DNA of 64,000 nucleotides from assembly GCA_016930085.1 (NCBI GenBank), contig JAFGHO010000104.1, positions 1 to 64,000 of the forward strand. The letters run 5' to 3'. The DNA comes from Spirochaetales bacterium (GTDB taxonomy: Bacteria > Spirochaetota > Spirochaetia > SZUA-6 > JAFGRV01). The notes under the pieces are model-generated. The model did no database searches. It was not told the origin of the DNA and saw only the letters and a program-made list of their open reading frames with translations. The translations under genes were made by a program, and so were the position numbers. Below, piece by piece: positions 1-64,000 of the stretch; position 1 is the first letter of the stretch, and every line of letters starts with the position of its first letter.

Positions 1-158
1 CGAATTTCCGATCTTGGCGGGGTAACATTTTGATAAATTTTATCTATTTCCCGCCATGGGATTATTTTTTTTAATTTGACCAATTCGTTGTGGTCTGTTA
101 ATATCATATCTTGATATGCATCTGTGAAATCTTTTTGTATTTTCAAGCCCGTGTACAT
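1..158 (-). CDS. Transposase N-terminus (partial, runs off left edge)
   Basis: The minus-strand frame opens with ATG at 158 behind a good ribosome binding site (AAAGGAGGG, about 165-173) and stays open to the window edge, giving 52 residues. The region DHNELVKLKKIIPWREIDKI resembles the N-terminus of IS5/IS1182-type DDE transposases, where a hydrophobic 'LVkLkk.IpWreI' segment precedes the catalytic domain. The catalytic residues lie outside the window, so whether the element is intact cannot be judged. It is AT-richer than the genes to its right. An inverted repeat encloses its start (separate entry). The family call rests on this short N-terminal resemblance only. Confidence 0.6.
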   Translation of the reverse strand, partial: MYTGLKIQKDFTDAYQDMILTDHNELVKLKKIIPWREIDKIYQNVTPPRSEI

Positions 159-210
159 GCAACCCTCCTTTAGTTTTGTCACTTTGGAGATTAGCAAATA
201 CACGGGCTTT
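145..210 (-). promoter_or_regulatory. Inverted repeat enclosing the transposase ribosome binding site
   Basis: AAGCCCGTGTA at 145-155 and TACACGGGCTT at 200-210 are perfect 11-bp complements. In the minus-strand transcript the stem would enclose the AAAGGAGGG site and place the AUG next to its 3' arm. Several insertion sequences use such structures to block transposase translation on read-through mRNA. That role is inferred here. Confidence 0.45.
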
Positions 211-324
211 ATTCAATGTTTTTCTGGATTAATCAACAGGAACTAATTAAAGACTTATATAAACTGTTTTCATCCTTATTTTCGTGGGTTATTTTACGAT
301 ATTCGTAATGAAAAGGACAATTTA

Positions 325-2964
325 TCAAAGTCTAATCGCCTTAAGGGTGTTTTTTGCGTGGTCCAGATAAACGATTCTGGGTGCCGGTTGATTCCGTACA
401 ACGACTTTAACTTTTTCGAGTATTTTTATCGTTTTATCGAGGTCCCATTTGGGATTATACTGGAGGGCGCCGATATAGATAGGTTGACTCCCCAATACCA
501 TATCGATGCTGCCGGCGGCATCATTACGGATTCTCCGTGCGACGCTTATAGCCTTTAAAATATCCGTTTTACTCAACAGCACGACATATTCGTCCCTGTC
601 CAGGATGAACGGGATATCGATAATCCGGCGGACAATGCGTTTGATGGCCGTTGCGCATGTCTTGCTCACTTCATTGCCGTAGCTGGTTCCCTTTTTACCG
701 ATTTCGGATTGTAATTTCGGGAGAAAAAGAAAAATAAGGGAGAAATAGGTCCCATGAATATGAACGTCGTTGATCTCACGCGCCACTTCTTTCGACAGCG
801 CCGATTTCCCGTACAATCCGGTAACGGGATCGACGATCGCGTTCTTTTTTCCGTTTGGTTCGACTTCCGGCTTATCGGGATTTTTTTGCGGCGTTTCCTG
901 CATGATTTTTTCCGTATCGAGGAGTCCGACCGAATATTGCGGAATGGTCCCGGCATCGCCGGTGCTTCGAAAAAGACATGAATCGGGAGGATTATAGAAA
1001 TAACTCGTTTTTTCATTGACGAGATCGTTCAGCATTGCCATAAGTGTGTGTGAATAAATGACGATGTTCGCGTTTGTCCTTCTGTCGATGATCTTCGTCG
1101 ATCCGTCCCTCTCCCTGACCCGCTGTACGAGAAGCCGGTCGAGTCGTTTCGAGACGGGATTCATCAGTCCGAAGTCATATTTATCCCAGGGATTGAGTAT
1201 ACCTTCGCATTTCAAATCCTTGAGCTTTATCTTTTCTCCCCGTTTTTCTTTTTCCCTTTTTTCCTTCAATTGTTGATGTATTTCCATTGATAGTCTGCCG
1301 AGAAGGGGGGTGAACTCTTCCGTTATGGTATAAAGCTTTGGATAGGGTTTTTTCAGGATGCCGGTGACTATTTTTGAAAAGGTCATCCGGTAATATGGAA
1401 GAAAAAACGTTTTTTTGATGCTGTTCATTTCATTGACGAGTTTTTCAGCGACTTCCGTCTTTCCGAATTTTTTGTCTTTTTCCAGATGCCTGCAATAGTC
1501 GGAAAGCTGCGAGACATAGTAATCGCCGATTACGTCATCGACGAAGACCGGCCATATCGAAAGTAGCGAATCGATCTTTTCTTTCACGGATACGGCCTCG
1601 AGTCTTTCATTCCTGACGATGTTGAATTTGATGTTTCTGAATCCATAAAGCAGATAATGAATGATACTTGCCAGTATCATCACCTGGTGAAGGGGATCTG
1701 AACGGGGGATGAGTTCGAAGCCCGAGGGAAACCGGAAAAGCGGCTGAAAATAGGGATAAAGATCGGGATACACATTGAGACGGTTCCATCCCGCACCCGG
1801 AAAAAGAAATTGAAGCAATGTGATACCGTCATTGACCGCCGTTCCCGCCGTCTCCGATTGCGCCGGTTTTTCACCGATATCCTCTCCGTCGCCCGGCTTT
1901 GGTGTTTTATCTTCTAAAGCGGTTTCTTCATTCGTGGAAACGGGCTCGTTTCCTTCAGCGGGTTTTATGACCTGATCTTCGGTCAGGTTGAGGAATCCAA
2001 GAATATCGGACCGGTAGTTCAGGAGAAACTCCTCATAGGTGGCAAACCTGTTCGTCATCTGCTTGAGAAGAAGCGGATAGAACATCCGCTTTATATCATG
2101 GAAAATAACGGGAAGAAACTTGATTGCCTCATAATAGAAGTTTCTTATCCGGTCCTGTATTTTCCCCTTTTCAGGCGTGTGTGACATGTTGATATTATAC
2201 GCCCAGCGTATCGCCTCCCTGATATGGGTATCCGGTTCGATATCGAAAAGGATTGCAAAGGGCTCGTACACATACCTGCATAAACGGGAAAGCCGCTTTA
2301 CCGTCTGTCTGTAGGGATATTTTCTGAGTATATTAAGTTCGAGATTTATTGCCGTTATATCCCATTTTTTAATGACGGTAAGTACTTTTCCGTAAAGGGG
2401 GTGCTTTGCTACCTCTTCCATGACATCCGGACGGGTTTTCGTAAACAGCCCGCGTATCGAAGTTATAAAGTTATAGAGTGCGGTATAAAAAAACAGATGG
2501 GCTTTTTTGATGAACATCGGATTGACATAATCCGGTACCTGAATGAAAAGCGAAAAAAGTGATGCGATCGCACCGCTTAACGGTTTGAGTCTGTATTCCG
2601 GTTTACTGCAAAGAAAATCGAGCTTGACCCTGTCGATAAACGTGGCATCGCCGGATTCCCCCTTCTCATCGGTTTCTTTCCTGTATTGCCGCCGCCTCGC
2701 CGGTCTTCCCGTTCCGTCAATCCGTTCCTGATGCCTTCTTTTTTTCTTTCGCTTTCCGGCATGGATAAAACGCTTTTTTCTGTAATGCCTCGATTGAAAC
2801 TCCAGGTACTTGTTCTTGATATCTTCGGGGTCGTCTTCCTCGCCGATATCTCCGCCAAGAATTTTCGTCATTTTTTCCGCTTCTTCACGGGACAGGTTGC
2901 CTATGTTTTTACGGGTTCGTTCAAGTTCTCCTGGAGAATATCGTTTTTCGGGCTTTTTTTTCAT
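325..2964 (-). CDS. Large protein with degenerate C-terminal GGDEF domain
   Basis: An 879-residue protein with no signal peptide. The first 100 residues are strongly basic (runs such as KRKKKRRHQ). The middle (about 110-690) is mainly helical, matches no family I recognise, and contains an acidic low-complexity insert near 350-390. From about 712 a diguanylate-cyclase-like fold begins with DPVTGLYGKSAL, the usual start of GGDEF domains. At the signature position (about 790) it reads RDEYVVLL instead of GGDEF-VVLL, so the catalytic glycines are missing and cyclase activity is unlikely. It may bind nucleotide or serve as a protein-interaction module. The tRNA-Ala lies just upstream. The ATG follows only a weak Shine-Dalgarno sequence. 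Confidence 0.8.
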   Translation of the reverse strand: MKKKPEKRYSPGELERTRKNIGNLSREEAEKMTKILGGDIGEEDDPEDIKNKYLEFQSRHYRKKRFIHAGKRKKKRRHQERIDGTGRPARRRQYRKETDEKGESGDATFIDRVKLDFLCSKPEYRLKPLSGAIASLFSLFIQVPDYVNPMFIKKAHLFFYTALYNFITSIRGLFTKTRPDVMEEVAKHPLYGKVLTVIKKWDITAINLELNILRKYPYRQTVKRLSRLCRYVYEPFAILFDIEPDTHIREAIRWAYNINMSHTPEKGKIQDRIRNFYYEAIKFLPVIFHDIKRMFYPLLLKQMTNRFATYEEFLLNYRSDILGFLNLTEDQVIKPAEGNEPVSTNEETALEDKTPKPGDGEDIGEKPAQSETAGTAVNDGITLLQFLFPGAGWNRLNVYPDLYPYFQPLFRFPSGFELIPRSDPLHQVMILASIIHYLLYGFRNIKFNIVRNERLEAVSVKEKIDSLLSIWPVFVDDVIGDYYVSQLSDYCRHLEKDKKFGKTEVAEKLVNEMNSIKKTFFLPYYRMTFSKIVTGILKKPYPKLYTITEEFTPLLGRLSMEIHQQLKEKREKEKRGEKIKLKDLKCEGILNPWDKYDFGLMNPVSKRLDRLLVQRVRERDGSTKIIDRRTNANIVIYSHTLMAMLNDLVNEKTSYFYNPPDSCLFRSTGDAGTIPQYSVGLLDTEKIMQETPQKNPDKPEVEPNGKKNAIVDPVTGLYGKSALSKEVAREINDVHIHGTYFSLIFLFLPKLQSEIGKKGTSYGNEVSKTCATAIKRIVRRIIDIPFILDRDEYVVLLSKTDILKAISVARRIRNDAAGSIDMVLGSQPIYIGALQYNPKWDLDKTIKILEKVKVVVRNQPAPRIVYLDHAKNTLKAIRL

Positions 2965-2988
2965 CGTTACGCTGCCGGGATTATAATA

Positions 2989-3061
2989 TGGAGGATAGGG
3001 GATTTGAACCCCTGGCCTATAGATTGCGAACCTATCGCTCTACCAACTGAGCTAATCCCCC
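2989..3061 (-). tRNA. tRNA-Ala (anticodon CGC)
   Basis: A 73-nt cloverleaf on the minus strand. The acceptor stem GGGGGAT pairs with ATCCTCC and includes the G3-U70 wobble that marks alanine tRNAs. The D arm is AGCTCAGTTGGTAGAGC, the anticodon loop TTCGCAA gives anticodon CGC (reading GCG), the T arm is AGGGG-TTCAAAT-CCCCT, and the discriminator is A. CCA is not encoded. It sits alone between the rhomboid-like gene and the GGDEF-like gene. Confidence 0.95.
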
Positions 3062-3111
3062 TTGTTTCTCATAAGTATAACGGATTTATCCGGTCATGGC
3101 AAGAAGCTTTC

Positions 3112-4032
3112 TCAATTGTCCATGTTGTTGTTTCGCATATTTTCGCTTACAATGTCGAGAAATTGTTTCTCTTCTTTTGTAAGGGCATCGAGCCCTTCCC
3201 TGCTTATCTTGTCCAGGATCCGGTTTACTTCTTTTTGTTCGAATGTTTCGTCGTTTGAAGATGATCCTGCTGGTGAATCCGGTTCTTCTTCTTCCGGTGA
3301 CCGATACCGGTAAAAGGTGATCTTTTTTTTGCCGAGTTTATAGCGTATATCGCTTTTTATACGCCGGAGTCCTTTTTTGACGCCGCCGAGTACAGGCCTC
3401 ACCCATACGGGGATGGGCTGTGTGAAAAAAACATACATAACGGCAACAAGACCCGTCACAAGCTGGATAATCAGGTGATAAAGCATTGAAGACGGGGTCG
3501 GTTCCATGATGATAAATAAAAGCGAAACAAGAAGAAGCCATTTTACCTTTATTGGGAAGATACCAAAGACGTAAAAGGGCGTATTGGGGGTGAGATATGC
3601 ATATACCGCTATTATCGAAAAGGTAATACCGATTGTGCCTGCGATATAACCCATGTGAACACCTGTGAGATGTATAACGGGAAGGCAGAGAAGGCCGGAA
3701 ACGCTTACGGTCACACAATAAAAGGTGATGAATTGCCTGGTTCCCCACGACCGTTCGAGCCCGCTTCCGACCCACCACATAAAAAGGGCAAAAAACAGAA
3801 GCCCGAAGATTTCCACACGGAAAAGGACGAACGGGTAGGTGAAAATCCTGTAGACGAGTGTGAGATTAAAAACGGGCATATCGGACCAGTAAAGCCCGAA
3901 GTAGCCGAAAATTATCCGGGGAATAACGAGCGAAAGCAGAAAAAAAACAGCGTGTATAATGAGAATGACCGTGACGGTCCTTGTAATTTTGGGCAGCTGG
4001 TAATCGACCATTATTCGATCCTTACGATTCAA
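3112..4032 (-). CDS. Rhomboid-family membrane protein, probably protease-dead
   Basis: A 306-residue polytopic membrane protein with about six transmembrane segments in residues 15-215, followed by a charged cytoplasmic tail. The topology fits GlpG/rhomboid, and the helix containing YHLIIQLVTGL resembles the rhomboid helix with the catalytic His. The nucleophile motif GxSG is not present: the matching stretch reads YIAGTIGITFS, with no serine at the catalytic position. The tail ends in an EVNRILDKI...LTKEEKQFLDIVS helix pair that often follows bacterial rhomboids (DUF6576-like). It is therefore probably a pseudoprotease that binds membrane proteins. Family call fairly confident; loss of activity is inferred from the motif. 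Confidence 0.75.
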   Translation of the reverse strand: MNRKDRIMVDYQLPKITRTVTVILIIHAVFFLLSLVIPRIIFGYFGLYWSDMPVFNLTLVYRIFTYPFVLFRVEIFGLLFFALFMWWVGSGLERSWGTRQFITFYCVTVSVSGLLCLPVIHLTGVHMGYIAGTIGITFSIIAVYAYLTPNTPFYVFGIFPIKVKWLLLVSLLFIIMEPTPSSMLYHLIIQLVTGLVAVMYVFFTQPIPVWVRPVLGGVKKGLRRIKSDIRYKLGKKKITFYRYRSPEEEEPDSPAGSSSNDETFEQKEVNRILDKISREGLDALTKEEKQFLDIVSENMRNNNMDN

Positions 4033-4169
4033 TTCAGTTTACACGGAAGTCAATTCCCGCGTCAAGACGATTTTAATTACCGGGGCGCCATATGATGCTT
4101 GACGGAAAGGTTTTTTCGGTATACAGCATATACCGTTTCCGGATATATCTTTTTTGAGTAAGCGTTCGC

Positions 4170-4817
4170 TTATAATCCCGAAGTGGCCGCTGTTTCGATG
4201 GTTTTCTGACGCTCCATTTCGAGTTTCAGCAGATCGATTTCCCTTTTCAGCTGCTTGAATTTTTTATTAGTGTACCAGATACGGACGATGGTAAGCGGAA
4301 GATACGCGCAGGCGGCGATGACGAGTTTATTGATGATGGAGTAGATATCCTGTTTATTCGTTTCCGGATTGAGGACGTACCAGAGAAATCTGAGAAAATC
4401 GATATGCTGCAGGGACCTGAAAAAAGCGGACAGACTGATCGCGGTCATCGGATACAACTTGAGCACATAGATAAAACAGACCAGACCGATCGAACAAGCA
4501 ATGCAGACGATCAGACTGATGATAAAGACGGGGCGGTACCATCGATTTTCGAGCGGAAGGGTCAGAAATTGTATAAACCAGGTAAGGAGGACAAGAATAA
4601 TGAATATGATGAGTCCGATAATGTCGATGCGAAGAAACATGACGGAGGACCAGCCGCTTATCGAGATAAGCAGAAAAAAGCTCGCGGGAAGAAAAAGGAG
4701 GATAAATCGCAACGGGGACGATTCGGCCAGATCCGCGCGTTTCTGCCAGATAACAAAGATCCAGACCGACCAGGCGACCGCGATGATTCCGCTTACAAGG
4801 TAACTCAGGGTTTCCAT
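4170..4817 (-). CDS. Membrane protein with C-terminal coiled coil, unknown function
   Basis: A 215-residue protein with about five hydrophobic segments (near residues 5-25, 37-57, 62-90, 95-120 and 165-180). A basic amphipathic helix follows (KKFKQLKREIDLLKLEMERQK, about 185-205) and probably forms a short cytoplasmic coiled coil. I recognise no family. It lies in the same direction as, but about 90 bp from, the baeRF gene upstream and about 140 bp from the rhomboid-like gene downstream. No catalytic motif is visible. Confidence 0.7.
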   Translation of the reverse strand: METLSYLVSGIIAVAWSVWIFVIWQKRADLAESSPLRFILLFLPASFFLLISISGWSSVMFLRIDIIGLIIFIILVLLTWFIQFLTLPLENRWYRPVFIISLIVCIACSIGLVCFIYVLKLYPMTAISLSAFFRSLQHIDFLRFLWYVLNPETNKQDIYSIINKLVIAACAYLPLTIVRIWYTNKKFKQLKREIDLLKLEMERQKTIETAATSGL

Positions 4818-4908
4818 ACGATATCAATAATTATAGGGAATCGCTCTTAATCCTGCAAGGGCGGTTCTTCCCCTTTCGTTTTCGACACCTTTTCCCCGAC
4901 GATGGTGC

Positions 4909-6009
4909 TCAGTACCTGAGAAGGGCCGCGATCTCGCCGGCTTCCTTCAATGTGGGAATGGGGTCGGCAAAATCGACGGTGGCACCGGTGAGTTTGAGCA
5001 TTTCAACGATTTCATTCACTACATCGATTGTAAACATCGAGTCCGAATGGCACACGGGACATCGTTCCGCGGCTTTTTTGACGATGGTTTCGCAGTCGCG
5101 GCAATACCGTCCTTCCGGCCGGTAGTCGCGCGCTACGATCATTTCATCGATCCGGCCTTCCATGGCCGCATCAAAGACATCATCGAGACCGACGACACCA
5201 AGTCCGCCGCGGAGGTACTCGCCGCGGATTTTTTCCCAGAGTTCTCTTTCCGATTTTCTTTCCTCTTCGACAAACAACTCCATGATATCGTGATGGATCG
5301 TATGTTCCCCCTTGCTCAGGTCGACACGCTTTGTCACGGCTATTTTAAGGAGTATCGGAGGGAGGTTGTCGTATACGGCTTTTATGACTTCCCTGCTTCC
5401 GACCAAAAGCAGCCGCCTGAATCGTTCCTTTTTCGACAAGTCCGTCAGTGAACCCACAATTTCCCTGGCATATAAAAGCAGTTGTTTGTCGCGCCGTCTC
5501 TCGTATCGCTGTTGAGACCACCCCCCCTTTCTCACATGGTTTTTTACGTTCCCCTTTACCGCCTCCTCCGACGTCGCTTTGGCGGACGACACGAGAAATA
5601 TTTTCGCCTTTACGGCGTCCGCGACAACGACGGCGACATTTTCATATTCATCCTGAAGTTCCGCCAGGGGGCGGATGAACGGGGAGGAATCGATCCAGAT
5701 AAGATCGTGGACCCGTATGTTGAGGGGATACGCCTTGAAGTAGTCCAGAATCCAGCCGGTAAAGATACAGAGAGAACCCGATGTAAAGGGGTGCTGTTCG
5801 AGATACTGATAGACCATTTTTACATTTTCATCGAATTGAACCCGCTCGTCCTTTTCTCCATTGTTTTTGGAGAGAACCTTTCGCAACCGGCGGAAAGACC
5901 GGTCCAGTTCATAAACCGAATCAGGTCCTGAAAGGTAAAGACTCAGGAACGACCGTTCGGGGGCAGTTATTTCTGCGAGCTCTTTCAGGTTGATATCCGC
6001 AAACATCAT
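4909..6009 (-). CDS. Bacterial archaeo-eukaryotic release factor-like protein (baeRF family)
   Basis: A 366-residue cytoplasmic protein with the eRF1/Vms1-like architecture: an N-terminal domain (1-130), a central RNase-H-like domain with the loop KGGWSQQRYERRRDKQ (about 180-195), and an L7Ae-like third domain (200-300). The GGWSQ loop stands where eRF1 has GGQ and is typical of bacterial baeRF and Vms1 proteins, some of which release peptides from stalled ribosome complexes. The C-terminus adds a zinc ribbon (CRDC...CPVC, about 315-335). The substrate here is unknown. A good promoter (TTGATA-17-TATTAT) and a GGAGA ribosome binding site precede it, so it is probably its own unit. Confidence 0.7.
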   Translation of the reverse strand: MMFADINLKELAEITAPERSFLSLYLSGPDSVYELDRSFRRLRKVLSKNNGEKDERVQFDENVKMVYQYLEQHPFTSGSLCIFTGWILDYFKAYPLNIRVHDLIWIDSSPFIRPLAELQDEYENVAVVVADAVKAKIFLVSSAKATSEEAVKGNVKNHVRKGGWSQQRYERRRDKQLLLYAREIVGSLTDLSKKERFRRLLLVGSREVIKAVYDNLPPILLKIAVTKRVDLSKGEHTIHHDIMELFVEEERKSERELWEKIRGEYLRGGLGVVGLDDVFDAAMEGRIDEMIVARDYRPEGRYCRDCETIVKKAAERCPVCHSDSMFTIDVVNEIVEMLKLTGATVDFADPIPTLKEAGEIAALLRY

Positions 6010-6033
6010 TTCTCCTTATATTTTTTTAGCAAT

Positions 6034-6062
6034 ATAATACCAGATTAATAAAAGTCTATCAA
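6034..6062 (-). promoter_or_regulatory. Promoter of the baeRF-like gene
   Basis: On the minus strand TTGATA (6057-6062) and TATTAT (6034-6039) are separated by exactly 17 bp, a sigma-70-type promoter about 25 bp ahead of the ATG at 6009. Confidence 0.55.
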
Positions 6063-6159
6063 TATCGTAATATAACGGAGAATATACGCTCGTGACCGCC
6101 GGGGTTTGATAACCAGGGTACATCCCATAGGAAATAAGCTTATGTCGGTAAATTTCCTG

Positions 6160-6188
6160 TTTACGCGGAGTGAAAGGCGGGCTATAAT
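6160..6188 (+). promoter_or_regulatory. Promoter of the HEAT-repeat gene
   Basis: TTTACG (6160-6165), a 17-bp spacer and a perfect TATAAT (6183-6188). The start site expected near 6195 would leave a leader of about 17 nt that still contains GGAGG ahead of the TTG start. Confidence 0.5.
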
Positions 6189-6211
6189 CAAAAGGGAGGT
6201 TTCGTACTGTT

Positions 6212-7585
6212 TTGCTTAATGAAATTCTTTTCCTAATATTGATGATTGTCGTCCTCATTGTCTCTTTTATCAAAAAACGGTATGATTCCGATTCCATCGG
6301 GCAGACACCATATGAAAGGCGGTTGTTGAAGTCCGGTCCGGATGAAGATTCGGTACTCAGATCGGTATGTTCGCACTACAGACTGCCGCCATCATGCATG
6401 CGTCCGTACAGCCTGTCCGGCGGCGTGTGGGGGTACACAATCGGTCTATCAATAAATAACCGGCAAATGCGCTATACGGGCACTGTCGACGCGCCGGAGC
6501 AGAACGATTCCCTTCGGATATTCACGATAAAATACGGCGGCGGAAGCAGGAAAACGGTACTGCCCGAAAGCGGAAACTATACGGGCGATCCCGATTTTGA
6601 TCTCTATATCGCTGTGGAGGGCATGGGTATTGCGGAGACCCTCGCGTTCATGGATTACGATACGCGTAAGGCACTGATTCACGTAAAAAATTACACAAGC
6701 AGGTTTACCATCACATCGTCACATGGCGAGTTTATCATGCCGATGGAATACGGCACGGCCGCGATAAAGAATATTACATTGGTCTTCGATTCCTTTATCA
6801 GGCTGATGAAAAAGGCCGGACAGGAAGCCGAAATCAGGGAACGGCTTCTGAGTAATATCAGACGCGAATCGTTACCGGGCTTCCGCCTCCGGAATCTCGA
6901 AGTGATGGCGGAAACATATCCGGGGGACGATTCCCTTTTATTTGAATGCAAAAAACTCCTGTTCGATCCGGACAGACGTCTCGCCTCATTCGCTTTTTCA
7001 CTGCTGGCTGACGACGGTGTCCCGGCGCTTTATACCGGACTGGAGGCGTTGCATCAACCGGGGCGTTACCCGCCCGTGACCGGACTGGAAACGGCGGTCA
7101 GGCTTCTCGCGGAAAAAGAAGGCCCCCGGTGTCTCGATTCCCTGATCGGGCATTTTCATCATCCGAATTTCAAAAATGAACAAATACATCTTTTGCATGC
7201 GATTTCGAGGATCGGGGGGAAAAAGGCGGAAGATTTCCTTTGTACCCTGCTTTTGAATTTGTACGATACGTCATTACTCGGGATTGCCGTTGCGGCACTC
7301 GTGGAAAACGGGACCGCGGAGGCGGTCGAACCGCTTGGATCCGTTGCAAAAAACCAGAAGCTGCCGTCGGAAATTCGTGAAGCGGCACAGACCGCCATAG
7401 AGAGGATCAAGAAGCGGATCGGTCCGATAGAAAAGGGAATGCTTTCGATTTCGGATAAGAACGAAAAAAGCGGTGGACTCTCGATTGCGGAAAACGGCGG
7501 GGGACTCTCTGAGATTGACGATAACTCGGAAAAAAAAGCCCGGCCCGAAACTGTGCCCGGGCCGGGCCGTATTACCGATACCTAA
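6212..7585 (+). CDS. HEAT-repeat protein, membrane-anchored, unknown function
   Basis: A 457-residue protein starting at TTG (6212) behind a strong AAAGGGAGG ribosome binding site. One N-terminal hydrophobic helix (LFLILMIVVLIVSFI, about 5-20) acts as an anchor or uncleaved signal. Residues 30-190 form a beta-rich domain I do not recognise. Residues 230-400 contain about five helical repeats of HEAT/PBS-lyase type (such as DRRLASFAFSLLADDGVPAL and TSLLGIAVAALVENGTAEAV). The last 50 residues are low-complexity and charged. HEAT repeats usually bind proteins; the partner is unknown. The 3' end overlaps the convergent gene by 4 bp and contains that gene's terminator. Confidence 0.75.
   Translation: MLNEILFLILMIVVLIVSFIKKRYDSDSIGQTPYERRLLKSGPDEDSVLRSVCSHYRLPPSCMRPYSLSGGVWGYTIGLSINNRQMRYTGTVDAPEQNDSLRIFTIKYGGGSRKTVLPESGNYTGDPDFDLYIAVEGMGIAETLAFMDYDTRKALIHVKNYTSRFTITSSHGEFIMPMEYGTAAIKNITLVFDSFIRLMKKAGQEAEIRERLLSNIRRESLPGFRLRNLEVMAETYPGDDSLLFECKKLLFDPDRRLASFAFSLLADDGVPALYTGLEALHQPGRYPPVTGLETAVRLLAEKEGPRCLDSLIGHFHHPNFKNEQIHLLHAISRIGGKKAEDFLCTLLLNLYDTSLLGIAVAALVENGTAEAVEPLGSVAKNQKLPSEIREAAQTAIERIKKRIGPIEKGMLSISDKNEKSGGLSIAENGGGLSEIDDNSEKKARPETVPGPGRITDT
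7530..7567 (-). terminator. Intrinsic terminator of the CBM9/barrel gene, inside the convergent gene
   Basis: A perfect 10-bp GC stem (GCCCGGCCCG at 7538-7547, CGGGCCGGGC at 7558-7567, loop of 10). On the minus strand it is followed by eight T (A-run 7530-7537). It lies about 15 bp past the stop of the minus-strand gene, within the coding end of the HEAT-repeat gene. Confidence 0.85.
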
Positions 7586-10500
7586 AATCTGAACAACAAT
7601 CCGGCGTGCGTCTGGATAAACCAGTACTCCTCGCTGAAATGGGAATGGTAGATTGCGCCGATTTCCGCCAGGATGGCGTTCGTTATCCTGTAATCGAGAC
7701 TCAGATCGACGTTATAGCCCACATCGAGCCGGTTGAAATCAAAATCAGTGATATACAATTCGGGTCCCACTCCGATTCCGATGTCCAGAAAGGGCTGCAC
7801 CGGGAGATAGTATTTTGCCGTGAGTGAAATATTCAGGATCGACGTGTCATCCACTCCCGACGATTTCGCAGGGAACCAGTTGTAGCCGAACATGCCCATG
7901 ATGTAGAGGCGGGGAATTATTTTGAATCCGAGATCCGCGATCACGTTCCAGCCCACCTCGTAATCCGCCGCGAATTGCGTCAGGGGTATCGAGGCACCGC
8001 CGTGAAGACTCACGTGGCCGGTGGGTTCGACGGCCTTAATCACGGTATTCACTTTTTTCACTTCGTCTTCAGGCACATCGACGAGGAAAATATCGGGATT
8101 TTTACGGAGTTTCGGGAGTCCTTCCAGTGAATAGTCCCAATGCAATACCTCCCCTTCATGGATCATTACATGTCCGAACGATCCCACGGGGTCCACGATT
8201 GTGTGTGCGGCGCCGTCGATGATGACGATTTCTCCGGTATACCGCATCGCGTGCGCGGACCAGTTCAGGTAGGTGTTTTTGTCGACCGGGCGAGGCTGTA
8301 ATCCCGTTGTCAAATCAGTCGGCTGCTGCATAACCTGTCCCGGCAAACCCTCCAGTTTATATTTGTTTATATAAAGCAGGAACCTGTGCTTTTCCCATCC
8401 GAACGGCGGTTTTCCGTATCCCCGCCCGTCGATTCGTGCTTCCTGTTCGAAGGTCGATGCGCCGTCAAAATTCATGTTTCTGACAACGCTTTTGTTGATG
8501 AAATTGACATTTCCTGATGGTGCGTCGAGAACGACATTGATGCATTGATGCAGTTCGTTTACCGTAGCACTATGATCGAGTATATAACGGTCTCTCTGTG
8601 CGGACGTCAATTGCCACTGTGCTTCGTATTGGCCAGTCGAGGAAGGACCGATGATGGTGGCTCCCATGGTCGGCGATGTCTGGGTCATGACGGGATTATT
8701 GTCGTACGGAGAGACATTTGCGGGAATAATCTCCCAATAAGTCGCCGAGTCATATGGGGGGACACCCCAGTTGGCGATGCGGAACGTGACGTTGACGTTA
8801 CTTACCTCCCGCTGGTTATCGATTACTCCTCCCCCTCCGTCATCGATTTCCTGTATGGTATTGTTATGTACCCTGGCGACGAAAGTATTGGTATTCGATG
8901 TATTCGTCGACATGATATTCGTGGGAGTCGAAACAAGATCTCCCGGCGCGGTGATAACACCGATATCAGACCATCCTATCGATACACCGTTTGTGGTAAG
9001 CGGATTTGCCTTCCGCGCGAGCCCCCAGTATGACGGAGAGAACTGGAATGTGTCGATATTTCCCCTTACCTTCTGTGAAAACCTCGGCCATGCGAACTGG
9101 CTTACCAATAGATCCGTGCTGACTTCCGTATAGGTACGGAATACATCGTAGTAAAGCAGAAAGTCGTTTTGGATCTGGGGCCACTCGGTTCCCTGGGCGG
9201 GAACGGGAATCTGTACTTCGACACTCCATGCCTGATTGGTGGCGGTCTGGTCGTTTGTTCCAACATTGAACTGCGTCGTTAGTGTGGGGGTGTATTGCTG
9301 CCAGTTGCTGCTGTCCTGGTAATACTGAATCGTACCGGAGAGAGGATAGATACGCAATAGACGGTCATTCGCTTCAGTCGTACTGGATGCATCCGGCCGT
9401 ATCCCGACGACAATCACGTCCGTGGCGTCGAGTGACGAATCGTTTTTCACTTCGAACGACATGTAAAGCCTGTTTCCGTCCTGTGATCTTAAGGCCTGGA
9501 AGGCGACATCCTCGGTTATCGTCCCGTCCGCGTGGGTGATTCGATATGCGCCGCTCCACCCGTTTTCGCCGTATATCTCACCGGCGTCGGATCCGGATGT
9601 CTCCTGCTGTCCGTCCGGTCCTTCCACGATGCCGTCGATATGCGGCTCACGTCCTTCATCATACGGAACCCCGCGCGCATAGGGGAAGCCTATATATTCC
9701 TTTCCGTATGATTGTACGGTCAGGGAATCGAAGGCAAAATGGGTGAAATTTGAATAGGGGTAACCGGATGTGGTCACTGTCTCTTTTGATTTCAGGGTAT
9801 AGATAACCTGGCTGATATTCGAAATACTGTCACTAGAAAGAGACGGCTGCTGAACCCCGTCTTTATACCATGTCATTGTCGGAGAAACCGGCGAATCCGC
9901 TTCGAATGTAAAGGTTCGTTCCCGCATGACGGGAAGCGTAAGGGTCGACGGCTGGTTGACCGGTTTTGTAATTGCTGCTAATGGCTGCCGCGTTAATGAT
10001 GCGGGATCAGTCGACTCTCCCACTGCCGGTGTGATATCGACGGCGGAATTGTCTTCTATCTTGATCGATACCGCTGCTTGTACTTCCGTTACACCGGCTG
10101 CATATGAAAGGATCAGCTGCCATTTTTCATTGAAATCAAAATCGGAATCCGGCGGCGGCGGGGATGTTTTATTGAGAACCTCGATTTCCAGAAGGTAAAT
10201 TGATCCGGCTGATATTTCCGAAAAATTATAGGTAGTGCCTCCTGTTGAACTGCTTCCGACCGAACCGCTGATCCAGGAAGGGGAACTGCCGAGTGCCGGA
10301 TCGATATTCTGTGGAGACAACAATCCGCATCCGCTTGTCACACCGTTCAATTCGACCCTGTAGATCGGCTCCGATGATTCTATATATACCAATGCCTTGT
10401 GTATGTTTGTGTATACGCTTCCATTGACGTCGAATAAAATATTTATCTCCTCGTCGTTGTCTGCCGCATCAAGGAGATCGTCGTTCCAATGCCATACATT

Positions 10501-10938
10501 GCCGTACGGGAAAAGCCCTCCTCCGGTTATTGCGGCGCCGGTATGATTGGTTCCTCCGCCGAGTCCGGCGATCGTAATGCCCCAGTATTCGTTTGTAGCA
10601 GTACCTCCCGTGTTATCGGTAATCGTCACGACATACGGACCCGTCCCGCTGCATTGAATCGTTTTCCCGCTTACCGCATCTCCTGTCGTCAATATATAGC
10701 TTCCGTTACCGACAATATCCGTTGTTCCATCATTCAATGTAATAAAGAACTGTAATGTGGCGGGGTTGTTGCCGTATGTATCGATCGTAACGGTTGTTTC
10801 CGCCGTCCCGGAAGGTATCTCGAAAAAAACGGGGATCGTCTCCTTGTCATACCATTCAAAAGAACTCACCGTATACATCTGGGAATAGACGAAAAATGTC
10901 ATTGACAACAAACAGATGATTAATACACTTTTTTTCAT
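7582..10938 (-). CDS. Exported protein: Ig-like, CBM9-like and C-terminal outer-membrane barrel
   Basis: A 1118-residue secreted protein. A signal peptide (1-20, cleaved after FVYSQ) is followed by beta-rich regions, an Ig-like segment (about 330-390, TMTWYKDGV) and a CBM9/DOMON-like domain (about 405-640, with EPHIDGIVEG, SGAYRITHADG and RLYMSFEVKND), the type that binds sugars. The last 170 residues alternate short amphipathic strands and end LLFRF, with the terminal aromatic expected for an outer-membrane beta-barrel. It may thus be an outer-membrane protein displaying a carbohydrate-binding ectodomain. It is last in a three-gene operon (15 bp after the FG-GAP lipoprotein), with AAAGGAG ahead of the ATG and a strong terminator behind. 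Confidence 0.75.
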   Translation of the reverse strand: MKKSVLIICLLSMTFFVYSQMYTVSSFEWYDKETIPVFFEIPSGTAETTVTIDTYGNNPATLQFFITLNDGTTDIVGNGSYILTTGDAVSGKTIQCSGTGPYVVTITDNTGGTATNEYWGITIAGLGGGTNHTGAAITGGGLFPYGNVWHWNDDLLDAADNDEEINILFDVNGSVYTNIHKALVYIESSEPIYRVELNGVTSGCGLLSPQNIDPALGSSPSWISGSVGSSSTGGTTYNFSEISAGSIYLLEIEVLNKTSPPPPDSDFDFNEKWQLILSYAAGVTEVQAAVSIKIEDNSAVDITPAVGESTDPASLTRQPLAAITKPVNQPSTLTLPVMRERTFTFEADSPVSPTMTWYKDGVQQPSLSSDSISNISQVIYTLKSKETVTTSGYPYSNFTHFAFDSLTVQSYGKEYIGFPYARGVPYDEGREPHIDGIVEGPDGQQETSGSDAGEIYGENGWSGAYRITHADGTITEDVAFQALRSQDGNRLYMSFEVKNDSSLDATDVIVVGIRPDASSTTEANDRLLRIYPLSGTIQYYQDSSNWQQYTPTLTTQFNVGTNDQTATNQAWSVEVQIPVPAQGTEWPQIQNDFLLYYDVFRTYTEVSTDLLVSQFAWPRFSQKVRGNIDTFQFSPSYWGLARKANPLTTNGVSIGWSDIGVITAPGDLVSTPTNIMSTNTSNTNTFVARVHNNTIQEIDDGGGGVIDNQREVSNVNVTFRIANWGVPPYDSATYWEIIPANVSPYDNNPVMTQTSPTMGATIIGPSSTGQYEAQWQLTSAQRDRYILDHSATVNELHQCINVVLDAPSGNVNFINKSVVRNMNFDGASTFEQEARIDGRGYGKPPFGWEKHRFLLYINKYKLEGLPGQVMQQPTDLTTGLQPRPVDKNTYLNWSAHAMRYTGEIVIIDGAAHTIVDPVGSFGHVMIHEGEVLHWDYSLEGLPKLRKNPDIFLVDVPEDEVKKVNTVIKAVEPTGHVSLHGGASIPLTQFAADYEVGWNVIADLGFKIIPRLYIMGMFGYNWFPAKSSGVDDTSILNISLTAKYYLPVQPFLDIGIGVGPELYITDFDFNRLDVGYNVDLSLDYRITNAILAEIGAIYHSHFSEEYWFIQTHAGLLFRF

Positions 10939-10953
10939 GATGCTCTCCTTTAT

Positions 10954-12285
10954 TTATGGTTCCGTTAATTCATACACCAAAACGGCGCCGGATTCGGATG
11001 CGGCCGTATCGTCGTTGGGAATTCCGACACAGAATATATTGTTTTTCAGAGTGATTGAAAAACCCGCATGGTCCGCCGATGACGGTGTTGTTTTCGCTAT
11101 CTGAAGCTCTTCGAGTTCAGTATACGTCTCTTTATATTCTTCATACAGAAATGCCTTTCCGATATTGGATAATGAGCCCTCGATATCGTTGTAATCGGGA
11201 TCTGATATCAGAACGATGTCGTTTAAAAGGGCCACGGCTTTTCCGTATTGGGATATATTATTGTCGGTTTTTTGAAAGGTTTGAAGAAGATTGAGGTCAT
11301 TGTTGTTGACAATCGTATATAAATAGGCACGCTGATTATTGGTGCCGCCCAGTCCCGGTTCTCCGATCAATACGCGGCTGCCGTCCATCGCAAGCGAGCT
11401 GCCGTAGTATTCGCTGAGGCCGATTGCCGGGCTTTGTATTTTCGTAACACACGTCCACGGTGTGCCGCCGCCGTCATTCCGGTACATATAAATAGCGCCT
11501 GCATTCGTTTGGCCGTCGTCGTCTCCCGATGCCCCGACAAATAAAAAATCGTCGCTCCCGCACAGAGAAACGCCGAATTGATCGTTTGCTTCAATAGTGT
11601 AATCTTTATAGTTTAAATCTTGAATATAAGAATAATCATCTGCATCATAGACATAGACCATACCACCGTAATTCCCGAAGTATGTATTATTCAAATCTCC
11701 AATAAATATGTAATCACCACTCACGGCAAGCCCAAGGCCGAAATAAGAATGCGACGCGCCTTCAAGCGGTAATCGTCCGTGGGGAGAAAGACTCGCCGGG
11801 GTCTGCCATGTCGATCCATTGAACTCGTAAACATAAACACCATCGTTGCTGCTCATATAACCGGGAGCGGAGATAATCAATGTTGTCCCTGTGAACTTTA
11901 CGCAGTATCCGAAATAATCGTCCGTACTGCTGTCGGAAGGGGTTATTTTCTGGATGAACGTCCAGCCGGAAGAAGTCTTTCTATACATATAAACCGCCCC
12001 GGTTTGGGAGGATTCTTCAGGTGCCCCGACCCCGATATAGGTACCGTATTTTCCGGTATAGACATCCACCGAATATCCGAATCCCTGATTCGCAACCGCA
12101 TTCTGTGCCGTCAATGTCTTTGTGTTTTTCCATACAAGGTCCTCCGATGTCAGGTCCTTGACCGTCAGAAACATGGGGATATCGTCGAACAGGCAGCACC
12201 CGAAAACGATTCCCAGCACAATAGCCGCAATCGACATACCGTATATGACCGCTAACGGCCTTTTTTTCATTCCTATTCGCTCCAT
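10954..12285 (-). CDS. FG-GAP repeat lipoprotein (integrin-alpha-like propeller)
   Basis: A 443-residue lipoprotein. The hydrophobic segment IAAIVLGIVFGC (about 19-30) ends in a lipobox cysteine. Residues 50-435 form about seven repeats with the FG-GAP pattern (GYSVDVYTGKYGTYIGVGAP, FGVSLCGSDDFLFVGA, YGSSLAMDGSRVLIGEP), as in secreted proteins with integrin-alpha-like propellers. The start at 12285 is chosen because AAGGAGG lies 7 bp upstream; it overlaps the preceding gene by 13 bp, which implies translational coupling. A start 15 bp further in (MKKRP) is also possible. Probably an envelope adhesion or structural protein. Confidence 0.8.
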   Translation of the reverse strand: MERIGMKKRPLAVIYGMSIAAIVLGIVFGCCLFDDIPMFLTVKDLTSEDLVWKNTKTLTAQNAVANQGFGYSVDVYTGKYGTYIGVGAPEESSQTGAVYMYRKTSSGWTFIQKITPSDSSTDDYFGYCVKFTGTTLIISAPGYMSSNDGVYVYEFNGSTWQTPASLSPHGRLPLEGASHSYFGLGLAVSGDYIFIGDLNNTYFGNYGGMVYVYDADDYSYIQDLNYKDYTIEANDQFGVSLCGSDDFLFVGASGDDDGQTNAGAIYMYRNDGGGTPWTCVTKIQSPAIGLSEYYGSSLAMDGSRVLIGEPGLGGTNNQRAYLYTIVNNNDLNLLQTFQKTDNNISQYGKAVALLNDIVLISDPDYNDIEGSLSNIGKAFLYEEYKETYTELEELQIAKTTPSSADHAGFSITLKNNIFCVGIPNDDTAASESGAVLVYELTEP

Positions 12286-14417
12286 ATCATTGCCTCCTTC
12301 ATCGCTTCGGCTCCCGCGGCGCGGGCGGTATCGTCGCCGGCGGCCATATTGAGATACCCGTATTTGTCCGCCAGGTTCCTGTCCAGCTTCGCGAGGGTTT
12401 TGTAACTGGTTTCGGCCTTTCTGTATTCGGCAAGCTCGAAATAGACGCGCGCCAGGCTGAGAACGACCACGGGATCGTTCGCCCGTTTCTTTTCTGCGCG
12501 TGTATAGTAATCAAGCGCTTTTTGAAAATCTTCTTTCAGAAAGGCGATATTGCCGAGGTTGATCAGGACCGCGTAGTGGTCTTCTTTTGCGAGGACTTTC
12601 GTGAACTGCTCGGCAGCCTTGTCATAGAAGCCGTATCGCGCGTAGAGGACGCCGAGGGCGTTCAGGTCCCGGATACTTCCTTTCGATTTTTTGATATCCT
12701 CTTCGAGTTTCGCGACCCTCGGGTAGAGGTACAGCTCGTAAAAGCGTTCGAGTTGTTCGCCGAACTCCTTCACCACCGCGGCTGCGGCCGGAAGGGAGAT
12801 GGATACCGCCTTGCCCGAAATCCCGACCGGTTCGTATGTCTGCCACGCCTCGCGAACTGGATACAACCGGGCCCCGCCCGATTTGGCGTGGTCGTTCCAT
12901 TGTTTCGAGCCGATCTGCCACGCCCTGACGAATCCCTCGTTGAAAACGGTGATCTCGAAGGGGCACCATGTCTTTTCATCGATAAAGATGAAATCCTTTG
13001 TATAATGGAAGCGTTTTTTCGCCTCCGCCGGGTCCATGTCCAGGGAAAAGGCGATAAAGATATGGCCGGGAACGGTGATAAAAGCCGTCTCGATGCCGAC
13101 CGATTCGAGAAGCGCGCAGTAGAGAATGGAGAGGTCGTCGCAGTCACCGGCCTTGTAATCGAGGGTCTGGCTGGGGAACTGGAGGTAATCGACAGCCGCC
13201 TTTTTCTTGGAAAACTCGGTATAGGGGGTCGAGGGATCGACGACGTAACTCATACCGAACAGCCTGAGTGCGCTGTGGAAGGCCATGCAGGTGACGAAAT
13301 TGTCGTCGAGCGCACCGGGGGCCTTGCCCTGGACCATGCTTTTAACGTTCTTCGAAAACCTGAGCACAGTGGGGTCCTTGAGACTGACGAACGCGGCGGC
13401 GCGCCTGTCGTCTTCCCAGGTCGTCGCGTTCCGGTCGTAAAGCCTCAAGGTTTGGACTTCCTCGTTCGAGTAATTGACGCCGGCGACGGTGGATTCGGTC
13501 ATGATATTGATCTGGACCTTTGTCGCCTCCGAAATATCGAGTACTTTTTCGTTGAACAGGGCGTACAGGAACACCTCCTGCTCCGCCCCACCCTTCAGGA
13601 AATCCAGTTCCCCGCACACTTTCGGGTTGTCCATATACTGATTGATAAAAACCTTCACTTTTACGTCTTCCATGGGTATTTTTCCCGTGTTTTTTACCGT
13701 TATTTTTCCGATCGGATTCACGTCATAGAACTTGAAAAAAACGGGAAACACGGGGTCGAATGAAATCTCGCCGTATACCATTTCCTTATAAGGTTCGTTC
13801 TGCGTACCGAAAATCTGCACGCTTTTTTGCGCCTGAAAATGATACGAGACACCGAGATTGAGCACGATATCGGAATACAGTCCGAAGAAATTACGGTAAG
13901 AGGCGTCGAGACCGATACCCATCGAAGGAACCGGCGTAAACCGGATATCACCCCCGATATCGATAAAGGGATTCTGTCCGCTGTTGTCACCCGTATCGAT
14001 ATCGAGAAATCCGTAGTAGTATCCGCCGTGGATATGCGCGCCGGCGAACAGGTTCGGAAGGATGCGGAAACTGCTTCCGACTCCCGCTTTGGGCGATATG
14101 AGGTACATCATCGCGCTGTCGAACGGGGCGTCGTCGGCGAGTTTGAGGGGTGTGACCCCGAATCCCGCTCCCCCTTCGAGAAACAGGAAGGGGAGTTGGG
14201 GAAAGGAGAACCGGCAAAGCAGCGATACGGTGCCGCCGAAATCGAAGGCGGAACCGTATTTCTCCCCGATCGGCATCGTGAATCCTGGAAGGATATGCAG
14301 GGAAAGCCCCGAATCTTCATAATCCGGCTGGGCCGGGAAGCCGGCACACGGAATGACGGAAAAAATGAGTATGAAAAAAAGAATTTTTTTAGAGAAAAAA
14401 AGTTTACGCATTTTCAT
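12273..14417 (-). CDS. Barrel/transglutaminase-like/TPR exported protein (paralogue A, catalytic residues kept)
   Basis: A 714-residue protein. A signal peptide (about 1-30) is followed by an outer-membrane-barrel-like region (30-195, alternating strands rich in G, F and Y), a beta-sandwich stretch (220-330), a transglutaminase-like domain (about 375-500) and TPR repeats (about 580-690, for example AEQFTKVLAKEDHYAVLINL). The transglutaminase core keeps Cys (GDCDDLSILYCALLE, about 425) and His (PGHIFIAF, about 450), so it may be a cysteine protease or crosslinking enzyme. It is first in a minus-strand operon with the FG-GAP lipoprotein and CBM9/barrel protein, and divergent from its paralogue at 14661. 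Confidence 0.8.
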   Translation of the reverse strand: MKMRKLFFSKKILFFILIFSVIPCAGFPAQPDYEDSGLSLHILPGFTMPIGEKYGSAFDFGGTVSLLCRFSFPQLPFLFLEGGAGFGVTPLKLADDAPFDSAMMYLISPKAGVGSSFRILPNLFAGAHIHGGYYYGFLDIDTGDNSGQNPFIDIGGDIRFTPVPSMGIGLDASYRNFFGLYSDIVLNLGVSYHFQAQKSVQIFGTQNEPYKEMVYGEISFDPVFPVFFKFYDVNPIGKITVKNTGKIPMEDVKVKVFINQYMDNPKVCGELDFLKGGAEQEVFLYALFNEKVLDISEATKVQINIMTESTVAGVNYSNEEVQTLRLYDRNATTWEDDRRAAAFVSLKDPTVLRFSKNVKSMVQGKAPGALDDNFVTCMAFHSALRLFGMSYVVDPSTPYTEFSKKKAAVDYLQFPSQTLDYKAGDCDDLSILYCALLESVGIETAFITVPGHIFIAFSLDMDPAEAKKRFHYTKDFIFIDEKTWCPFEITVFNEGFVRAWQIGSKQWNDHAKSGGARLYPVREAWQTYEPVGISGKAVSISLPAAAAVVKEFGEQLERFYELYLYPRVAKLEEDIKKSKGSIRDLNALGVLYARYGFYDKAAEQFTKVLAKEDHYAVLINLGNIAFLKEDFQKALDYYTRAEKKRANDPVVVLSLARVYFELAEYRKAETSYKTLAKLDRNLADKYGYLNMAAGDDTARAAGAEAMKEAMIWSE

Positions 14418-14601
14418 TACCCCCGTTAATGTAATACTGATTATGAGAAATGTTGATAGTTATTTTGAATGTTATAAAACATGTTTCTTCATTAAATATA
14501 TCCCCGAAACCGGATTATGCAAGTCTTTTTTTATTTTTTTAGGAAAAATATTCTTTTTTTTATATACTTCTCCATTATAACGATAAAAGGAGTCATTTTA
14601 T

Positions 14602-14630
14602 TTTACAATCGAAAAAAAATGTCTTATATT
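14602..14630 (+). promoter_or_regulatory. Promoter of paralogue B operon
   Basis: TTTACA (14602-14607), 17-bp spacer, TATATT (14625-14630), about 30 bp ahead of the ATG with an ACGGAGGACG ribosome binding site. It lies in the AT-rich 243-bp region between the two divergent paralogues, which must also hold the minus-strand promoter; I could not place that one. Confidence 0.5.
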
Positions 14631-14660
14631 TTATATTGATAGACGGAGGACGCATCATCG

Positions 14661-16709
14661 ATGAAATATAATGTATTCACGGGACTTTTATTTTTATTAC
14701 TCATGACAGCTGTGACGGTTGCCGCGCAAAGCGGCGGGATAACGAAAACCGGGGCTTCACTCGATATTTCCCTGCTTCCCGAGGCCACCATTCCGATATT
14801 GGGGTCGGGCGATATTTTCGAAATCGGCGTCGGCGGCAGGGTTGCCGTCCGCTTTTCTCCTGTTCCACTTTTCTTTTTCGATTTCGAAGGCGGCTATAAT
14901 TTTTCGCCCGTCAGGGCGGAGATGAGCGCTTCGCGGCAATGGGGAGGGGTCGGCGGCGGAATCGGTTTTACGGTATCTCCAGGCCTGACGGCCGGCGTCG
15001 TCGCCGGGGGAGGGGGGTTTTACACCTTTGTCAATGAAGACCCGGAGCAGAACGGCGGCCACGGTTATGCGGGGGGCGGTGTGTTTCTGGACTGGAAGAT
15101 GTTCAACCCGCTCCACCTGAAAGGCGAGGTCGGCTACCGTTATTTTTTCGGCTATGCCCATGAACTATCCGTATCGATCGGTCTGTCATATGCCATTGAC
15201 TTCGTTATCATAAAGGCGCTCGAACAGGGGGCCGTGACGATCGGTCCGGTATTCCCCGTCCTCATCAATACCTACGACAACACGCCGGTGGGAAGCACCG
15301 TGATCCGGAATAAGGAAAAATCGCCGGTGAAAGACCTTTCCGTTTCCTTGTACATACCGGCATATATGGACAAAGCAGTAAAATGTGCGGACATCAAACA
15401 GCTTGACGGCGGAGAAAGCATCGAGGTCGCCCTTTCGGGAAAATTTCGCGACAATCTTATGGGAGTCGAAGAGCTGTCAAAGGCGAAAACGGAGATCAGG
15501 GTATCGTATTCCTATGAAGGAAACAAGGTTTCGGAGGTTTTCAGGGGCTCGGCGGTCATCCATAACAGAAACAATATCCTGTGGGACAAACCCTCCAAAC
15601 TCGGATTGTTCGTTACCTCAGGGGATCCCCGTGTTTCCGCCTTTGCCCTCAAGGCAAGCGAAATCCCGGGCAATACGAATATCAACAATATCGATACGGT
15701 GATCTGCAAGGCGATGATCCTTTTTGAAAGCCTCAACATCCGCGGAATAGCCTCGACAGGCGAGTATCACATTTCAAAAACGGGCGGCGAACAGCTCGAC
15801 ACGGTGCTGTATCCATACCAGGTTCTTGAAACCGGGGTGTGCAACGCCGACGAGGCCGTCTTCCTGTATTGCGCCCTGCTCGAAGCCGCGGGGATTCCTT
15901 CGGCGATCATCCGGTTTCAGGACCGGATCATGCCCGCGTTCCTTCTCTCAGACAGTGCGGCTAAAGCGGACAAGATCTATTCACACCCCGGCGACCTGAT
16001 CGTGCGGGAGGAGGGCGTCTTTCTGCCCGTGGATACATCGGTCATGGATTCCGGGTTTCTCAGGGCCCTTCAATCAGGGGTAATGGCATGGAACAACGCG
16101 AGCCGGAACGCGGTATTGCTTCCCATTGAGGCGATGCAGCGGGAATTCCCGCCGCCGCCTTTAACCGGGAGCGCGGGGGAGACGGGAATCCCTTCCGCCG
16201 AGGCACTCGCGGCCGCCTTCGGGAAACGGCTCGATGAGTTTGTCGCCTATGAGATGGCCCCCCGTGTCGAAAAACTCGAGGCTGATGCGGCGAAGGCGAA
16301 AAACTCGGCAGTCGTCAGAAACCGGCTCGGCGTTCTCTATGCCGAATACGGCCGGCTCGAGAAGGCCATGGAAATTTTCAACGCGATCGTCTTGAAGGAA
16401 GAATATGTCCCCGCCCTCATCAATATGGGGACGGCTTATTATATGAAAGACGAACTGATCAAGGCGATCCCCTATTTCGAGCGCGCCCTCAAGATGGCGC
16501 CCCTCGAGCCGGTCGTTCTTCTCAGCCTCGCGATTATCAACCACCGGCTGGAAAATTACGGAAACGCGCGGGAAGCCTATAAAAAGCTCCAGAGTATCGA
16601 TCCCGAACTCGCCGAACAGTATTCGTATATCGAACTCAAGGGCGACGAGGCGAGGCTCGCCGCGGAAGTTAGCAGGGAACGGGAGAAAATAATCTGGATC
16701 AGTGAGTGA
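14661..16709 (+). CDS. Barrel/transglutaminase-like/TPR exported protein (paralogue B, catalytic His lost)
   Basis: A 682-residue paralogue of the divergent gene with the same order: signal peptide (1-22), barrel-like region (25-190), beta-sandwich (205-310), transglutaminase-like domain (about 350-480), TPRs (about 550-660). The core aligns as VCNADEAVFLYCALLEAAGI (Cys about 393), but where the partner has PGH this protein has QDR (about 418). The nucleophile Cys remains and the catalytic His is gone, so it is probably a non-catalytic or binding partner. It is first in a plus-strand group with the FecR-PEGA-PQQ and VWA lipoproteins. Confidence 0.8.
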   Translation: MKYNVFTGLLFLLLMTAVTVAAQSGGITKTGASLDISLLPEATIPILGSGDIFEIGVGGRVAVRFSPVPLFFFDFEGGYNFSPVRAEMSASRQWGGVGGGIGFTVSPGLTAGVVAGGGGFYTFVNEDPEQNGGHGYAGGGVFLDWKMFNPLHLKGEVGYRYFFGYAHELSVSIGLSYAIDFVIIKALEQGAVTIGPVFPVLINTYDNTPVGSTVIRNKEKSPVKDLSVSLYIPAYMDKAVKCADIKQLDGGESIEVALSGKFRDNLMGVEELSKAKTEIRVSYSYEGNKVSEVFRGSAVIHNRNNILWDKPSKLGLFVTSGDPRVSAFALKASEIPGNTNINNIDTVICKAMILFESLNIRGIASTGEYHISKTGGEQLDTVLYPYQVLETGVCNADEAVFLYCALLEAAGIPSAIIRFQDRIMPAFLLSDSAAKADKIYSHPGDLIVREEGVFLPVDTSVMDSGFLRALQSGVMAWNNASRNAVLLPIEAMQREFPPPPLTGSAGETGIPSAEALAAAFGKRLDEFVAYEMAPRVEKLEADAAKAKNSAVVRNRLGVLYAEYGRLEKAMEIFNAIVLKEEYVPALINMGTAYYMKDELIKAIPYFERALKMAPLEPVVLLSLAIINHRLENYGNAREAYKKLQSIDPELAEQYSYIELKGDEARLAAEVSREREKIIWISE

Positions 16710-16835
16710 GAGGAAAGAGGATGAGGCGGCCCGAGTCGATCGGGAGGGGTCTTTTTAACGACGCCGCAGGCAGCGGCGGCCCCGCTTCGGCTGAGGTGAC
16801 GACGGAGACATGTTTCATCGATCGAAGGGAGAGAT

Positions 16836-19292
16836 ATGATGATGATAAGAAAAATCATGAGTATGCTGTTACTTGTTTCCTTTATAATGTTTTTTTCATG
16901 TGAAGAAAGAATCGAACGTGTTTCGGGCATTGAAAGCCAGGAATCACTCGCGCCGGTTACCGCACCGGATATCGATCAGGCGATCGTCACGTTCGTGTCG
17001 GGAAGCGCGTCCCTGGTGCATGCCGGTTCGTGGCAGCCCCTCGATGTCGGGGACCTGCCGGGTGTCGACGACACCCTGGCCGTGGACCCCGATTCATACT
17101 GCGAGGTACAAATCGGGGAGAAAGCGGTACTCCGTATCGAAGAAAATACGACCGTCGTTATGAAGGAACTGTTCCTCAAAGAAGGAGAAACGGATGTCGA
17201 TGTCGAAGTCGCTTTGGGGTCCGTGCTGTTCAAGGTGAAAAAACTCGCGGAAAAGGAGTCCTTTACCGTCAATACCCCTTCATCCGCCTGCGGGGTGCGG
17301 GGAACGACCTTTATGGTCAGGGAACTCGAAGAGGAGGGAACGATTATCGCGGTCAAGGAAGGCCGCGTCGCCGTTCTGCCCGCGGGTGCCGCTACGCGCG
17401 AGCTGCGGAAACAACTCGGGGATGATCAGGGCGGTCTTGCCGGTCTTCTCGATTCGATCGAAGAGGAAGCCCCGGTGATCGAGGGCGGGAACGAGATCCT
17501 TGTTTCGAGGAAAGTCGAACCCGCTGTCGCCGAGGAATTCGATGAGTTCAAAACCGCTTTCGAAAAAGCGGCCAAGGCCGGGGCCGCCGACGATACACTG
17601 ATTGCCGCCCTGAAACAGAACGGTAAAAAATTGATGAAATCCGTTGTCCGGACCATAGACAGCCCGTCTGAGCTTGCAAAGGAAAATGTCGTTCTTTTCG
17701 AAAAAGTCGAAAAGGCGGAGATCCACGACCTCGGAGAAGCCGAAAACGGGGATGACGTCCTCGGGGCGGTGAGGGTGGCGGTGAAAGCCGTCCCCGCGCA
17801 GGCAGCCATTTCCCTTAACGGCGAACCTGCCGGGAAGGGGTCGGTGTCGGGGCTTTTTACACCGGGGGAAGAAGTGACAATCGGTGTCAGCCTTACGGGA
17901 TATATAGAAAAAAAAGTGACGATCGTTCCCAAAAGCGGTATGGATGCAAGGTATACGATCAAGCTCGATAAGGAAAAGGAAGACGAGTCCGCCGTTGCCG
18001 GAGATGCGATGGTAACAGAGGAATCCGAAGAAGCCGTTTCGGATACGGCGAAAGAGGAAGCGATGGTCCCGGAAGAACCGGATGTGGAAATCACGCTGAA
18101 AACGGTCAGTCTCATTGTCACACCGGATGACGCCGAGATCCTGCTCGACGGGAAAACGGTCGGAAAGGGAACCTACACCGCGGAATTCGCATCCGGGGAG
18201 GAAATCGAGTTTGTTGTCCGGAAAAACGGGTACAAGACCGCGCATTATCCGATTTCGATCGATGAAAATACAAAGAAGAACCACACGGTCTCGCTCAAGG
18301 CCCGCGGTGTCGAGAACACGATAACGGCGAGTTTTGCAGCGGTGGCGGGAAATCCGGTTTTGTACAGGGACAGAATTATCGTGGCGGACGCTTACGGGGT
18401 TTTGACCGCCGCGACGATGGGGGGAGAAAAGGCGTGGACGATTTCCACCAACAACCAGTCCAACACCAATTCGGCGCCCGTTCTGATCGGCTCGAGGGTC
18501 TGTTTCAGCGGGTCGGGGGAGTTTGTGATCGCCGATGCCGAAACGGGGGCGGTGGTGAAGAGCCGCGCCCTTGACAATGCCTCGTCCCATATCTTCGGGA
18601 GGCGGGTCGTCCCGTTCGGAAAATCCGCCGTTTACCCGGAAAACGGAAAACTCGTCGTCTTCGATCCGGAAACCGGGACGACGATCAGGGAAATCGCGGT
18701 CCCGGGTGAATCGCGCATGACCCCGGCAGTTTATAACGGTACATTCCTTATCGCGGACACAAAGGGGACTTTTCTCATGATCGACGCGGCGTCGGGGAAT
18801 ATGGAAGCGGAGGTCCCGACCGGCCTTACCACCCCGGTCGCCCTTGCCCCGACCGTGCACGGAACATCGGCGTATGTCGCGGGCAGAAAGGGAATGGTCG
18901 CGTGCATCGATCTGAAGAAAAAGGAGGTGGCCTGGGAAACCCTCCTTTCCGGCGACAAACAGGCGGCGGTCTACAATGACATGCTTTTCGGGAACAATAC
19001 CCTCTTTGCTTTTTCACGGGGGACCGTCTACGCCCTCGACGCGGCGACCGGAGCTTTCCTCTACGACGGGATCCGGAACCTCTCGGCTCCGCCCGCATAC
19101 CTGGGGGGCAGCCTCGTGTTCGGGACGCGGGATAAAAAACTCGTGGTCGCGGACGCGAAAACGGGGAAGGTGAAAACGTCATTGGCGGCGGGCGAGGAAA
19201 TATCCGCCCGTCCGGTCCTGGAAAAGGGAAAGATCATGGCGGGAACCGCGTCGGGAAAGGTATTGATCATCGATTCGGAGGACATGCTGTAG
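16836..19292 (+). CDS. FecR-PEGA-PQQ propeller lipoprotein
   Basis: An 818-residue lipoprotein with a signal and lipobox LVSFIMFFSC (Cys about 25). A FecR-type domain (about 45-190) contains ALGSVLFKVKKL and the signature NTPSSACGVRGTTF. Two PEGA domains follow (about 315-370, with a 'LNGEPAGKG' strand; and 425-480, with 'LLDGKTVGKG'), separated by an acidic linker. The C-terminus (500-818) is a PQQ/WD40-like propeller (such as VVFDPETGTTIREI and VYALDAATGAFLYDG). FecR and PEGA domains occur in envelope and surface-layer proteins; the propeller suggests binding. It shares the paralogue B operon, 126 bp downstream. Confidence 0.85.
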   Translation: MMMIRKIMSMLLLVSFIMFFSCEERIERVSGIESQESLAPVTAPDIDQAIVTFVSGSASLVHAGSWQPLDVGDLPGVDDTLAVDPDSYCEVQIGEKAVLRIEENTTVVMKELFLKEGETDVDVEVALGSVLFKVKKLAEKESFTVNTPSSACGVRGTTFMVRELEEEGTIIAVKEGRVAVLPAGAATRELRKQLGDDQGGLAGLLDSIEEEAPVIEGGNEILVSRKVEPAVAEEFDEFKTAFEKAAKAGAADDTLIAALKQNGKKLMKSVVRTIDSPSELAKENVVLFEKVEKAEIHDLGEAENGDDVLGAVRVAVKAVPAQAAISLNGEPAGKGSVSGLFTPGEEVTIGVSLTGYIEKKVTIVPKSGMDARYTIKLDKEKEDESAVAGDAMVTEESEEAVSDTAKEEAMVPEEPDVEITLKTVSLIVTPDDAEILLDGKTVGKGTYTAEFASGEEIEFVVRKNGYKTAHYPISIDENTKKNHTVSLKARGVENTITASFAAVAGNPVLYRDRIIVADAYGVLTAATMGGEKAWTISTNNQSNTNSAPVLIGSRVCFSGSGEFVIADAETGAVVKSRALDNASSHIFGRRVVPFGKSAVYPENGKLVVFDPETGTTIREIAVPGESRMTPAVYNGTFLIADTKGTFLMIDAASGNMEAEVPTGLTTPVALAPTVHGTSAYVAGRKGMVACIDLKKKEVAWETLLSGDKQAAVYNDMLFGNNTLFAFSRGTVYALDAATGAFLYDGIRNLSAPPAYLGGSLVFGTRDKKLVVADAKTGKVKTSLAAGEEISARPVLEKGKIMAGTASGKVLIIDSEDML

Positions 19293-19344
19293 CGCGCCGG
19301 TGCCCCGGCGTCAGGATGCCTCCGCGCAAAGGAGAAGAAGGACG

Positions 19345-20298
19345 ATGAAACGGATAACCGTATGTATCGCAATCATGGCCGCACTGGTTTCGTGCGACAA
19401 TATCCCCCTCATGGATTATCTCGAGACCGAGGTGGATTATTACCAGACACGAAAGGCCCTCGATGAAGCGGTCAAAGAGGCGCAATATCTTAGAGACACA
19501 AGCGAGGAAGGGATATATCCCGGCCAGTATGCCTATAATTCCATCTCTTATCTTGATAACGCACTCTATGATATTGAATGGGTATTCATGGAGGATTATG
19601 CGACAATCGAAGATTTTCACTGGGCTCTGGAACATATCGAATACGCACTCGATCTGTTTCATTCCAAGCGCAAAAAAGCCGTCGATATCCTTTTTGTCAC
19701 GGATGTAAACGGTTCCATGGGTGCTTATATCACTTTTATCAAGACGGGAATAGCAAATGTTATTTCCAATATTGGGGGTTATCTCGGAGACGTCAAGTAT
19801 GGGGCTGTCAGTTTCAGGGATTTTTATGTTGTGGGTGAATCATATGGATTAAGTGGAGATTTACCGTTTATGCTTGATTGTAATCTCACATCCATTACAT
19901 CTGATCTTTTAACTGCGGTAAATAACTATTTCGCAGCAAGCGGCGCCGATCTGCCGAATTCGCTGCTTGAAGCCCTGTTCCAGTCTTCGATACAACCAGG
20001 CTGGAGAAACGATACGGACAAAGTTATCATCGTATTTACCATAGCAGTAGGACATGATTCCGATATTGAATACGAATATCCCGGACATGGAATGATGGAG
20101 ACTATCGGTATACTTTCCCAGAAAAATATTCGCGCCGTACCATTGCTAATTACGAATGCGCAGCCGGACGCTGTCGCTCAAAACGCCGCCATTGCCGCCG
20201 CGACAGGTGGTGTTTTCACGGATGATATCGGAAGCGATTTGGAAATTGTTACCGCTGTCGATCTATCATTGTCGACATTATTTACGTATTATTACTAG
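19345..20298 (+). CDS. VWA-domain lipoprotein
   Basis: Starting at ATG 19345 behind AAAGGAGAAGAAGG, the product is 317 residues. An earlier in-frame start at 19300 would lack the signal at its N-terminus. The lipobox is MAALVSC (Cys about 16). A helical region (25-105) leads to a von Willebrand A-like domain (about 110-300) with strand DILFVTDVNGSMG. The MIDAS pattern DxSxS reads DVNGS, so one serine is replaced by Asn and metal binding may be weaker. Later strands (KVIIVFTIAVGHDSD, IRAVPLLITN) fit the Rossmann-like fold. Probably an envelope adhesion or assembly protein with the neighbouring FecR-PEGA lipoprotein. Confidence 0.75.
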   Translation: MKRITVCIAIMAALVSCDNIPLMDYLETEVDYYQTRKALDEAVKEAQYLRDTSEEGIYPGQYAYNSISYLDNALYDIEWVFMEDYATIEDFHWALEHIEYALDLFHSKRKKAVDILFVTDVNGSMGAYITFIKTGIANVISNIGGYLGDVKYGAVSFRDFYVVGESYGLSGDLPFMLDCNLTSITSDLLTAVNNYFAASGADLPNSLLEALFQSSIQPGWRNDTDKVIIVFTIAVGHDSDIEYEYPGHGMMETIGILSQKNIRAVPLLITNAQPDAVAQNAAIAAATGGVFTDDIGSDLEIVTAVDLSLSTLFTYYY

Positions 20299-20335
20299 AT
20301 ACGCCGGTATTTCCCATATATTCAGCATTGTATAT

Positions 20336-20366
20336 CCTGTTGCGTGTCAAAACGACACGCAACAGG
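20336..20366. terminator. Perfect 13-bp hairpin after the VWA gene
   Basis: CCTGTTGCGTGTC (20336-20348) and its exact complement (20354-20366) enclose a 5-nt loop. No T-run follows on either strand, so it is not a textbook intrinsic terminator. It may stop or stabilise the 3' end of the envelope operon. Confidence 0.45.
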
Positions 20367-20501
20367 GAGTCATTCATCTCCTCGGCAACAACCTCTCTCT
20401 ATCTCTTTCCCCCATAAACAATTAAACCAAGCCTTCTCCGCATTTCTCCTGTAACCCTGGCATGCTTTTTGCAACTTTATATATAGAAGGGAGACCGAAC
20501 G

Positions 20502-21404
20502 ATGAACATAAACAAACGTACGATGCTTAAACGGCGGCTGCTCAATATCGCCGTGACCGCCGGTATTGTGGCGCTGATGGCCCTGCTTGCCGGATTTCTC
20601 GCGTGGGCCACGGTGGGCGGACAGGGCGTCTTCTTTTTCCTCATTGCCGCCGGGCTTTTTTTTCTGCTCAATCCTTCGGTATCCGGAAACCTGCAATTAC
20701 GGATACGCGGGGCACAGCGGCTGACCCCGTCGAACGCGCCCGGAATACATTCGATGATTGAAGGGCTTGCCGGGAAAGCGGGCCTCGCCCGCGTCCCCGC
20801 GCTTTACTATATTCCACAGCCCATTCTGAACGCCTTTACCGTGGGCTCTCACAACAACTCGGCGATCGTCCTTACCGAAGGGCTGATCCGCTACCTCGAT
20901 CCCCGTGAATTGCTGGGGGTGCTGGCCCACGAGGTAGGACATATCGTAAACCGCGACACATGGATCCTCGGGCTGGCCGGGACCGCGCGGTCCCTTACCT
21001 CGTGGCTTTCGTATTTCGGCATGTTTGTTCTCTTTTTCAGCATGCCGTTTTTTGCCGCTTCATCCGGCGGGACCCTTCTCCCGCTTCTTCTCGTTATCAT
21101 TGCCGCGCCACTTGCAAGCACCTTTCTCTTTCTCGCCCTTTCGCGGACGCGGGAGTTCGACGCGGATATCGGGGCGGTGAAACTTACCGGAGATGTGGCC
21201 GGTTTTGTTTCCGCACTCGAAAAACTCGATGTAAGGCCCGTCCGGCTCTTCGGATTTCTCGTTCTGGGCAGAAGCCGCCGTGAGGAGGAAAGTTCCACCC
21301 TCAAGACACACCCATCGATCCGCGAACGGATCGAAAGGCTGCACGAGCTCGAGGCCGGCGCGGACGGACTCACGGCGTTGAGGCCGCATATCAGGTCTTT
21401 GTAG
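20502..21404 (+). CDS. htpX: M48 family zinc metalloprotease HtpX
   Basis: A 300-residue membrane protease, normal for HtpX. Two N-terminal transmembrane helices (about 15-60), the zinc motif HEVGH (about 147-151, in LAHEVGHIVNRD), two further membrane segments (about 165-215) and the downstream EFDAD (about 226) that supplies the third ligand. HtpX degrades damaged membrane proteins on the cytoplasmic side and is usually stress-induced. GGGAG precedes the ATG. It stands alone, with no visible heat-shock element. Confidence 0.92.
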   Translation: MNINKRTMLKRRLLNIAVTAGIVALMALLAGFLAWATVGGQGVFFFLIAAGLFFLLNPSVSGNLQLRIRGAQRLTPSNAPGIHSMIEGLAGKAGLARVPALYYIPQPILNAFTVGSHNNSAIVLTEGLIRYLDPRELLGVLAHEVGHIVNRDTWILGLAGTARSLTSWLSYFGMFVLFFSMPFFAASSGGTLLPLLLVIIAAPLASTFLFLALSRTREFDADIGAVKLTGDVAGFVSALEKLDVRPVRLFGFLVLGRSRREEESSTLKTHPSIRERIERLHELEAGADGLTALRPHIRSL

Positions 21405-21550
21405 AAGGGGTTAATGAGTATTTCCGGCTGTGATACATTAGAGGCCGGTGTTTGGTCGTTTTTTTTGTCTCAAATACAATGAAATTCAATGCAGAAGGAA
21501 GAATTTTGGCGTTATACAATGCAGGAGAATAACTATTTGAGGAGTATGGC

Positions 21551-22093
21551 ATGATAAAATCAGTCCTGCATGAATTTCATTTTGTACTATCAGATAGTAT
21601 GAGAAACAAGCTGAATAGCCTGAAATTATTCGGACCGAAACGTTCGTTATCCGGGGTTATTATTGGGATTATGTCCCTTGTCGATCCTTTGATCGTAAGG
21701 GAGCATCAATGGGGAAGGCAGCGGATGAGCCGGTATCAATCGGTCTCTGACAATCCGGATGAAAGAAGGCGACATGCGCATGTGTATTTCACTGAGGATG
21801 TGTATCGGAAGATCAAGCTGCTGCACGCGGACTTGAATTGTTTTAGTATCGCACAGCTTTTAAGGTGGTTGCTGGAGGTGTTTTTGGTAATGATGGAGAA
21901 ATATGGGAATAAAGTTATTGACGAATTTGAGAAAAGATTTAGACAATGGAGTAGTGAAGAGAAAAGTATACAGCAAATTCCTCAGAAAAAATTACGACAA
22001 TTGTTTAGGATAATCCAGCATCTACCGGGTCGAAATAGCTTGATTTCCATGTATATGGATAGCTATTCACCATTTTGGATACTTCGTCTCTAA
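21551..22093 (+). CDS. Small protein, possible ribbon-helix-helix DNA-binding (low confidence)
   Basis: A 180-residue soluble protein in AT-richer DNA than its neighbours. The segment RHAHVYFTEDVYRKIKLLHADLNCFSIAQLLRWLLEVFL (about 75-112) has a beta strand followed by two amphipathic helices, as in ribbon-helix-helix domains; the spirochaete DUF1564 family has a similar layout. The C-terminus is basic. The two flanking genes are unrelated to it, and I cannot name a target. It may be horizontally acquired. Confidence 0.55.
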   Translation: MIKSVLHEFHFVLSDSMRNKLNSLKLFGPKRSLSGVIIGIMSLVDPLIVREHQWGRQRMSRYQSVSDNPDERRRHAHVYFTEDVYRKIKLLHADLNCFSIAQLLRWLLEVFLVMMEKYGNKVIDEFEKRFRQWSSEEKSIQQIPQKKLRQLFRIIQHLPGRNSLISMYMDSYSPFWILRL

Positions 22094-22175
22094 AAAAATT
22101 CATCTATCAATCATCCCCCGCTTCCAGCACATATATCCCGCCCCTTCTAAAAAGCAAAAGATATAATTTTCCCCT

Positions 22176-22203
22176 TTGCAAACAGCGCATTGTATCGTAT
22201 ACT
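22176..22203 (+). promoter_or_regulatory. Promoter with a very short leader (22213 gene)
   Basis: TTGCAA (22176-22181), 16-bp spacer, TATACT (22198-22203). Only 9 nt separate the -10 box from the ATG, leaving a leader of about three bases. Confidence 0.45.
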
Positions 22204-22212
22204 TTATAAAGG

Positions 22213-22689
22213 ATGAAACAATCGCTTTTTCTGATTATTTTTTTCATTGTCTCCATTACCGCCGTTTCTGCGGATGAAACCCTTTTCTGTACGGGAATCG
22301 ACTGGCAGCTTTCAATCAGGGGCGGAATCGAGTACAGGATGCTTCGGCATCTCGGCATCCGCGCCGATGCCGGTGCGGCGGTTTACGGCCTTCTCGTTTG
22401 CGACGCCTTTATCGTGGTTTACCTTCGGCCGCCCGGATCATCCTTTCAGTGCATGTTCCTCGCGGGAATCCCGAACGCGGCAGTTACCTTCGATTTTACC
22501 GCGGCCATGGTTTCCTGCGGCGGCTCGATCATGGTAAGGTACTGGTTCAACGAAAAGTTCGGTATGGACCTGCGGGCGGGGGGAGGATTTCCTTTCTTTT
22601 TCGAAAAAGAAAAGGAGGTGATCCGCGTTATCACCTTTCCCTTTGGTCTCTGGCCGGATCTGGTGCTCGCGGTCAGTCTGCGATTATAG
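22213..22689 (+). CDS. Small exported protein, possible outer-membrane barrel
   Basis: 158 residues with a signal peptide (MKQSLFLIIFFIVSITAVSA, about 1-20). The mature part alternates short hydrophobic and polar strands rich in G, F and A and ends in LAVSLRL, as in small outer-membrane beta-barrels, but I recognise no family. It overlaps the convergent radical SAM gene by 17 bp. The transcript appears nearly leaderless. Confidence 0.6.
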   Translation: MKQSLFLIIFFIVSITAVSADETLFCTGIDWQLSIRGGIEYRMLRHLGIRADAGAAVYGLLVCDAFIVVYLRPPGSSFQCMFLAGIPNAAVTFDFTAAMVSCGGSIMVRYWFNEKFGMDLRAGGGFPFFFEKEKEVIRVITFPFGLWPDLVLAVSLRL

Positions 22690-23527
22690 ATGACGATATA
22701 ATTCCGCGGTTTGCGGGGACGGAGCAGGGGCAGGTTTCATAGGGACAGATGAGAGAATCCTCGAGCAGGCGGACGCTTCCGTCTTTGATCGCACCGAGTG
22801 AACCCTTTCCGCTTCGTTTACCCGGATAACAGGTAAAACACTCCCCGGTCATGGTGACGATGAAATAACGAGAGCCCGCATAACAGGTCCTTCCCCTGAA
22901 GGAATACCCCCGGTTGACCAGAAAGGGGTCCTCCGCCCCGCCGGTCAAATCACGTATCAGATCCTTTTCTTTCTTATTGTAACGGATGGCCTTGCCTTTT
23001 TTACGCATAAACTGCGGATAAAAGCGGATGTTGTTTTTTTCGAGTTCCTTTTTTATCCGGATCAGATCCGCGATTTCCCCGGGAACGACTACGGAGTTGA
23101 CGACCATCGAAGCGTGGTCAAGGCGGTCAAGGCGCTGTTTTATTTTGAGGCATTTCCGCAAAAAACGGTGAAAAGCGGTTTTTTCCCGGTGAAAAGAGAC
23201 GGAAAAAGAACGGAGGGAATCCCCCGTTACGGCCAGAAAATCGGTATAGAGTCCGAAAGAAAATGAAAAGTTCGTGACGACCGATATTTTCACGCCGCCC
23301 CCAACGAGTATCCGTACGGTGTCGATGAAGCCGGGGTAAAAAAAGGGCTCTCCCCCGCTTATTTTCACTTCCCACCCGCCCGCCAGTCCGGCCAGAAAGC
23401 GTGCGATCGCTTCGGCATCACCGGGGGACGGAAAGCCCCGGTGGAGGCGGCCCTGCGCGCAGTAGGAACAATCGTAGTTGCAGGCCTCGCAGATATTCCA
23501 TGAGACCGCGTTCCCCTGTTTCGTCAC
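22673..23527 (-). CDS. Radical SAM enzyme, second of a coupled pair
   Basis: About 284 residues from GTG at 23527, which overlaps the upstream stop as GTGA. The open frame extends to 23593, but the coupled start is preferred. The radical SAM motif CNYDCSYC (about 15-22) is followed by KISGGEPFF (the SAM-binding GGE). The C-terminus has further cysteines (CYAGS, ECFTCYPG, CPYETCPC) placed like SPASM/twitch auxiliary iron-sulphur ligands. It probably performs radical chemistry on a peptide or small molecule, but the substrate is unknown. It is last in an operon with a glycosyltransferase and a second radical SAM enzyme. Confidence 0.85.
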   Translation of the reverse strand: MTKQGNAVSWNICEACNYDCSYCAQGRLHRGFPSPGDAEAIARFLAGLAGGWEVKISGGEPFFYPGFIDTVRILVGGGVKISVVTNFSFSFGLYTDFLAVTGDSLRSFSVSFHREKTAFHRFLRKCLKIKQRLDRLDHASMVVNSVVVPGEIADLIRIKKELEKNNIRFYPQFMRKKGKAIRYNKKEKDLIRDLTGGAEDPFLVNRGYSFRGRTCYAGSRYFIVTMTGECFTCYPGKRSGKGSLGAIKDGSVRLLEDSLICPYETCPCSVPANRGIISSSIIAD

Positions 23528-24540
23528 AACAGGCGCTCCCGTATCAGCATGGAGGCGGAATAGTTGAGATTGTACTTGCCGCAGTGGTCGCATTCGGGGA
23601 AATACGATCCCCCGGCAAGCTTGTCTCGAATGCGCCGGTAGGATGTGCCGTTCCAGAGGGTCGAAAAGGGCGCCTCGAATACATTTCCCACAGGTATCCG
23701 GGCGCAGCAGAAATAGACGTTCCCGTCAAGATATATTCTCGAATAGAAAAGTCCCGCGTAACATCCCGTGTCGCGAAATGCCCCGGCCGTCCCGATACTC
23801 TGAAGCTGGTTCCTGAACATCCCGAGGTTGTGCGGAATCCTGAAACGGCCGCATATTTCCTCGATGTCGTCAAGCCGGCCCAATATCCGGTCGGTTTCTT
23901 CCCCATTGATGCCGAGGTGGGCGGTCGCCTCGACCGTCCCCGCCTTTTTAAAGGAAAGGGTGGCTTTTTTGAATGAGCGGGCTAATTCGGCCAATGGAAG
24001 GAGTTCTGTATAATTGAGTTTCGAAACGACCATGACCAGGGTAATATTGATATATTCGTTCAGGCGCTGCAAATTCGATAGCAGCCGGTCAAAATCGACC
24101 GAAGAACCGGGATGCAGGCTGCGGTAGGTGGTTTCGGTCGCGGCACCGATATTGACCAGAAGCTTGTCCGGGGGGGCGTCATTTATTCGTTTCCGGTCGA
24201 TCAGGGTCGCGTTGGTAAGGACGGTTACATGAAACAGGGCCTTTTTTGCAGCTTCGATCATACGGTAGCAGTCGGCATGCAAAAAAGGCTCCCCGCTTCC
24301 CGATATGATGAGTTTTTCCACACCGATCGATTTCAGGTCGCCGATAATCCGCATAAAATCGCTGAACACAAGGGTACGGAAGCTTTTTTTCTCCCGATTT
24401 CCGGGGAGGAGGGGAGAATGCTTCCAGCAGGTGATGCAGTCGAGGTTGCACGCCTCGATAATATCGATATGAACGGTGAGGGGACCTTCGGGAATGATCC
24501 CGTTGTCGATGTAATCAAAAAGAATCGTTTTATCGATCAT
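23524..24540 (-). CDS. Radical SAM/SPASM enzyme, first of a coupled pair
   Basis: 338 residues. The motif CNLDCITCW (about 32-40) binds the 4Fe-4S cluster, IISGSGEPF supplies the SAM-binding strand, and the C-terminal cysteines (CYAGLFYSR, YFCCARIPVGN, CDHCGKYN) fit a SPASM domain with auxiliary clusters. SPASM enzymes modify peptides, sugars or cofactors. It overlaps the upstream glycosyltransferase stop by 4 bp (ATGA) and the next radical SAM gene by GTGA, so all three are translationally coupled. No precursor peptide gene is visible beside them, which favours a small-molecule or glycolipid substrate (inference). Confidence 0.88.
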   Translation of the reverse strand: MIDKTILFDYIDNGIIPEGPLTVHIDIIEACNLDCITCWKHSPLLPGNREKKSFRTLVFSDFMRIIGDLKSIGVEKLIISGSGEPFLHADCYRMIEAAKKALFHVTVLTNATLIDRKRINDAPPDKLLVNIGAATETTYRSLHPGSSVDFDRLLSNLQRLNEYINITLVMVVSKLNYTELLPLAELARSFKKATLSFKKAGTVEATAHLGINGEETDRILGRLDDIEEICGRFRIPHNLGMFRNQLQSIGTAGAFRDTGCYAGLFYSRIYLDGNVYFCCARIPVGNVFEAPFSTLWNGTSYRRIRDKLAGGSYFPECDHCGKYNLNYSASMLIRERLL

Positions 24541-25616
24541 CGTTTTCCGGAAAGGCCGATAACGGCCCTCGCCGCACTCCTTGCATTGTTTCTGATCCCC
24601 GCCTTGCGGATATTGGCCATAATACGGCTGCAGGTTGCACGGTTCAGAAGCTGCCCGAGTTTGTCTTCCAGAAGCCCGGGATTTTCCATGGTCATGGTTA
24701 ATCCCATGCCTTTTTTTTCAACCGAAGCCGCCCGCCTGAACTGGTCGTCAACCGCCCGGTCAAAAGGGATATAGACACCCGGCTTTTGAAAATAAAGCAT
24801 TTCATTGACCGTATTATAGCCGCACCCGGCGACGACCGCGTCAAAACAACTGTAAAGTTCACACACAGGGAAATAGCCATTGATGACCGTGCATTCGCGC
24901 ATGGGAAGATAGTGAAGAAGGCTTCCCTGCGCGATCACCGGATGAACGGCGGGGATACGTTTCATGACATTCACAAGACGGCAGATCACCCTGGCCAGGT
25001 TGTCCTGGCCCCCGCCGCCGGGATTGACAAGCACGAGTTTCTTGTCCTGCGGGAGTCCCAATGCCCTGATCACCTCTTCTTTCCCCATCACTTCCTTCCT
25101 GTTTCGGATAATGATCGGCCCCGCGTAAAAAACATCCGTCCGGCAGGGAATACGGATACCGGGTTCCCCTTTGTCATGTGGAACGATGATAAGATGATAG
25201 CGCCTTAATAGCGAATGGAAGTAATCGTCTTCAAGCTGTTCGTCCTTGCGCTGGCGGTAGATATAGACAAAACGGCACGATTTCCACCTGAGTACCTGGT
25301 CGAGTTCGTGGGAAAAGCCGTGGGGAAAGGTATCCACGACCGTGATATCGGGCTGGAACGAAGAAAACACACTCCACGCCGTTTCGTGCATGATGCGGAT
25401 ATGAAGGGGGACCCTGAATCCGGAATCCATGATAATGTTTTTCGAGGGTATTTTTACCGAGGGGAATCCTTCTTTATAAATGATATTCGATTCCGAGGAG
25501 GTAAGAAAGAGGATAAGGGCGGACGGCTTGAGACGGCGGATTTCCCTGGCAATCGCCAAAAGCCGTGTCACATGACCAAGTCCGAGTCCATTGACTGCAT
25601 AAAACAGGATTCTCAT
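24537..25616 (-). CDS. GT28/MurG-like glycosyltransferase
   Basis: 359 residues with the GT-B fold. The N-terminal glycine loop (VNGLGLGHVTRLLAIAREI) and the C-terminal donor-site segment (GCGYNTVNEMLYFQKPGVYIPF, with DDQFRRA) match family 28 nucleotide-sugar transferases such as MurG. It is shorter in the acceptor-recognition region than true MurG and sits away from cell-wall genes, so it probably transfers a sugar in the pathway served by the two radical SAM enzymes behind it (4-bp overlap). No signal peptide or membrane segment. Confidence 0.8.
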   Translation of the reverse strand: MRILFYAVNGLGLGHVTRLLAIAREIRRLKPSALILFLTSSESNIIYKEGFPSVKIPSKNIIMDSGFRVPLHIRIMHETAWSVFSSFQPDITVVDTFPHGFSHELDQVLRWKSCRFVYIYRQRKDEQLEDDYFHSLLRRYHLIIVPHDKGEPGIRIPCRTDVFYAGPIIIRNRKEVMGKEEVIRALGLPQDKKLVLVNPGGGGQDNLARVICRLVNVMKRIPAVHPVIAQGSLLHYLPMRECTVINGYFPVCELYSCFDAVVAGCGYNTVNEMLYFQKPGVYIPFDRAVDDQFRRAASVEKKGMGLTMTMENPGLLEDKLGQLLNRATCSRIMANIRKAGIRNNARSAARAVIGLSGKR

Positions 25617-25679
25617 GCTTACTCCAGTCAGGATAAAATCGGTATCGCCCCGTCATCGGCCCCGTTATTGTTCTTCATT

Positions 25680-26567
25680 TCAGGAATAATCGCGTCGCCT
25701 GTACGGCCGGCGACGTCCGGTTTTATGGGTCGCGGAGGTAATGGAGGAACGGTAGTCGTTATAATCGTCGTCAATCGGCTTTTTTCCGTCGGCCATACCG
25801 TGCAAATGCCCTGCCCTTCCCTTTTTTATCTGCTTCTTAACGTACAATCCGGTAAAAACAAGTCCGATGATAATAAGTACGATAAGCCCCGGGGACATTC
25901 CCCTTTTCTTTTCCGAAACAGGAGATTGTTCTTCTTCACGCGCCTCCCCGGCAAGACGGCTTACTTCTTCAAGTTTTTCGAAAAAATCATCTTTTTTAGT
26001 CGTAAACGAAACAGCCGGGTCGAGTTTTTGCGCCTCCCGGAAAGCATCCCTTGAAATGCGGTATTGTTTCGTCTTCCGGGCCGCAAGACCGAGGTTGTAT
26101 TGATATTTGGCGCTTTTAGGCTGTATTGAAACGGCTTTTTGGAACAGGGTGAAGGCCAGCCCGTAATCTCCGGCTTTGTAGGCCGCCTCGCCGTCGGCAA
26201 AAGAAATGTATGCATCGTCTTCGGGCCGTGCGCTGTCGGACAATCTGTACATTTCATCCACTTTGCTTCTGAATCCTTCCCTGTCGTTCGTAAAGGAAAT
26301 CGAGGGGTCAAGCCGTTCCGCCTCCAGGAATGCCTTGAGTGCGACTTCATATTTATTTGTCTTTCGCGCGGCAAGTCCGAAGTTATAGTGATATTTTGCT
26401 TCTTCCGGTTTCAAGCCGCAGGCTTTTTCAAAAAGCATGTATGCCTGCTCGTATTCCTTTTTCTCGTACGCTTGTTTGCCCTGCCGGAAATATTCGTCCG
26501 CCGTGTCCCCGCAGAGAAATGCCTGAAAACAGATAAAAACAACCGGTAAAAACAATACTTTTTTCAT
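25680..26567 (-). CDS. TPR-repeat exported or membrane protein
   Basis: Starting at ATG 26567 (behind TGAGGT) gives 295 residues. The frame is open to 26909, but without a signal or ribosome binding site there. An N-terminal signal (MKKVLFLPVVFICFQAFLCG) is followed by two tandem pairs of TPR motifs (about 25-95 and 120-190); each pair is a near copy of the other, with YHYNFGLAARKTNKYEVALK and YQYNLGLAARKTKQYRISRD. A transmembrane helix (about 230-250) and a basic tail follow. TPRs bind other proteins. It is AT-rich relative to its neighbours and in the same direction as the glycosyltransferase operon. Confidence 0.75.
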   Translation of the reverse strand: MKKVLFLPVVFICFQAFLCGDTADEYFRQGKQAYEKKEYEQAYMLFEKACGLKPEEAKYHYNFGLAARKTNKYEVALKAFLEAERLDPSISFTNDREGFRSKVDEMYRLSDSARPEDDAYISFADGEAAYKAGDYGLAFTLFQKAVSIQPKSAKYQYNLGLAARKTKQYRISRDAFREAQKLDPAVSFTTKKDDFFEKLEEVSRLAGEAREEEQSPVSEKKRGMSPGLIVLIIIGLVFTGLYVKKQIKKGRAGHLHGMADGKKPIDDDYNDYRSSITSATHKTGRRRPYRRRDYS

Positions 26568-26956
26568 GTACCTCATAGAATAAGAACTTCCCAGAAATAA
26601 ATCAAGTTTTTTTTTCAGTATTCGGGCCCGATACGCGCGTGCTCCCGAAGATGGACGCAGGCTATATTCAACGGAGACGATGATCCGCGGTTTTTTTCTC
26701 ATACCCGCCGGGAAAGGCCGATCGATGTGCATCGCGTCCTCTCCGATATGCATTCTGCATAGATTATGCAATGTGCATAGCACACCCCCCTCTTTCGATC
26801 CCGCTCTATTCGATCGAAATCCGCGGCCTCCTCGTATTTTCTTATCACCGAATAAGTTATATCCACCGCAAGATGTCCTGTATCGGACTGAAAAACGAGG
26901 AGTTGGCACATAAATTGCATTAATACATATGTATTCATTGCAACGGAGAAGGAAGT
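26568..26956. promoter_or_regulatory. Intergenic region with TGCAT repeats and a palindrome ahead of the biosynthetic operon
   Basis: No convincing gene. It contains five TGCAT/ATGCA half-sites (26728, 26749, 26756, 26766, 26773) and a perfect 14-bp palindrome, AATACATATGTATT (26922-26935), flanked by TTGCA and TGCAA. A ribosome binding site (GGAGAAGGA) and the first gene follow within 25 bp. This looks like the control region of the nine-gene operon. No -35/-10 pair could be fixed. Confidence 0.4.
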
Positions 26957-27940
26957 ATGTTCGGATTTATCAAGGCATATATAAAATCCATGAGACTCTA
27001 CTATTCTTTTGTGACAGGGATCGCCGGTTGGATTGGTGTTGCCTATTACGAGTTTATCGCCCATTTCCCGCCGGAGAGAACCATCGAAGTCGCACCGACA
27101 CCCGCGAAAAAGATCGTTATCCTCATCCTGCTTTTTTTAAGCTGGGGGATCAACCAGATAATTAATGATTTTCTGGGTCTCAGGGAAGACCGGATCAATG
27201 CCCCGGACCGGCCGATGGTGACCGGTGAACTGAATCCGAAGTGGGCCCTGATCGTTTCGGGAATACTGCTTCTGTTTTCGGGGTTGATTACCTGGTTCTA
27301 TCTTGAACCGTACGCCGTGGTTTTTCTCGTTCTGGGGGTACTCCTCAATGTCATCTATGAATACGCAAAAGGATACGGGATTTTAGGCAACATCGTGTTC
27401 GGCCTGATGATTACCATGGCGACCCTTTACGGGGCGTTCGCCGCAGGACCGACGGCATCGACCTTTTTGTACGCCCACAGGCTTTCCGCCCTTATTCTTG
27501 TTTTCTGCCTGAATGCGGTCATGACGTTCTATACCTATTTCAAGGATTATCGGGGCGACAAAGCGGCGGGAAAAAACACGGTGATAGTTGCCTGGGGACT
27601 CGGAAAATCGAGAATTATGGCGCTGGTTTCAGCATTTATTCCCGTGGCGGCATTCGGAATCCTGCGTTGGACCGATTTTCTTTCCATTCCCATGAACAAC
27701 GTCTTCATGACCCTGGGGTTTTTCACCGTCATCCTTCTCCTGAAAACGGGATTCCTCTATTTCCGGTATCCTTCCGGGGAAAGAACCTATGATTCACTCA
27801 AGACAAATTTCAGGGCATGCGTGTGCGGTCAGGCAACGATTATCGCCCTTTTCAATCAGCACCTGGCGATCGTGCTGTTCATCGTTTCCTTTTTCTCCGT
27901 CGGGCTGCTTTTTACACTTCACCGGAACAGGAAGGCGTAA
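26957..27940 (+). CDS. UbiA-family prenyltransferase
   Basis: A 327-residue integral membrane protein with about eight transmembrane helices. The first Mg/diphosphate motif, usually NDxxDxxxD, reads NDFLGLRED (about 74-82), with Gly at the middle Asp position; the following INAPDRPMV is well conserved. The second motif is DYRGDKAAGKNT (about 195-206). The family transfers prenyl groups to aromatic rings or lipid heads. It opens the operon, and the stop overlaps the next start as TAATG. The substrate is unknown, and the motif variation may shift specificity. Confidence 0.85.
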   Translation: MFGFIKAYIKSMRLYYSFVTGIAGWIGVAYYEFIAHFPPERTIEVAPTPAKKIVILILLFLSWGINQIINDFLGLREDRINAPDRPMVTGELNPKWALIVSGILLLFSGLITWFYLEPYAVVFLVLGVLLNVIYEYAKGYGILGNIVFGLMITMATLYGAFAAGPTASTFLYAHRLSALILVFCLNAVMTFYTYFKDYRGDKAAGKNTVIVAWGLGKSRIMALVSAFIPVAAFGILRWTDFLSIPMNNVFMTLGFFTVILLLKTGFLYFRYPSGERTYDSLKTNFRACVCGQATIIALFNQHLAIVLFIVSFFSVGLLFTLHRNRKA

Positions 27941-29160
27941 TGAAAGTATTCGAACCATGCCGCATCGGTAATATCACATTGAAAAACAGGATCGTCCGGT
28001 CCGCCACGATCATGAAATTGTGTGACGAGAAAGGTGTCCCGGGTGATGAATACCACCGCTTCCATCACGAATTGTCGCGCCGTGAAGTCGGAATGATCAT
28101 AACGGGATTTACCTTTGTCAGCAGACAGGGAAGGTCGATGCATCCGGGCCAGGCCGGGCTTGATACGGAGAAAAAGATTCCGGCATTCAAAAAAACGATA
28201 TCACTGGTGCACAGGGAGGGATGTCCGATCGTCATGCAGCTTGCGCATACGGGAAGACAGACGGTCAGGAAAATGACCGGGGCAAACGTTTTAGGTGTAT
28301 CGAAAAGAAAATCGGTTTATTTTAACGAAAAGCCGAAGGTACTCTCGACCAATGACGTCAGGCATGTGATCGGGGAGTTCGCGCGATCGGCCCTTTACGC
28401 GAAAAAGGCGGGATTTGACGGAATACAGCTTCATGCCGCCCACGGCTACCTTATCCATCAGTTTTTGCTGGCCAACATTAATGACAGAACGGACCCGTAC
28501 GGCATCGATCGGGAGACGGGTTTGGGCACGCGGTTTCTGGGCGAGGTCATCGACAATATACGCGATCTTTGCGGCGGAGATTTTCCCGTCCTGATAAAGA
28601 TAAGCGGGGCCGTTGATGATAGTGGCGAATTCGGCAGGGAACAGTTTATCCGTCTCATTCGTTTTCTGGGAAGAAAGCAGGTCGCGGCGATTGAAATAAG
28701 TTACGGAACGATGGATCGCGCCTTCAATATTTTCCGGGGAGAGAGTATCCCGACGGACACAATCTGCACATTCAATCCGCGCTACACGATAAAAAGCGGC
28801 GTCGGAAGGTACTTGTGGGGGAAATTGGCCGTTCCCGTTCTTTCGATCAAGTTTAAACCCTTTTCTCCCATGTACAATCTGCCGTACGCCGTTGTCGCGA
28901 AGCAATATACCGATATCCCCATCATCACGGTCGGGGGGTTCAGAAAGGGTGAAGAAATATCATATGCGATCGAAGAGCAGGGAATCGACTTCGTGAGTCT
29001 TTCGAGGCCTTTTCTGTGCGAGACCGATTTCGCCCAAAAGGTGAAAAACGACCGTCAATATGTTTCACGGTGCATCAATTGCAATACCTGCGCCGTGATG
29101 GTGGATTCCCCGTATCCGACAAAATGCTATGCGGGCATAGCGAAAGAGAGGAGTGTATGA
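27940..29160 (+). CDS. Old-yellow-enzyme-family NADH:flavin oxidoreductase
   Basis: 406 residues starting at ATG 27940, which overlaps the UbiA stop by 1 bp (TAATG). FMN-binding TIM barrel with QLAHTGRQT (about 100-108), GFDGIQLHAAHGYLIHQFL (about 160-178) and the phosphate-binding GGFRKGEEI (about 330). The C-terminal cysteine cluster CINCNTCAV (about 371) suggests an iron-sulphur site, as in the longer 2,4-dienoyl-CoA-reductase-like members, but without their C-terminal FAD domain. It probably reduces an enone or dienoyl intermediate in this pathway. Confidence 0.88.
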   Translation: MKVFEPCRIGNITLKNRIVRSATIMKLCDEKGVPGDEYHRFHHELSRREVGMIITGFTFVSRQGRSMHPGQAGLDTEKKIPAFKKTISLVHREGCPIVMQLAHTGRQTVRKMTGANVLGVSKRKSVYFNEKPKVLSTNDVRHVIGEFARSALYAKKAGFDGIQLHAAHGYLIHQFLLANINDRTDPYGIDRETGLGTRFLGEVIDNIRDLCGGDFPVLIKISGAVDDSGEFGREQFIRLIRFLGRKQVAAIEISYGTMDRAFNIFRGESIPTDTICTFNPRYTIKSGVGRYLWGKLAVPVLSIKFKPFSPMYNLPYAVVAKQYTDIPIITVGGFRKGEEISYAIEEQGIDFVSLSRPFLCETDFAQKVKNDRQYVSRCINCNTCAVMVDSPYPTKCYAGIAKERSV

Positions 29161-29405
29161 ATATCGAGGAGAAGGTTTTGGATATAGTCAATGAGAACAA
29201 TGAAAAAAATGTGGAAATAACAATAGATACCGATCTCAAGGAAGAAGCGGGATTCGATTCGTTCGGGTATCTCATGATTCTGAACGCGCTCGAGGACGAA
29301 TATTCGATTCACATCGACGAAACGCAATTCAAAAACCTCAGGACGGTGTCACATATCGCCGGGGCATTGCGTGCCCATTATCCAGCGCTTGAAAGGGAAA
29401 ACTGA
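29157..29405 (+). CDS. Acyl carrier protein
   Basis: 82 residues, acidic and helical; the start overlaps the upstream stop as ATGA. The phosphopantetheine site is Ser35 in GFDSFGYL, which stands for the usual DSL motif. A dedicated carrier protein beside an alpha-oxoamine synthase and ketosynthase implies that acyl groups in this operon are handled as thioesters on it. Confidence 0.9.
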   Translation: MNIEEKVLDIVNENNEKNVEITIDTDLKEEAGFDSFGYLMILNALEDEYSIHIDETQFKNLRTVSHIAGALRAHYPALEREN

Positions 29406-29406
29406 G

Positions 29407-30597
29407 ATGGCGAACCTCCTTGCGGATCGTAAAGTCGATAAGCGCCTTGCCGGGAAGCTCGGTTTCAATCCCTATTATCCGGTTATCGAATCCGGACTGA
29501 CCGATCCTTTGATCATCGGGGGGGAGGAGTTCGTCAACCTTGCCGCCAACAATTACCTCGGCCTCACCTGCGATCCGCGGGTCGTCGAATCGATCAAACG
29601 GGCCGCCGACCGCTATGGCTCTTCACTCTGCGGTACACCGATTGCAACCGGTTATGCGGAGGTGTTCAGGCGTTGTGAAAAACGGCTTGCCGGATTTCTC
29701 GGGCTCGACAATGCGGTACTGTTTCCCTCCTGTTACCAGGCAAACGGTGAACTTTTCAGGGTACTCGCCTCGCGGGAAGATTGTGTTCTCATCGATCACT
29801 ACGCCCACGCCTCGCTTGCCGTCGGCGCTGGAAGCGCGGGTTGCAAGGTAAAACCCTTTATGCACAACAATATGCGGCATCTCGAAAAACTGCTCGAACG
29901 AAGATCCGGTTTCGGGAAGGTGTTTGTCGTTACCGAAAGTGTTTTTTCGACCAGGGGAACGATCGCCCCCTTCCGCGATATCGTTGAGTTGTGCGGCCGG
30001 TATGAAGCTATACCCGTCATCGATGATTCCCACGGTATCGGAACGATCGGTGAAACCGGAAGGGGGATTCTGGAGTATGCGGGTATAACGAATTTCGAAG
30101 GCATTTATACGGCGTCTTTGGGCAAGGCGCTGGCACATATGGGGGGAGTTGTGGCCGGAACGGAAGAAGTCATCGATTTTATTCGATACAGAACCGGGGG
30201 TTTGATCTATTCGACCGCGCTTCCTCCTCTTATTACCGCAGGCATACTCGAGGTGCTGGATATCATCGAGACGGAATATAGTGCGATTGCGGGGCGTGTC
30301 CGGCAATACAAGGAAATGCTCGAGAGCGCATTGCTGGAATCCGGATTCACCGTCGGAAACGGGGGGGCACCGATCATATCGGTCAGGTGCGGGAGCGACG
30401 AAGCCACTATCCTTCTGGCAAAAAAACTCTATCACGGGCATATCCTGACCACCCCGTTTATTACCCCTTCGGTTCCTCCGGGAGACGGCACGGTGCGGAT
30501 GATCGCGGGCGCCAATCTTTCATACGAATCGATTCAGAAGGCGTCCGGTGTTTTAAGACATCTGGACCCGAACCATGACGGGGGAGCACGTGGATAA
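29407..30597 (+). CDS. PLP-dependent alpha-oxoamine synthase (KBL/AONS/SPT-like)
   Basis: 396 residues from ATG 29407 (one base after the ACP stop). Fold-type-I aminotransferase with NYLGLT, the DDSHGIG Asp/His pair (about 205-211) and the Schiff-base lysine in SLGKALAHMGG (about 240). The family joins an acyl thioester to glycine, alanine or serine with decarboxylation, as in KBL, BioF, ALAS and serine palmitoyltransferase. The adjacent ACP and the downstream reductase and lipid kinase favour a long-chain, SPT-like product over biotin synthesis; the amino acid used cannot be read from the sequence. Confidence 0.88.
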   Translation: MANLLADRKVDKRLAGKLGFNPYYPVIESGLTDPLIIGGEEFVNLAANNYLGLTCDPRVVESIKRAADRYGSSLCGTPIATGYAEVFRRCEKRLAGFLGLDNAVLFPSCYQANGELFRVLASREDCVLIDHYAHASLAVGAGSAGCKVKPFMHNNMRHLEKLLERRSGFGKVFVVTESVFSTRGTIAPFRDIVELCGRYEAIPVIDDSHGIGTIGETGRGILEYAGITNFEGIYTASLGKALAHMGGVVAGTEEVIDFIRYRTGGLIYSTALPPLITAGILEVLDIIETEYSAIAGRVRQYKEMLESALLESGFTVGNGGAPIISVRCGSDEATILLAKKLYHGHILTTPFITPSVPPGDGTVRMIAGANLSYESIQKASGVLRHLDPNHDGGARG

Positions 30598-30622
30598 CAG
30601 GAGAGAAAGGAGTGACACTCGA

Positions 30623-31603
30623 ATGAGATATTTCATTATTTTTAATCCCGGTTCCCGTAACGGCCGTGCCAGAGGCCAGCTGCACAGGATTAAGCACTTT
30701 TTTTCATCACATAACCTGCCGTACCACCTCGCCGTCACCCTGAATCTCGATCATGCCCTCCGGCTCTCCACCAGTGCCAACAGGTTCGGATATGATGTTA
30801 TCATCGCATCGGGGGGGGACGGGACCATCAACAGTGTCCTGAACGGATTTTACGACAATAACGGGAAACGCCTTTCACGGGCAAAAATGGGCATCATTTA
30901 TACCGGCACGAGTCCCGATTTTTGTAAAAGCTATCATATACCATACCGGCGGATCGATGACGCCCTGCAGGTGATTCTGCAAGGAAAAACGACACACATC
31001 CAGATAGGAAAGATCAAGCTCGCGACATCGTTTGTCGGCGGGAAGACCCGGGTTGAAAAGGACGATCCCGATTTCACGACACGATATTTCGGCTGCTGCG
31101 TGAATGTGGGATTGGGCGCGGAACTGGCCCGGTATGCGAACTCGGGGATACGGAAAATATGCGGCGATACCATCGGGACGTTTCTGTCATTGCTTAAAAC
31201 CCTCTCGTCATACAATCCGTCGGCTTATACGATTCACCGGGACGGCAAACCGGTTGAAATCAGCAACCTTTACAACCTTTCGATCGGAAAGACCTATCAT
31301 ATCGCGTCGGGGATCAAGGTTCATTCGTGCCTTGAAGAAGGCGACGGGCGTTTTTACAATCTTTTAGTCCGGGACGTCAATCCGCGAAACTTTCCTTTGT
31401 GCATGAAATCGATCTACAGCGGCAGGCCGATTGAAAACTCGAACGCGGTTTCGTTGGAATATACAAAAGAAATCGAGATCGAATCCCCGGGCAGGGCGTG
31501 CGAGGTGGAGTTCGACGGGGATCCGCGTGGATATCTTCCCTGTCACATCGAAATGGCCGAAGATATGCTCGATCTCATTACGGAGGAAAATTATGGAAGA
31601 TGA
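30623..31603 (+). CDS. Diacylglycerol/sphingosine-kinase-family lipid kinase
   Basis: 326 residues from ATG 30623 behind AAAGGAG. The N-terminal nucleotide-binding half has NPGSRNGRA and the signature GGDGTINSVLNG (about 57-67). The C-terminal beta-sandwich ends with CEVEFDGDPRG, matching the end of DAGK-type kinases. Members phosphorylate diacylglycerol, sphingoid bases or ceramide at the membrane. A kinase acting on the oxoamine-synthase product would fit. It overlaps the next gene by 11 bp. Confidence 0.88.
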   Translation: MRYFIIFNPGSRNGRARGQLHRIKHFFSSHNLPYHLAVTLNLDHALRLSTSANRFGYDVIIASGGDGTINSVLNGFYDNNGKRLSRAKMGIIYTGTSPDFCKSYHIPYRRIDDALQVILQGKTTHIQIGKIKLATSFVGGKTRVEKDDPDFTTRYFGCCVNVGLGAELARYANSGIRKICGDTIGTFLSLLKTLSSYNPSAYTIHRDGKPVEISNLYNLSIGKTYHIASGIKVHSCLEEGDGRFYNLLVRDVNPRNFPLCMKSIYSGRPIENSNAVSLEYTKEIEIESPGRACEVEFDGDPRGYLPCHIEMAEDMLDLITEENYGR

Positions 31604-32642
31604 GAAGGCCACGATAAAACTGATTGAAAAGGTTATTCCCCGTTCTCCTCTTCTCGCCAATCGTCTGTTTGAATCCGACGCAGAAATTTTTTCCATCGAC
31701 GGGACACCCCTTCTTTTTACCATGGACGAGTTTTCACATGAAGACCATTTCCGGGAATCCGATCCCGTCACCCTCGGGACAAACCTGGCCGTCGGAAGCA
31801 TCAGCGATATTCTCGCGTGCGGGGGAAGCCCCCTTTTTTATGCGCACACAATCGGTATACCCCCGCATTGGGACACAAGCTTTGTCCGTCAGTTCTCTGC
31901 GGGGGTCAACCGCGTCCTGAAGACATCGGGCGCAGGATTTATCGGCGGGGACCTGGGAAGATCGGAAACCTGGCATTATACCGCCGCGGTTATCGGGAAA
32001 GCGGAAGGGAAACCGTTGCAGCGAAAAGGCGCGCAGCCAGGAGACGCGATATATATGACGGGGACCGTTGGCGGGGGAAACCTGGAAGCGGCACTCTGTC
32101 TCTACGGTGGGCAATGCGGGACAAGCCATATGGCGAGAACACTCGTCCAGATTATACCGAACCAATTCGTTCTGCGGATCACAGAATCGCGTCTTATCCG
32201 GGAACACGCGAGTTCCTGTATCGATACCTCGGACGGGGTCTGTAACGCGTTGAACGAAATCGCCTGGATCAACAATACGGGGTATTGTCTGGATTGTCTC
32301 CCCTATAACGAGAAGGGAAAACTTCTGGCCTGCGTTCTTTCGCTGCCCGTCGAACTCCTTTTTCTGGGTGAGTGCGGGGAATACGAACTCCTTTTCACGA
32401 TACCTGAGGGGGAAGAAGCGGCTTTTTTGGCCAGGGCAAAACTCCAGAAACTTTCATTTTCCAGGATCGGCAGGATCGTCGAAGCCCCTGAAAAAATTAT
32501 GATAACCGGACACGGAAGGGGCGGACACCGGTTCGATCTTTCGGGATTCGGTATTCGCGCGAGAGACTACGAATCGGGGATCGAATACCTCGAAGCTCTC
32601 GTAAAATGGCTCGAGGGATGGCGGATTTCCGGCCGTAATTAA
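31593..32642 (+). CDS. ThiL-like ATP-dependent kinase (AIR synthase superfamily)
   Basis: 349 residues; ATG at 31593 behind GGAGG, overlapping the lipid kinase by 11 bp. The N-terminal ATP-binding half has the ThiL-type patterns FTMDEFSHEDHF, VGSISDILACGGSP and GFIGGD; the C-terminal half has SCIDTSDGVCNAL. These fit thiamine-monophosphate kinases and relatives in the PurM/SelD superfamily. No thiamine genes lie nearby, so it is probably a homologue phosphorylating another small molecule in this pathway (inference). It is followed 10 bp later by the ketosynthase. Confidence 0.8.
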   Translation: MEDEKATIKLIEKVIPRSPLLANRLFESDAEIFSIDGTPLLFTMDEFSHEDHFRESDPVTLGTNLAVGSISDILACGGSPLFYAHTIGIPPHWDTSFVRQFSAGVNRVLKTSGAGFIGGDLGRSETWHYTAAVIGKAEGKPLQRKGAQPGDAIYMTGTVGGGNLEAALCLYGGQCGTSHMARTLVQIIPNQFVLRITESRLIREHASSCIDTSDGVCNALNEIAWINNTGYCLDCLPYNEKGKLLACVLSLPVELLFLGECGEYELLFTIPEGEEAAFLARAKLQKLSFSRIGRIVEAPEKIMITGHGRGGHRFDLSGFGIRARDYESGIEYLEALVKWLEGWRISGRN

Positions 32643-32652
32643 TGGGGGAGAT

Positions 32653-33918
32653 ATGAAACGGGTTGTCGTAACGGGAATCGGCGCTGTCACTTCACTGGGA
32701 ACCGGCAGGGAAGCCTTGTTTTCAAGCCTTCTCGCCGGAAAACGAAGTGGAGAACCTGTTCCCGAAGAATTCGAGAAGTCCTACCGGTTATCGTCGAGGT
32801 TCTATGTGAGCTTTCCGGAATCGGACCTCACTGCGTACGGGATTACCTCTCCGTATCTCCGCATCATGCAGGAAGAAGACCGATGCGCCGTTTTAGCTTC
32901 AAAACTGGCGATCGAGGACGCGGGGTTTTCTCTGAGGCAAAAAAACAAATACTTTACCTGCGACGGCCTCATTCAATGCGGTATTGTCCTGGGGACCGGA
33001 TTCAGCGGTCTCGATACCGCATTCATCTCCTATTGCGCCCACCGCTGCGGGGAAAAAGGAGTATCCGGGAACGGGAAAAACCCCGTTTATAACAGGATGG
33101 TCATTCCCCGTCTTATGCCGAACTCGATAGCGGCCTGGGTTTCCATTTTTTTCGGGATCACAGGCGGTTCATCGACGCTTAACGCGTCCTGCGCTTCCGG
33201 AACCGTCGCCGTCGGCAGGGCTTTCAGGTTGATTCGGGACGGGTATTACCCCAGCGTGCTTGCCGGGGGCGTCGAATGCCTGAAAGAATCCTCGGGAGCC
33301 CTGATGAGGGGATTCGATATGCTCGGGGCGCTGACGACATCCGAAGACGGAAACCCCCGGCCTTTTTCCCGAAAACGAAGCGGGTTTCTTTTTTCCGAAG
33401 GGGGCGGATGTGTGCTTGTCCTTGAAGAGCTGGATCATGCGCGCGGACGGGGGGCGGATGTCTATGCTGAGATTATCGATTACCGGGAAAACAGCGACGC
33501 CTGGAATATCGTCCAGATCGAACCCTCGGCGTCCCGGATTATCGGGTTGTTATCGGCATTGAAAGGAAAGAGGAAGATCGATTATATCAACACGCATGGA
33601 ACGGGAACGGAAACTAATGACGCAACGGAAGCACTCGCCATACGAAAGGTATTCGATGAAAAAGAGCGGCCTTTGACCAATTCAACCAAAGCCCTCCTCG
33701 GCCATACGATCGGCGCGAGCGGGGCGATCGAAGCGGCGGTGACCGCCCTATCGATCAAAAACGGAACAGTCCACGGGTCTCCCGTCGACGATCCCCTGGA
33801 CATCGCGATCGCGCAGGAAACCGTTCATCTTCCCATCACCCATGCGATTTCAACCTCATACGGATTCGGTGGACATAACGCCGGGCTTCTCTTCCGGAGG
33901 TGTGACGACCATGGATAA
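32653..33918 (+). CDS. Beta-ketoacyl-ACP synthase (FabF-like ketosynthase)
   Basis: 421 residues, typical FabF/KAS II length and thiolase fold, beginning RVVVTGIGAVTSLG. The active-site Cys is in NASCASGT (about 178), and the two His are in NTHGTGTETND (about 313) and LLGHTIGASG (about 349), so the Cys-His-His triad is complete. It condenses an acyl group with malonyl-ACP. Location inside the operon with its own ACP suggests chain extension for this product, separate from housekeeping FabF. It overlaps the next gene by 8 bp. Confidence 0.92.
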   Translation: MKRVVVTGIGAVTSLGTGREALFSSLLAGKRSGEPVPEEFEKSYRLSSRFYVSFPESDLTAYGITSPYLRIMQEEDRCAVLASKLAIEDAGFSLRQKNKYFTCDGLIQCGIVLGTGFSGLDTAFISYCAHRCGEKGVSGNGKNPVYNRMVIPRLMPNSIAAWVSIFFGITGGSSTLNASCASGTVAVGRAFRLIRDGYYPSVLAGGVECLKESSGALMRGFDMLGALTTSEDGNPRPFSRKRSGFLFSEGGGCVLVLEELDHARGRGADVYAEIIDYRENSDAWNIVQIEPSASRIIGLLSALKGKRKIDYINTHGTGTETNDATEALAIRKVFDEKERPLTNSTKALLGHTIGASGAIEAAVTALSIKNGTVHGSPVDDPLDIAIAQETVHLPITHAISTSYGFGGHNAGLLFRRCDDHG

Positions 33919-34942
33919 GGTCATGATAACCGGCGCAACTGGTTTTATCGGAAGCCATATCGTGCGCGAGTTTCTCCGGCATGATGTCCCGGTGGGCTGT
34001 CTTGTACGGAAACAAAGCGATACGACAAATATCGACGGGCTTGATCTCGAAATCCGTTACGGCGATATCCGCGACCTTTCCTCTTTGGAAAAGGCATTTA
34101 CCGGGTACGGGGCGGTCATTCACGCGGCGGCATTCGTCCGTGATTGGGGTGAATACGCCCTTTTCCGGGACATCAATATCGGGGGGACATTGAATGTTCT
34201 TGCGGCCTGTCTCGCGAACAATATCCGGAAGGTGATCATGACGGGAAGCTGCGCCTCCTACGGCGAAGAAAACTCTCAAACGGTTAAAACCGAATCGGAT
34301 CCCTTCAACCCCCATTACCCGTATTTTCTCGACGGGCTTTTCCCCTCCGGCATGAACCACTACCGGGACACCAAAGCGCTGGCCACCCGCGAGGCGGCCG
34401 CGTTTGCGCGGAAAGGCGGCATGAATCTTACCATTCTCGAGCCGGTGTGGGTGTTCGGTGAACGGGAATATTCGACCGGTTTCTTCGAATATTTGACTTC
34501 GATACGTGAAGGACTTTTCGCCGTTCCGGGATCGAGAATAAACAGATTTCACGTGATCTATGCCCCTGATTGCGCCCGGGCGTACTGGTGCGCGTATAAC
34601 AACCAGCCACCCGGCGTCCACCGTATCCTTGTCGGGAACCGAAAGGCGGAGAAGATGAACCGTATTTTCTCGACCTTTGTCAAATATGCCGGATTCAAAT
34701 CCCCGCTTCTGCTGCCGAAATGGGCCGCCTATCCGGTCGCCCTGGCGATCGAACTCTTTCATATCGTTTTCAAAAGAGAGAATCCGCCTTTTCTCTCGCG
34801 TGCCCGGGTGAACATGTTTTACGACAATATCGAATATTCGGTGAAAAAGGCCGAGGATCTACTCGGTTTCAGGGCGGAAATCCCGCTCGAAAAGGCGATC
34901 GCAAAAACGGTTTCCTGGTATAAACGGAACGACTTTCTTTAA
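33911..34942 (+). CDS. NAD(P)-dependent extended SDR (epimerase/3beta-HSD-like reductase)
   Basis: 343 residues from ATG 33911 behind CCGGAGG. The Rossmann motif is TGATGFIGS (about 6-14); the active-site region reads TGSCASYGE with a downstream HYRDTK (Tyr and Lys of YxxxK), a complete extended-SDR triad. Its general form is that of 3beta-HSD/dihydroflavonol-reductase-type enzymes, including CerR-like 3-ketosphinganine reductases. A reduction of the oxoamine-synthase ketone would be the simplest role (inference). The next gene begins 14 bp later. Confidence 0.85.
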   Translation: MDKVMITGATGFIGSHIVREFLRHDVPVGCLVRKQSDTTNIDGLDLEIRYGDIRDLSSLEKAFTGYGAVIHAAAFVRDWGEYALFRDINIGGTLNVLAACLANNIRKVIMTGSCASYGEENSQTVKTESDPFNPHYPYFLDGLFPSGMNHYRDTKALATREAAAFARKGGMNLTILEPVWVFGEREYSTGFFEYLTSIREGLFAVPGSRINRFHVIYAPDCARAYWCAYNNQPPGVHRILVGNRKAEKMNRIFSTFVKYAGFKSPLLLPKWAAYPVALAIELFHIVFKRENPPFLSRARVNMFYDNIEYSVKKAEDLLGFRAEIPLEKAIAKTVSWYKRNDFL

Positions 34943-34955
34943 CGGAGTGATATAT

Positions 34956-36251
34956 ATGGAAAACATCAGAAACCGGATCGGCATAGGAAAATTCCTGTTT
35001 ACCGCCCGACTCAAGATACACGTGTTTTTTCATTATCTGAAAACAACGGCGCGCGGGGAAATCCCGCCGAAAGCATTGATCCTCCTGCTGCGCCGCCTTC
35101 TTTTTTTCCTTTCGAAACTAAGGCATAACAAGGCGGTCGCGATCGGGAAGAATACCCGGCTCGACCTCTATGTGCCGGGCTTTCCGTCACGCGCTTTTTA
35201 TACCGCCTGCGACAAGTTCGGAACCTTTGGGGCCAAATTACCGAATACGACGGTACTCGTTTCCCTGACATCGGCGTGCAGGTACGCCTGCGTTCACTGT
35301 TACCAGCGGAACGACAGGGGAAAGGACCTGCCCGTCGAAAAACTCCTTCCCGTCGTGAGGCGGCTTCAGGATATGGGGGTCGCGTTTTTCAATATCGAGG
35401 GGGGTGAACCCTTTCTGGTCTATGACAAGCTTCGCGCGGTGTGCGGCGCGATCGACGAACGTTCGGAAATCTGGATCAATTCCACCGGGGACGGGATGAC
35501 ATTCGGGCGGTGCTCTGAATTGAAACAAAACGGGGTGACCGCCGTCATGTTCTCCCTCCATTCCGCCGTTCCCGAAGTGCTCGAACGGTTCATGGGGTTT
35601 CCCGGTTCATGGCGGATACTGATGAAGGGCATCGACGCCTGTCATAAGGCCGGTCTCGCCGTCGCGTTCAACATCTGTCTCAAGGCGGAAGCCTTTTATG
35701 ACGGGCGATTCGAGGCGGTCATTGAAAAAACGAAAGAGCTGGGGGCCGCGATCGTCCAGCTGATAAAACCGAAACCGGCAGGGGCGTGGTTGTCCGGAGG
35801 GGCGGGCGATTTCACGTCGGAGGATCTTTCGCGGGTAAAAACGCTCGTGAAGGAATACAACAATAAACGAAGGTATGCCGGTTATCCCGCGATCTCCGCG
35901 CAGGTCATGGAAGAAGATCCGGGGATGTTCGGATGTACCGCGGGGGGAACGGACCGCTTCTACATCAATGCCAAAGGGGACGTCCAGCCCTGCGAGTTTT
36001 TGAACATATCGTTCGGCAATATCGGGACGGAAGATTTCGATGCGATCTACCACAGAATGAGGGCGGTCTTCCGCACACCCGGCGAGTGCTGGCTGTGTGA
36101 GAAGTATGCGGGGGAAATCTCGCGATTGATGAAACAAAACAACCTGCGTTCGCTGCCCCTCGATGCCGGCCTTTCAAAAGAACTCTATGCAGCCTGGGAC
36201 AGGGGAAACCCCACCGGGCTTTACCGGGTGATTGAAGAGGAACTGCGGTAG
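34956..36251 (+). CDS. Radical SAM/SPASM enzyme closing the lipid-like operon
   Basis: 431 residues. ATG 34956 is chosen because GGAG lies 8 bp ahead; a GTG 9 bp upstream is in frame. The motif CRYACVHCYQ (about 109-118) binds the 4Fe-4S cluster; FFNIEGGEPFLV supplies SAM binding; C-terminal cysteines (MFGCTAGG, VQPCEFLNISFGNIG, ECWLCEKY) fit a SPASM domain with auxiliary clusters. The N-terminus is basic and amphipathic (about 1-55), suggesting membrane association. It may catalyse a late C-H functionalisation on a lipid product (inference). The stop is followed after 46 bp by a convergent MCP. Confidence 0.85.
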   Translation: MENIRNRIGIGKFLFTARLKIHVFFHYLKTTARGEIPPKALILLLRRLLFFLSKLRHNKAVAIGKNTRLDLYVPGFPSRAFYTACDKFGTFGAKLPNTTVLVSLTSACRYACVHCYQRNDRGKDLPVEKLLPVVRRLQDMGVAFFNIEGGEPFLVYDKLRAVCGAIDERSEIWINSTGDGMTFGRCSELKQNGVTAVMFSLHSAVPEVLERFMGFPGSWRILMKGIDACHKAGLAVAFNICLKAEAFYDGRFEAVIEKTKELGAAIVQLIKPKPAGAWLSGGAGDFTSEDLSRVKTLVKEYNNKRRYAGYPAISAQVMEEDPGMFGCTAGGTDRFYINAKGDVQPCEFLNISFGNIGTEDFDAIYHRMRAVFRTPGECWLCEKYAGEISRLMKQNNLRSLPLDAGLSKELYAAWDRGNPTGLYRVIEEELR

Positions 36252-36297
36252 GAGAGGGGGACATGAAACGGACGGAGGATGCCGTCACGGCTCCCCG

Positions 36298-37986
36298 TCA
36301 TGTCGCGAATTTGTTTACTTCATGATTGAGACTGTCGGTGGCGGAGCCGAGTTTCATGGAGAGTTCCCGGACTTCTTCCATGGCGCCAAGGACGTTGCCG
36401 GTTCCCTTCATGATATCGTCCATTCCCGATACGACTTCGATCGATATTCTTTCAAGCGTATCGATATTTGTTTTGATTCCATCGGTACTCTCCCTGATTC
36501 TGGAACTCGAATCCTTTACGTTATGCGATATGTCATTGAGGACATTCATCGCTTTCATCACCTCCTGTCCTCCGGAAGACATCTCCGCCGTCGTCAATGA
36601 AATCTCATCGAATGCCTGCGTGACATCCTTGACTTCGTTTTCAATTTCGGAAAATGCGGTATTGGTTTTGACGCTGGCATCCCCCGCCTGCAATATTTTT
36701 TCGACCATGGTTTCAAGTAATTTACCGATTTCGTTAGCCTGGGTTCGCGACGTTTCCGCAAGTTTTCTTATTTCATCGGCGACAACGGAAAAGCCTTTGC
36801 CGGATTCACCGGCATGCGCGGCTTCTATTGCCGCGTTCATCGAAAGGAGATTGGTCTGTGAGGCGATGTTATCGATAAGATCGACCATCTCGGAAATGCT
36901 GTCGATATTTTTGTTTATTTCCGATATGACATATGTCATTTCGGACAATTGTTCGCCGCCCTGCATGACGGTTTCCGAAAGCCTCATTGTGGAGTTTTTT
37001 TTCAACGTGGTAATGTTTGCCACGTTATTGAGCGATGAAACCATCTGATTAATGGAAGCCGAAGATTGATTCACGGCATTAGCCTGGTTTTGAATCAGCA
37101 TATTCAGGGAATTTATATTTTCAGTGATATCATTGATCCCGGCGGTGGTATCGCTGATTTTATTGTTCAATTCATCGATCTGGTTTTTTATCGATTTGAT
37201 GTTGGCGTTGATTTCCGTGATGGCGGCCGTTGTTTCCTCCGCCGAAGAACCCAGATGCTGTTTGATCCCGAGAGCCTTTCTCGATGAAGACTTGATGCTG
37301 ACGACGATCGACCGCAGTTTATTGACGAAAAGGTTGAAAACATCGGAAAGACGTCCCACTTCGTCTTTTGACGTGATATCGATGGTCTGTGTCAAATCGC
37401 CTTCTCCCTGCGTGATCTCACTCATTCTGTAATGAACCCTTGAAAGCGGTTTGTTTATAAATAATCTCATGATACCGTAGGAGCTTACTGATATCAATAA
37501 AAATAAAACGATAAGCTGTACGAGCATGCTTATAATGGGATTGAATAATTTCCCGCGCATGGCGTTGTCGGAAACATAAAGATTGACGACTCCGAGTGTA
37601 CTGCCTTCCTTTACGATATCGGATGATAATTTTATATAGGCGTTCTTTTTTATCGTTTCAAACGTTTCCCCGCCGCGGTAATCGATTATATCGCCGTTTG
37701 GGTTTTTCATTTTGCCGCTTACCGAACTTTCCTGTATCAGCGTGACCGCCGATACATTCTCGTCCAGCATTTCGATATCGATCAATGCATTTATGGTTTC
37801 CGTTTTATAATCCCATAAGGGAAGGGCAAGTCCGGCAGCCAGTCTGTCGCATATTTTCTGACTCAAGGTTTCGAGTTCTTTTTCCGATTCGGCGAGTGTC
37901 GATAAATACATGAATACACCGAATCCGCACATGAGGATTATCAAGACGACAAGTTGTGTAATGATAAATTTATGGTACAGTTTCAT
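36298..37986 (-). CDS. Methyl-accepting chemotaxis protein
   Basis: A 562-residue MCP with TM1 (about 8-28), a ligand-binding ectodomain of about 140 residues, TM2 (about 175-195), HAMP (about 195-250) and a signalling domain (about 270-540) with the hairpin tip IASQTNLLSMNAAIEAAHAGESGKGFSVVADEIRKLAE. It signals attractants to CheA. The divergent gene at 38167 encodes a binding-protein-like lipoprotein, a plausible ligand partner. Confidence 0.92.
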   Translation of the reverse strand: MKLYHKFIITQLVVLIILMCGFGVFMYLSTLAESEKELETLSQKICDRLAAGLALPLWDYKTETINALIDIEMLDENVSAVTLIQESSVSGKMKNPNGDIIDYRGGETFETIKKNAYIKLSSDIVKEGSTLGVVNLYVSDNAMRGKLFNPIISMLVQLIVLFLLISVSSYGIMRLFINKPLSRVHYRMSEITQGEGDLTQTIDITSKDEVGRLSDVFNLFVNKLRSIVVSIKSSSRKALGIKQHLGSSAEETTAAITEINANIKSIKNQIDELNNKISDTTAGINDITENINSLNMLIQNQANAVNQSSASINQMVSSLNNVANITTLKKNSTMRLSETVMQGGEQLSEMTYVISEINKNIDSISEMVDLIDNIASQTNLLSMNAAIEAAHAGESGKGFSVVADEIRKLAETSRTQANEIGKLLETMVEKILQAGDASVKTNTAFSEIENEVKDVTQAFDEISLTTAEMSSGGQEVMKAMNVLNDISHNVKDSSSRIRESTDGIKTNIDTLERISIEVVSGMDDIMKGTGNVLGAMEEVRELSMKLGSATDSLNHEVNKFAT

Positions 37987-38105
37987 TGAAAATATCCCTC
38001 GCTTATAAAAAAAGTATAGTTAAAGCATTTTATTAATGCAAGATATTATCTTCGTTGAGACCCTGAAAATTCAGGTTTATTTTTAGGGTATTCAATAAAA
38101 AAAAT

Positions 38106-38134
38106 TTGACACCGCATTATTAGCCGATTACACT
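38106..38134 (+). promoter_or_regulatory. Promoter of the binding-protein lipoprotein
   Basis: TTGACA (38106-38111), 17-bp spacer, TACACT (38129-38134), followed by a GGGAGG ribosome binding site before ATG 38167. Confidence 0.45.
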
Positions 38135-38166
38135 ATTACTATCTATTTTCTTTTGGGAGGTACGAT

Positions 38167-39012
38167 ATGGCGAAAACAGGTTTTATAATGATGATGGTAT
38201 TGATTTGCCTGTGTTTTTGCGGCGGTTGTGAAAGAACCAAAAACATTGCGTCCGATAACACGACGGGTGGTGATGCGTCGGCGAATGAAACGAAAAAAGC
38301 CGGAATGAAAACGGGGGATCTGCTTGCCTCGATGGCGGAGCTTCCGGGTCTCGCAGAGACCCCGGACAAGGGCGCCTTCGTCGACCTGGTCAAGGCGATG
38401 GATGGGGTGTATCCCGATGGGGACATCATTATCGAGATATTTCCGTTTGCACGTTCGGTCGATAATGTGATTAATGGAAAGGCGGATTTTCATGTGCCGA
38501 CATTGCGAAACCCTGAAATCTCGGAAGAAAACCTCCCTTACCGGACCGTCACGGAAAGTATGGGAACGGTAGTCTTTGTATTGTACTCCCATATCGATAA
38601 TGTTCTCACCAAAGCGGCAATCGACAAAGCGACGAAGGCGGGAGGAGAATTCCCTTATAAAATCGAGGTTCCCGGAGGACTCGGTGGTAATTTCCTTTTT
38701 ACGACAATTCCTTCCAATGACCTGTCCAGTTCCATGCAGAAGGTGGCCAATAAAAGAATCGATGCCGTTCTGTGGGCGCAGGAAGAATCGGATCTTACAT
38801 TACGGGAGTTAAAGATCAAAACGATCCGCAGAAACCATTATGCCGATTTTGACGACGCAATCATCATTCCCAAAGGGCCTGAAGGCGATAAAACGAACAG
38901 GATACTTTCCGGTGCCTTGAAGACATTAAAAACCTCCGGGAGACAAAAGGCCTTATACTCTAAAATTCATCTTCCGTATGACGACTGGCAGCCGGCAGAT
39001 ATGAAATGGTAG
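38167..39012 (+). CDS. Solute-binding-protein-like lipoprotein
   Basis: 281 residues with a lipoprotein signal (MVLICLCFCGGC, Cys about 21). The body (about 40-280) has the two-lobed pattern of family 3 periplasmic binding proteins, for example VDLVKAMDGVYPDGDIIIEI, DFHVPTLRNPE, VVFVLYS and VANKRIDAVLWAQEE. No ABC permease or ATPase is adjacent, which argues against transport and for a sensory role with the divergent MCP (inference). Confidence 0.75.
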   Translation: MAKTGFIMMMVLICLCFCGGCERTKNIASDNTTGGDASANETKKAGMKTGDLLASMAELPGLAETPDKGAFVDLVKAMDGVYPDGDIIIEIFPFARSVDNVINGKADFHVPTLRNPEISEENLPYRTVTESMGTVVFVLYSHIDNVLTKAAIDKATKAGGEFPYKIEVPGGLGGNFLFTTIPSNDLSSSMQKVANKRIDAVLWAQEESDLTLRELKIKTIRRNHYADFDDAIIIPKGPEGDKTNRILSGALKTLKTSGRQKALYSKIHLPYDDWQPADMKW

Positions 39013-39149
39013 TGTGAGTGAATGAAGTAACAAAAATGATGCCCCGTCCGGGGGTCCTTGACAGGGCCGCGCGATGGTTGTACTATCGGTGTACGGGAAA
39101 AAGAGTGAAGGATACACTCGACGAAAAAACGGTAAAGGCGGCTATATTA

Positions 39150-39869
39150 ATGAAGAAAACGATTGTCGGCATCATCTCGTTCGCGCTCGTCATCGCTTTG
39201 TCCTGCTGCGATACGGGGAGCGGCGGGAACGGCGACGAACCGGATTACTATATATTCGATTCTTTTGAAAACCTAAGCGGGGGCGACATCCTCGTTGCCG
39301 AATCGAATGAGGTGTGGAAGGATATTCACGAAATCTGGGGCGGGCAGTCAGCTGCGGTCGAATCATCGGAAGCACATACGGCACACGGAAGTAAAAGTAT
39401 AAGTATCGGCATCGATCTTACGATTGTGGATGGTGGGAATAATTCCCATAATATAGGGCATGATGCGGTCATGGATACCGGGATCATTCCTTCATTCCAG
39501 TCAAAACTTAACCAGGTACGGAGTGTGGTGATCGACTATTTCTGGTCGCCGGATGAAGCTTCGACGGTTTCGGATCCTAATCAGTTAACCGTATATCTTG
39601 ATATACGGGGAGAATCGATCGGCCTTGGACGTATTGGATTGTGGGCTGGAACAGCATCGATTACGGATGCCGATACAAAGTTAATGATGGAAGTGCCCCT
39701 TGATGAAGGAGATGACCCGGCAGCTATGGACAATGCGATCAATCTATGGGTATTCCAGATATTTTTTAACGGTGACGGATCTGTTGAGGACGGACATACT
39801 CTGATCGGCGACCTCTACATCGACAACATCCGGTTCAGGGACGCAGACGGGAAGTATATCGAACCCTGA
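39150..39869 (+). CDS. Lipoprotein with a carbohydrate-binding-like beta-sandwich
   Basis: 239 residues from ATG 39150; the open frame extends 44 codons upstream to 39018, but the signal begins here (MKKTIVGIISFALVIALSCC, lipobox near residue 20). The mature part is mostly beta with motifs seen in jelly-roll modules (YYIFDSFENLSGGDI, KSISIGIDLT, LYIDNIRFRDADG). I recognise no exact family. It lies in the same direction, 137 bp after the binding protein. Confidence 0.65.
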   Translation: MKKTIVGIISFALVIALSCCDTGSGGNGDEPDYYIFDSFENLSGGDILVAESNEVWKDIHEIWGGQSAAVESSEAHTAHGSKSISIGIDLTIVDGGNNSHNIGHDAVMDTGIIPSFQSKLNQVRSVVIDYFWSPDEASTVSDPNQLTVYLDIRGESIGLGRIGLWAGTASITDADTKLMMEVPLDEGDDPAAMDNAINLWVFQIFFNGDGSVEDGHTLIGDLYIDNIRFRDADGKYIEP

Positions 39870-40163
39870 TACGGCCGGCCTTCCGCATGACGATTCGTTT
39901 TCAATACGGAAAGCGGCGCGCGACAGACCGTACGGATGTCCGTACAATCGTCATTACCCTTGTCGGGACGATGTCAGGAGGAAAAAGCCTGCTCAGGGGT
40001 GATCGGGGCGGTGGGCTGACGGCCTCCGGTCGAGCTGACCGCTGCCGCTTTTATATAACGTCCAGGTTGTCCCTTTCGTCCAGCGTTCCCGAAAACAGCG
40101 GAAATACCGGTTTTCCGGATAAGCCCCGTCATACGACATGACGAAAACCGCTATCCCGCTTTT
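39870..40163. other. Intergenic region, nothing clear
   Basis: 294 bp between a plus-strand stop and a convergent minus-strand stop. I see no gene, terminator with a T-run, or repeat. Confidence 0.5.
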
Positions 40164-41906
40164 CTATTCGACATCATATTCGGCGATCCTTATGTAATAG
40201 TTTTTCTTTTTCTCATAATAAAGGCTTACCGTTTCTCCTTCAATCCTGAACGTACCGGAAAAGAGACCGGCGGACCCATTGTCGAGTTCGCGGTAAACTC
40301 CTTCGATATGGACAAAGACTTTTTCCAGACCCGGGGCCCGGATTTCGAATGCGGCCTCCGTATCCCGTTTCAGGGGGTTGTATATCGGCGTGATAATAGA
40401 GATGTTCTGGTTCGGGTCGATACGGGGAAAGGAGTAGGGTGTTTTTTTCATGGCGGTGACCGGAAAGGAGACAAGCTCATCATAGTGCGACGAACCGGAC
40501 GCTTCGGTTATTTTGACAAATACCTTGATATTATAGCGGCCCTTTTCCGGAAAGGAGACATGGAAGGTATATCTTCCGTCGCGGGACTGTATAAAGCTGC
40601 GCCCTTCGATCGGCCGGCCGAATAGTTCCTCCGTCTTTTTGAACAGCATCACCGTCAGATCGAGGGTTTTGTCTTCCGTTTTCATGGTAATGGGAAAGGG
40701 TTCTGTCACCTCCGGGTTGTAGGGAAGGACGGGCGATTCGACGGAGATTCCGTATTTACCTATTTCCGTGCTGCAGGAAGGGAAAATCCTCTTCGAACCG
40801 GATGCCGCCTCGAAAAAAATTAGTCCGATGGGGAGATATATGTCTCCGGTTTCCGCTCCGTCAGTCTGTCTTGCCGCAAGAGTCAAATAATACTTTCCCG
40901 CTTTCGGAAAGATAATCGAGAATGTTTCAATCGAGCCTTCCCTCCGGCGCATGAAACTGGGAAAAATCCTGAACTCCTTTTCCAGGGAGATCACTGCACC
41001 GGAGATCTGAATTCCGTGGGGAACCCCCAGGGTAACGTCGATCCTGTCCTTCGTTTTTGTGACAAGGGAGAGTTTCGATTCCAGTGTAAGGCCGAGTTTG
41101 AAAAAGCGTCCCTCGAATTTGGGCCGGTTGTGAAATTCGGCGAAACTCAGGGGTTTGTCGATAAGCTGCCAGACAGGGTTTTGCGGAAAATGGGAATGGA
41201 GAAAGCCGTCGGGCGGGGTGCAGAAATAACCGGTATCGTAGCTGCGTGTGAACTTCGTGTCCGACACATACCCCGCGTCCCAGGTACAATCGACGAGGTA
41301 CCATCCCCCTTCGAGCAGGACCGCGTTCCATGCGTGATTATTGTCGAATGCCTTTTCACGGAAGGCGCTGAAGCCGGCCCCCCTCCCGTAGCCGGTGACG
41401 ACAAGACAATCGATGCCCGCCATCCCGCACATGGCGGCGAAGAGGTTCGCGTATCCCGCACAGACCGATGAACCGCGACGGAGCACCTCATGGGGCTGCA
41501 CATAGGCGACCTTGTTTTTAAAATAGGCATCGGCGTCGTAGTTGATGTTCATCGCGATCCAGTCGTGGATCGCCTTCGCTTTCCTGAACGGGTCGTCCGT
41601 TCCGGCGGTAAGCGCTTCGACCAGTGACACAAGATGCTGCTTCGGTTTCTTTTTAACACGGTCGGTCAGCCCGGCGAGCTTTGTGCCGGGTTCAGTATCG
41701 ATGGCAATGCCGGAAACGGCACGTACACGCTCCCAGTCGCTGCCGGGCTGCGGATCAGCGTAAGAAGCCCCTTCCGTTTCGGGCATAAAAAAGAGAGAGA
41801 GGAATCCGCCTTCGCCGTCCGTCATCAACCCGAGGCAGGCTTCCAGACAGACGAGGAATAGCAGGATCATACCGGAGATTACCGCTTTGTCACGTATCTG
41901 ATGCAT
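40164..41906 (-). CDS. Transglutaminase-like exported protein with beta domains
   Basis: 580 residues with an N-terminal signal or anchor (about 9-28). A transglutaminase-like domain (about 100-230) has all three catalytic residues: Cys in GSSVCAGYANLFAAM, His in NNHAWNAVLLEGGWYLVDCTWD and the Asp of DCTWD, as in kyphoscoliosis-peptidase-like bacterial proteins. The C-terminal half has at least two beta-sandwich repeats with KAGKYYLTLAA and KGRYNIKVFVK. It may be a secreted protease or crosslinker. Confidence 0.85.
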   Translation of the reverse strand: MHQIRDKAVISGMILLFLVCLEACLGLMTDGEGGFLSLFFMPETEGASYADPQPGSDWERVRAVSGIAIDTEPGTKLAGLTDRVKKKPKQHLVSLVEALTAGTDDPFRKAKAIHDWIAMNINYDADAYFKNKVAYVQPHEVLRRGSSVCAGYANLFAAMCGMAGIDCLVVTGYGRGAGFSAFREKAFDNNHAWNAVLLEGGWYLVDCTWDAGYVSDTKFTRSYDTGYFCTPPDGFLHSHFPQNPVWQLIDKPLSFAEFHNRPKFEGRFFKLGLTLESKLSLVTKTKDRIDVTLGVPHGIQISGAVISLEKEFRIFPSFMRRREGSIETFSIIFPKAGKYYLTLAARQTDGAETGDIYLPIGLIFFEAASGSKRIFPSCSTEIGKYGISVESPVLPYNPEVTEPFPITMKTEDKTLDLTVMLFKKTEELFGRPIEGRSFIQSRDGRYTFHVSFPEKGRYNIKVFVKITEASGSSHYDELVSFPVTAMKKTPYSFPRIDPNQNISIITPIYNPLKRDTEAAFEIRAPGLEKVFVHIEGVYRELDNGSAGLFSGTFRIEGETVSLYYEKKKNYYIRIAEYDVE

Positions 41907-42066
41907 CGTTCGGTCCCTGTATTCGAGAAAATTGTATATACATTAAAAGAATAGCGGAAGAAGGACCGGTTTGCAAGAAATAATCAGGGGAAGGGGGCGT
42001 ATCGCCGTGCAGAAAAAAATTAATCAATTGACCCCTCTATGTCGTTTTTTTATTATTATATTCACT

Positions 42067-42345
42067 TTAATTTTTTTTCTTTTGCCTTGCTTTTTGTGAA
42101 GCTTCGGCTGCCTGGAAATAAATGGAATTTTTCCATGAAACGGGAAGATTCTTGACAGATGCTTTATCAAGGGCTTTATACATTTTTGGCTTTAGATGTA
42201 TATCAAACATACTATGACATGACGGACACAGCATGAGGAGATTATCTCCGTTTTTTAATCCTTCGGCGATAATATGTGCTTTCTGCCTGATCATTACGTA
42301 ATGTCCGCACATTTCACAAATACCTTCTATTGATTTGTTTTTCAT
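42067..42345 (-). CDS. Small HNH-like zinc-finger protein
   Basis: 92 residues. CEMCG (about 10-14) and CPSCH (about 40-44) form the zinc pairs of an HNH endonuclease fold, with the KAHIIAEG segment (about 22-29) supplying the catalytic His and NLLMLCPSCHSMFDIHL the second half. A basic tail (KARQKKKN) could bind DNA. It sits 31 bp after the shortened vapC on the same strand, in AT-rich DNA, and may belong to a mobile or defence remnant. Confidence 0.75.
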   Translation of the reverse strand: MKNKSIEGICEMCGHYVMIRQKAHIIAEGLKNGDNLLMLCPSCHSMFDIHLKPKMYKALDKASVKNLPVSWKNSIYFQAAEASQKARQKKKN

Positions 42346-42376
42346 TTGTACTTCCTCATATAAAATGACAGCGTCT

Positions 42377-42592
42377 TTACAGCCTGTATGGAATCGTCAC
42401 CCATTGATGGACTTCCTCCCAGAAATCCCTTGTATTTCTTGTCGCGAGACGCAATGAATGCTTTATTGCGAGTGCGGCCTGGAAAGCGTCCGGTAATTTC
42501 AACCGGAACAATCTTCTTGTCTCCGCCGCCTTTTGTATACCATTGAGATGATCGATGATGATAACCGTATCAATCAGATATGTCGCATTCAT
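42377..42592 (-). pseudogene. vapC: VapC-type PIN toxin, internally deleted
   Basis: 71 residues, versus about 130 for VapC. The N-terminus (YLIDTVIIIDHLNG) carries the first catalytic Asp, and the C-terminus (LPDAFQAALAIKHSLRLATRNTRDF) the last, but the central 55-60 residues with the other acidic residue are missing. The frame stays open, so this is an in-frame deletion giving a probably inactive toxin. It follows the antitoxin by 21 bp. Confidence 0.7.
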
Positions 42593-42613
42593 GGTGCCGT
42601 TCCCGTTCTTTTC

Positions 42614-42829
42614 TCACATTATCAACATATTCCCGGCCGTCGAGATGGCGATTTTTCTGTATACCGGACGTTTCCAGAATAATATTCTCGTTTTCTTAAT
42701 TCTGTTTTTTTTCTTGAAATTCTTTATAGCCGCACGAATGGTAGCGGCAAGTGATTGATGATGTCTGTGGCTGTAATGGTCGAGCCATGTTTTGATGTCG
42801 TCGGGTATCGTAATGATTGTCCGTGCCAT
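42614..42829 (-). CDS. Ribbon-helix-helix (CopG-like) antitoxin
   Basis: 71 residues from ATG 42829 behind AAGGAG (a start 24 bp upstream is in frame but lacks this site). The N-terminus ARTIITIPDDIKTWLDHYSHRHHQSLAATIRAAIKNF is a typical strand-helix-helix DNA-binding domain. The basic C-terminal region (about 40-70) would normally bind the toxin. It is followed by the shortened vapC. A palindrome just upstream suggests autoregulation. Confidence 0.8.
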   Translation of the reverse strand: MARTIITIPDDIKTWLDHYSHRHHQSLAATIRAAIKNFKKKNRIKKTRILFWKRPVYRKIAISTAGNMLIM

Positions 42830-42847
42830 TGTTTTCTCCTTATTATA

Positions 42848-42868
42848 TATCATATCAATGATATGATA
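42848..42868 (-). promoter_or_regulatory. Palindromic operator of the antitoxin gene
   Basis: TATCATATCA and TGATATGATA flank a single A (42848-42868), 19 bp ahead of the antitoxin ATG. This is the usual place for an RHH autoregulatory operator. Confidence 0.6.
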
Positions 42869-43263
42869 ACTATCGAGGGTTTCAATTATTCTGGGTTAAA
42901 AAAAATTTGCTTTTTGCCTTTTAATTTATTATATTGATTATTGGATGAAATACACAGTAGTTCCAGACGAGAGGAGGATAGCGTCATGAATTAGGAGCTT
43001 TTGAGTGTATTTATATGTTTTTCCCGTCACAAGTAATCTTCACGAGAGGTTGACGGACGGCACAAAGGGGAAAACCGCTTTCCTTGCCGAAGGAAATCCC
43101 TTTCTTTCACCGTCGACGTTCCTCAAATACCAGTATAATCAACCATTTCTCACGCTACTCCGGATACGTCAGGGGCTTCGATACCATACGGTAAAAAAGC
43201 AAGGTCTTTTTCCTGTATGTCAAAAAGTCTTTTATCATCAACGCCATTTTATCAAAAGGAGGA
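42869..43263. other. Gene-free leader region ahead of cheY
   Basis: 395 bp with no convincing gene. It includes a minimal reading frame (ATG AAT TAG near 42986) behind AGGAGG, and the hairpin group at 43052-43114 (own entry). Confidence 0.5.
43052..43114 (+). ncRNA. Candidate structured RNA leader of the cheY-GRAS operon
   Basis: Nested complementary arms: GACGG (43052-43056) with CCGTC (43110-43114), AAAGGG (43064-43069) with CCCTTT (43098-43103), and an apical TTTCCTT/AAGGAAA stem (43079-43096) with GCCG loop. It lies 150 bp ahead of cheY. It lacks the GCAAAGC signature of c-di-GMP-I riboswitches. A regulatory role is inferred only from nested pairing. Confidence 0.3.
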
Positions 43264-43641
43264 ATGATCGTGCGTATTTTAATTATCGATGATTCAATGG
43301 TTATGCGTAACATCCATAAAAACATTCTCATTGAAAACAAGATCACCGAAGAAAGTTTTTTGGAAGCCCGTGACGGCACATCGGCTTTGATTATGGCAAA
43401 ACGCGAACCCATCGACATCTTTCTGGTCGATTGGAACATGCCCGGATTGAACGGCCTGCAGCTGATAAAAACGCTCCGGCAGATGGACAACTACAGGGAA
43501 ACACCCATCATCATGATCACGTCGGAAGCGGCAAAATACAATGTCATGGAAGCGGTGGAAGCCGGTGTTTCGGACTACATCGTAAAACCGATCAAGGGCC
43601 GTGTCCTCTGGGACAAAATCTCAAAATATTTCGGTGGATAG
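43264..43641 (+). CDS. cheY: CheY-like response regulator, single receiver domain
   Basis: 125 residues with a strong AAAAGGAGG ribosome binding site. Receiver features: acidic pocket in IIDDS (about 8-10), phospho-Asp in LVDWNMPGLNG (about 59), Thr/Ser in MITSE (about 89) and Lys in VKPI (about 110). It has no output domain. It opens the eight-gene signalling operon and is likely phosphorylated by the CheA-like kinase encoded two genes later and dephosphorylated by CheX. Confidence 0.92.
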   Translation: MIVRILIIDDSMVMRNIHKNILIENKITEESFLEARDGTSALIMAKREPIDIFLVDWNMPGLNGLQLIKTLRQMDNYRETPIIMITSEAAKYNVMEAVEAGVSDYIVKPIKGRVLWDKISKYFGG

Positions 43642-43651
43642 GAGGCAAAAT

Positions 43652-44116
43652 GTGAAAGCGCAATACATAAATCCGTTTCTGGAAGCTTCAATACATTTAT
43701 TCAAGGATTTTCTGAATGTAAAGCTGCGGTACCTGAAACCGTTCGTCAACTCGGACTCCCAGAACCTGAACGAGATCTCGGCAATTATTGGTTTGGCGGG
43801 CGATACAAAAGGCGCGGTTGTCCTGAGTTTTGAACGGGATACCGCGATCAAAATGGTCGCCCGTTTTTCAAAGAAGAACTATTTTGCCTTGAGCAGGGAG
43901 GTGATCGACGGTGTTGGGGAACTGGTGAACATTCTGGCGGGGAACGCGAAAAAAGATCTTCTGGATTTTCGTATTACCATCTCCCTGCCCGGCGTTATCA
44001 CGGGGAACAAATACAAGATCAACTGGCCGCAAAACATCCCGGTTATCACCATACCGTTCGAAAGCGAACTGGGTGCTTTTACCGTGAACGTTTCACTCAA
44101 AGACAAAAAAGACTGA
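43652..44116 (+). CDS. cheX: CheX-type CheY-P phosphatase
   Basis: 154 residues from GTG 43652; the nearby ATG at 43650 is immediately followed by TGA. GGAGG lies upstream. The conserved CheX/CheC motif ELVNILAGNAKK (about 91-102, the ExxN pair) is present, followed by PGVITGN. CheX dephosphorylates CheY-P in spirochaetes and Thermotoga. The 10-bp gap to cheY supports coupling. Confidence 0.88.
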   Translation: MKAQYINPFLEASIHLFKDFLNVKLRYLKPFVNSDSQNLNEISAIIGLAGDTKGAVVLSFERDTAIKMVARFSKKNYFALSREVIDGVGELVNILAGNAKKDLLDFRITISLPGVITGNKYKINWPQNIPVITIPFESELGAFTVNVSLKDKKD

Positions 44117-44162
44117 CGGACGATTATGAAGAGTGAACGATCAATTGTCGAAGGAGATGATT

Positions 44163-45782
44163 ATGTCAATAGAAAGCTTGTTTGCATTATCTAAGTTACC
44201 GGAAAAAAAGAAATGGGTATTCAGTGAGGAAGAGATCACGAAACTTTTCTGGAAATACAAGGGGCAGCTGCTCGAATACAAGAGAAATGCCGCGTTCTGG
44301 GCCGCGACAAACGAGAATTTGAAGACCGCCTATGAAACACTCGATGAACAGGAGCAGGCGCTCGAACGGGCATACAATCTGAATAAAAAATACCTCGACA
44401 ATATACAGGAAGGACTGCTGCTTATCGACAGGAATTTTATCATCCTGAGCCAGTATTCGACTTACCTCAAGTCATTATTCATGACCGACAAGATCGAGGG
44501 GGAATATATCATTGATTTTCTATTTCCGGACAAAAAGAAAAATATCCAGGAATGCATGGAACTGGAAAAGTATCTGACAATTCTTTTTCAGAACAAACAG
44601 GCCAGCATGGAAATGATCAATGAACTCAATCCCCTCATCGACAAGAAAATCCTCATCATGCGGGAGGGGCGTGAATATGAAAAGACCATCAATACCAGAT
44701 TTATCAGGATATACAAGGAAGAGGAGATCGAACACGTCATGATGATTTTCGAGGACAAGACGGAATCGATCAGAATGAAGAAGGAACTCGAAAAGGAAAA
44801 GTCGAGGAACAAGGCGGAACTCGACTCGATTCTCGCGATTCTTCGTGTGGGGCCGGACGCGTTCTTCGATTTTATAGAGGAGTCGAGCAGGATTCTGGAT
44901 TCGCTGAACAATCAGGTGCCGGATATCGATAAAAAGAATACACTCAATATGATGTTCAGGCAGATTCATTCGCTTAAAGGATCGGCCAAATATTTCGAAC
45001 TCAACCATATCGCCCATCTTTCTCACTCCCTCGAAGATGCGCTGTCCGGCTGTATAAAAGACGAGGGGTTGTGTACCACCGAAATCAAAAGAAAGATCAA
45101 CGCGATGATAGGCCACCTGTGGACCGAATTCCAGATTATCGACAAGCTGAATACGAGGTTTCAGATGTTCTATGAGCGGGCGGCCCAGCGTAACAATGAC
45201 AATGGGACGGTCAAGTTATCGGGTTTTTTCAATACACTCAAACGGATGACCAAAAACCTCGCGAAGGACCAGAGCAAGGAAGTGCAACTTCAAATCAAAA
45301 ATGATCTGAACGATTTTCCCTGTTTCAATCAATTGAAAACGCCCATCATACAGATAATCCGTAACGCAGTCTCTCACGGGATCGAGGATACATATGAGCG
45401 GTTGAGTCTTAAAAAAAAGCAGATAGGGAAAATCGATATGCGGTTTCATAAAGACGGGGACTCCTTTGTCATTGAAATAACCGATGACGGCCGGGGCCTT
45501 AATTTCGAGAAAATACGGGAAAAGGCGGTCGTAAAACACCTTATTCCGGACGATGTCAATTCAGTCCCCAAGGAAAAGCTGCTTCAGATCCTTTTTAATC
45601 CCGATTTCAGTTCACAAGAGGAGGCCAACGAAATATCGGGAAGGGGTTTCGGACTCGACATCGTCAAGAATGTTGTTTCGGAATTGCACGGCAAGGTGAC
45701 CGTTGCCACGAGGCCGAATATCGGGACCCGGTTTACCATTAAAATTCCCGATACGAAGGGGGGGGCGCGTCATGTCAAATGA
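44163..45782 (+). CDS. CheA-like Hpt/histidine kinase without CheW-like domain
   Basis: 539 residues from ATG 44163 (AAGGAG 6 bp ahead; an earlier GTG at 44133 is in frame). Order: shared N-terminal module (about 18-78, FWKYKG...KRN...ATNENLK), PAS-like region (80-205), a coiled-coil linker, an Hpt/P1-like domain with His269 in RQIHSLKGSAKYF, and a HATPase (about 350-530) with IRNAVSHGIE, DDGRGLNF and GRGFGLDIVKN. These match the P1 and P4 domains of CheA, but the P3 dimerisation and P5 (CheW-like) domains are not apparent. It is soluble and probably phosphorylates the operon's CheY. It overlaps the GRAS gene by 11 bp. Confidence 0.85.
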   Translation: MSIESLFALSKLPEKKKWVFSEEEITKLFWKYKGQLLEYKRNAAFWAATNENLKTAYETLDEQEQALERAYNLNKKYLDNIQEGLLLIDRNFIILSQYSTYLKSLFMTDKIEGEYIIDFLFPDKKKNIQECMELEKYLTILFQNKQASMEMINELNPLIDKKILIMREGREYEKTINTRFIRIYKEEEIEHVMMIFEDKTESIRMKKELEKEKSRNKAELDSILAILRVGPDAFFDFIEESSRILDSLNNQVPDIDKKNTLNMMFRQIHSLKGSAKYFELNHIAHLSHSLEDALSGCIKDEGLCTTEIKRKINAMIGHLWTEFQIIDKLNTRFQMFYERAAQRNNDNGTVKLSGFFNTLKRMTKNLAKDQSKEVQLQIKNDLNDFPCFNQLKTPIIQIIRNAVSHGIEDTYERLSLKKKQIGKIDMRFHKDGDSFVIEITDDGRGLNFEKIREKAVVKHLIPDDVNSVPKEKLLQILFNPDFSSQEEANEISGRGFGLDIVKNVVSELHGKVTVATRPNIGTRFTIKIPDTKGGARHVK

Positions 45783-46860
45783 CCTGATTTATTCCAAATT
45801 CAAGAAAGTATGCGATTCGTTCGTGCACAACGACAAAGCGGGTGCACGGAAACAGGCAAAGGAACTCGTCCTGGAACGTATGCCGGAGGATATCACGAAT
45901 GAGGCGCTGTTGTCCCACATATGTACCTCCTCACTCATCGCGCGGCTCGACAATGCATCGTATCAGATGAACAATCTCTATCTTACGCATTTCGAGATAC
46001 CCCAAATCGAACTCTTTTATAAAATGCACAGGGCATATCCGCAGGTCGCGGCCAGTCATTATATTGCGAATCAATTTATCGAGCAGATGATAGGGAACCT
46101 GTTGTCCGTCACCATATTCGATATCGGGATAGGCAAAGGGAAACAACTCGAATCCCTTCTCTACTCCCTCTGCGACCGGGGATATAATATCCGGAACGTC
46201 GTCATCATCGGTCTTGACCCGGATCCGGAAAACCTCTCGAGCTGCGAAAAGACCTTCATGCAGATGAACGGCAGGGTTTATTTCGACGTCGCCTTTCATC
46301 CCATTTGCGATCTGATCGAAAACCTCGACGAAAAGGATTTCGGCCATATTCGATCGATCGCGGAAGGTAATCTTGTCATCAATTCGGCATACGCCATGCA
46401 CCATGTGTCGCATCCGATAAACGATACGGAATACCGGACAAGACTTTTCGCGAAACTCAAGTCCCTCGATCCGCTATTGTTCACCCTCACGGAACCGAAC
46501 GCGGATCACGACAATGAATCGCTTTCGAGGAGGGCGGAAAACTGCTGGCGGCATTTTTCCGTGGTGTTCAATCTTGTCGACCGTTCGGATTTGAGTGAAG
46601 AACACAAACTCGTTATCAAGGATATGTTCTTCGGCAGGGAAATACGCGATATTTTCGGGGTCAGCGATCATTTGCGGAGTGAACGCCATGAAAGCACGGA
46701 AAGCTGGATGCTTCGGCTCAAGCGTGCGGGATTCCGGCCCTACGATTGCGGCCATATAACCGTCCGGCTTCCGGATTATTGCGAGGTGGATATCGGAAAG
46801 GGGCTTGTAAGACTCGGTTACATGACAACCCCGCTTATTGCCGTCTTCGCATACAGGTAG
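45772..46860 (+). CDS. Bacterial GRAS-domain protein (SAM-methyltransferase-like)
   Basis: 362 residues from ATG 45772 (overlapping the kinase stop by 11 bp). It has the pattern of plant GRAS proteins: HRAYPQVAASHYIANQFIEQM (about 86-106; plant 'YP..k..H..ANqaI'), a VHIID-like motif VTIFDIGIGKGKQLESLL (about 113-130) that forms the Rossmann SAM loop, a region around ENCWRHFSVVFNLVDRSD, then FFGREIRDIFGVSDHLRSERHES...WMLRLKRAGF (about 285-325), matching the plant 'lfGreI.nivA..G..R.ERhE....W..rm..aGF' segment. Bacterial GRAS proteins are proposed methyltransferases or small-molecule binders. Here it may methylate or sense a signal in the CheY/partner-switch circuit (inference). Confidence 0.8.
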   Translation: MSNDLIYSKFKKVCDSFVHNDKAGARKQAKELVLERMPEDITNEALLSHICTSSLIARLDNASYQMNNLYLTHFEIPQIELFYKMHRAYPQVAASHYIANQFIEQMIGNLLSVTIFDIGIGKGKQLESLLYSLCDRGYNIRNVVIIGLDPDPENLSSCEKTFMQMNGRVYFDVAFHPICDLIENLDEKDFGHIRSIAEGNLVINSAYAMHHVSHPINDTEYRTRLFAKLKSLDPLLFTLTEPNADHDNESLSRRAENCWRHFSVVFNLVDRSDLSEEHKLVIKDMFFGREIRDIFGVSDHLRSERHESTESWMLRLKRAGFRPYDCGHITVRLPDYCEVDIGKGLVRLGYMTTPLIAVFAYR

Positions 46861-46879
46861 ATTGAAAAAGGAGGATGCT

Positions 46880-47410
46880 ATGTGTGAATCAGAATTAAAG
46901 GTATTCGGCGCATTGATTATGGGATACGCGCAGGCTTGCCTGAATCTCAATATTATCGCGGGAAGGAAAGTATCGGAGTTTCTCGGAGATATTCAGCCGA
47001 CCGAATGGTACCCGCTCAGCCAATGGACCGAACTCGAAAAAATCGTCGTGCAATCCTACAGAAATGCGGACGCAATCCTCGAACGCGTCGGCATGGAGAT
47101 GATGCTTGCCTGGTACAATTTCGGTCCGGGGAAAGATATAATCGTGAAGGGAATCGATTTTCTCCATTTTCAGACGAGTTCCGAAGGGTACGCAAGTGTC
47201 GTCAAGGGTCCGGCGGAAAAGGTGGGTTCGTTTTCATTGAAATCGGTGGACGAGAAAGAAGGAAAGGCGGTCGTTCAAACGACAACGCCTTTTCACAGAA
47301 AAATGGAATGCGGCGTACTTATCGGCGGCATGAAGGCCCCCGGCGATATCGATTATATCGATGTCGTCAACGAGGGAGATTCCGATACGCTTGAAATCGA
47401 GTTTCACTAG
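46880..47410 (+). CDS. Small sensor-like protein, unknown family
   Basis: 176 residues from ATG 46880 behind AAAAGGAGG. An alpha/beta protein with AGRKVSEFL, LSQWTELEKIVVQSYRNADAILERVGMEMML (helical) and later beta strands (GVLIGGMKAPGDIDYIDV). The arrangement is loosely like bacterial V4R/HNOB-type ligand-binding domains, but no diagnostic cysteine or histidine pattern was found, so I leave it unnamed. The operon position between GRAS and the phosphatase suggests a sensory or adaptor role. Confidence 0.65.
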   Translation: MCESELKVFGALIMGYAQACLNLNIIAGRKVSEFLGDIQPTEWYPLSQWTELEKIVVQSYRNADAILERVGMEMMLAWYNFGPGKDIIVKGIDFLHFQTSSEGYASVVKGPAEKVGSFSLKSVDEKEGKAVVQTTTPFHRKMECGVLIGGMKAPGDIDYIDVVNEGDSDTLEIEFH

Positions 47411-47416
47411 ACGCCT

Positions 47417-48340
47417 ATGACATTGGATTCATTGCTCAACAGGGAAACACCTCCGCCTCCGGACGAGTTCAATCTGGATTACGAGGAGCTGGTCAGGTTT
47501 TTCTGGAAGTACAAGGGACTCGAACTCGAAGCGAAACGCAATACCGAATTCTGGGAGGCTACAAATGAAAATCTCAAGGACGCCTATCACCGGCTCGACA
47601 ATCAGGAACGGGAACTCGAACGCGTCTACGGCCTGGTTCAGGAAGACCTTTCTGTCGCCCACGGCATACAGGATGCACTGCTTCCCTCGTTGCAGACGGA
47701 AAAAGGCGTTCCCTTTGAAATCGCAATATACAACAAGCAGCTCAAGGAAGTGGGGGGCGATTACTTTGATTTTTTCAGGACGAAAAGCAATCATTTCGCG
47801 GTCGGCGTTTTCGATATTTCCGGACACGGCGTCTCCGCCGCGCTTATCATGGCATACCTGAAGTCGCAGTTCACGCTTGTCATGGAAAAGTGCGATTCAC
47901 CCGGGGAGATCGTCGAACAGGTCAACCTCCTCTCCATGGCGTTTTTCAGAAAAATAAAAAGGTATGCGGTCGTCAACCTGGTCGTGATAAGGCCCCGGCA
48001 TATCACGTATGTCTGCGCCGGGGGATACGGGATTCTCGTTCATGACGGTATATTATGCAGTTTCGCAAAAAATTCCAATTTTTTGGGTCTGAGGGAAAAG
48101 CCGTTTGACGATTTCACCCTTCCCGTCGTCCGGGGCGATCTTCTGGTACTCCATACCGACGGTATCATCGAGACACAGAACAATGACGGGGACGATTATT
48201 CCGCCGGCCGGCTGCACCGCCTTATCAGGGAGCACTGGAGGGACGATGTGAATGAAATACTCAATTGCTGCATACAGGATTACAATAAATTCAAAACCGG
48301 TGATCAGGACGACGTCACATTGATAATCATTCGTTTTTAG
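47417..48340 (+). CDS. SpoIIE/RsbU-type PP2C phosphatase with shared N-terminal module
   Basis: 307 residues. The N-terminal module (about 12-75, with RFFWKYKG, KRN, ATNENLK, LERVY) is clearly homologous to that of the kinase at 44163. The phosphatase domain (about 85-305) has GGDYFDFF (metal Asp), VFDISGHGVSAALIM, LHTDGIIE and DDVTLI, all typical of PPM/SpoIIE phosphatases that dephosphorylate STAS anti-anti-sigma factors. It likely acts on the slr1659/STAS-like protein made two genes downstream. Confidence 0.88.
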   Translation: MTLDSLLNRETPPPPDEFNLDYEELVRFFWKYKGLELEAKRNTEFWEATNENLKDAYHRLDNQERELERVYGLVQEDLSVAHGIQDALLPSLQTEKGVPFEIAIYNKQLKEVGGDYFDFFRTKSNHFAVGVFDISGHGVSAALIMAYLKSQFTLVMEKCDSPGEIVEQVNLLSMAFFRKIKRYAVVNLVVIRPRHITYVCAGGYGILVHDGILCSFAKNSNFLGLREKPFDDFTLPVVRGDLLVLHTDGIIETQNNDGDDYSAGRLHRLIREHWRDDVNEILNCCIQDYNKFKTGDQDDVTLIIIRF

Positions 48341-48349
48341 GAGGAGTCT

Positions 48350-48865
48350 ATGGAATCGACAAAAACAAAAAAAGCACCTGATATTTCGTTGGCTATTAAC
48401 GTCAAACCGCTCTCATCACTCTCGTATGGGGCATCCAGTCTGTTGGGAGATATCAATGCGCTGCTTGCGAAATTTTTTTATTCACAGACGACGGCAAAAA
48501 AGGTGTATGTGACGCTTTGCGAGCTTGTCTCGAATGTCGTCGATTATATCCGGTTTCCCGGCAGCAGTCTGAAAGTCGAACTGAAGTTTTCCGGTGAGGA
48601 TACGATTATAAAGGTAAAAAACAAGGTGGACAAAGACCGGTTTGAGAGTGTCAAAGCCCATATCGACAGTATCAGGGAATCGGGGGATCCCGTTACTTAT
48701 TTTTCGGAAACGATTTCAAAAAAGAGAAAGGAAGGGGTGACTCACGGCCTGGGACTTTTACGGCTTTTTATCGAGAGTTCGCCGCGGATTTCGGCTACAT
48801 TCAATGACAAAACGTCCTATATGACAATCGAAACAAAACTCGATACAAGGAGTCTGTTATGTTGA
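48350..48865 (+). CDS. RsbW-like anti-sigma kinase (HATPase)
   Basis: 171 residues behind TAGGAGG. GHKL-type ATPase with N-box ELVSNVVDY (about 63-71), and GLGLLRLF (about 140-147) for the lid glycines. Length and composition fit the serine kinases RsbW/SpoIIAB that bind and phosphorylate STAS partners; part of the D-box region (IIKVKNKVD) departs from the usual DxGxG, so ATP binding may be altered. The next gene overlaps by 7 bp. Confidence 0.78.
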   Translation: MESTKTKKAPDISLAINVKPLSSLSYGASSLLGDINALLAKFFYSQTTAKKVYVTLCELVSNVVDYIRFPGSSLKVELKFSGEDTIIKVKNKVDKDRFESVKAHIDSIRESGDPVTYFSETISKKRKEGVTHGLGLLRLFIESSPRISATFNDKTSYMTIETKLDTRSLLC

Positions 48866-49260
48866 TACTTACCTATGGAGAAATCATCGAAAGCGGCACA
48901 AGTGTTTTTACATCGGTCGCCTATTTCGATAAGGGAAAGCTTGTCCTTTCATTCAAGGGGGTGATCCGGGTTGATAATCCGGGGAAACAGCTTTTGCCGT
49001 TTATCATCGAACTCGCGCAAAAGCTGAGGAATAAGGAAATCGATTCCTGTGAACTTGATTTTTCCGAACTCACCTACTGCAACTCGAACGGGTTTTATTC
49101 ACTCATGGATATAGCGGAAACCATATACAAAAATACGCAAAGTCCGGTCACGGTGAAACGTCTGAAAAATGACGACTGGCAGCAGCAGATTCTTCCGATT
49201 CTTCTCAATCTCGATGAAAAACGGATCGCCGAAAGAACCATTGTCGTGGACCTGGATTGA
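48859..49260 (+). CDS. STAS-like (slr1659 superfamily) anti-anti-sigma protein
   Basis: 133 residues; ATG overlaps the kinase by 7 bp. Strand-helix pattern of STAS-like proteins, with ELDFSELTYCNSNGFYSLMDIAE (about 57-78), where a Ser/Asn stands at the phosphorylation site (YCNSNG). It resembles the slr1659-type anti-sigma antagonists. Last gene of the operon, before a strong terminator. Confidence 0.75.
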   Translation: MLILTYGEIIESGTSVFTSVAYFDKGKLVLSFKGVIRVDNPGKQLLPFIIELAQKLRNKEIDSCELDFSELTYCNSNGFYSLMDIAETIYKNTQSPVTVKRLKNDDWQQQILPILLNLDEKRIAERTIVVDLD

Positions 49261-49549
49261 TGAATGTCACGATACCGCATTCGGGGAACAACTCCTCCGG
49301 AGGCGGTTTTTAACGTTGTGGTTATGTGAAAGGATACTCCGTCGTGAGGTTGTCGAACCTCCGGGGGTATCCTTTCTTTTTCGATTATGCTTCGAAGGAA
49401 TGCCTTGTGCGCCGATAGTATTGAAACCAGGCGTGATTCTTTCAGGTGATACTCCTTGTATAATTATTTTCATACATTGTCTAATGCAAAAAAGTACGTG
49501 CTGCTTCGTTTAAATGCTAAACTCGACAGACTCCTAACGTTTTCTCCGA
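49261..49549. other. Intergenic stretch between the operon end and the 49585 promoter
   Basis: 289 bp; 324 bp separate the genes in all. It holds only the terminator at 49331-49382. No other gene or repeat is visible. Confidence 0.5.
49331..49382 (+). terminator. Intrinsic terminator of the signalling operon
   Basis: AGGATACTCC (49331-49340) pairs with GGGGGTATCCT (49363-49373), with an inner GAGGTT-GTCG-AACCTC hairpin, followed by a T-rich tract (TTTCTTTTT). It lies 70 bp after the last stop codon. Confidence 0.85.
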
Positions 49550-49578
49550 TTGACAAGGCCGCGGAGTAATCTTACAAT
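49550..49578 (+). promoter_or_regulatory. Promoter with leaderless ATG (49585 gene)
   Basis: Perfect -35 TTGACA (49550-49555), 17-bp spacer, TACAAT (49573-49578); the ATG begins 7 nt after the -10 box, at the expected +1. No ribosome binding site lies between them. Confidence 0.6.
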
Positions 49579-49584
49579 TGTATT

Positions 49585-50796
49585 ATGAAATCACATTATA
49601 AAATGATTATAACGTTGTCCTGTCTGCTTTCTTTTGTTTTTCCGGTCGCACTACTTTTTGCTGTGGATAATATCTCTCTTGAAGAAGCGATCGGGGACAT
49701 GCGGGGTCTCGTGGAGGAGAAGATCGCCGGATCTCCCGGGGACGATGCAAAAACGATCGCCGTGTATCGTTTCACGGAAAACGGAGGAAGGACAATGCTT
49801 GGAGATTATATTTCGAGTGAAGTCGCTTCCCGTTTTTCACGGACGGAGAACGCGCGCATCAAGATTTTGTCGAGAAAGAAAATGGACGATATTCTTGCCG
49901 AGCATGAGTTTCAATTCTTGGATTTAACAGATGCCGCAAAAAGCGTCAAGATCGGAAAAATACTGAACGCCGAATATATCGTGACCGGTGATATCTTCAC
50001 TGCAAAGGATACCGTCAAACTCAATATACTCCTGATCGACATCGAAACCGCTGAAATCGTGATCGGCAATTCGTACTCCATTCCGGTCGATGCCGATATC
50101 GCGGCGTTGATCGATGCGGGAAGCGTTGAAGGGTCGGGGACGGCCGGAAACGGAAAACCGGAACTTCCAAAGCCTCCCGTGACGCCGGTATATGTTTTTA
50201 CAGACGGCTTTGAAAGGTTCGATGAAAGTTTCTGGACGAAAACCTCGGTAAACAAGGAACTTCAACTGGAGGCGCAGGACGGAAAACTCGTCATCACGGG
50301 TAAATTCAGGAAGGGCCGGCTCAACAGCATCAATGACGTGGCCTCGAAACCCTTCAGAGTGAAATCCTTTGCCATGGAAATCGGTTTCAGGGACCCGCTT
50401 CGTTCGTCCGAGGCAATCGTCTTCAGCGTCGAAAATACGGGATATCCGTTTTTTGCCGGTTCCGCGGGACTGGCTATGGCCGTCAATTTCGAGAAAGAGT
50501 ACTACAAGTTTTCGTGGTTCAAAGACGGTGAGTGGCATTACAAAGAAGAAGCGCTGAAGCTGGATCTCCTTGGAGACGAGGATAAGACATTCCACCGTCT
50601 CAAACTCGTTTTTGACGAGGAAACGAAAACCGCATACGGGTACCTGGACGATACCCTGATCGATGCGACGGGCGATTTTACCTTCAAGCGAAGCGAAAAG
50701 CTTACAGTCAATCTTCAGATGCGGGAGTCGGTCAGCGATACCGGCAAGGATGTTCGGGTGGAGTTCGACGATTATAAAAGTTCGATCGCGTTTTAG
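49585..50796 (+). CDS. CsgG/FlgO-like lipoprotein-type domain fused to a concanavalin-like domain
   Basis: 403 residues with a signal peptide (about 1-26). The N-terminal domain (about 55-180) resembles CsgG/LpoB/FlgO folds, with TIAVYRFTENGGRTMLGDYISSEVASRF, ILSRKKMDDILAEHEF and AEYIVTGDIF. The C-terminal domain (about 205-403) is a beta sandwich like laminin-G/3-keto-disaccharide-type modules (FDESFWTKTSV, LVITGKFRKG, HRLKLVFDEETKTAYGYLDDT). The fusion is unusual, and the role is probably envelope or sugar binding. It has a leaderless-looking promoter. Confidence 0.75.
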   Translation: MKSHYKMIITLSCLLSFVFPVALLFAVDNISLEEAIGDMRGLVEEKIAGSPGDDAKTIAVYRFTENGGRTMLGDYISSEVASRFSRTENARIKILSRKKMDDILAEHEFQFLDLTDAAKSVKIGKILNAEYIVTGDIFTAKDTVKLNILLIDIETAEIVIGNSYSIPVDADIAALIDAGSVEGSGTAGNGKPELPKPPVTPVYVFTDGFERFDESFWTKTSVNKELQLEAQDGKLVITGKFRKGRLNSINDVASKPFRVKSFAMEIGFRDPLRSSEAIVFSVENTGYPFFAGSAGLAMAVNFEKEYYKFSWFKDGEWHYKEEALKLDLLGDEDKTFHRLKLVFDEETKTAYGYLDDTLIDATGDFTFKRSEKLTVNLQMRESVSDTGKDVRVEFDDYKSSIAF

Positions 50797-50846
50797 GGCG
50801 GTATCAAAGGTTAGCAGGTACAAACGCGGTGTTTGCCGAACCGGAA

Positions 50847-51461
50847 TCATTCGGGGATAACAGGCTGATACGATTCGCCGCATGTAACGATTGCAATACA
50901 TTCGACTCCCGTCCCTGAAAAGGTATGTTTGAACAATCCTTTTTTCCAGAGACAATCCTGGAACGTCACCAGGTCTTCGAGTTCCGCGGAAAGCCCACCG
51001 GTTTCGCAGATTATATCGATTAAGCCTAAAAGAGAATAATTCTCCCCTTCTTTTTCCACAAAACATGAATAACAGCCTTCCCGCAACAGGAGTTCGAAGG
51101 TCGAACTTCCGTCGGTCTGTTCTTCCGTTATGATGTCGATCAGTTCATAGTTGTACATACTCACGTCTTCCGGCGGAATGGGAAGTCTTTCCCTTCTGAC
51201 ACGGAGGCGATACCGGTAGCCGAGCCGGTAAATGTTGTCGAAACCGGCGATTGTATCATGCAAGTAATACCATCCGGGGGGGGGTCCGGGATAATCGCTT
51301 CGTGCAATATAGGTGATTGCCGGACCTATCCCGACATTGACCGCCGCCTTGTAATGGTGTATTTCGATGATCATTTCAACGGAATTGTTCACTGCTTCGC
51401 ATCCGGAAAGGAAAAGGAGGAGAAAGCATATCGTACAGGATTGTATCGATATTTTCTTCAT
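50847..51461 (-). CDS. Lipoprotein with a DUF4377-like domain
   Basis: 204 residues; lipobox LLLFLSGC (Cys about 21). The pattern HDTIAGFDNIYRLGYRYRLRVRRERLPIPPEDVSMYNYELIDIITEE resembles DUF4377, a domain in secreted envelope proteins that follows a GYeY.L.V pattern with PP.D; the function of DUF4377 is unknown. It has an ATG start, with GCGAGAG upstream, and shares the 20-bp gap and strand with the DUF362-dockerin gene. Confidence 0.65.
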   Translation of the reverse strand: MKKISIQSCTICFLLLFLSGCEAVNNSVEMIIEIHHYKAAVNVGIGPAITYIARSDYPGPPPGWYYLHDTIAGFDNIYRLGYRYRLRVRRERLPIPPEDVSMYNYELIDIITEEQTDGSSTFELLLREGCYSCFVEKEGENYSLLGLIDIICETGGLSAELEDLVTFQDCLWKKGLFKHTFSGTGVECIAIVTCGESYQPVIPE

Positions 51462-51481
51462 CGGCCACTCTCGCTTAAAGG

Positions 51482-53158
51482 TTATTGACAGAATCCCTCG
51501 ATCAGGCCCACGTAATATTGGGCGATCAGCAGGGCGTCGATGATGTTGACCGACCCATTACAATCGGCATCTGCGCTTTCTTCATCGAAATTCGCCGGGT
51601 CGAGACCGACGTAGAACTGTGCCGTGAGGAGCGCGTCAACGATATCGATCGTTCCGCTTCCATTGACGTCGCCGCGTTCACCCGTGACAATGCCTGTCGG
51701 CGCGAGTGAAGGAACGACGGTTGTTTCGGGGGCCGGCGTCTCCGTCCCGGACGGGGGCGGTGACGATATTTCTCCTGACGACGCATTGAAAGAGATCGAC
51801 GCGCTCGAATGGTTGAGATACTTGTCATAGACAAAAATATCCGCGATGTGATCCCCTTCGAGATATTCGGCCGCATTCACGGTAATCGAATCGAAATTTT
51901 CCTTAATGACGGGGGTACGTAATCCGCCGTCGATGTAGACTTCCGCTTTCACCGTCTCCTGTCCCGCGGCAAGCGACATGTTCAGCATACCGTTTTCAAA
52001 CCGGGCCGAAGCGATGTCAAGCGACGGTGGTGTCGTGTCCGTTATCTGCGAACCGCCCGCCCACGGGCGGGTTCCCGCAAACTTCTTTTTCACATCCATG
52101 ACCCTGGCGCCCTTCACCGTGATGCAGGAGGCGTCGATGTTCCCGGCGGAACTCGAGTTGAGGTAGGTGAGATGGGGAACCGTACCGGGGTCCCAACCGA
52201 TCAGAAACGCCTCGACCGTATCAACCGCGACGGCGTCCGTTCCCGCCAGAATCAGCCTCATGTTCATCTGATCGGCTTCGAGGGAGAGTGTTGCTTCCGC
52301 CTGGCCCGGTCCGTTCTGAAAACCCTGGAGTCCGTCCATGACGACGAAATCGATCGGCTTGCAGAGATTCCAGTCATGGATCCATGCGTGGAGATCGGCG
52401 GAGAAATGACTTACCATATTCAACCTGAGGGGATCGTCTTCGGCGGTTCCGTAAATGTTCGCGGGCGGTCCGCCGATACCGACGTTTTTCAGCGCGCCGG
52501 TGATGCAGGCGCTCGAATGATTTTTCAGGGTGGGGACGCTGATGAGGACGTCGGCTTCGTAATATTTCCGGTTCATATAGTACGATGTATTGAGTCTTCC
52601 GTTGGGAAGCTCGACCTGCACGATACCGGGGGAATCGAAATCCTGCCAGCCGCCGCTGTCTTCCTCGATCGCGAGGATGCCGTCCGTCCCGGGAATATCG
52701 TCATGATTGTAGCGAAGCTGTTCCATGACGGGCCGTGTGGGGTACGCCGAACCCTCCATCACATATACCGTTCCGTCGGGATTGATTTCACGGACGAGTT
52801 CGACGATCGCCCGTACGACCCGGTAATCGGTCGTGATACCGTTGACTTCGGGGGGAAGTGGTCCCTCCACCGTTTCCATAATGACGAGATTCGGTTTAAT
52901 CACCACGCTGTCGCCGTTTTTCACGATCGCCTCCAGTCCGCCTGAGAGTTCGACGGCTTCTGCGACCAGCGCTTTAATGTCTGAGTACTCGAGATCGGCA
53001 GCCCGGGCTTTCCGTGCCTGAACGACCGCGACCGTCGACTGTGGAAGCTGAACGGCGCTGTATGTGCGGCTGAACATGCATATGATGATAATGGAGAGAA
53101 GACTAAAAAGGACAACCTGTTTTGTTCTCGAAACTCTTAAATCTCTTGAAACGTTCAC
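51482..53158 (-). CDS. Secreted DUF362 protein with C-terminal dockerin
   Basis: 558 residues from GTG 53158 behind AAAGGAG. An N-terminal signal/anchor (about 14-36) precedes a DUF362 domain (about 40-380: VVIKPNLVIMETVEGP, VRAIVELVREINPDGTVYVMEGS, ADVLISVPTLKNHSSACITGALKN, KPIDFVVMDGLQGFQNG). DUF362 is usually a cytoplasmic or iron-sulphur-linked domain. Next come a beta stretch and a P/T-rich linker, then a type-I-like dockerin (about 497-555) with two Ca-binding repeats (GDVNGSGTIDIVDALL and ADADCNGSVNIIDALLIAQYYVGL). The dockerin implies attachment to a cohesin protein such as the two encoded downstream. Confidence 0.85.
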   Translation of the reverse strand: MNVSRDLRVSRTKQVVLFSLLSIIIICMFSRTYSAVQLPQSTVAVVQARKARAADLEYSDIKALVAEAVELSGGLEAIVKNGDSVVIKPNLVIMETVEGPLPPEVNGITTDYRVVRAIVELVREINPDGTVYVMEGSAYPTRPVMEQLRYNHDDIPGTDGILAIEEDSGGWQDFDSPGIVQVELPNGRLNTSYYMNRKYYEADVLISVPTLKNHSSACITGALKNVGIGGPPANIYGTAEDDPLRLNMVSHFSADLHAWIHDWNLCKPIDFVVMDGLQGFQNGPGQAEATLSLEADQMNMRLILAGTDAVAVDTVEAFLIGWDPGTVPHLTYLNSSSAGNIDASCITVKGARVMDVKKKFAGTRPWAGGSQITDTTPPSLDIASARFENGMLNMSLAAGQETVKAEVYIDGGLRTPVIKENFDSITVNAAEYLEGDHIADIFVYDKYLNHSSASISFNASSGEISSPPPSGTETPAPETTVVPSLAPTGIVTGERGDVNGSGTIDIVDALLTAQFYVGLDPANFDEESADADCNGSVNIIDALLIAQYYVGLIEGFCQ

Positions 53159-53548
53159 TGTTACTCCTTTCGCTTTTTTATTATGTTTTTTTTATTCGTT
53201 TTGGCGATACAGGAAGTACCATGTCATGCATTCTTTCGTTTTTATAGTATCCCGGGAAGAAGCTTTTGTCAAGGTTGTTTTGGATCCCGCCGAAGCTTGC
53301 CGAATAACGATAAAGCCTGATTTGACAGGGGAAGGAGAATCATATATGATGAGGTAACGATAACGCAAACGGTATATGATGTTTAAAATGACTGTCCGGA
53401 TTGTATTGGATTTCACCCATTGATGCATCAGGGTTTCTCCGATGTCGTTGTACTACGATTCAACTTATAATCTTGCAATACAGCTTCCGTTGTGATATAA
53501 TTGAGTCATTTTGTTGAAACAATAAAATATTTTAAAAAGGAGAAAACA
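53159..53548. promoter_or_regulatory. Intergenic region between divergent dockerin genes, with PL11 promoter
   Basis: 390 bp without a gene. For the plus strand TTGCAA (53473-53478), 17-bp spacer and TATAAT (53496-53501) form a promoter within TTGTGATATAAT. AAAAAGGAG lies ahead of ATG 53549. TGATGCATCA, a 10-bp palindrome, lies near 53422. The minus-strand promoter could not be fixed. Confidence 0.55.
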
Positions 53549-55999
53549 ATGAAAAAAGGGAAAAATGTATTGTTGGCCGGGCTGACGATCGTCCTTCTCC
53601 TCTTCGTCGCGGGGGCGGCAGGCGCACAGCGCCAGGCGGAGAGACTCAACCGCGGACTTGTTGCTGTGTCGTCCGGGGGCGGATATTTTCTGTCCTGGCG
53701 TCTTTTCGGGGATGAATCCCTTGATACGGGATTCAATGTATATAAAGGTTCGACAAAGCTCAACTCCTCTCCGGTTACGAATGCCACCTGCTATCAGGAT
53801 GCAAGCGGGGGAAGCGGGACGTACACCGTACGGGCCGTAGTGAACGGACAGGAACAGGCGGCAAGCGAGGCCGCCAGGGTTCTTTCGACCAATTATCTCT
53901 CCATATCCGTGAATGTCCCCTCCGGGCATGAACCAAACGACGCCAGCGTCGGGGACCTCGACGGTGACGGAGAATACGAGATCGTGCTGAAGGTGGACGC
54001 GACAAACGCCAAGGACAATTCGCAGTCGGGGGTGACGGATGTGGTGTATCTCGATGCCTACAAACTCGATGGAACACGGATGTGGAGCATCAATCTGGGA
54101 AGAAACATCCGCGCCGGCGCCCATTACACCCAGTTTATGGTGTATGACCTCGACGGCGACGGGCTTGCGGAGGTCGCCTGCAAGACGGCCGACGGTACAA
54201 GGGATGGTGCCGGTAACGTCATAGGGGACGCGAACGCCAATTACGTGAACTCCGACGGTTATATTCTTTCCGGTCCGGAGTTTCTCACCGTATTCGACGG
54301 CCGGACGGGACGTGCCCTGTCCACGGTCGATTATCTGCCCGCCCGCGGGAATGTTTCCGATTGGGGAGACAGCTACGGGAACAGGGTGGACCGTTTTCTC
54401 GCGTGTATCGCCTATTGCGACGGTTCGAATCCCTCTCTGGTCATGTGCCGCGGCTATTACACGAGAACGGTGCTGGTGGCGTGGGATTTCCGGAACGGAA
54501 ACCTCTCGCACCGGTGGACCTTTGACAGCAACAGTAACACCTCGTATGCGGGACAGGGAAATCACAACCTGAGTGTCGCGGATGTGGATGGGGACGGCAG
54601 GGACGAAATCGTCTATGGATCGTGCTGTATCGACGATAACGGAACCGGCCTCTGGAACTCCCGGCTCGGACACGGCGATGCGATGCATTTGAGTGATATC
54701 GATCCGAACAGATCGGGACTGGAAGTGTGGGGTATTCATGAAGGCGACGGCACGCCCGGTTCCGCGCTGCTCGATGCGCGAAGCGGTTCGATCATATGGC
54801 AGACCGGTAACGCCGATGTGGGCCGGGGCTGCGCCGGGGACCTCACCGCATCGTATCGCGGTATGGAATGCTGGGGTGGGACGAGCGGTCTCCGTACATG
54901 CACGAACGGAAGCGCCGGAAACTCGCCCGCATCCTCCAATTTCGTCGTCTGGTGGGACGGGGACCTGCTCCGCGAACTTCTCGACGGCACATCGATCACA
55001 AAATACGGCGGCTCCACCCTTCTTTCGGCAAGCGGGTGCTCCTCGAACAATGGAACCAAATCGACACCCCGCCTTCAGGCCGATATCTGGGGCGACTGGC
55101 GGGAAGAGGTGATCTGGAAAGCGGGAAACACCCTTCGCATCTATACGACGACCGCAACGACGAACTACCGCTTTCATACTCTCATGCACGATCCCGTGTA
55201 CCGGCTCGGGATCGCCTGGCAGAACGTGGCGTACAACCAGCCGCCGCACACGAGTTATTTCCTCGGCGACGGGATGGGAACCCCTCCGCAGCCGAACATA
55301 CGGTACGCGGGCGGGGGCGCCACAAGTCCTCCGAGCGAACCGACACCGACCCCGGAACCAACCCCCACTCCCGAAGTGCTCGTACCGGGGGTAACCTACA
55401 ACCTTCAGGCGGAAAACGCTTATATGTCCAATGGAACGATCGACACGGAACATTCCGGCTATACCGGAAGCGGCTACGCGAATACCGCGAATGAATCCGG
55501 CGCTTACATCGAATGGACGGTTTCGGTAGGTTCCAACGCGGATGCGAACCTCGGATTCGTGTATGCCAATGGCGGGGACAGCGACAGGCCGTGCCGCCTT
55601 CTTATAAACGGCCAGACATGGGACGAACTCCCCTTTGCCCCTACCGGGGAGTGGACCGGTTGGTCGACCGTTTCCATGACGGTTCCCGTCTATACCGGGA
55701 CCGTTACGATCCGGTTGTCGGCTACGGGAAGTGAAGGGGCGCCCAACATCGACCGGATGGATATCACCCTGCAAAGCGGATCAGTGACAACCCCGCCCCA
55801 GGAAACAAAGGGGGATGCAAACGGGGACGGCGCGATTAATATCGTCGACGCATTGGTGACCGCCCAATATTATGTGGGATTGTCTCCAAGCCCGTTCAGT
55901 GTTACCTCAGCCGATGCAAATTGCGACGGTAATGTTAATATTGTCGATGCGTTATTAATCGCTCAGTATTACGTCGGCCTCATCGACAGGTTCTGTTAG
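53549..55999 (+). CDS. Rhamnogalacturonan lyase (PL11) with CBM35 and dockerin
   Basis: 816 residues from ATG 53549. Signal peptide (about 1-26), PL11 catalytic propeller (about 30-590: ERLNRGLVAVS, VGDLDGDGEYEIVLKVDA, TQFMVYDLDGDGLAEVACKTADGT, HLSDIDPNRSGLEVW, DIWGDWREEVIW), a P/T linker, a CBM35-like module (about 625-755: LQAENAYM, YIEWTVSVGS) and a dockerin (about 755-815: GDANGDGAINIVDALVTAQYYVGL, ADANCDGNVNIVDALLIAQYYVGL). PL11 enzymes cleave the rhamnogalacturonan I backbone of pectin by beta-elimination. Ca-binding DxDxDG loops are visible in the propeller. Ends in an intrinsic terminator. Confidence 0.92.
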   Translation: MKKGKNVLLAGLTIVLLLFVAGAAGAQRQAERLNRGLVAVSSGGGYFLSWRLFGDESLDTGFNVYKGSTKLNSSPVTNATCYQDASGGSGTYTVRAVVNGQEQAASEAARVLSTNYLSISVNVPSGHEPNDASVGDLDGDGEYEIVLKVDATNAKDNSQSGVTDVVYLDAYKLDGTRMWSINLGRNIRAGAHYTQFMVYDLDGDGLAEVACKTADGTRDGAGNVIGDANANYVNSDGYILSGPEFLTVFDGRTGRALSTVDYLPARGNVSDWGDSYGNRVDRFLACIAYCDGSNPSLVMCRGYYTRTVLVAWDFRNGNLSHRWTFDSNSNTSYAGQGNHNLSVADVDGDGRDEIVYGSCCIDDNGTGLWNSRLGHGDAMHLSDIDPNRSGLEVWGIHEGDGTPGSALLDARSGSIIWQTGNADVGRGCAGDLTASYRGMECWGGTSGLRTCTNGSAGNSPASSNFVVWWDGDLLRELLDGTSITKYGGSTLLSASGCSSNNGTKSTPRLQADIWGDWREEVIWKAGNTLRIYTTTATTNYRFHTLMHDPVYRLGIAWQNVAYNQPPHTSYFLGDGMGTPPQPNIRYAGGGATSPPSEPTPTPEPTPTPEVLVPGVTYNLQAENAYMSNGTIDTEHSGYTGSGYANTANESGAYIEWTVSVGSNADANLGFVYANGGDSDRPCRLLINGQTWDELPFAPTGEWTGWSTVSMTVPVYTGTVTIRLSATGSEGAPNIDRMDITLQSGSVTTPPQETKGDANGDGAINIVDALVTAQYYVGLSPSPFSVTSADANCDGNVNIVDALLIAQYYVGLIDRFC

Positions 56000-56030
56000 T
56001 CGATGATCGCCTGAATCGAAATGTGACACA

Positions 56031-56077
56031 CCCCCACGGATGTTCGCGAGGAGACACGGCGCCGTGGGGTTTTTTTG
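56031..56077 (+). terminator. Intrinsic terminator of the PL11 gene
   Basis: CCCCACGG (56032-56039) pairs with CCGTGGGG (56062-56069), followed by seven to eight T. Confidence 0.8.
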
Positions 56078-56233
56078 TGCGGTTGTAACCGTGATGGTAC
56101 GGCAATCGAACATGGACGGAAAAACAGGCGCGCCTTTTGAAATAAAACAAGGCGTCATATCACCGACCGAATTTCCTTTTCCGCCCTTTGAACAACCGCA
56201 TCAGAGTATGGTATAGTTCCGGTGACGACGCCC

Positions 56234-56842
56234 ATGAAAAAACATATATTCGGGTTTCATTCGGATGAAAACAAAAAAAACGTCCGGCACCGTATTCTCG
56301 ATGTCGCCGCACGGCTTTTCTACAACCAGGGGACAAAGCATACGGGGATCAATCAGATTATCGCTGAATCGAAGGTGGCAAAGGCGAGTTTTTATCAGTA
56401 TTTTCCTTCAAAGGAAGACCTGATCATCGAGTGCCTCGATATCTACAATGATACGATTACCCGCGTTATTCGAAGACTCATCGACCGCAGCAGGTCGATG
56501 CATCACTTTTTCAAACGATGGACCCGCCTGATTATGAGAAATGTGCAGAGGGAGACGGTCTTTAACGGCTGTCCCATCGCCAATATCGGATTTCAGATGG
56601 AACCCGACAATATCAGGCTCAAAGAAAAGTTCAGGGAAATTACCGGGGGCTGGCAGTCGATTATGACGGGACTTTTCGAAAAAGCCCGCAGGACCGGTGA
56701 AATTGCCGGAGATATTGAAAGCGATACCCTTTTCAGGGAAATCGTCCGGATAAACGAAGGCGCTTTTATCATGTGGCGGCTCACCGGTGACATTCACTAT
56801 ATCGAAGGAATGCTCGATTCATTCATGCGGCTTCTCGGGTAA
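56234..56842 (+). CDS. TetR/AcrR-family regulator
   Basis: 202 residues from ATG 56234 (a GTG at 56222 is in frame). N-terminal HTH: VRHRILDVAARLFYNQGTKHTGINQIIAESKVAKASFYQYFPSKEDLI (about 17-64), the classical TetR pattern; the C-terminal helical ligand domain has NGCPIANIGFQ. It is convergent with fabV, and a perfect palindrome lies in the fabV promoter, so it may repress fabV (inference). Confidence 0.88.
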   Translation: MKKHIFGFHSDENKKNVRHRILDVAARLFYNQGTKHTGINQIIAESKVAKASFYQYFPSKEDLIIECLDIYNDTITRVIRRLIDRSRSMHHFFKRWTRLIMRNVQRETVFNGCPIANIGFQMEPDNIRLKEKFREITGGWQSIMTGLFEKARRTGEIAGDIESDTLFREIVRINEGAFIMWRLTGDIHYIEGMLDSFMRLLG

Positions 56843-56931
56843 AGCTGGCGTTTGTTTATTACCGGGACCGGGACAACCCGCATGGGTAAAAACCGCTACG
56901 GTGCCGGACCTTTCCGTGTCCTCTGCTTCCA

Positions 56932-58095
56932 TTATCCGGCGGGATATAAACCGACCGGAAGAGAAAAACCGGACATGAGAAGAAAATCGGCCATAAATCC
57001 CTCCGTGTCCGCAAGCGTATGAAGGTTGTTGCCGGTCACCTGCCGCCAAAGGTCGGAGACCCTCTCCTGTACATCGGCCTGCAATTCGTAATCATCCATC
57101 CTGATCCTGTACCCTTCATCGAGGTTTACCGGGTGATTCCCGTAGAGTTTTTCCGAAAAAAGGCGGTAGATCTGGTCGATCGTGTTCTCATGAAGGCCTT
57201 TTTCTTTCATTACCTTGTAGAGAATCGCGATATAGAGGGGGACAACGGGAATCACGGCACTCGATTTCGTGACAACCGCCTTGTTCACGCTTACGTAAGC
57301 TGACCCGCGTATGGAAGAGAGAAGCCGGTTCAGACTGCGGCCCGTTGCCTCGAGATGCTTTTTTGCTTCGCCGAGTGTTCCGTTCCTGTAAAGCGGGGCG
57401 GTGAGGGGGGGGCCGATATATGAATAGGCGACCGTCACGGCGCCGGGTTCAAGCAGGTTGAATGCAAACAGCTTTTCTATCCAACCTTCCCAGTCTTCTC
57501 CTCCCATCACCTTCACCGTTCCCCTGATTTCCTCGTCCGTCGCCGGTTCGAGAATAAGTTCTTTCAAGGCCACCGTATTCAGATCGATTGTCTTGCCCCG
57601 CACGCTTTCTCCGATCGGTTTAATTACCCCCCGGTAGATTTCGGAAGTGACCGGGTCCCTTCTGACGGACGATGCGAGGCTGTAGACGACAAGATCGACC
57701 CTCGTCCTTGCGGATGAGAGATACGAACAAACCCTGTCCTTCATTTCGTGTGAAAAGGCGTCGCCGAAAAAGCTTTGATGATGAAGACCGGATTCCCCGG
57801 CGTACCGTTCGAAGGCTTCTGTCTTGTACCAGCCGGCGGTACCGTTTCGGGAACCCTCGGGCGGCCTCTCGTAAGCGACGCTCGTGGTTCCGGCCCCGCA
57901 GGAAAATGCCGAAACCAGACGGCTTGCCAGACCATACCCGGTTGAACCGCCGATAATGAGGACATGGCGGGGACCGGAAACGGGTTCTCTCCTTTTGAGG
58001 TTCTCGACGGCCACTCCGACCATGTCCCGGCACCCGTCGGGATTCACATTCAGACAGATATTCCCTTTGATTCGAGGTGTTGATTTCATCGACAT
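56932..58095 (-). CDS. fabV: FabV-type trans-2-enoyl-ACP/CoA reductase
   Basis: 387 residues, normal for FabV/TER. NAD-binding GGSTGYGLASRL (about 50-61), VVYSLASSVRRDP (about 133-145), and the Y-x8-K active-site pair YRNGTLGEAK (about 232-241). The start precedes a promoter with an internal operator. It reduces trans-2-enoyl thioesters with NADH. The C-terminus (LPVGLYPAG) is slightly shortened relative to some homologues. Confidence 0.92.
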   Translation of the reverse strand: MSMKSTPRIKGNICLNVNPDGCRDMVGVAVENLKRREPVSGPRHVLIIGGSTGYGLASRLVSAFSCGAGTTSVAYERPPEGSRNGTAGWYKTEAFERYAGESGLHHQSFFGDAFSHEMKDRVCSYLSSARTRVDLVVYSLASSVRRDPVTSEIYRGVIKPIGESVRGKTIDLNTVALKELILEPATDEEIRGTVKVMGGEDWEGWIEKLFAFNLLEPGAVTVAYSYIGPPLTAPLYRNGTLGEAKKHLEATGRSLNRLLSSIRGSAYVSVNKAVVTKSSAVIPVVPLYIAILYKVMKEKGLHENTIDQIYRLFSEKLYGNHPVNLDEGYRIRMDDYELQADVQERVSDLWRQVTGNNLHTLADTEGFMADFLLMSGFSLPVGLYPAG

Positions 58096-58119
58096 ACCCC
58101 CTTTTTGTTTGTTGATTAT

Positions 58120-58148
58120 AATATACAGACAAGTCTGTCTGTTGTCAA
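58120..58148 (-). promoter_or_regulatory. fabV promoter with operator-like palindrome
   Basis: On the minus strand TTGACA (58143-58148), 17-bp spacer, TATATT (58120-58125). The spacer holds the perfect palindrome ACAGAC-AA-GTCTGT (58125-58138), a typical position and form for a TetR-family operator. Confidence 0.65.
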
Positions 58149-58220
58149 GTGTTTTATTGGAACCCTATTGCGGGATACCGTGATCATTCACCGTTTGTCT
58201 TTTTCCGGCGGAAAAATGAG

Positions 58221-58249
58221 TCGACAATCGAATTGGATTGTGATATAAT
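58221..58249 (+). promoter_or_regulatory. Promoter of the cohesin-dockerin gene
   Basis: TCGACA (58221-58226), 17-bp spacer, TATAAT (58244-58249) in the same TTGTGATATAAT context as the PL11 promoter, with AAAGGAG before ATG 58275. Confidence 0.6.
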
Positions 58250-58274
58250 GGTATTCAAAAAAAGGAGAAATTCA

Positions 58275-59573
58275 ATGAAAAAAGTAATGATTCCCTGCTT
58301 TATCATATATTTTTTATTATATGTGATGATACCGATGTATGGGGCCTTTGATACGGAAGCGTTCGATACGGCATCGCGCTTCCCGTCCCGTCTCCTCATC
58401 CAGTACACACCGGACCCCACCGCAGTCCCGACACCCACCCCGGTGACCACGGTCGATGTGACGGTGATTGACTTCGGAACAAAAGAACCGTTATCAGGTG
58501 CGCGCGTAGAGATACGATACCATGATGGGTTTTCGACAATCGGTCATACCGCCAGTACGGGAAAACTGTCGATTACCTACTATTCGGACAGGACAATCAC
58601 GAGTGTGACCGTAAGTAAAGACGGCTATGATACCCTCGTCGCGGAAGAGATCGGCAGCGGCGTTTTCGAGCTTTCCGTGACAATACCCGATCCGGATAAT
58701 TGTTACGAGGTAAGCGGCACGGTAAGCCGCCGCGATACGGGATCGCCCCTTGAAGGCGTCGTGATTCGTCTTCGCAGTTATCATAATGAAGCGTGGGAAT
58801 ATGCGAACACCGAAACCGGTGCGTCGGGTGACTATTCCTTGACTGCGTACACCGGTAAAACGGCTATAATTCTGATCGGGAAAACCGGATACGCCCCTTA
58901 TTCGGTGGAAATCGAACCGGGAACCCATACGATCGATGTATCGCTCGAACCTGATCTTCCGGGAACAGGTGAAGTATGGGTATATCCGGCCGGGCAGACC
59001 GTTCCCCTTTACGAGCGGTTTACGATCGAGATTCACGCGAACACGGGAAACAGAAAACTCGCAGCCTATGGATTCCATGTGCGTTACAACACGAATATTC
59101 TTTCCCTGAATTTCGGTGTCGGAACGGACGGCGTGGTCGCCGGTCCAGACGGCTTTGTCTCGGCAACGGACGCAAACACACCGGGTGATAAAATAATATC
59201 GGGTTTCGATACCACTGGAACGGGGCCTGGTGAAGACATACATATCGTTACCGTCAATTTTATCGCGTTGGCGACGGGAACCTCGGATATCGACCTCATT
59301 GTCAATGATATCGTCGATCCCTTTACCTTTACCATCGGAACACCGGCCGGAACCGGCGGAAGCGTCACGGTATCGACCCCGGCTTTAGGGGATGTGAACC
59401 GGGACGGGCGGATCGGCATTGTCGACGCGCTCCTCGTTGCCCGGTGTTATGTCAGCGGGGATACCTCCATCCTGGATACGGCCCTGGCCGACGTCAATCA
59501 TGACGGCAGGATTGATATCGTCGATGCATTACGGATCGCACAGTACGATGTGGGGCTGATATCGAGGTTTTAA
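58275..59573 (+). CDS. Secreted cohesin-dockerin protein
   Basis: 432 residues from ATG 58275. A signal peptide (about 1-24) and short P/T segment precede two beta-sandwich/CarboxypepD_reg-like domains (about 55-235), then a cohesin-like domain (about 238-370: GEVWVYPAGQTVPLYERF, AAYGFHVRYNTNILSLNFG, GPDGFVSA, SGFDTTGTGPGEDIHIVTVNFIALATGTS) and a dockerin (about 375-432: GDVNRDGRIGIVDALLVAR, ADVNHDGRIDIVDALRIAQYDVGL). It could therefore link dockerin enzymes to another cohesin, as an adaptor scaffoldin. The cohesin is homologous to those of the large protein at 60676. Confidence 0.85.
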   Translation: MKKVMIPCFIIYFLLYVMIPMYGAFDTEAFDTASRFPSRLLIQYTPDPTAVPTPTPVTTVDVTVIDFGTKEPLSGARVEIRYHDGFSTIGHTASTGKLSITYYSDRTITSVTVSKDGYDTLVAEEIGSGVFELSVTIPDPDNCYEVSGTVSRRDTGSPLEGVVIRLRSYHNEAWEYANTETGASGDYSLTAYTGKTAIILIGKTGYAPYSVEIEPGTHTIDVSLEPDLPGTGEVWVYPAGQTVPLYERFTIEIHANTGNRKLAAYGFHVRYNTNILSLNFGVGTDGVVAGPDGFVSATDANTPGDKIISGFDTTGTGPGEDIHIVTVNFIALATGTSDIDLIVNDIVDPFTFTIGTPAGTGGSVTVSTPALGDVNRDGRIGIVDALLVARCYVSGDTSILDTALADVNHDGRIDIVDALRIAQYDVGLISRF

Positions 59574-59678
59574 CTATCATAAGCGGACGGCGTTCTCCTG
59601 CTGTGGTCCGGCCGCGGTACGGGATTGTCCGGTAGACGGGGATGTTTCATTATCCCCCCGATATGAGTATATTATCCC

Positions 59679-60605
59679 ATGATCCGCGCGGGACTCTGCT
59701 GTCTCTTTAAAAAGGAACCTGTCACATTCAGACAAACGACATATCGTTATCTCAGGACATTGACGCACAGGGAGCAGCGAGAACGGCTTTCACTCATCGC
59801 CCTGCATAACGCGCACGCCCTTTACGAAACCCTCTTGTACTGCCGCGATCACGGTATCGGTGATTTCAGGATCACGAGCCGTTTCCTGCCCCTTGCCACG
59901 CATCCGGCCTGCGGGTACGGCATAGAGGACCTTCCCGAATACGGAGAAATTGAACGCATCCTTTCCGAATGCCATGAATTCTCCCGCCTGCATGATATCC
60001 GGCTTACCTTTCATCCGGACCAGTTTGTCCTCCTCAACTCACCCTCACCCGACGTGACGGCCGCTTCGATCGGGGAACTCGTGTATCAGGCGGAACTGGC
60101 GGAGCGGGTCGGCGCGGATGTCATCACCCTTCACGCGGGAGGCGTCTTCGGCGACAAACCGGATGCCCTGAACCGGCTTTACGACCGGATTCCGGGACTG
60201 CCCGCCGCGGTGAAAACATATCTCGCGCTTGAAAACGACGACAGGTCCTATACGCCGGAGGATATCCTTTCGTTCTGCGAACGCCTTCAGGAACGGGGCA
60301 ACACCCGGATTCCCTTTGTCTATGACGTCCACCATCACCGCTGCCTTCCCGACGGCCTTGCTGCCACCGAGGTGACGGAACGTGCGATTGCCACATGGAA
60401 CAGGGAACCCCTATTCCATATTTCAAGTCCGATAGCGGGGTGGGGGCGGCCGGATGAAAAAAAACATCATGATTTTATCGATCCAAAAGACATCCCCGCT
60501 TCATGGCCCCGTCTGGATATTACCGTCGAGGTGGAAGCAAAGGCAAAAGAGTTTGCCGTTCTGGATTTTATTGAAAATACACGAAAAATGATCGCCTCGT
60601 TATAA
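59679..60605 (+). CDS. uvsE: UV damage endonuclease (UvsE/UvdE)
   Basis: 308 residues, normal for UvsE. TIM-barrel with FRITSRFLPLATHP (about 64-77), RLTFHPDQFVLLNSP (metal His), VITLHAGGVFGDK, ALENDD, and VYDVHHHRCLP; these hold the metal-binding His, Glu and Asp residues. It nicks DNA 5' of UV photoproducts. ATG 59679 lies 5 nt after a TATATT box, with no ribosome binding site, so the message may be leaderless. Confidence 0.92.
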   Translation: MIRAGLCCLFKKEPVTFRQTTYRYLRTLTHREQRERLSLIALHNAHALYETLLYCRDHGIGDFRITSRFLPLATHPACGYGIEDLPEYGEIERILSECHEFSRLHDIRLTFHPDQFVLLNSPSPDVTAASIGELVYQAELAERVGADVITLHAGGVFGDKPDALNRLYDRIPGLPAAVKTYLALENDDRSYTPEDILSFCERLQERGNTRIPFVYDVHHHRCLPDGLAATEVTERAIATWNREPLFHISSPIAGWGRPDEKKHHDFIDPKDIPASWPRLDITVEVEAKAKEFAVLDFIENTRKMIASL

Positions 60606-60609
60606 ACGA

Positions 60610-60643
60610 TAAAAAAAGCCATCCGGGATATTCCCGGATGGCT
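60610..60643 (-). terminator. Terminator of the scaffoldin-like gene
   Basis: AGCCATCCGGGA (60617-60628) and TCCCGGATGGCT (60632-60643) form a perfect 12-bp stem with a 3-nt loop. On the minus strand it is followed by seven T (A-run 60610-60616). It may also slow transcription of uvsE on the other strand. Confidence 0.85.
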
Positions 60644-60675
60644 CTGTCATCACTCTTTTTATTCGCGTGCTTCGA

Positions 60676-63600
60676 TTAATTGTTGACGGTGACCGTACCC
60701 GCGGTACCTGTTTCATTGCCAAAATCGGCGTAGGAGTCATCGATCAATTGATCGACAAGAATCGTGATTGAGGTTGTCCCCGCAGCCATGGCGGTCCAGT
60801 TTACTCTCAGGACATAGAGGTCTTCTCCCGGTCCGGTGCCGTTTGTGTCAAACCCGCTGATTCGGAGTATAGCATTGCCGTTGTTGACTGCGGCCACGAA
60901 GCCGTCCGGGCCCGCTTCTACTCCGTTTGTTCCGATATTCGCGTTGACACTGAGTATGACTGAATCGTATGAAAGATCGATACCGTATGCGGCCAGTCTA
61001 TGCGTACCGGCGTTCATATGGACTTCGGTGGTGAAATTATCGCCCACTGTGACACTCTGGCTTGAGGGAACGATCCATACGCCCCCGACAATGCCGGATG
61101 CATCAGGATGCTGGGTCGCTGTCGGTGCCGGTGTCGACGTCGGTGCCATTGTCGGCGCCGGAGTCGGTTCTTCCGTGGGAACCGGAGTTTCGGTCGGTAC
61201 CGGAGAGGGGCTTGGTATCACCGTTGGTTCAGGTCCTTCTACAATATTAATCGAATATGTTATGCTGTATATATTTGTTTCGATGTCATTTGCATCCGGC
61301 CCAACCAAAGCATTTAAGTCGAACGTCATAGATGTCTCTCCAATATCGACAGGTATCCAGTATATTGATACGATATGGAGATCCTCACCCGGGCCCGTCC
61401 CAATGGGATCAAAACCACTCATAACAAGCGATCCCGGATTGTTATAATTAATTGCAGACACAAACCCGTCCGGTCCTGCAAAGACACCGCTTGATTCGTG
61501 ATTTGGATCGATCGCGATCATGGAATCATCATAACGTACAGTAAACCCGAATGCGAGAAGCGGAGTTGTACCGGTATTCACATGGATTTCCGTGGCGAAA
61601 TTGGTACCAATAACGGCAGTCTGGGTCTCAGGGACTATCCATAAGTCTCCCGCATCGTGTGTCCCACCCCCCCCGCCGGGTACCGGCGTCGGTTGCGGTA
61701 CCGCCGTGGGGACGGATGTCGGGATATCAGTCGAAACCGGTGATTCGGTTACGACAGGCGGTTCAGTCGGCTCGGGTGTTTCCGTCGGTTCCGGGGTCGG
61801 CGGCTGGGTCGGCGGATCGGTTTCCTCAGGCGGCGGATCGCCCGTGATGGTAACAAGCCCGTCGATACCCAGAGGCATGCTGATTATTTTCACGCTGCTG
61901 TCGGCCAGGGTCCGTATATCGAGGTCGATCGGCGTGATCCCGCCGTACAGGGCGGTCCATTGAATCCTGCAGAAGGTGATATCTTCACTCGGGTCAAGGC
62001 CCTCGTTCGCGAATCCCGCGGTACGCAGCTGACCGGGTATACCGTAGTTTGTCGTGGTCTCGAAAATTTCCGGTTCATCGATAATGGCATCCGCGGAAAG
62101 AAGCCGGGAATCGTAGAAAACATCGATACCGTAAGCGGCAAGCCGCTGGTCGCCGCTGTTAATATGGATTTCGGTAAAAAAGGTTTCACCCTGTTCCACC
62201 GTCAATTCCGATGGAACGAACCAGACTTCACCCGAACCGGGAATCGGGCCCGGCGTGGGCGGAGGGGTCGGCGTCACTTCGGGTGTGGGCGTCGGGACCG
62301 GTGTCAGCGTTGGAACTGGTGTTTCGGTGGGTTCGGGCGGCGGTTCCCCGATGATGATGATTTCCGTGTCGATACCGATTGGAACGCCGACGTGGTTTGT
62401 CGACAGGTCGGCGAGCGTCCTTACCTCGACATCGAGGGGCGATGTTCCGCCGTAGAGGGTGTCCCATACAATGGAAACAAACGAGAGGTCCGTTCCCGGC
62501 CCCCATCCCTCGACATTGAACCCCGAAAACCGGAGTGTCCCCGGCATGTCGTAATTGACAGCCGTCGCGTAGCCGTCGGGTCCGTCAATCAGCTCGACGA
62601 CGGAAATAAGTTCGGGATCGTAGTTGATGTCGAACCCGAAAGCGCCGACGGTCTGGTCCCCGCTGTTGATATGGAGGACGGTCGTAAAGGTGCTCCCCTG
62701 GTCGACCGTTGCTGCCGGAAGTTCGAGCCATACCTCGCCCGCGCCCTCGATCGGGCCCGGTGTCGGGGCGGGGGTTTCCGTCGGGACGGGCGTGGGTTCC
62801 GGAGAGGGTGTGGCGGTCGGTATTTCCGTCGGGGTGGTCCCCTGTACGACACTGATTGAACAGGTTGCCGGTTCAGGCTGCGGGAACATTGATGTGTCGG
62901 GCGCGACCAGCATGTTGATGTAGGCGGTCACCTCCATCTCTCCCTCCGCGATCGGCATCCAGTGTATGGTTATAAGGTGGAGGTCTTCGCCCGGACCCGT
63001 TCCCGAGACATCGAACCCGTTTGCCAGGACGACGCCGGGATTGTTCACGTTGACGGAGGTAACGAAACCGTCCGCGCCGGCTTCGACGCCATTCTGGCCG
63101 ATATTCGAATAGACCGTCATCGTATCGAAATTGTAGGCGATGACCATGTCATATGCCCCTACCGCCGTTTCGCCCGAATTGAGGTGCAGTTCGATCTCGA
63201 ACGGTACGCCGGCTTCGGCGGATATGCTTTCGGGGACAAACCATACGTCACCGAGACCTGGCAGCGGTTCGGGAGTTTCAGCAGGCTCCGCCGTCGGTTC
63301 GGGCGGTAATTCGGCCATCAATCCGACATAGTATTGGGCGACGAGGAGTGCATCGATGATATTGAGCATCCCGTCGCCGTTCGCGTCGGCCTGGCCGGCG
63401 TTGTAATTGGCCGGGTTCAGACCGACGAATTGTTGCGTCATGATAAGCGCGTCCACGATGTTAATGAGGCCGTCCGCGTTAACGTCCCCCGTGACCGGGT
63501 TGGGAAAGGGTGTCGGCGACGGGGTTGGCGCGGCACCCCCGCCGGTGACGACGACATTCGCCTCGATGCTCCGGACCGCTCCGAAGTCGATTGTGTTGAC

Positions 63601-64000
63601 GTCCACCATGGTGAGTATTTCGATATACACCGGCGTCGTTCCCGTTCCCACCGCTATAAAATGGACGATGAGGAAAAGGAGATCGTCCGACGGGCCTTTA
63701 CCCGACGTGTCGAAACCGGAGACCTGGATAAGTCCTTCCACCGGCGACATGCTGCTCGCCGCGATAAAACCGTCCGGTCCCGCCTCGATGGCGCTTTCAT
63801 AATCGCCGTTCAGACTGATAACGGCGGGCGTGTAGTTGATCCGGAATGAATAAGCCGCGACTGTGGCGCTTCCGGTATTGACATGAACGGCCGCGTCGAA
63901 CTCGTCGCCGACCGAAAACGACGACGCGGGGACTTCCACCCAGACATCGCCGTCAAGCGAACCCGGTGCCGGTGGATCCGTTACGTCCGGCGGATTCGTT
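60676..64000 (-). CDS. Scaffoldin-like protein: six cohesin-like domains and an internal dockerin (partial)
   Basis: At least 1108 residues; the 5' end lies beyond the window. Order in the visible part (nt): cohesin-like 1 (63550-63960), dockerin (63315-63495; GDVNADGLINIVDALIMTQQ, ADANGDGMLNIIDALLVAQYYVGL), then cohesin-like 2 (62840-63255), 3 (62340-62740), 4 (61840-62235), 5 (61230-61650) and 6 (60676-61080), joined by P/T-rich linkers. Each cohesin-like domain starts G(E/D)VW.xP and has a GPDGF and SGFD(x)GTGPGEDLH core. The gene ends at a strong terminator. It would display up to six dockerin-bearing enzymes. It is clearly related to the cohesin of the 58275 protein. Confidence 0.85.
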   Translation of the reverse strand, partial: TNPPDVTDPPAPGSLDGDVWVEVPASSFSVGDEFDAAVHVNTGSATVAAYSFRINYTPAVISLNGDYESAIEAGPDGFIAASSMSPVEGLIQVSGFDTSGKGPSDDLLFLIVHFIAVGTGTTPVYIEILTMVDVNTIDFGAVRSIEANVVVTGGGAAPTPSPTPFPNPVTGDVNADGLINIVDALIMTQQFVGLNPANYNAGQADANGDGMLNIIDALLVAQYYVGLMAELPPEPTAEPAETPEPLPGLGDVWFVPESISAEAGVPFEIELHLNSGETAVGAYDMVIAYNFDTMTVYSNIGQNGVEAGADGFVTSVNVNNPGVVLANGFDVSGTGPGEDLHLITIHWMPIAEGEMEVTAYINMLVAPDTSMFPQPEPATCSISVVQGTTPTEIPTATPSPEPTPVPTETPAPTPGPIEGAGEVWLELPAATVDQGSTFTTVLHINSGDQTVGAFGFDINYDPELISVVELIDGPDGYATAVNYDMPGTLRFSGFNVEGWGPGTDLSFVSIVWDTLYGGTSPLDVEVRTLADLSTNHVGVPIGIDTEIIIIGEPPPEPTETPVPTLTPVPTPTPEVTPTPPPTPGPIPGSGEVWFVPSELTVEQGETFFTEIHINSGDQRLAAYGIDVFYDSRLLSADAIIDEPEIFETTTNYGIPGQLRTAGFANEGLDPSEDITFCRIQWTALYGGITPIDLDIRTLADSSVKIISMPLGIDGLVTITGDPPPEETDPPTQPPTPEPTETPEPTEPPVVTESPVSTDIPTSVPTAVPQPTPVPGGGGGTHDAGDLWIVPETQTAVIGTNFATEIHVNTGTTPLLAFGFTVRYDDSMIAIDPNHESSGVFAGPDGFVSAINYNNPGSLVMSGFDPIGTGPGEDLHIVSIYWIPVDIGETSMTFDLNALVGPDANDIETNIYSITYSINIVEGPEPTVIPSPSPVPTETPVPTEEPTPAPTMAPTSTPAPTATQHPDASGIVGGVWIVPSSQSVTVGDNFTTEVHMNAGTHRLAAYGIDLSYDSVILSVNANIGTNGVEAGPDGFVAAVNNGNAILRISGFDTNGTGPGEDLYVLRVNWTAMAAGTTSITILVDQLIDDSYADFGNETGTAGTVTVNN

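Follow-up and report, generated by a model that had tools for sequence, protein, structure and literature searches.

It is widely accepted that the GRAS genes of plants arose by transfer from soil bacteria. Bacterial GRAS proteins and their kinship to methyltransferases were reportedly described in 2012 by Zhang, Iyer and Aravind, who are said to have proposed that these proteins act as small-molecule methylases. In our literature search, we found no paper in which the function of a bacterial GRAS protein was tested, nor any linking GRAS to SpoIIE or to Nannocystis. Amongst partner switches, SiaABCD from Pseudomonas aeruginosa provides the relevant precedent: here, the phosphorylation of SiaC is balanced by SiaA and SiaB, and the cyclase SiaD is activated by SiaC (PMC7647112, PMC8457831). 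The window analysed here, a stretch of 64,000 nucleotides from a Spirochaetales bacterium, contains a GRAS gene within a series of eight ORFs (43264–49260) that all lie on the forward strand and either overlap slightly or are separated by no more than about 20 bases.

The GRAS ORF (45772–46860, + strand) encodes a protein of 362 amino acids with the N-terminus MSNDLIYS, in which all motifs quoted by the initial annotation (HYIANQ, FDIGIGKG, FFGREI, ERHE and RAGF) were present. A Pfam HMM search matched this protein to PF03514 with 118.8 bits (cut-off 27, E 3e-34), the only such match in the window's genome, and alignment to plant RGA placed FDIGIGKGKQ, FFGREIRDIF and ERHE against their counterparts, with the motifs of the VHIID and PFYRE regions in order. 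Using the single sequence as query, the top solved structure was SCARECROW (E 1e-13), and a 19-row GRAS profile retrieved DELLA RGA and SCL3 at about 4e-24. The AlphaFold2 model (pLDDT 87.6) matched plant GRAS structures best, with Z scores of 34–37.5 across 336–353 residues (37.5 to SCL3) and a large gap to ordinary methyltransferases at 18.5 or less: the similarity is hence not merely that of a generic class I methyltransferase, and the model and the plant structures agree along the entire fold, helical cap included. As for the C-terminal SAW region, the PF03514 match stops at profile position 330 of 374; the structural alignment reaches the C-terminus. Membership of the GRAS domain family, as initially annotated, is thus supported by both the sequence and the predicted structure. 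Weak Pfam and PDB matches to this protein or to the product of the following gene (Peptidase_U32, CPSase, jacalin) were dismissed as chance.

Retention of a SAM-type loop in the window protein is likewise supported by alignment and model. Motif I ([DE]-[IL]-G-x-G-x-G) and the acidic residue after strand 2 are retained in almost all GRAS proteins found in the gene cassette described below, whereas both the motif I glycines and this acid have been lost from the two plant sequences used for comparison (RGA and SCR); NxxxxxHH and EPxxxH are also near-invariant in the cassette clade. One spirochaete paralogue within this clade (L010) displays an altered SAM loop (DIGIGQCLQ) and has no adjacent copy of the gene that follows GRAS in the window. 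The nearest non-GRAS structural neighbours of the model are mostly small-molecule methyltransferases. The predicted role of GRAS is the SAM-dependent methylation of a small molecule.

Upstream of GRAS, the operon encodes a CheY-like single-domain response regulator (43264–43641, +; Pfam Response_reg 89.8 bits; conserved in L015/L018 and L014/L035), a CheX-like CheY-P phosphatase (43601–44116, +; Pfam CheX 77.9 bits, cut-off 27), the true start of which probably lies further inside the ORF, near 43650, and a CheA-like kinase (44133–45782, +). The latter combines Hpt (45.9 bits) and HATPase_c (64.3 bits) domains, keeps its HS.KG motif and N/G boxes in 4 homologues and exhibits an N-terminal module that we term FWK (about 44223–44387, +; 100.7 bits); no CheW-type C-terminal domain was found in it with Pfam. 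The GRAS ATG overlaps the end of this ORF by 11 bp, in agreement with the translational coupling previously noted, and is preceded by the G-rich stretch GAAGGGGGGG. Downstream, AAAGGAGG precedes the ATG at 46880 of a gene that we refer to as ORF47 (46880–47410, +), followed by a SpoIIE-type PP2C phosphatase (47417–48340, +; Pfam SpoIIE 87.5 bits) that also carries an N-terminal FWK module (about 47471–47641, +; 103.7 bits). Its metal-binding Asp motifs (VGGDY, FDISGHGV, TDG and DD) are conserved across the 21 rows of the cassette alignment.

The last two genes encode a putative kinase of the DUF6272/slr1658/SiaB-like type (48350–48865, +) and a putative STAS/slr1659-like phosphoacceptor (48859–49260, +), assignments that draw on weak or sub-threshold HMM matches together with motifs. 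In the case of the kinase, the Pfam DUF6272 match is weak (28.3 bits, cut-off 26.6) and those to the NCBIfam slr1658 superfamily (E 5e-10) and SiaB_fam_kinase (20.6 bits, cut-off 85) fall below the respective cut-offs, and the E/N box and GLG are conserved in 21 cassettes. For the STAS-like protein, STAS_2 (E 8.5e-4) and the slr1659 superfamily (E 1e-7) both remain below cut-off; CNSNGFY is conserved in 21 rows, with CNSNG invariant, making its serine a candidate phosphoacceptor residue. A pattern scan revealed a terminator-like hairpin with T run directly after STAS (49280–49301, +). The genome of the window contains a second, higher-scoring DUF6272 gene (L090; G000:C125:31151-31567), and the organism may hence possess another switch of this type. 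Further downstream in the window, two ORFs on opposite strands (51482–53158 and 53501–55999) end in paired dockerin-like repeats (e.g. GDVNGSGTIDIVDALLTAQFYVGL), a feature that seems out of the ordinary in a spirochaete.

ORF47, placed between GRAS and SpoIIE, had been overlooked by the initial annotation, and yet it is the closest genomic partner of GRAS. It encodes a domain of 176 amino acids with no match in Pfam or NCBIfam, the AlphaFold2 model of which (pLDDT 88.9) adopts a predicted H-NOX/TRAPP (Bet3) fold: the match to H-NOX (4u99) reaches Z 14.0 over 161 of 176 residues, and that to TRAPP/Bet3 a Z of about 10. Proteins known to have this fold bind heme in the case of H-NOX and fatty acyl chains in that of TRAPP/Bet3. 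At the level of sequence profiles there was no PF07700 match to ORF47 and the hhalign probability to H-NOX was about 0.1, and the 20-member ORF47 alignment contains no invariant or nearly invariant histidine that could serve as proximal heme ligand; ORF47 was accordingly rejected as a true H-NOX protein, even though the fold agrees. Ligand binding is read here from the fold, since H-NOX similarity is not detectable in the sequence, and on the basis of the model ORF47 is a probable ligand sensor. In two relatives, ORF47 forms the N-terminal part of a fusion protein, as ORF47-FWK-GGDEF (L045, 9239–10549) and as ORF47-FWK-GAF-PAS (L043, 7611–9191). In both fusions it thus precedes FWK and is laid out like a sensory input domain, which suggests that ORF47 is a portable sensor domain.

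Comparison of related loci revealed that GRAS, ORF47, SpoIIE/PP2C, SiaB/slr1658-like kinase (DUF6272) and STAS follow one another in identical order. Spirochaetota and Myxococcota together contribute 20 complete loci (window, L014/L035, L015/L018, L016/L020, L022, L023, L025–L034, L075, L077, L080 and L081), which do not represent 20 independent events, as several Nannocystis loci are closely related. Not counted amongst these are L044, in which GRAS is cut by the contig end, as well as L011 and L012, where the contig ends right after GRAS-ORF47. The named hosts are MAGs of Spirochaetales and of Myxococcota, together with several species of Nannocystis. In the tree, the GRAS proteins encoded by cassettes group in a single clade (support 96/99) that also includes the divergent, long-branched L017, and other myxobacterial GRAS proteins fall outside this clade and lack the cassette. 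In the window's family, CheY-CheX-CheA come before the cassette. CheA is encoded directly upstream at four loci (window, L014, L015 and L013), the first three of which also have CheY and CheX. Most cassettes lack CheA/CheX genes: GRAS-ORF47-PP2C-kinase-STAS makes up the invariant core, with the chemotaxis-like genes as the variable part, and a chemotaxis context was therefore rejected as the core. A class III nucleotide cyclase gene directly follows STAS in L016/L020, L022, L023, L025–L031 and L034, which makes a second-messenger output more likely than anti-sigma control.

Several GRAS proteins from this survey deserve mention in their own right. In L077, a second GRAS protein is encoded soon after the cassette (12899–15298), in a frame of 799 amino acids with a C-terminal TerB-like domain. 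Two Myxococcota GRAS proteins outside the cassette (L073, 8503–10842; L074, 8542–9822) score about 238–240 bits against the Pfam model, twice the value of the window protein, and are candidate relatives of the bacterium that passed GRAS to plants. The divergent GRAS gene of L017 (2–3409), from the window's own family, adjoins an FrsA/dienelactone-hydrolase-like esterase and an ORF reading like an AMP-dependent ligase, a context that looks biosynthetic.

In order to analyse how specific this association is, PF03514 and an ORF47 profile were searched separately against 296 genomes of the phylum, and matched an identical set of 4. Random placement would produce this co-occurrence with a probability of 3e-9, a value that ignores linked inheritance and is to be read as evidence of co-transfer rather than of four independent events; some of the sequences used to seed the ORF47 profile, in addition, came from these genomes. 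The FWK module (about 55 amino acids, coiled-coil-like, with the pattern FWKYKG...RN..FW.ATNENL..AY..LD.QE) was found in 3 of the 296 genomes, all amongst the 4 with GRAS and ORF47, and its only two copies in the window's genome both lie in the GRAS operon, one in the CheA-like kinase and one in the PP2C. DUF6272 proteins, on the other hand, are common: 26 of the 149 genomes analysed from the phylum encode them, usually in the absence of GRAS, and several of these proteins adjoin PP2C and cyclases, and so the PP2C-kinase-STAS trio was rejected as GRAS-specific. The narrow distribution of GRAS, ORF47 and FWK when compared to the common DUF6272 thus indicates that these three constitute a specific layer on a generic switch.

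Our preferred reading, to which we assign a probability of roughly 0.4, is that the cassette is a GRAS-containing Sia-type partner switch in which GRAS acts by methylation of a small molecule, the result is sensed by ORF47 and the switch is set in response. We infer each step from the architecture, the predicted folds and the motifs described above. GRAS would methylate the small molecule in a SAM-dependent manner, and ORF47 would bind either the substrate or the methylated product; the signal would then pass from ORF47 via the coiled-coil-like FWK module to the PP2C and, in the window's family, also to the CheA-like kinase. Phosphorylation of the serine in CNSNG would be set jointly by PP2C and the SiaB-like kinase, and free STAS would drive the output, probably the class III nucleotide cyclase where such a gene follows STAS; in the window operon, the output may run via CheA-CheY-CheX. 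In a more specific form, GRAS makes or removes a hormone-like molecule that is read by ORF47 as a heme-less receptor of H-NOX fold and relayed through the FWK stalk to the phosphatase/kinase switch, which would give bacteria an equivalent of the hormone signalling linked to GRAS; we consider this possible, albeit doubtful.

Other readings of GRAS need to be weighed against this small-molecule scheme. The intact SAM-type loop would also suit a CheR-like protein methyltransferase that modifies ORF47, or else the FWK stalk carried by kinase and phosphatase, and so tunes the switch in the manner of chemotaxis receptor methylation. Coupling of GRAS to the CheA-like kinase, the nearby CheX gene and the tight pairing with ORF47 would all suit such a role, but the preponderance of small-molecule enzymes amongst the nearest non-GRAS structures, together with the rarity of CheA/CheX in other cassettes, makes it unlikely. 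Plant GRAS proteins are established protein-interaction hubs, and as the window protein displays their complete fold down to the helical cap, it could instead be a non-catalytic adaptor, signalling through protein contact with a metabolite or SAM as its ligand; the SAM-loop glycines and strand-2 acid, which are kept across the clade but have disappeared from the two plant sequences compared (RGA and SCR), render this improbable.

The remaining alternatives concern the partners of GRAS. The initial annotation placed the gene between CheY/CheX and SpoIIE/RsbW/STAS genes and linked GRAS to phosphotransfer and anti-sigma control. The flanks were indeed found, and the neighbourhood survey confirmed that the operon association is real and recurs in both phyla; the kinase-like protein, however, resembles the DUF6272/slr1658/SiaB type, and anti-sigma control is not supported. 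Control of a sigma factor via an RsbW-type anti-sigma kinase would be compatible with the layout, as PP2C, HATPase-like kinase and STAS also make up Rsb systems. There is, however, no sigma factor gene within the window operon, the kinase matched DUF6272/slr1658/SiaB models with no RsbW model reported, and STAS is followed by a class III cyclase in other lineages: we thus consider this proposal very unlikely. Least of all do we expect ORF47 to be a heme-based gas sensor to which GRAS is incidental, as the fold match to H-NOX, high as it is, comes without the conserved histidine, the PF07700 match or the profile similarity of a true H-NOX protein.

The present analysis establishes the predicted fold of ORF47, the FWK module and the cross-phylum cassette, and thereby defines two previously unnamed domains, ORF47 and FWK. 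As the five-gene context is fixed and present in cultivable Nannocystis, it provides defined partners, a candidate for the receptor and a biochemical readout in the form of STAS phosphorylation and cyclase activity, and hence makes the ancestral function of GRAS testable; if the hormone-like version were true, the linkage of GRAS to such signalling would have a bacterial counterpart. Comparison with known systems places the locus as follows. The window protein resembles plant GRAS (SCL3, 6kpb; SCL7, 5hyz; SCR/SHR, 5b3g/5b3h; RGA, 9lum) in PF03514, fold, PFYRE region and RVERHE-like motifs, but differs from the plant sequences compared in keeping the SAM loop and strand-2 acid and in residing in a phosphorelay/partner-switch operon; like the bacterial GRAS proteins reportedly described in 2012, it has an intact methyltransferase site. 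ORF47 is similar to H-NOX and TRAPP-Bet3 proteins in predicted fold, yet is distinguished from H-NOX by its sequence and the lack of a conserved histidine ligand. The upstream genes are akin to a chemotaxis-type CheA-CheY-CheX phosphorelay in their Hpt and HATPase kinase, receiver and CheX phosphatase, although the kinase carries FWK and has no recognised CheW-type domain. The cassette resembles SiaABCD in combining a PP2C phosphatase with a putative SiaB-like kinase and a putative STAS-like phosphoacceptor, to which several relatives add a cyclase gene immediately downstream; the cyclase of the relatives is, however, a class III nucleotide cyclase and not a diguanylate cyclase, the window operon contains neither type, and the PP2C of the cassette carries the FWK module, with GRAS and ORF47 added to the switch.

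Follow-up and report, generated by a model that had tools for sequence, protein, structure and literature searches.

A probable genome-wide, lipoprotein-anchored cellulosome in a diderm Spirochaetales bacterium

Dockerin, adaptor, and scaffoldin genes at the end of the window

The final part of the window (the whole 64,000-nucleotide stretch of DNA that was analyzed) carries two genes for dockerin proteins, a gene for an adaptor that combines a cohesin with a dockerin, and part of the gene for a primary scaffoldin, which continues beyond the window end.

51482..53158, minus strand: DUF362 protein with a C-terminal type I dockerin (51515-51673); GTG start, signal-like N-terminus
53501..55999, plus strand: rhamnogalacturonan lyase PL11 (RGL11) with CBM6 and a C-terminal dockerin (55808-55969)
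58149..59573, plus strand: adaptor with a signal peptide, two CarboxypepD_reg-like stretches, one cohesin, and one dockerin
58971..59378, plus strand: adaptor cohesin (local cohesin profile)
59385..59546, plus strand: adaptor dockerin (47.4 bits)
60676..64000, minus strand: window portion of the primary scaffoldin; start codon at contig position 65718, beyond the window; 1680 amino acids in full
60679..61083, minus strand: scaffoldin cohesin 7 (local cohesin profile), the one whose structure was modelled
61231..61647, minus strand: scaffoldin cohesin 6 (local cohesin profile)
61834..62229, minus strand: scaffoldin cohesin 5 (local cohesin profile)
62341..62736, minus strand: scaffoldin cohesin 4 (local cohesin profile)
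62836..63249, minus strand: scaffoldin cohesin 3 (local cohesin profile)
63331..63489, minus strand: internal dockerin of the scaffoldin (PF00404/Dockerin_1 match)
63538..63948, minus strand: scaffoldin cohesin 2 (local cohesin profile)
contig 64114-64530, past the window end: scaffoldin cohesin 1, the seventh counted

Pfam confirmed both dockerin proteins where the initial annotation had placed them (DUF362 4.2e-27 and dockerin 4.8e-8 in the first; RGL11 6.8e-222, CBM6 1.7e-11, and dockerin 1.2e-9 in the second). The PL11 gene more probably begins at an internal ATG (MKKGKNV) than at the TTG at 53501 given by the ORF tool. The proposed adaptor is also present, with its dockerin (3.3e-11) and two CarboxypepD_reg stretches recognized by Pfam; its cohesin was missed by PF00963 yet was the top match of our local cohesin profile (4.6e-57, with a profile partly built from this same cohesin).

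The scaffoldin-like protein had been described as having six cohesin-like domains and an internal dockerin, and these are what its window portion holds, with PF00963 at 2.7e-21 (76.7 bits against a cutoff of 24.1) and Dockerin_1 at 2.8e-10. Extension along the rest of the contig reached the N-terminus and gave a complete protein in the order signal peptide, CBM3, GH115_C-like module (a second binding module), Coh1, Coh2, Doc, and Coh3 to Coh7, thus with seven cohesins (full-length matches: CBM3 1.2e-14 at residues 35-91, PF00963 1.3e-24, dockerin 4.2e-10). The extension had also been expected to reveal an anchor, but the full-length main scaffoldin has none. A scan of the scaffoldin protein against the genome contigs gave 29 stretches, none of which was confirmed.

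The cohesin assignment withstood both cohesin HMMs and structure comparison. The model of cohesin 7 (pLDDT 91) had as its best Foldseek match a cohesin from a cohesin-dockerin complex (4.3e-8), and its VIA Z scores were 15.9 to 15.2 against Clostridium perfringens and archaeal cohesins (rmsd 1.8 to 2.1 over 121 to 124 residues), 15.0 (1g1k) down to about 14 against type I cohesins, with many rows near 14, and at best 13.2 (3l8q) against type II cohesins. The predicted fold of this scaffoldin cohesin is therefore that of known cohesins (Z of about 14 to 16), and it leans, by a small margin, toward type I rather than type II. A search of the PDB sequences with the local cohesin profile found nothing at E ≤ 0.01, so the case for homology to known cohesins depends on PF00963 together with the modelled fold.

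Dockerins and cohesins across the genome and its relatives

The system had been called small and compact, a description that the rest of the genome contradicts: PF00404 gave 148 matches in 147 ORFs, spread over 66 of the 135 contigs. The local profile, built from nine of the genome's cohesins, found 33 of them. In a control against chance, the cohesin profile matched 8 and the dockerin profile 21 of 196 real ORFs, and neither matched any of 196 shuffled ORFs. The dockerin is N-terminal in 65 of the 147 ORFs, C-terminal in 70, and otherwise placed in 12; calcium-loop repeats are seen, with a strict two-repeat pattern in 77 of the 147. Eighteen PDB sequences were matched by the dockerin, the best being a GH48 dockerin (1.6e-8).

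Nor is the system chiefly one for pectin degradation, as had been suggested, since the dockerin-borne enzymes act mostly on cellulose and hemicellulose. The 137 dockerin ORFs scanned include 15 GH5, 11 GH9, 4 GH12, 3 GH45, and 2 GH6 enzymes, and GH43, GH10, GH11, other GH, PL, and esterase domains are also found; pectin lyases are few (2 Pectate_lyase_4 and 1 RGL11 among the families listed). Five of the 137 are serpins, and dockerins also occur on leucine-rich-repeat, DUF362, subtilase, and peptidyl-arginine-deiminase-like proteins. GH48 (PF02011), listed as frequent in cellulosomes (PMC11557425), was matched in none of five genomes, the control genomes likewise being without any match.

RpoB places the host in Spirochaetales, and one contig (C107) carries this spirochaetal RpoB together with GH9-CBM3-dockerin and GH43-dockerin genes. 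Third-position GC is 63.0 for dockerin ORFs (sd 6.6, n = 138), 56.9 for RpoB, and 67.0 for GspD. The same cohesin-dockerin system is found in three of four genomes of the same family, with scaffoldins of the same layout; the related genome G001 has no cohesins and one dockerin. All the genomes compared are draft assemblies with many contigs, the present one having 135 and an estimated contamination of 2%, and scaffoldin genes are in places cut off where a contig ends. One or two PF00963 matches each were also seen in three other Spirochaetota genomes (G374, G074, and G097). Dockerin spread, RpoB, the related genomes, and the cohesin fold together uphold the earlier proposal that a cohesin-dockerin scaffold occurs in a spirochaete, beyond the clostridial group.

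Attachment to the cell and export

SLH domains were found in none of five genomes by a search that was positive in 4 of 14 control genomes, and this genome has no sortase by a search that was positive in 3 of the 14; the related genomes G001, G002, and G004 have one sortase gene each. Small cohesin proteins with lipoprotein-type signals are present in this genome and in three relatives. Judged by eye, lipobox-cysteine signals occur in six ORFs here (on contigs C117, C56 [two], C82, C124, and C20) and in 7 of the 10 ORFs printed for the relatives. An automated lipobox rule, drawn up after the sequences had been seen, marked 5 of 7 signal-bearing cohesin-only ORFs (one of the five apparently falsely) against 10 of 113 dockerin-only ORFs (p = 0.0003). 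Comparison of eight cohesin lipoproteins with curated NCBIfam models yielded no informative name.

A distinct class of anchoring cohesins, which we also considered, found no support: a 79-row cohesin tree, which has few columns, many open forks, and unsettled bootstrap values, mixes scaffoldin, adaptor, and lipoprotein cohesins, and the LIPO label needs seven changes on it. Its labels are imperfect; C56_20717 and C20 of this genome fell under OTHER, and the C124 rows were labelled SCAF because three domains were counted.

Since the NCBIfam model for GspD scored below its cutoff in all five genomes, we examined the gene neighborhood for type II secretion and found Secretin, T2SSE, T2SSF, T2SSG, and prepilin peptidase together in one cluster.

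We consider it probable that this uncultured diderm Spirochaetales lineage has a full-scale, genome-wide, lipoprotein-anchored cellulosome for degrading plant cell walls and that the locus encodes its primary scaffoldin. Type I dockerins at the N or C terminus of secreted enzymes, binding proteins, and serpins would plug into the cohesins of the CBM3-bearing scaffoldin, and the scaffoldin would keep the complex on cellulose. The dockerin inside the scaffoldin, the adaptors with a single cohesin, and enzymes carrying both modules could give rise to branching. The small cohesin lipoproteins, which may face outward, would tether the complexes to the cell in place of Gram-positive SLH or sortase anchors, and the parts would probably cross the outer membrane by type II secretion. 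A more specific form, a lignocellulose cellulosome of about 150 dockerins with type II export, one broadly shared cohesin-dockerin specificity, and single-cohesin lipoproteins at the outer surface, is one that we favor only slightly.

An unlikely but serious alternative is a real cohesin-dockerin system that works mostly free in the medium, untethered, with the cohesin lipoproteins lying in the periplasm and doing another job. It fits the unanchored main scaffoldin, and the fusion of one cohesin with a TRAP transporter puts at least one of these modules at the inner membrane; however, there are several cohesin lipoproteins, with one ortholog group common to three genomes (fork 91/80), and those on C56 and C117 adjoin dockerin genes. 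The dockerins on serpins and on the leucine-rich-repeat, DUF362, subtilase, and peptidyl-arginine-deiminase-like proteins could point to a non-fiber role in adhesion, a coat, or “planctosome”-like protein degradation, but the glycoside hydrolase counts given above and the CBM3 of the scaffoldin make this improbable. That clostridial cellulosome contigs were binned into a fragmented, slightly contaminated spirochaete assembly is very improbable and already largely refuted because RpoB and two dockerin enzymes share a contig, and the spread of dockerins over nearly half of the contigs, their third-position GC, the three other assemblies with the same system, and the lack of a close cohesin in the PDB also argue against it.

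Comparison with known systems

To our knowledge, cellulosomes have been described almost only from Gram-positive Bacillota. The complex cellulosomes of that phylum (Acetivibrio thermocellus CipA type) resemble the present system in having a CBM3 primary scaffoldin, many type I-like cohesins, dockerin-borne GH5, GH9, GH10, GH11, and GH43 enzymes, adaptor proteins, and dockerin serpins. In contrast, the host here is a diderm spirochaete in which SLH domains were not found and whose genome has no sortase, with cohesin lipoproteins instead; about half of the dockerins are N-terminal; and GH48 was not found (the control genomes also being negative), whereas GH6, GH12, and GH45 are present. Spirochaeta thermophila is a cellulolytic spirochaete with free cellulases, and we know of no cellulosome in it; it offers a parallel in the CBM64 module, which here is carried by one cohesin protein.

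A 2024 survey of 305,693 RefSeq genomes, which excluded metagenome-based sequences, listed 33 cellulosome species, mainly in Acetivibrio, Ruminococcus, Ruminiclostridium, and Clostridium (PMC11557425). “Candidatus Stygibacter” (Cloacimonadota), also outside the Bacillota, has a tandem-cohesin scaffoldin-like protein with CBM2/CBM3 and dockerin enzymes, but its complex, proposed for starch, chitin, and protein, is described as having a few enzymes (GH18, GH57, and peptidases) and a conserved C-terminal attachment domain (PMC8542988). The “planctosome” of freshwater Planctomycetes, also a diderm system, has an anchor and an adaptor of the cohesin-dockerin kind but differs in its peptidases and a lamin-tail-domain anchor, and the sections of its description available to us give it no role on cellulose (PMC6461901). 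Paenibacillus guangzhouensis shares the many single cohesin-dockerin adaptors, some of them enzyme bearing, but is Gram-positive, with SLH anchors and, in the part of the account available, dockerins nearly all within cohesin proteins (PMC11557425).

If the specific form of our proposal is true, the spirochaete cellulosome was built independently of Gram-positive wall anchoring and employs GH6, GH12, and GH45 where clostridia use GH48. With 147 dockerin ORFs, it would mean that a large cellulosome is possible behind an outer membrane, and it offers a candidate solution to anchoring. A cohesin-dockerin set that, by the cohesin profile, has no close solved relative may also be useful in designed complexes.

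The window-end locus and its scaffoldin

The initial annotation had listed four proteins at the end of the window, and all four are present and pass curated models: two dockerin proteins, an adaptor (one cohesin plus one dockerin) and a scaffoldin, the primary cohesin protein. Ordinary genes are interspersed among them, including a trans-2-enoyl-CoA reductase, a UvdE-like endonuclease and a regulator-like ORF.

51482-53158, DUF362-dockerin protein, curated model match
53501-55999, PL11-CBM6-dockerin protein, curated model match
56222-56842, regulator-like ORF
58149-59573, adaptor, curated model match
60676-64000, window portion of the scaffoldin, curated model match

The contig has 73,323 bases, the first 64,000 of which form the window. 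Completed from the contig beyond it, the scaffoldin is 1680 residues long, starts at contig position 65718 and comprises a signal peptide, a CBM3 (1.2e-14), a GH115_C-like module (4e-12), cohesins Coh1 and Coh2, a dockerin and Coh3-Coh7. Its neighbours are a dockerin protein from position 66075, with a CBM3 and GH5 look by eye, and a dockerin-serpin whose start is lost at the contig end. Elsewhere in the window, a ribosome-hibernation-factor-like protein (4909-6009) had a best NCBIfam match of 7.3e-19, under the cut-off.

A cohesin model computed from an alignment of seven cohesins, using window sequences only, reached a mean pLDDT of 91.1. Foldseek returned 74 PDB matches at E <= 0.001 with cohesins at the top, and the first 31 rows from VIA were all cohesins or cohesin complexes (Z 15.9 to 12.6), the best type I row scoring 15.0 versus 13.2 for the best type II row. 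A composite model of the adaptor cohesin and dockerin gave a pLDDT of 89.3 and a pTM of 0.70.

Cohesins, dockerins and cargo across the genome

The initial annotation's reading of a small cellulosome-like system named the correct type of system but greatly underestimated its extent. PF00404 (dockerin) gave 148 matches spread over 147 ORFs on 66 of the 135 contigs. PF00963 (cohesin) detects just 5 cohesins because those of this genome are divergent, and a local profile built from 9 of them detects 33; the 31 listed cohesins lie in 22 ORFs, 10 of which also carry a dockerin. Once 34 cut ORFs had been extended, the dockerin was N-terminal in 65 of the 147, C-terminal in 70 and elsewhere in 12. 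A strict two-repeat pattern was found in 77 of the 147, with IV at positions 10-11 in 67 of the 77 first repeats and 67 of the 77 second repeats. This uniformity suggests that the dockerins have a single specificity in common and that their two binding faces are equivalent.

A domain scan covered 137 of the 147 ORFs in three sets (65, 41 and 31; top 25 families per set), the other ten being the scaffoldin, its GH5-like neighbour and 8 short ORFs, and confirmed Dockerin_1 in 131 at E <= 1e-5. Among the families listed for these 137 ORFs, the cargo comprises GH5 (15), GH9 (11), GH43 (5), GH12 (4), GH45 (3), GH16 (3), GH6, GH10, GH11 and GH3 (2 each), GH26 and GH44 (1 each), pectin-type Pectate_lyase_4 (2) and RGL11 (1), serpin (5) and subtilase (1). 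CBM3 occurs in 9 of the 31 ORFs of the third set. A detailed scan of ten members agrees (e.g., GH9-CBM3-dockerin, GH3-dockerin and a glucuronyl esterase with CBM60). The five dockerin-serpins match PF00079, the scaffoldin's contig-end neighbour being within the 65-ORF set, and are reminiscent of the serpins that occur in clostridial cellulosomes. Some enzymes bear cohesins themselves: one protein combines a xylanase-like N terminus, a cohesin and a dockerin, and another a subtilase, a CBM3-like stretch, a cohesin and a dockerin.

Several other proteins stand apart. An 895-aa secreted protein on contig C48 (L045:6631-9315), lipase-like by eye, has two weak dockerin-like matches (C48:38829-38990 and 39033-39212; 26.8 and 25.4 bits), unlike the uniform enzyme dockerins. 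On the minus strand of the same contig (L220:2486-4846; ~25992-28352), a TRAP transporter frame (DctQ, 3.6e-15; DctM, 2.1e-76) ends in a C-terminal cohesin (local profile E 3.7e-24), apparently a fusion to an inner-membrane transporter. Proteins on C120 (L185:2069-3040, with a confirmed CBM64, 4.7e-19) and C8 (L245:2075-3715) have alike starts followed by a cohesin and are truncated at contig ends; they probably represent a second type of scaffoldin that broke at repeats. On C129 (L196:2-1777), Cadherin/Big_9-like repeats precede two cohesins, the start missing at the contig end.

Proposed cell anchoring and export

Anchors of the kind that fix clostridial cellulosomes to the wall were sought in five genomes of the family, this one (G000) and relatives G001-G004. 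SLH domains were found in none of the five (4 of 14 control genomes were positive in the same search); sortases were absent from G000 and G003, with one each in G001, G002 and G004 and 3 of 14 controls positive. Cohesin-only proteins of G000 have, by eye, a lipobox-like cysteine ending the signal on C117 (174 aa), C82 (223 aa), C56 (a tandem pair, 222 and 180 aa), C124 (456 aa) and C20, the start of the last being unclear. Such signals occur in 7 of 10 distinct short ORFs of the relatives (G002 C140, C377 and C43; G003 C159 and the tandem pair on C297; G004 C605), which were picked for shortness and hence give no rate. C56, C117, G002 C140 and G004 C605 form one ortholog group (fork 91/80, inner 99/85). 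Among ORFs with a signal, an automated lipobox rule, devised after the sequences were seen, selected 5 of 7 cohesin-only versus 10 of 113 dockerin-only ORFs; two of those recognized by eye escape it, and the signal on C8, among the five it selected, resembles an ordinary signal peptide.

The secretin of G000, on C57, clusters with T2SSE (1.7e-126), T2SSF (3.6e-45), T2SSG (5.1e-19), an N_methyl pseudopilin and a prepilin peptidase, and the contig also carries a GH9-dockerin gene. We infer that this type II machine exports the cellulosome.

Host, distribution and precedent

The N-terminal half of RpoB was searched against named genomes, and among the best 80 of 502 relatives the top matches were Spirochaetales assemblies (85, 84, 79 and 77% identity), all listed titles being spirochaetal except one labelled Endomicrobiales. 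That record (L069, JAFGIL010000062.1), a 3.3-kb contig with an RpoB 82% identical to that of G000, is probably misplaced. Mis-binning of the dockerin genes is disfavored because the RpoB contig, C107, also bears GH9-CBM3-dockerin and GH43-dockerin genes, and codon-position GC is similar.

Among 61 genomes of the same family, order and class, PF00963 matched in 5 and PF00404 in 8, four rich genomes having at least 87 dockerin matches each and the other four one each. The local cohesin profile, run on 10 genomes, found 33 cohesins in G000, 26 in G002, 47 in G003, 67 in G004 and none in G001 and five others; the Zod/ZodW-labelled assemblies behind records L067, L068, L070 and L071 held 67, 26, 47 and 0, and eight further named genomes held none. 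In a phylum-wide sample, 4 of 392 Spirochaetota genomes, G000 among them, matched PF00963 at 1e-4. Given these counts across family, class and phylum, the system is, as far as tested, restricted to one family. The architecture of the G000 scaffoldin recurs in those of G002, G003 and G004, each with a signal, a CBM3-like start, cohesins and an internal dockerin, and CBM3 was confirmed in both relatives' scaffoldins that were scanned. Another Spirochaetota genome, G097, has PF00963 matches inside frames of >5,300 codons (C88 and C45; L310 and L313).

A 2024 survey identified cellulosomes in 33 species and excluded metagenome assemblies, and its text contains none of "Spirochaet," "gram-negative" or "lipoprotein" (PMC11557425). 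A 2025 review describes anchoring by sortase and SLH and contains neither "Spirochaet" nor "lipoprotein" (PMC12484212); the Zodletone paper contains neither "cellulos" nor "cohesin" (PMC9040765). In a camel-rumen paper, two Spirochaetes rows give 0 dockerins and 0 cohesins. Cellulosome-like complexes of diderms have already been proposed, for Cloacimonadota and Planctomycetes, so the present system cannot be claimed as the first of any diderm; that this is the first large lignocellulolytic cellulosome in Spirochaetota is not contradicted by searches of open-licence PubMed Central. The general defining features of a cellulosome that could be tested were found, and the system would work like one, its binding, assembly and surface location being predicted from sequence.
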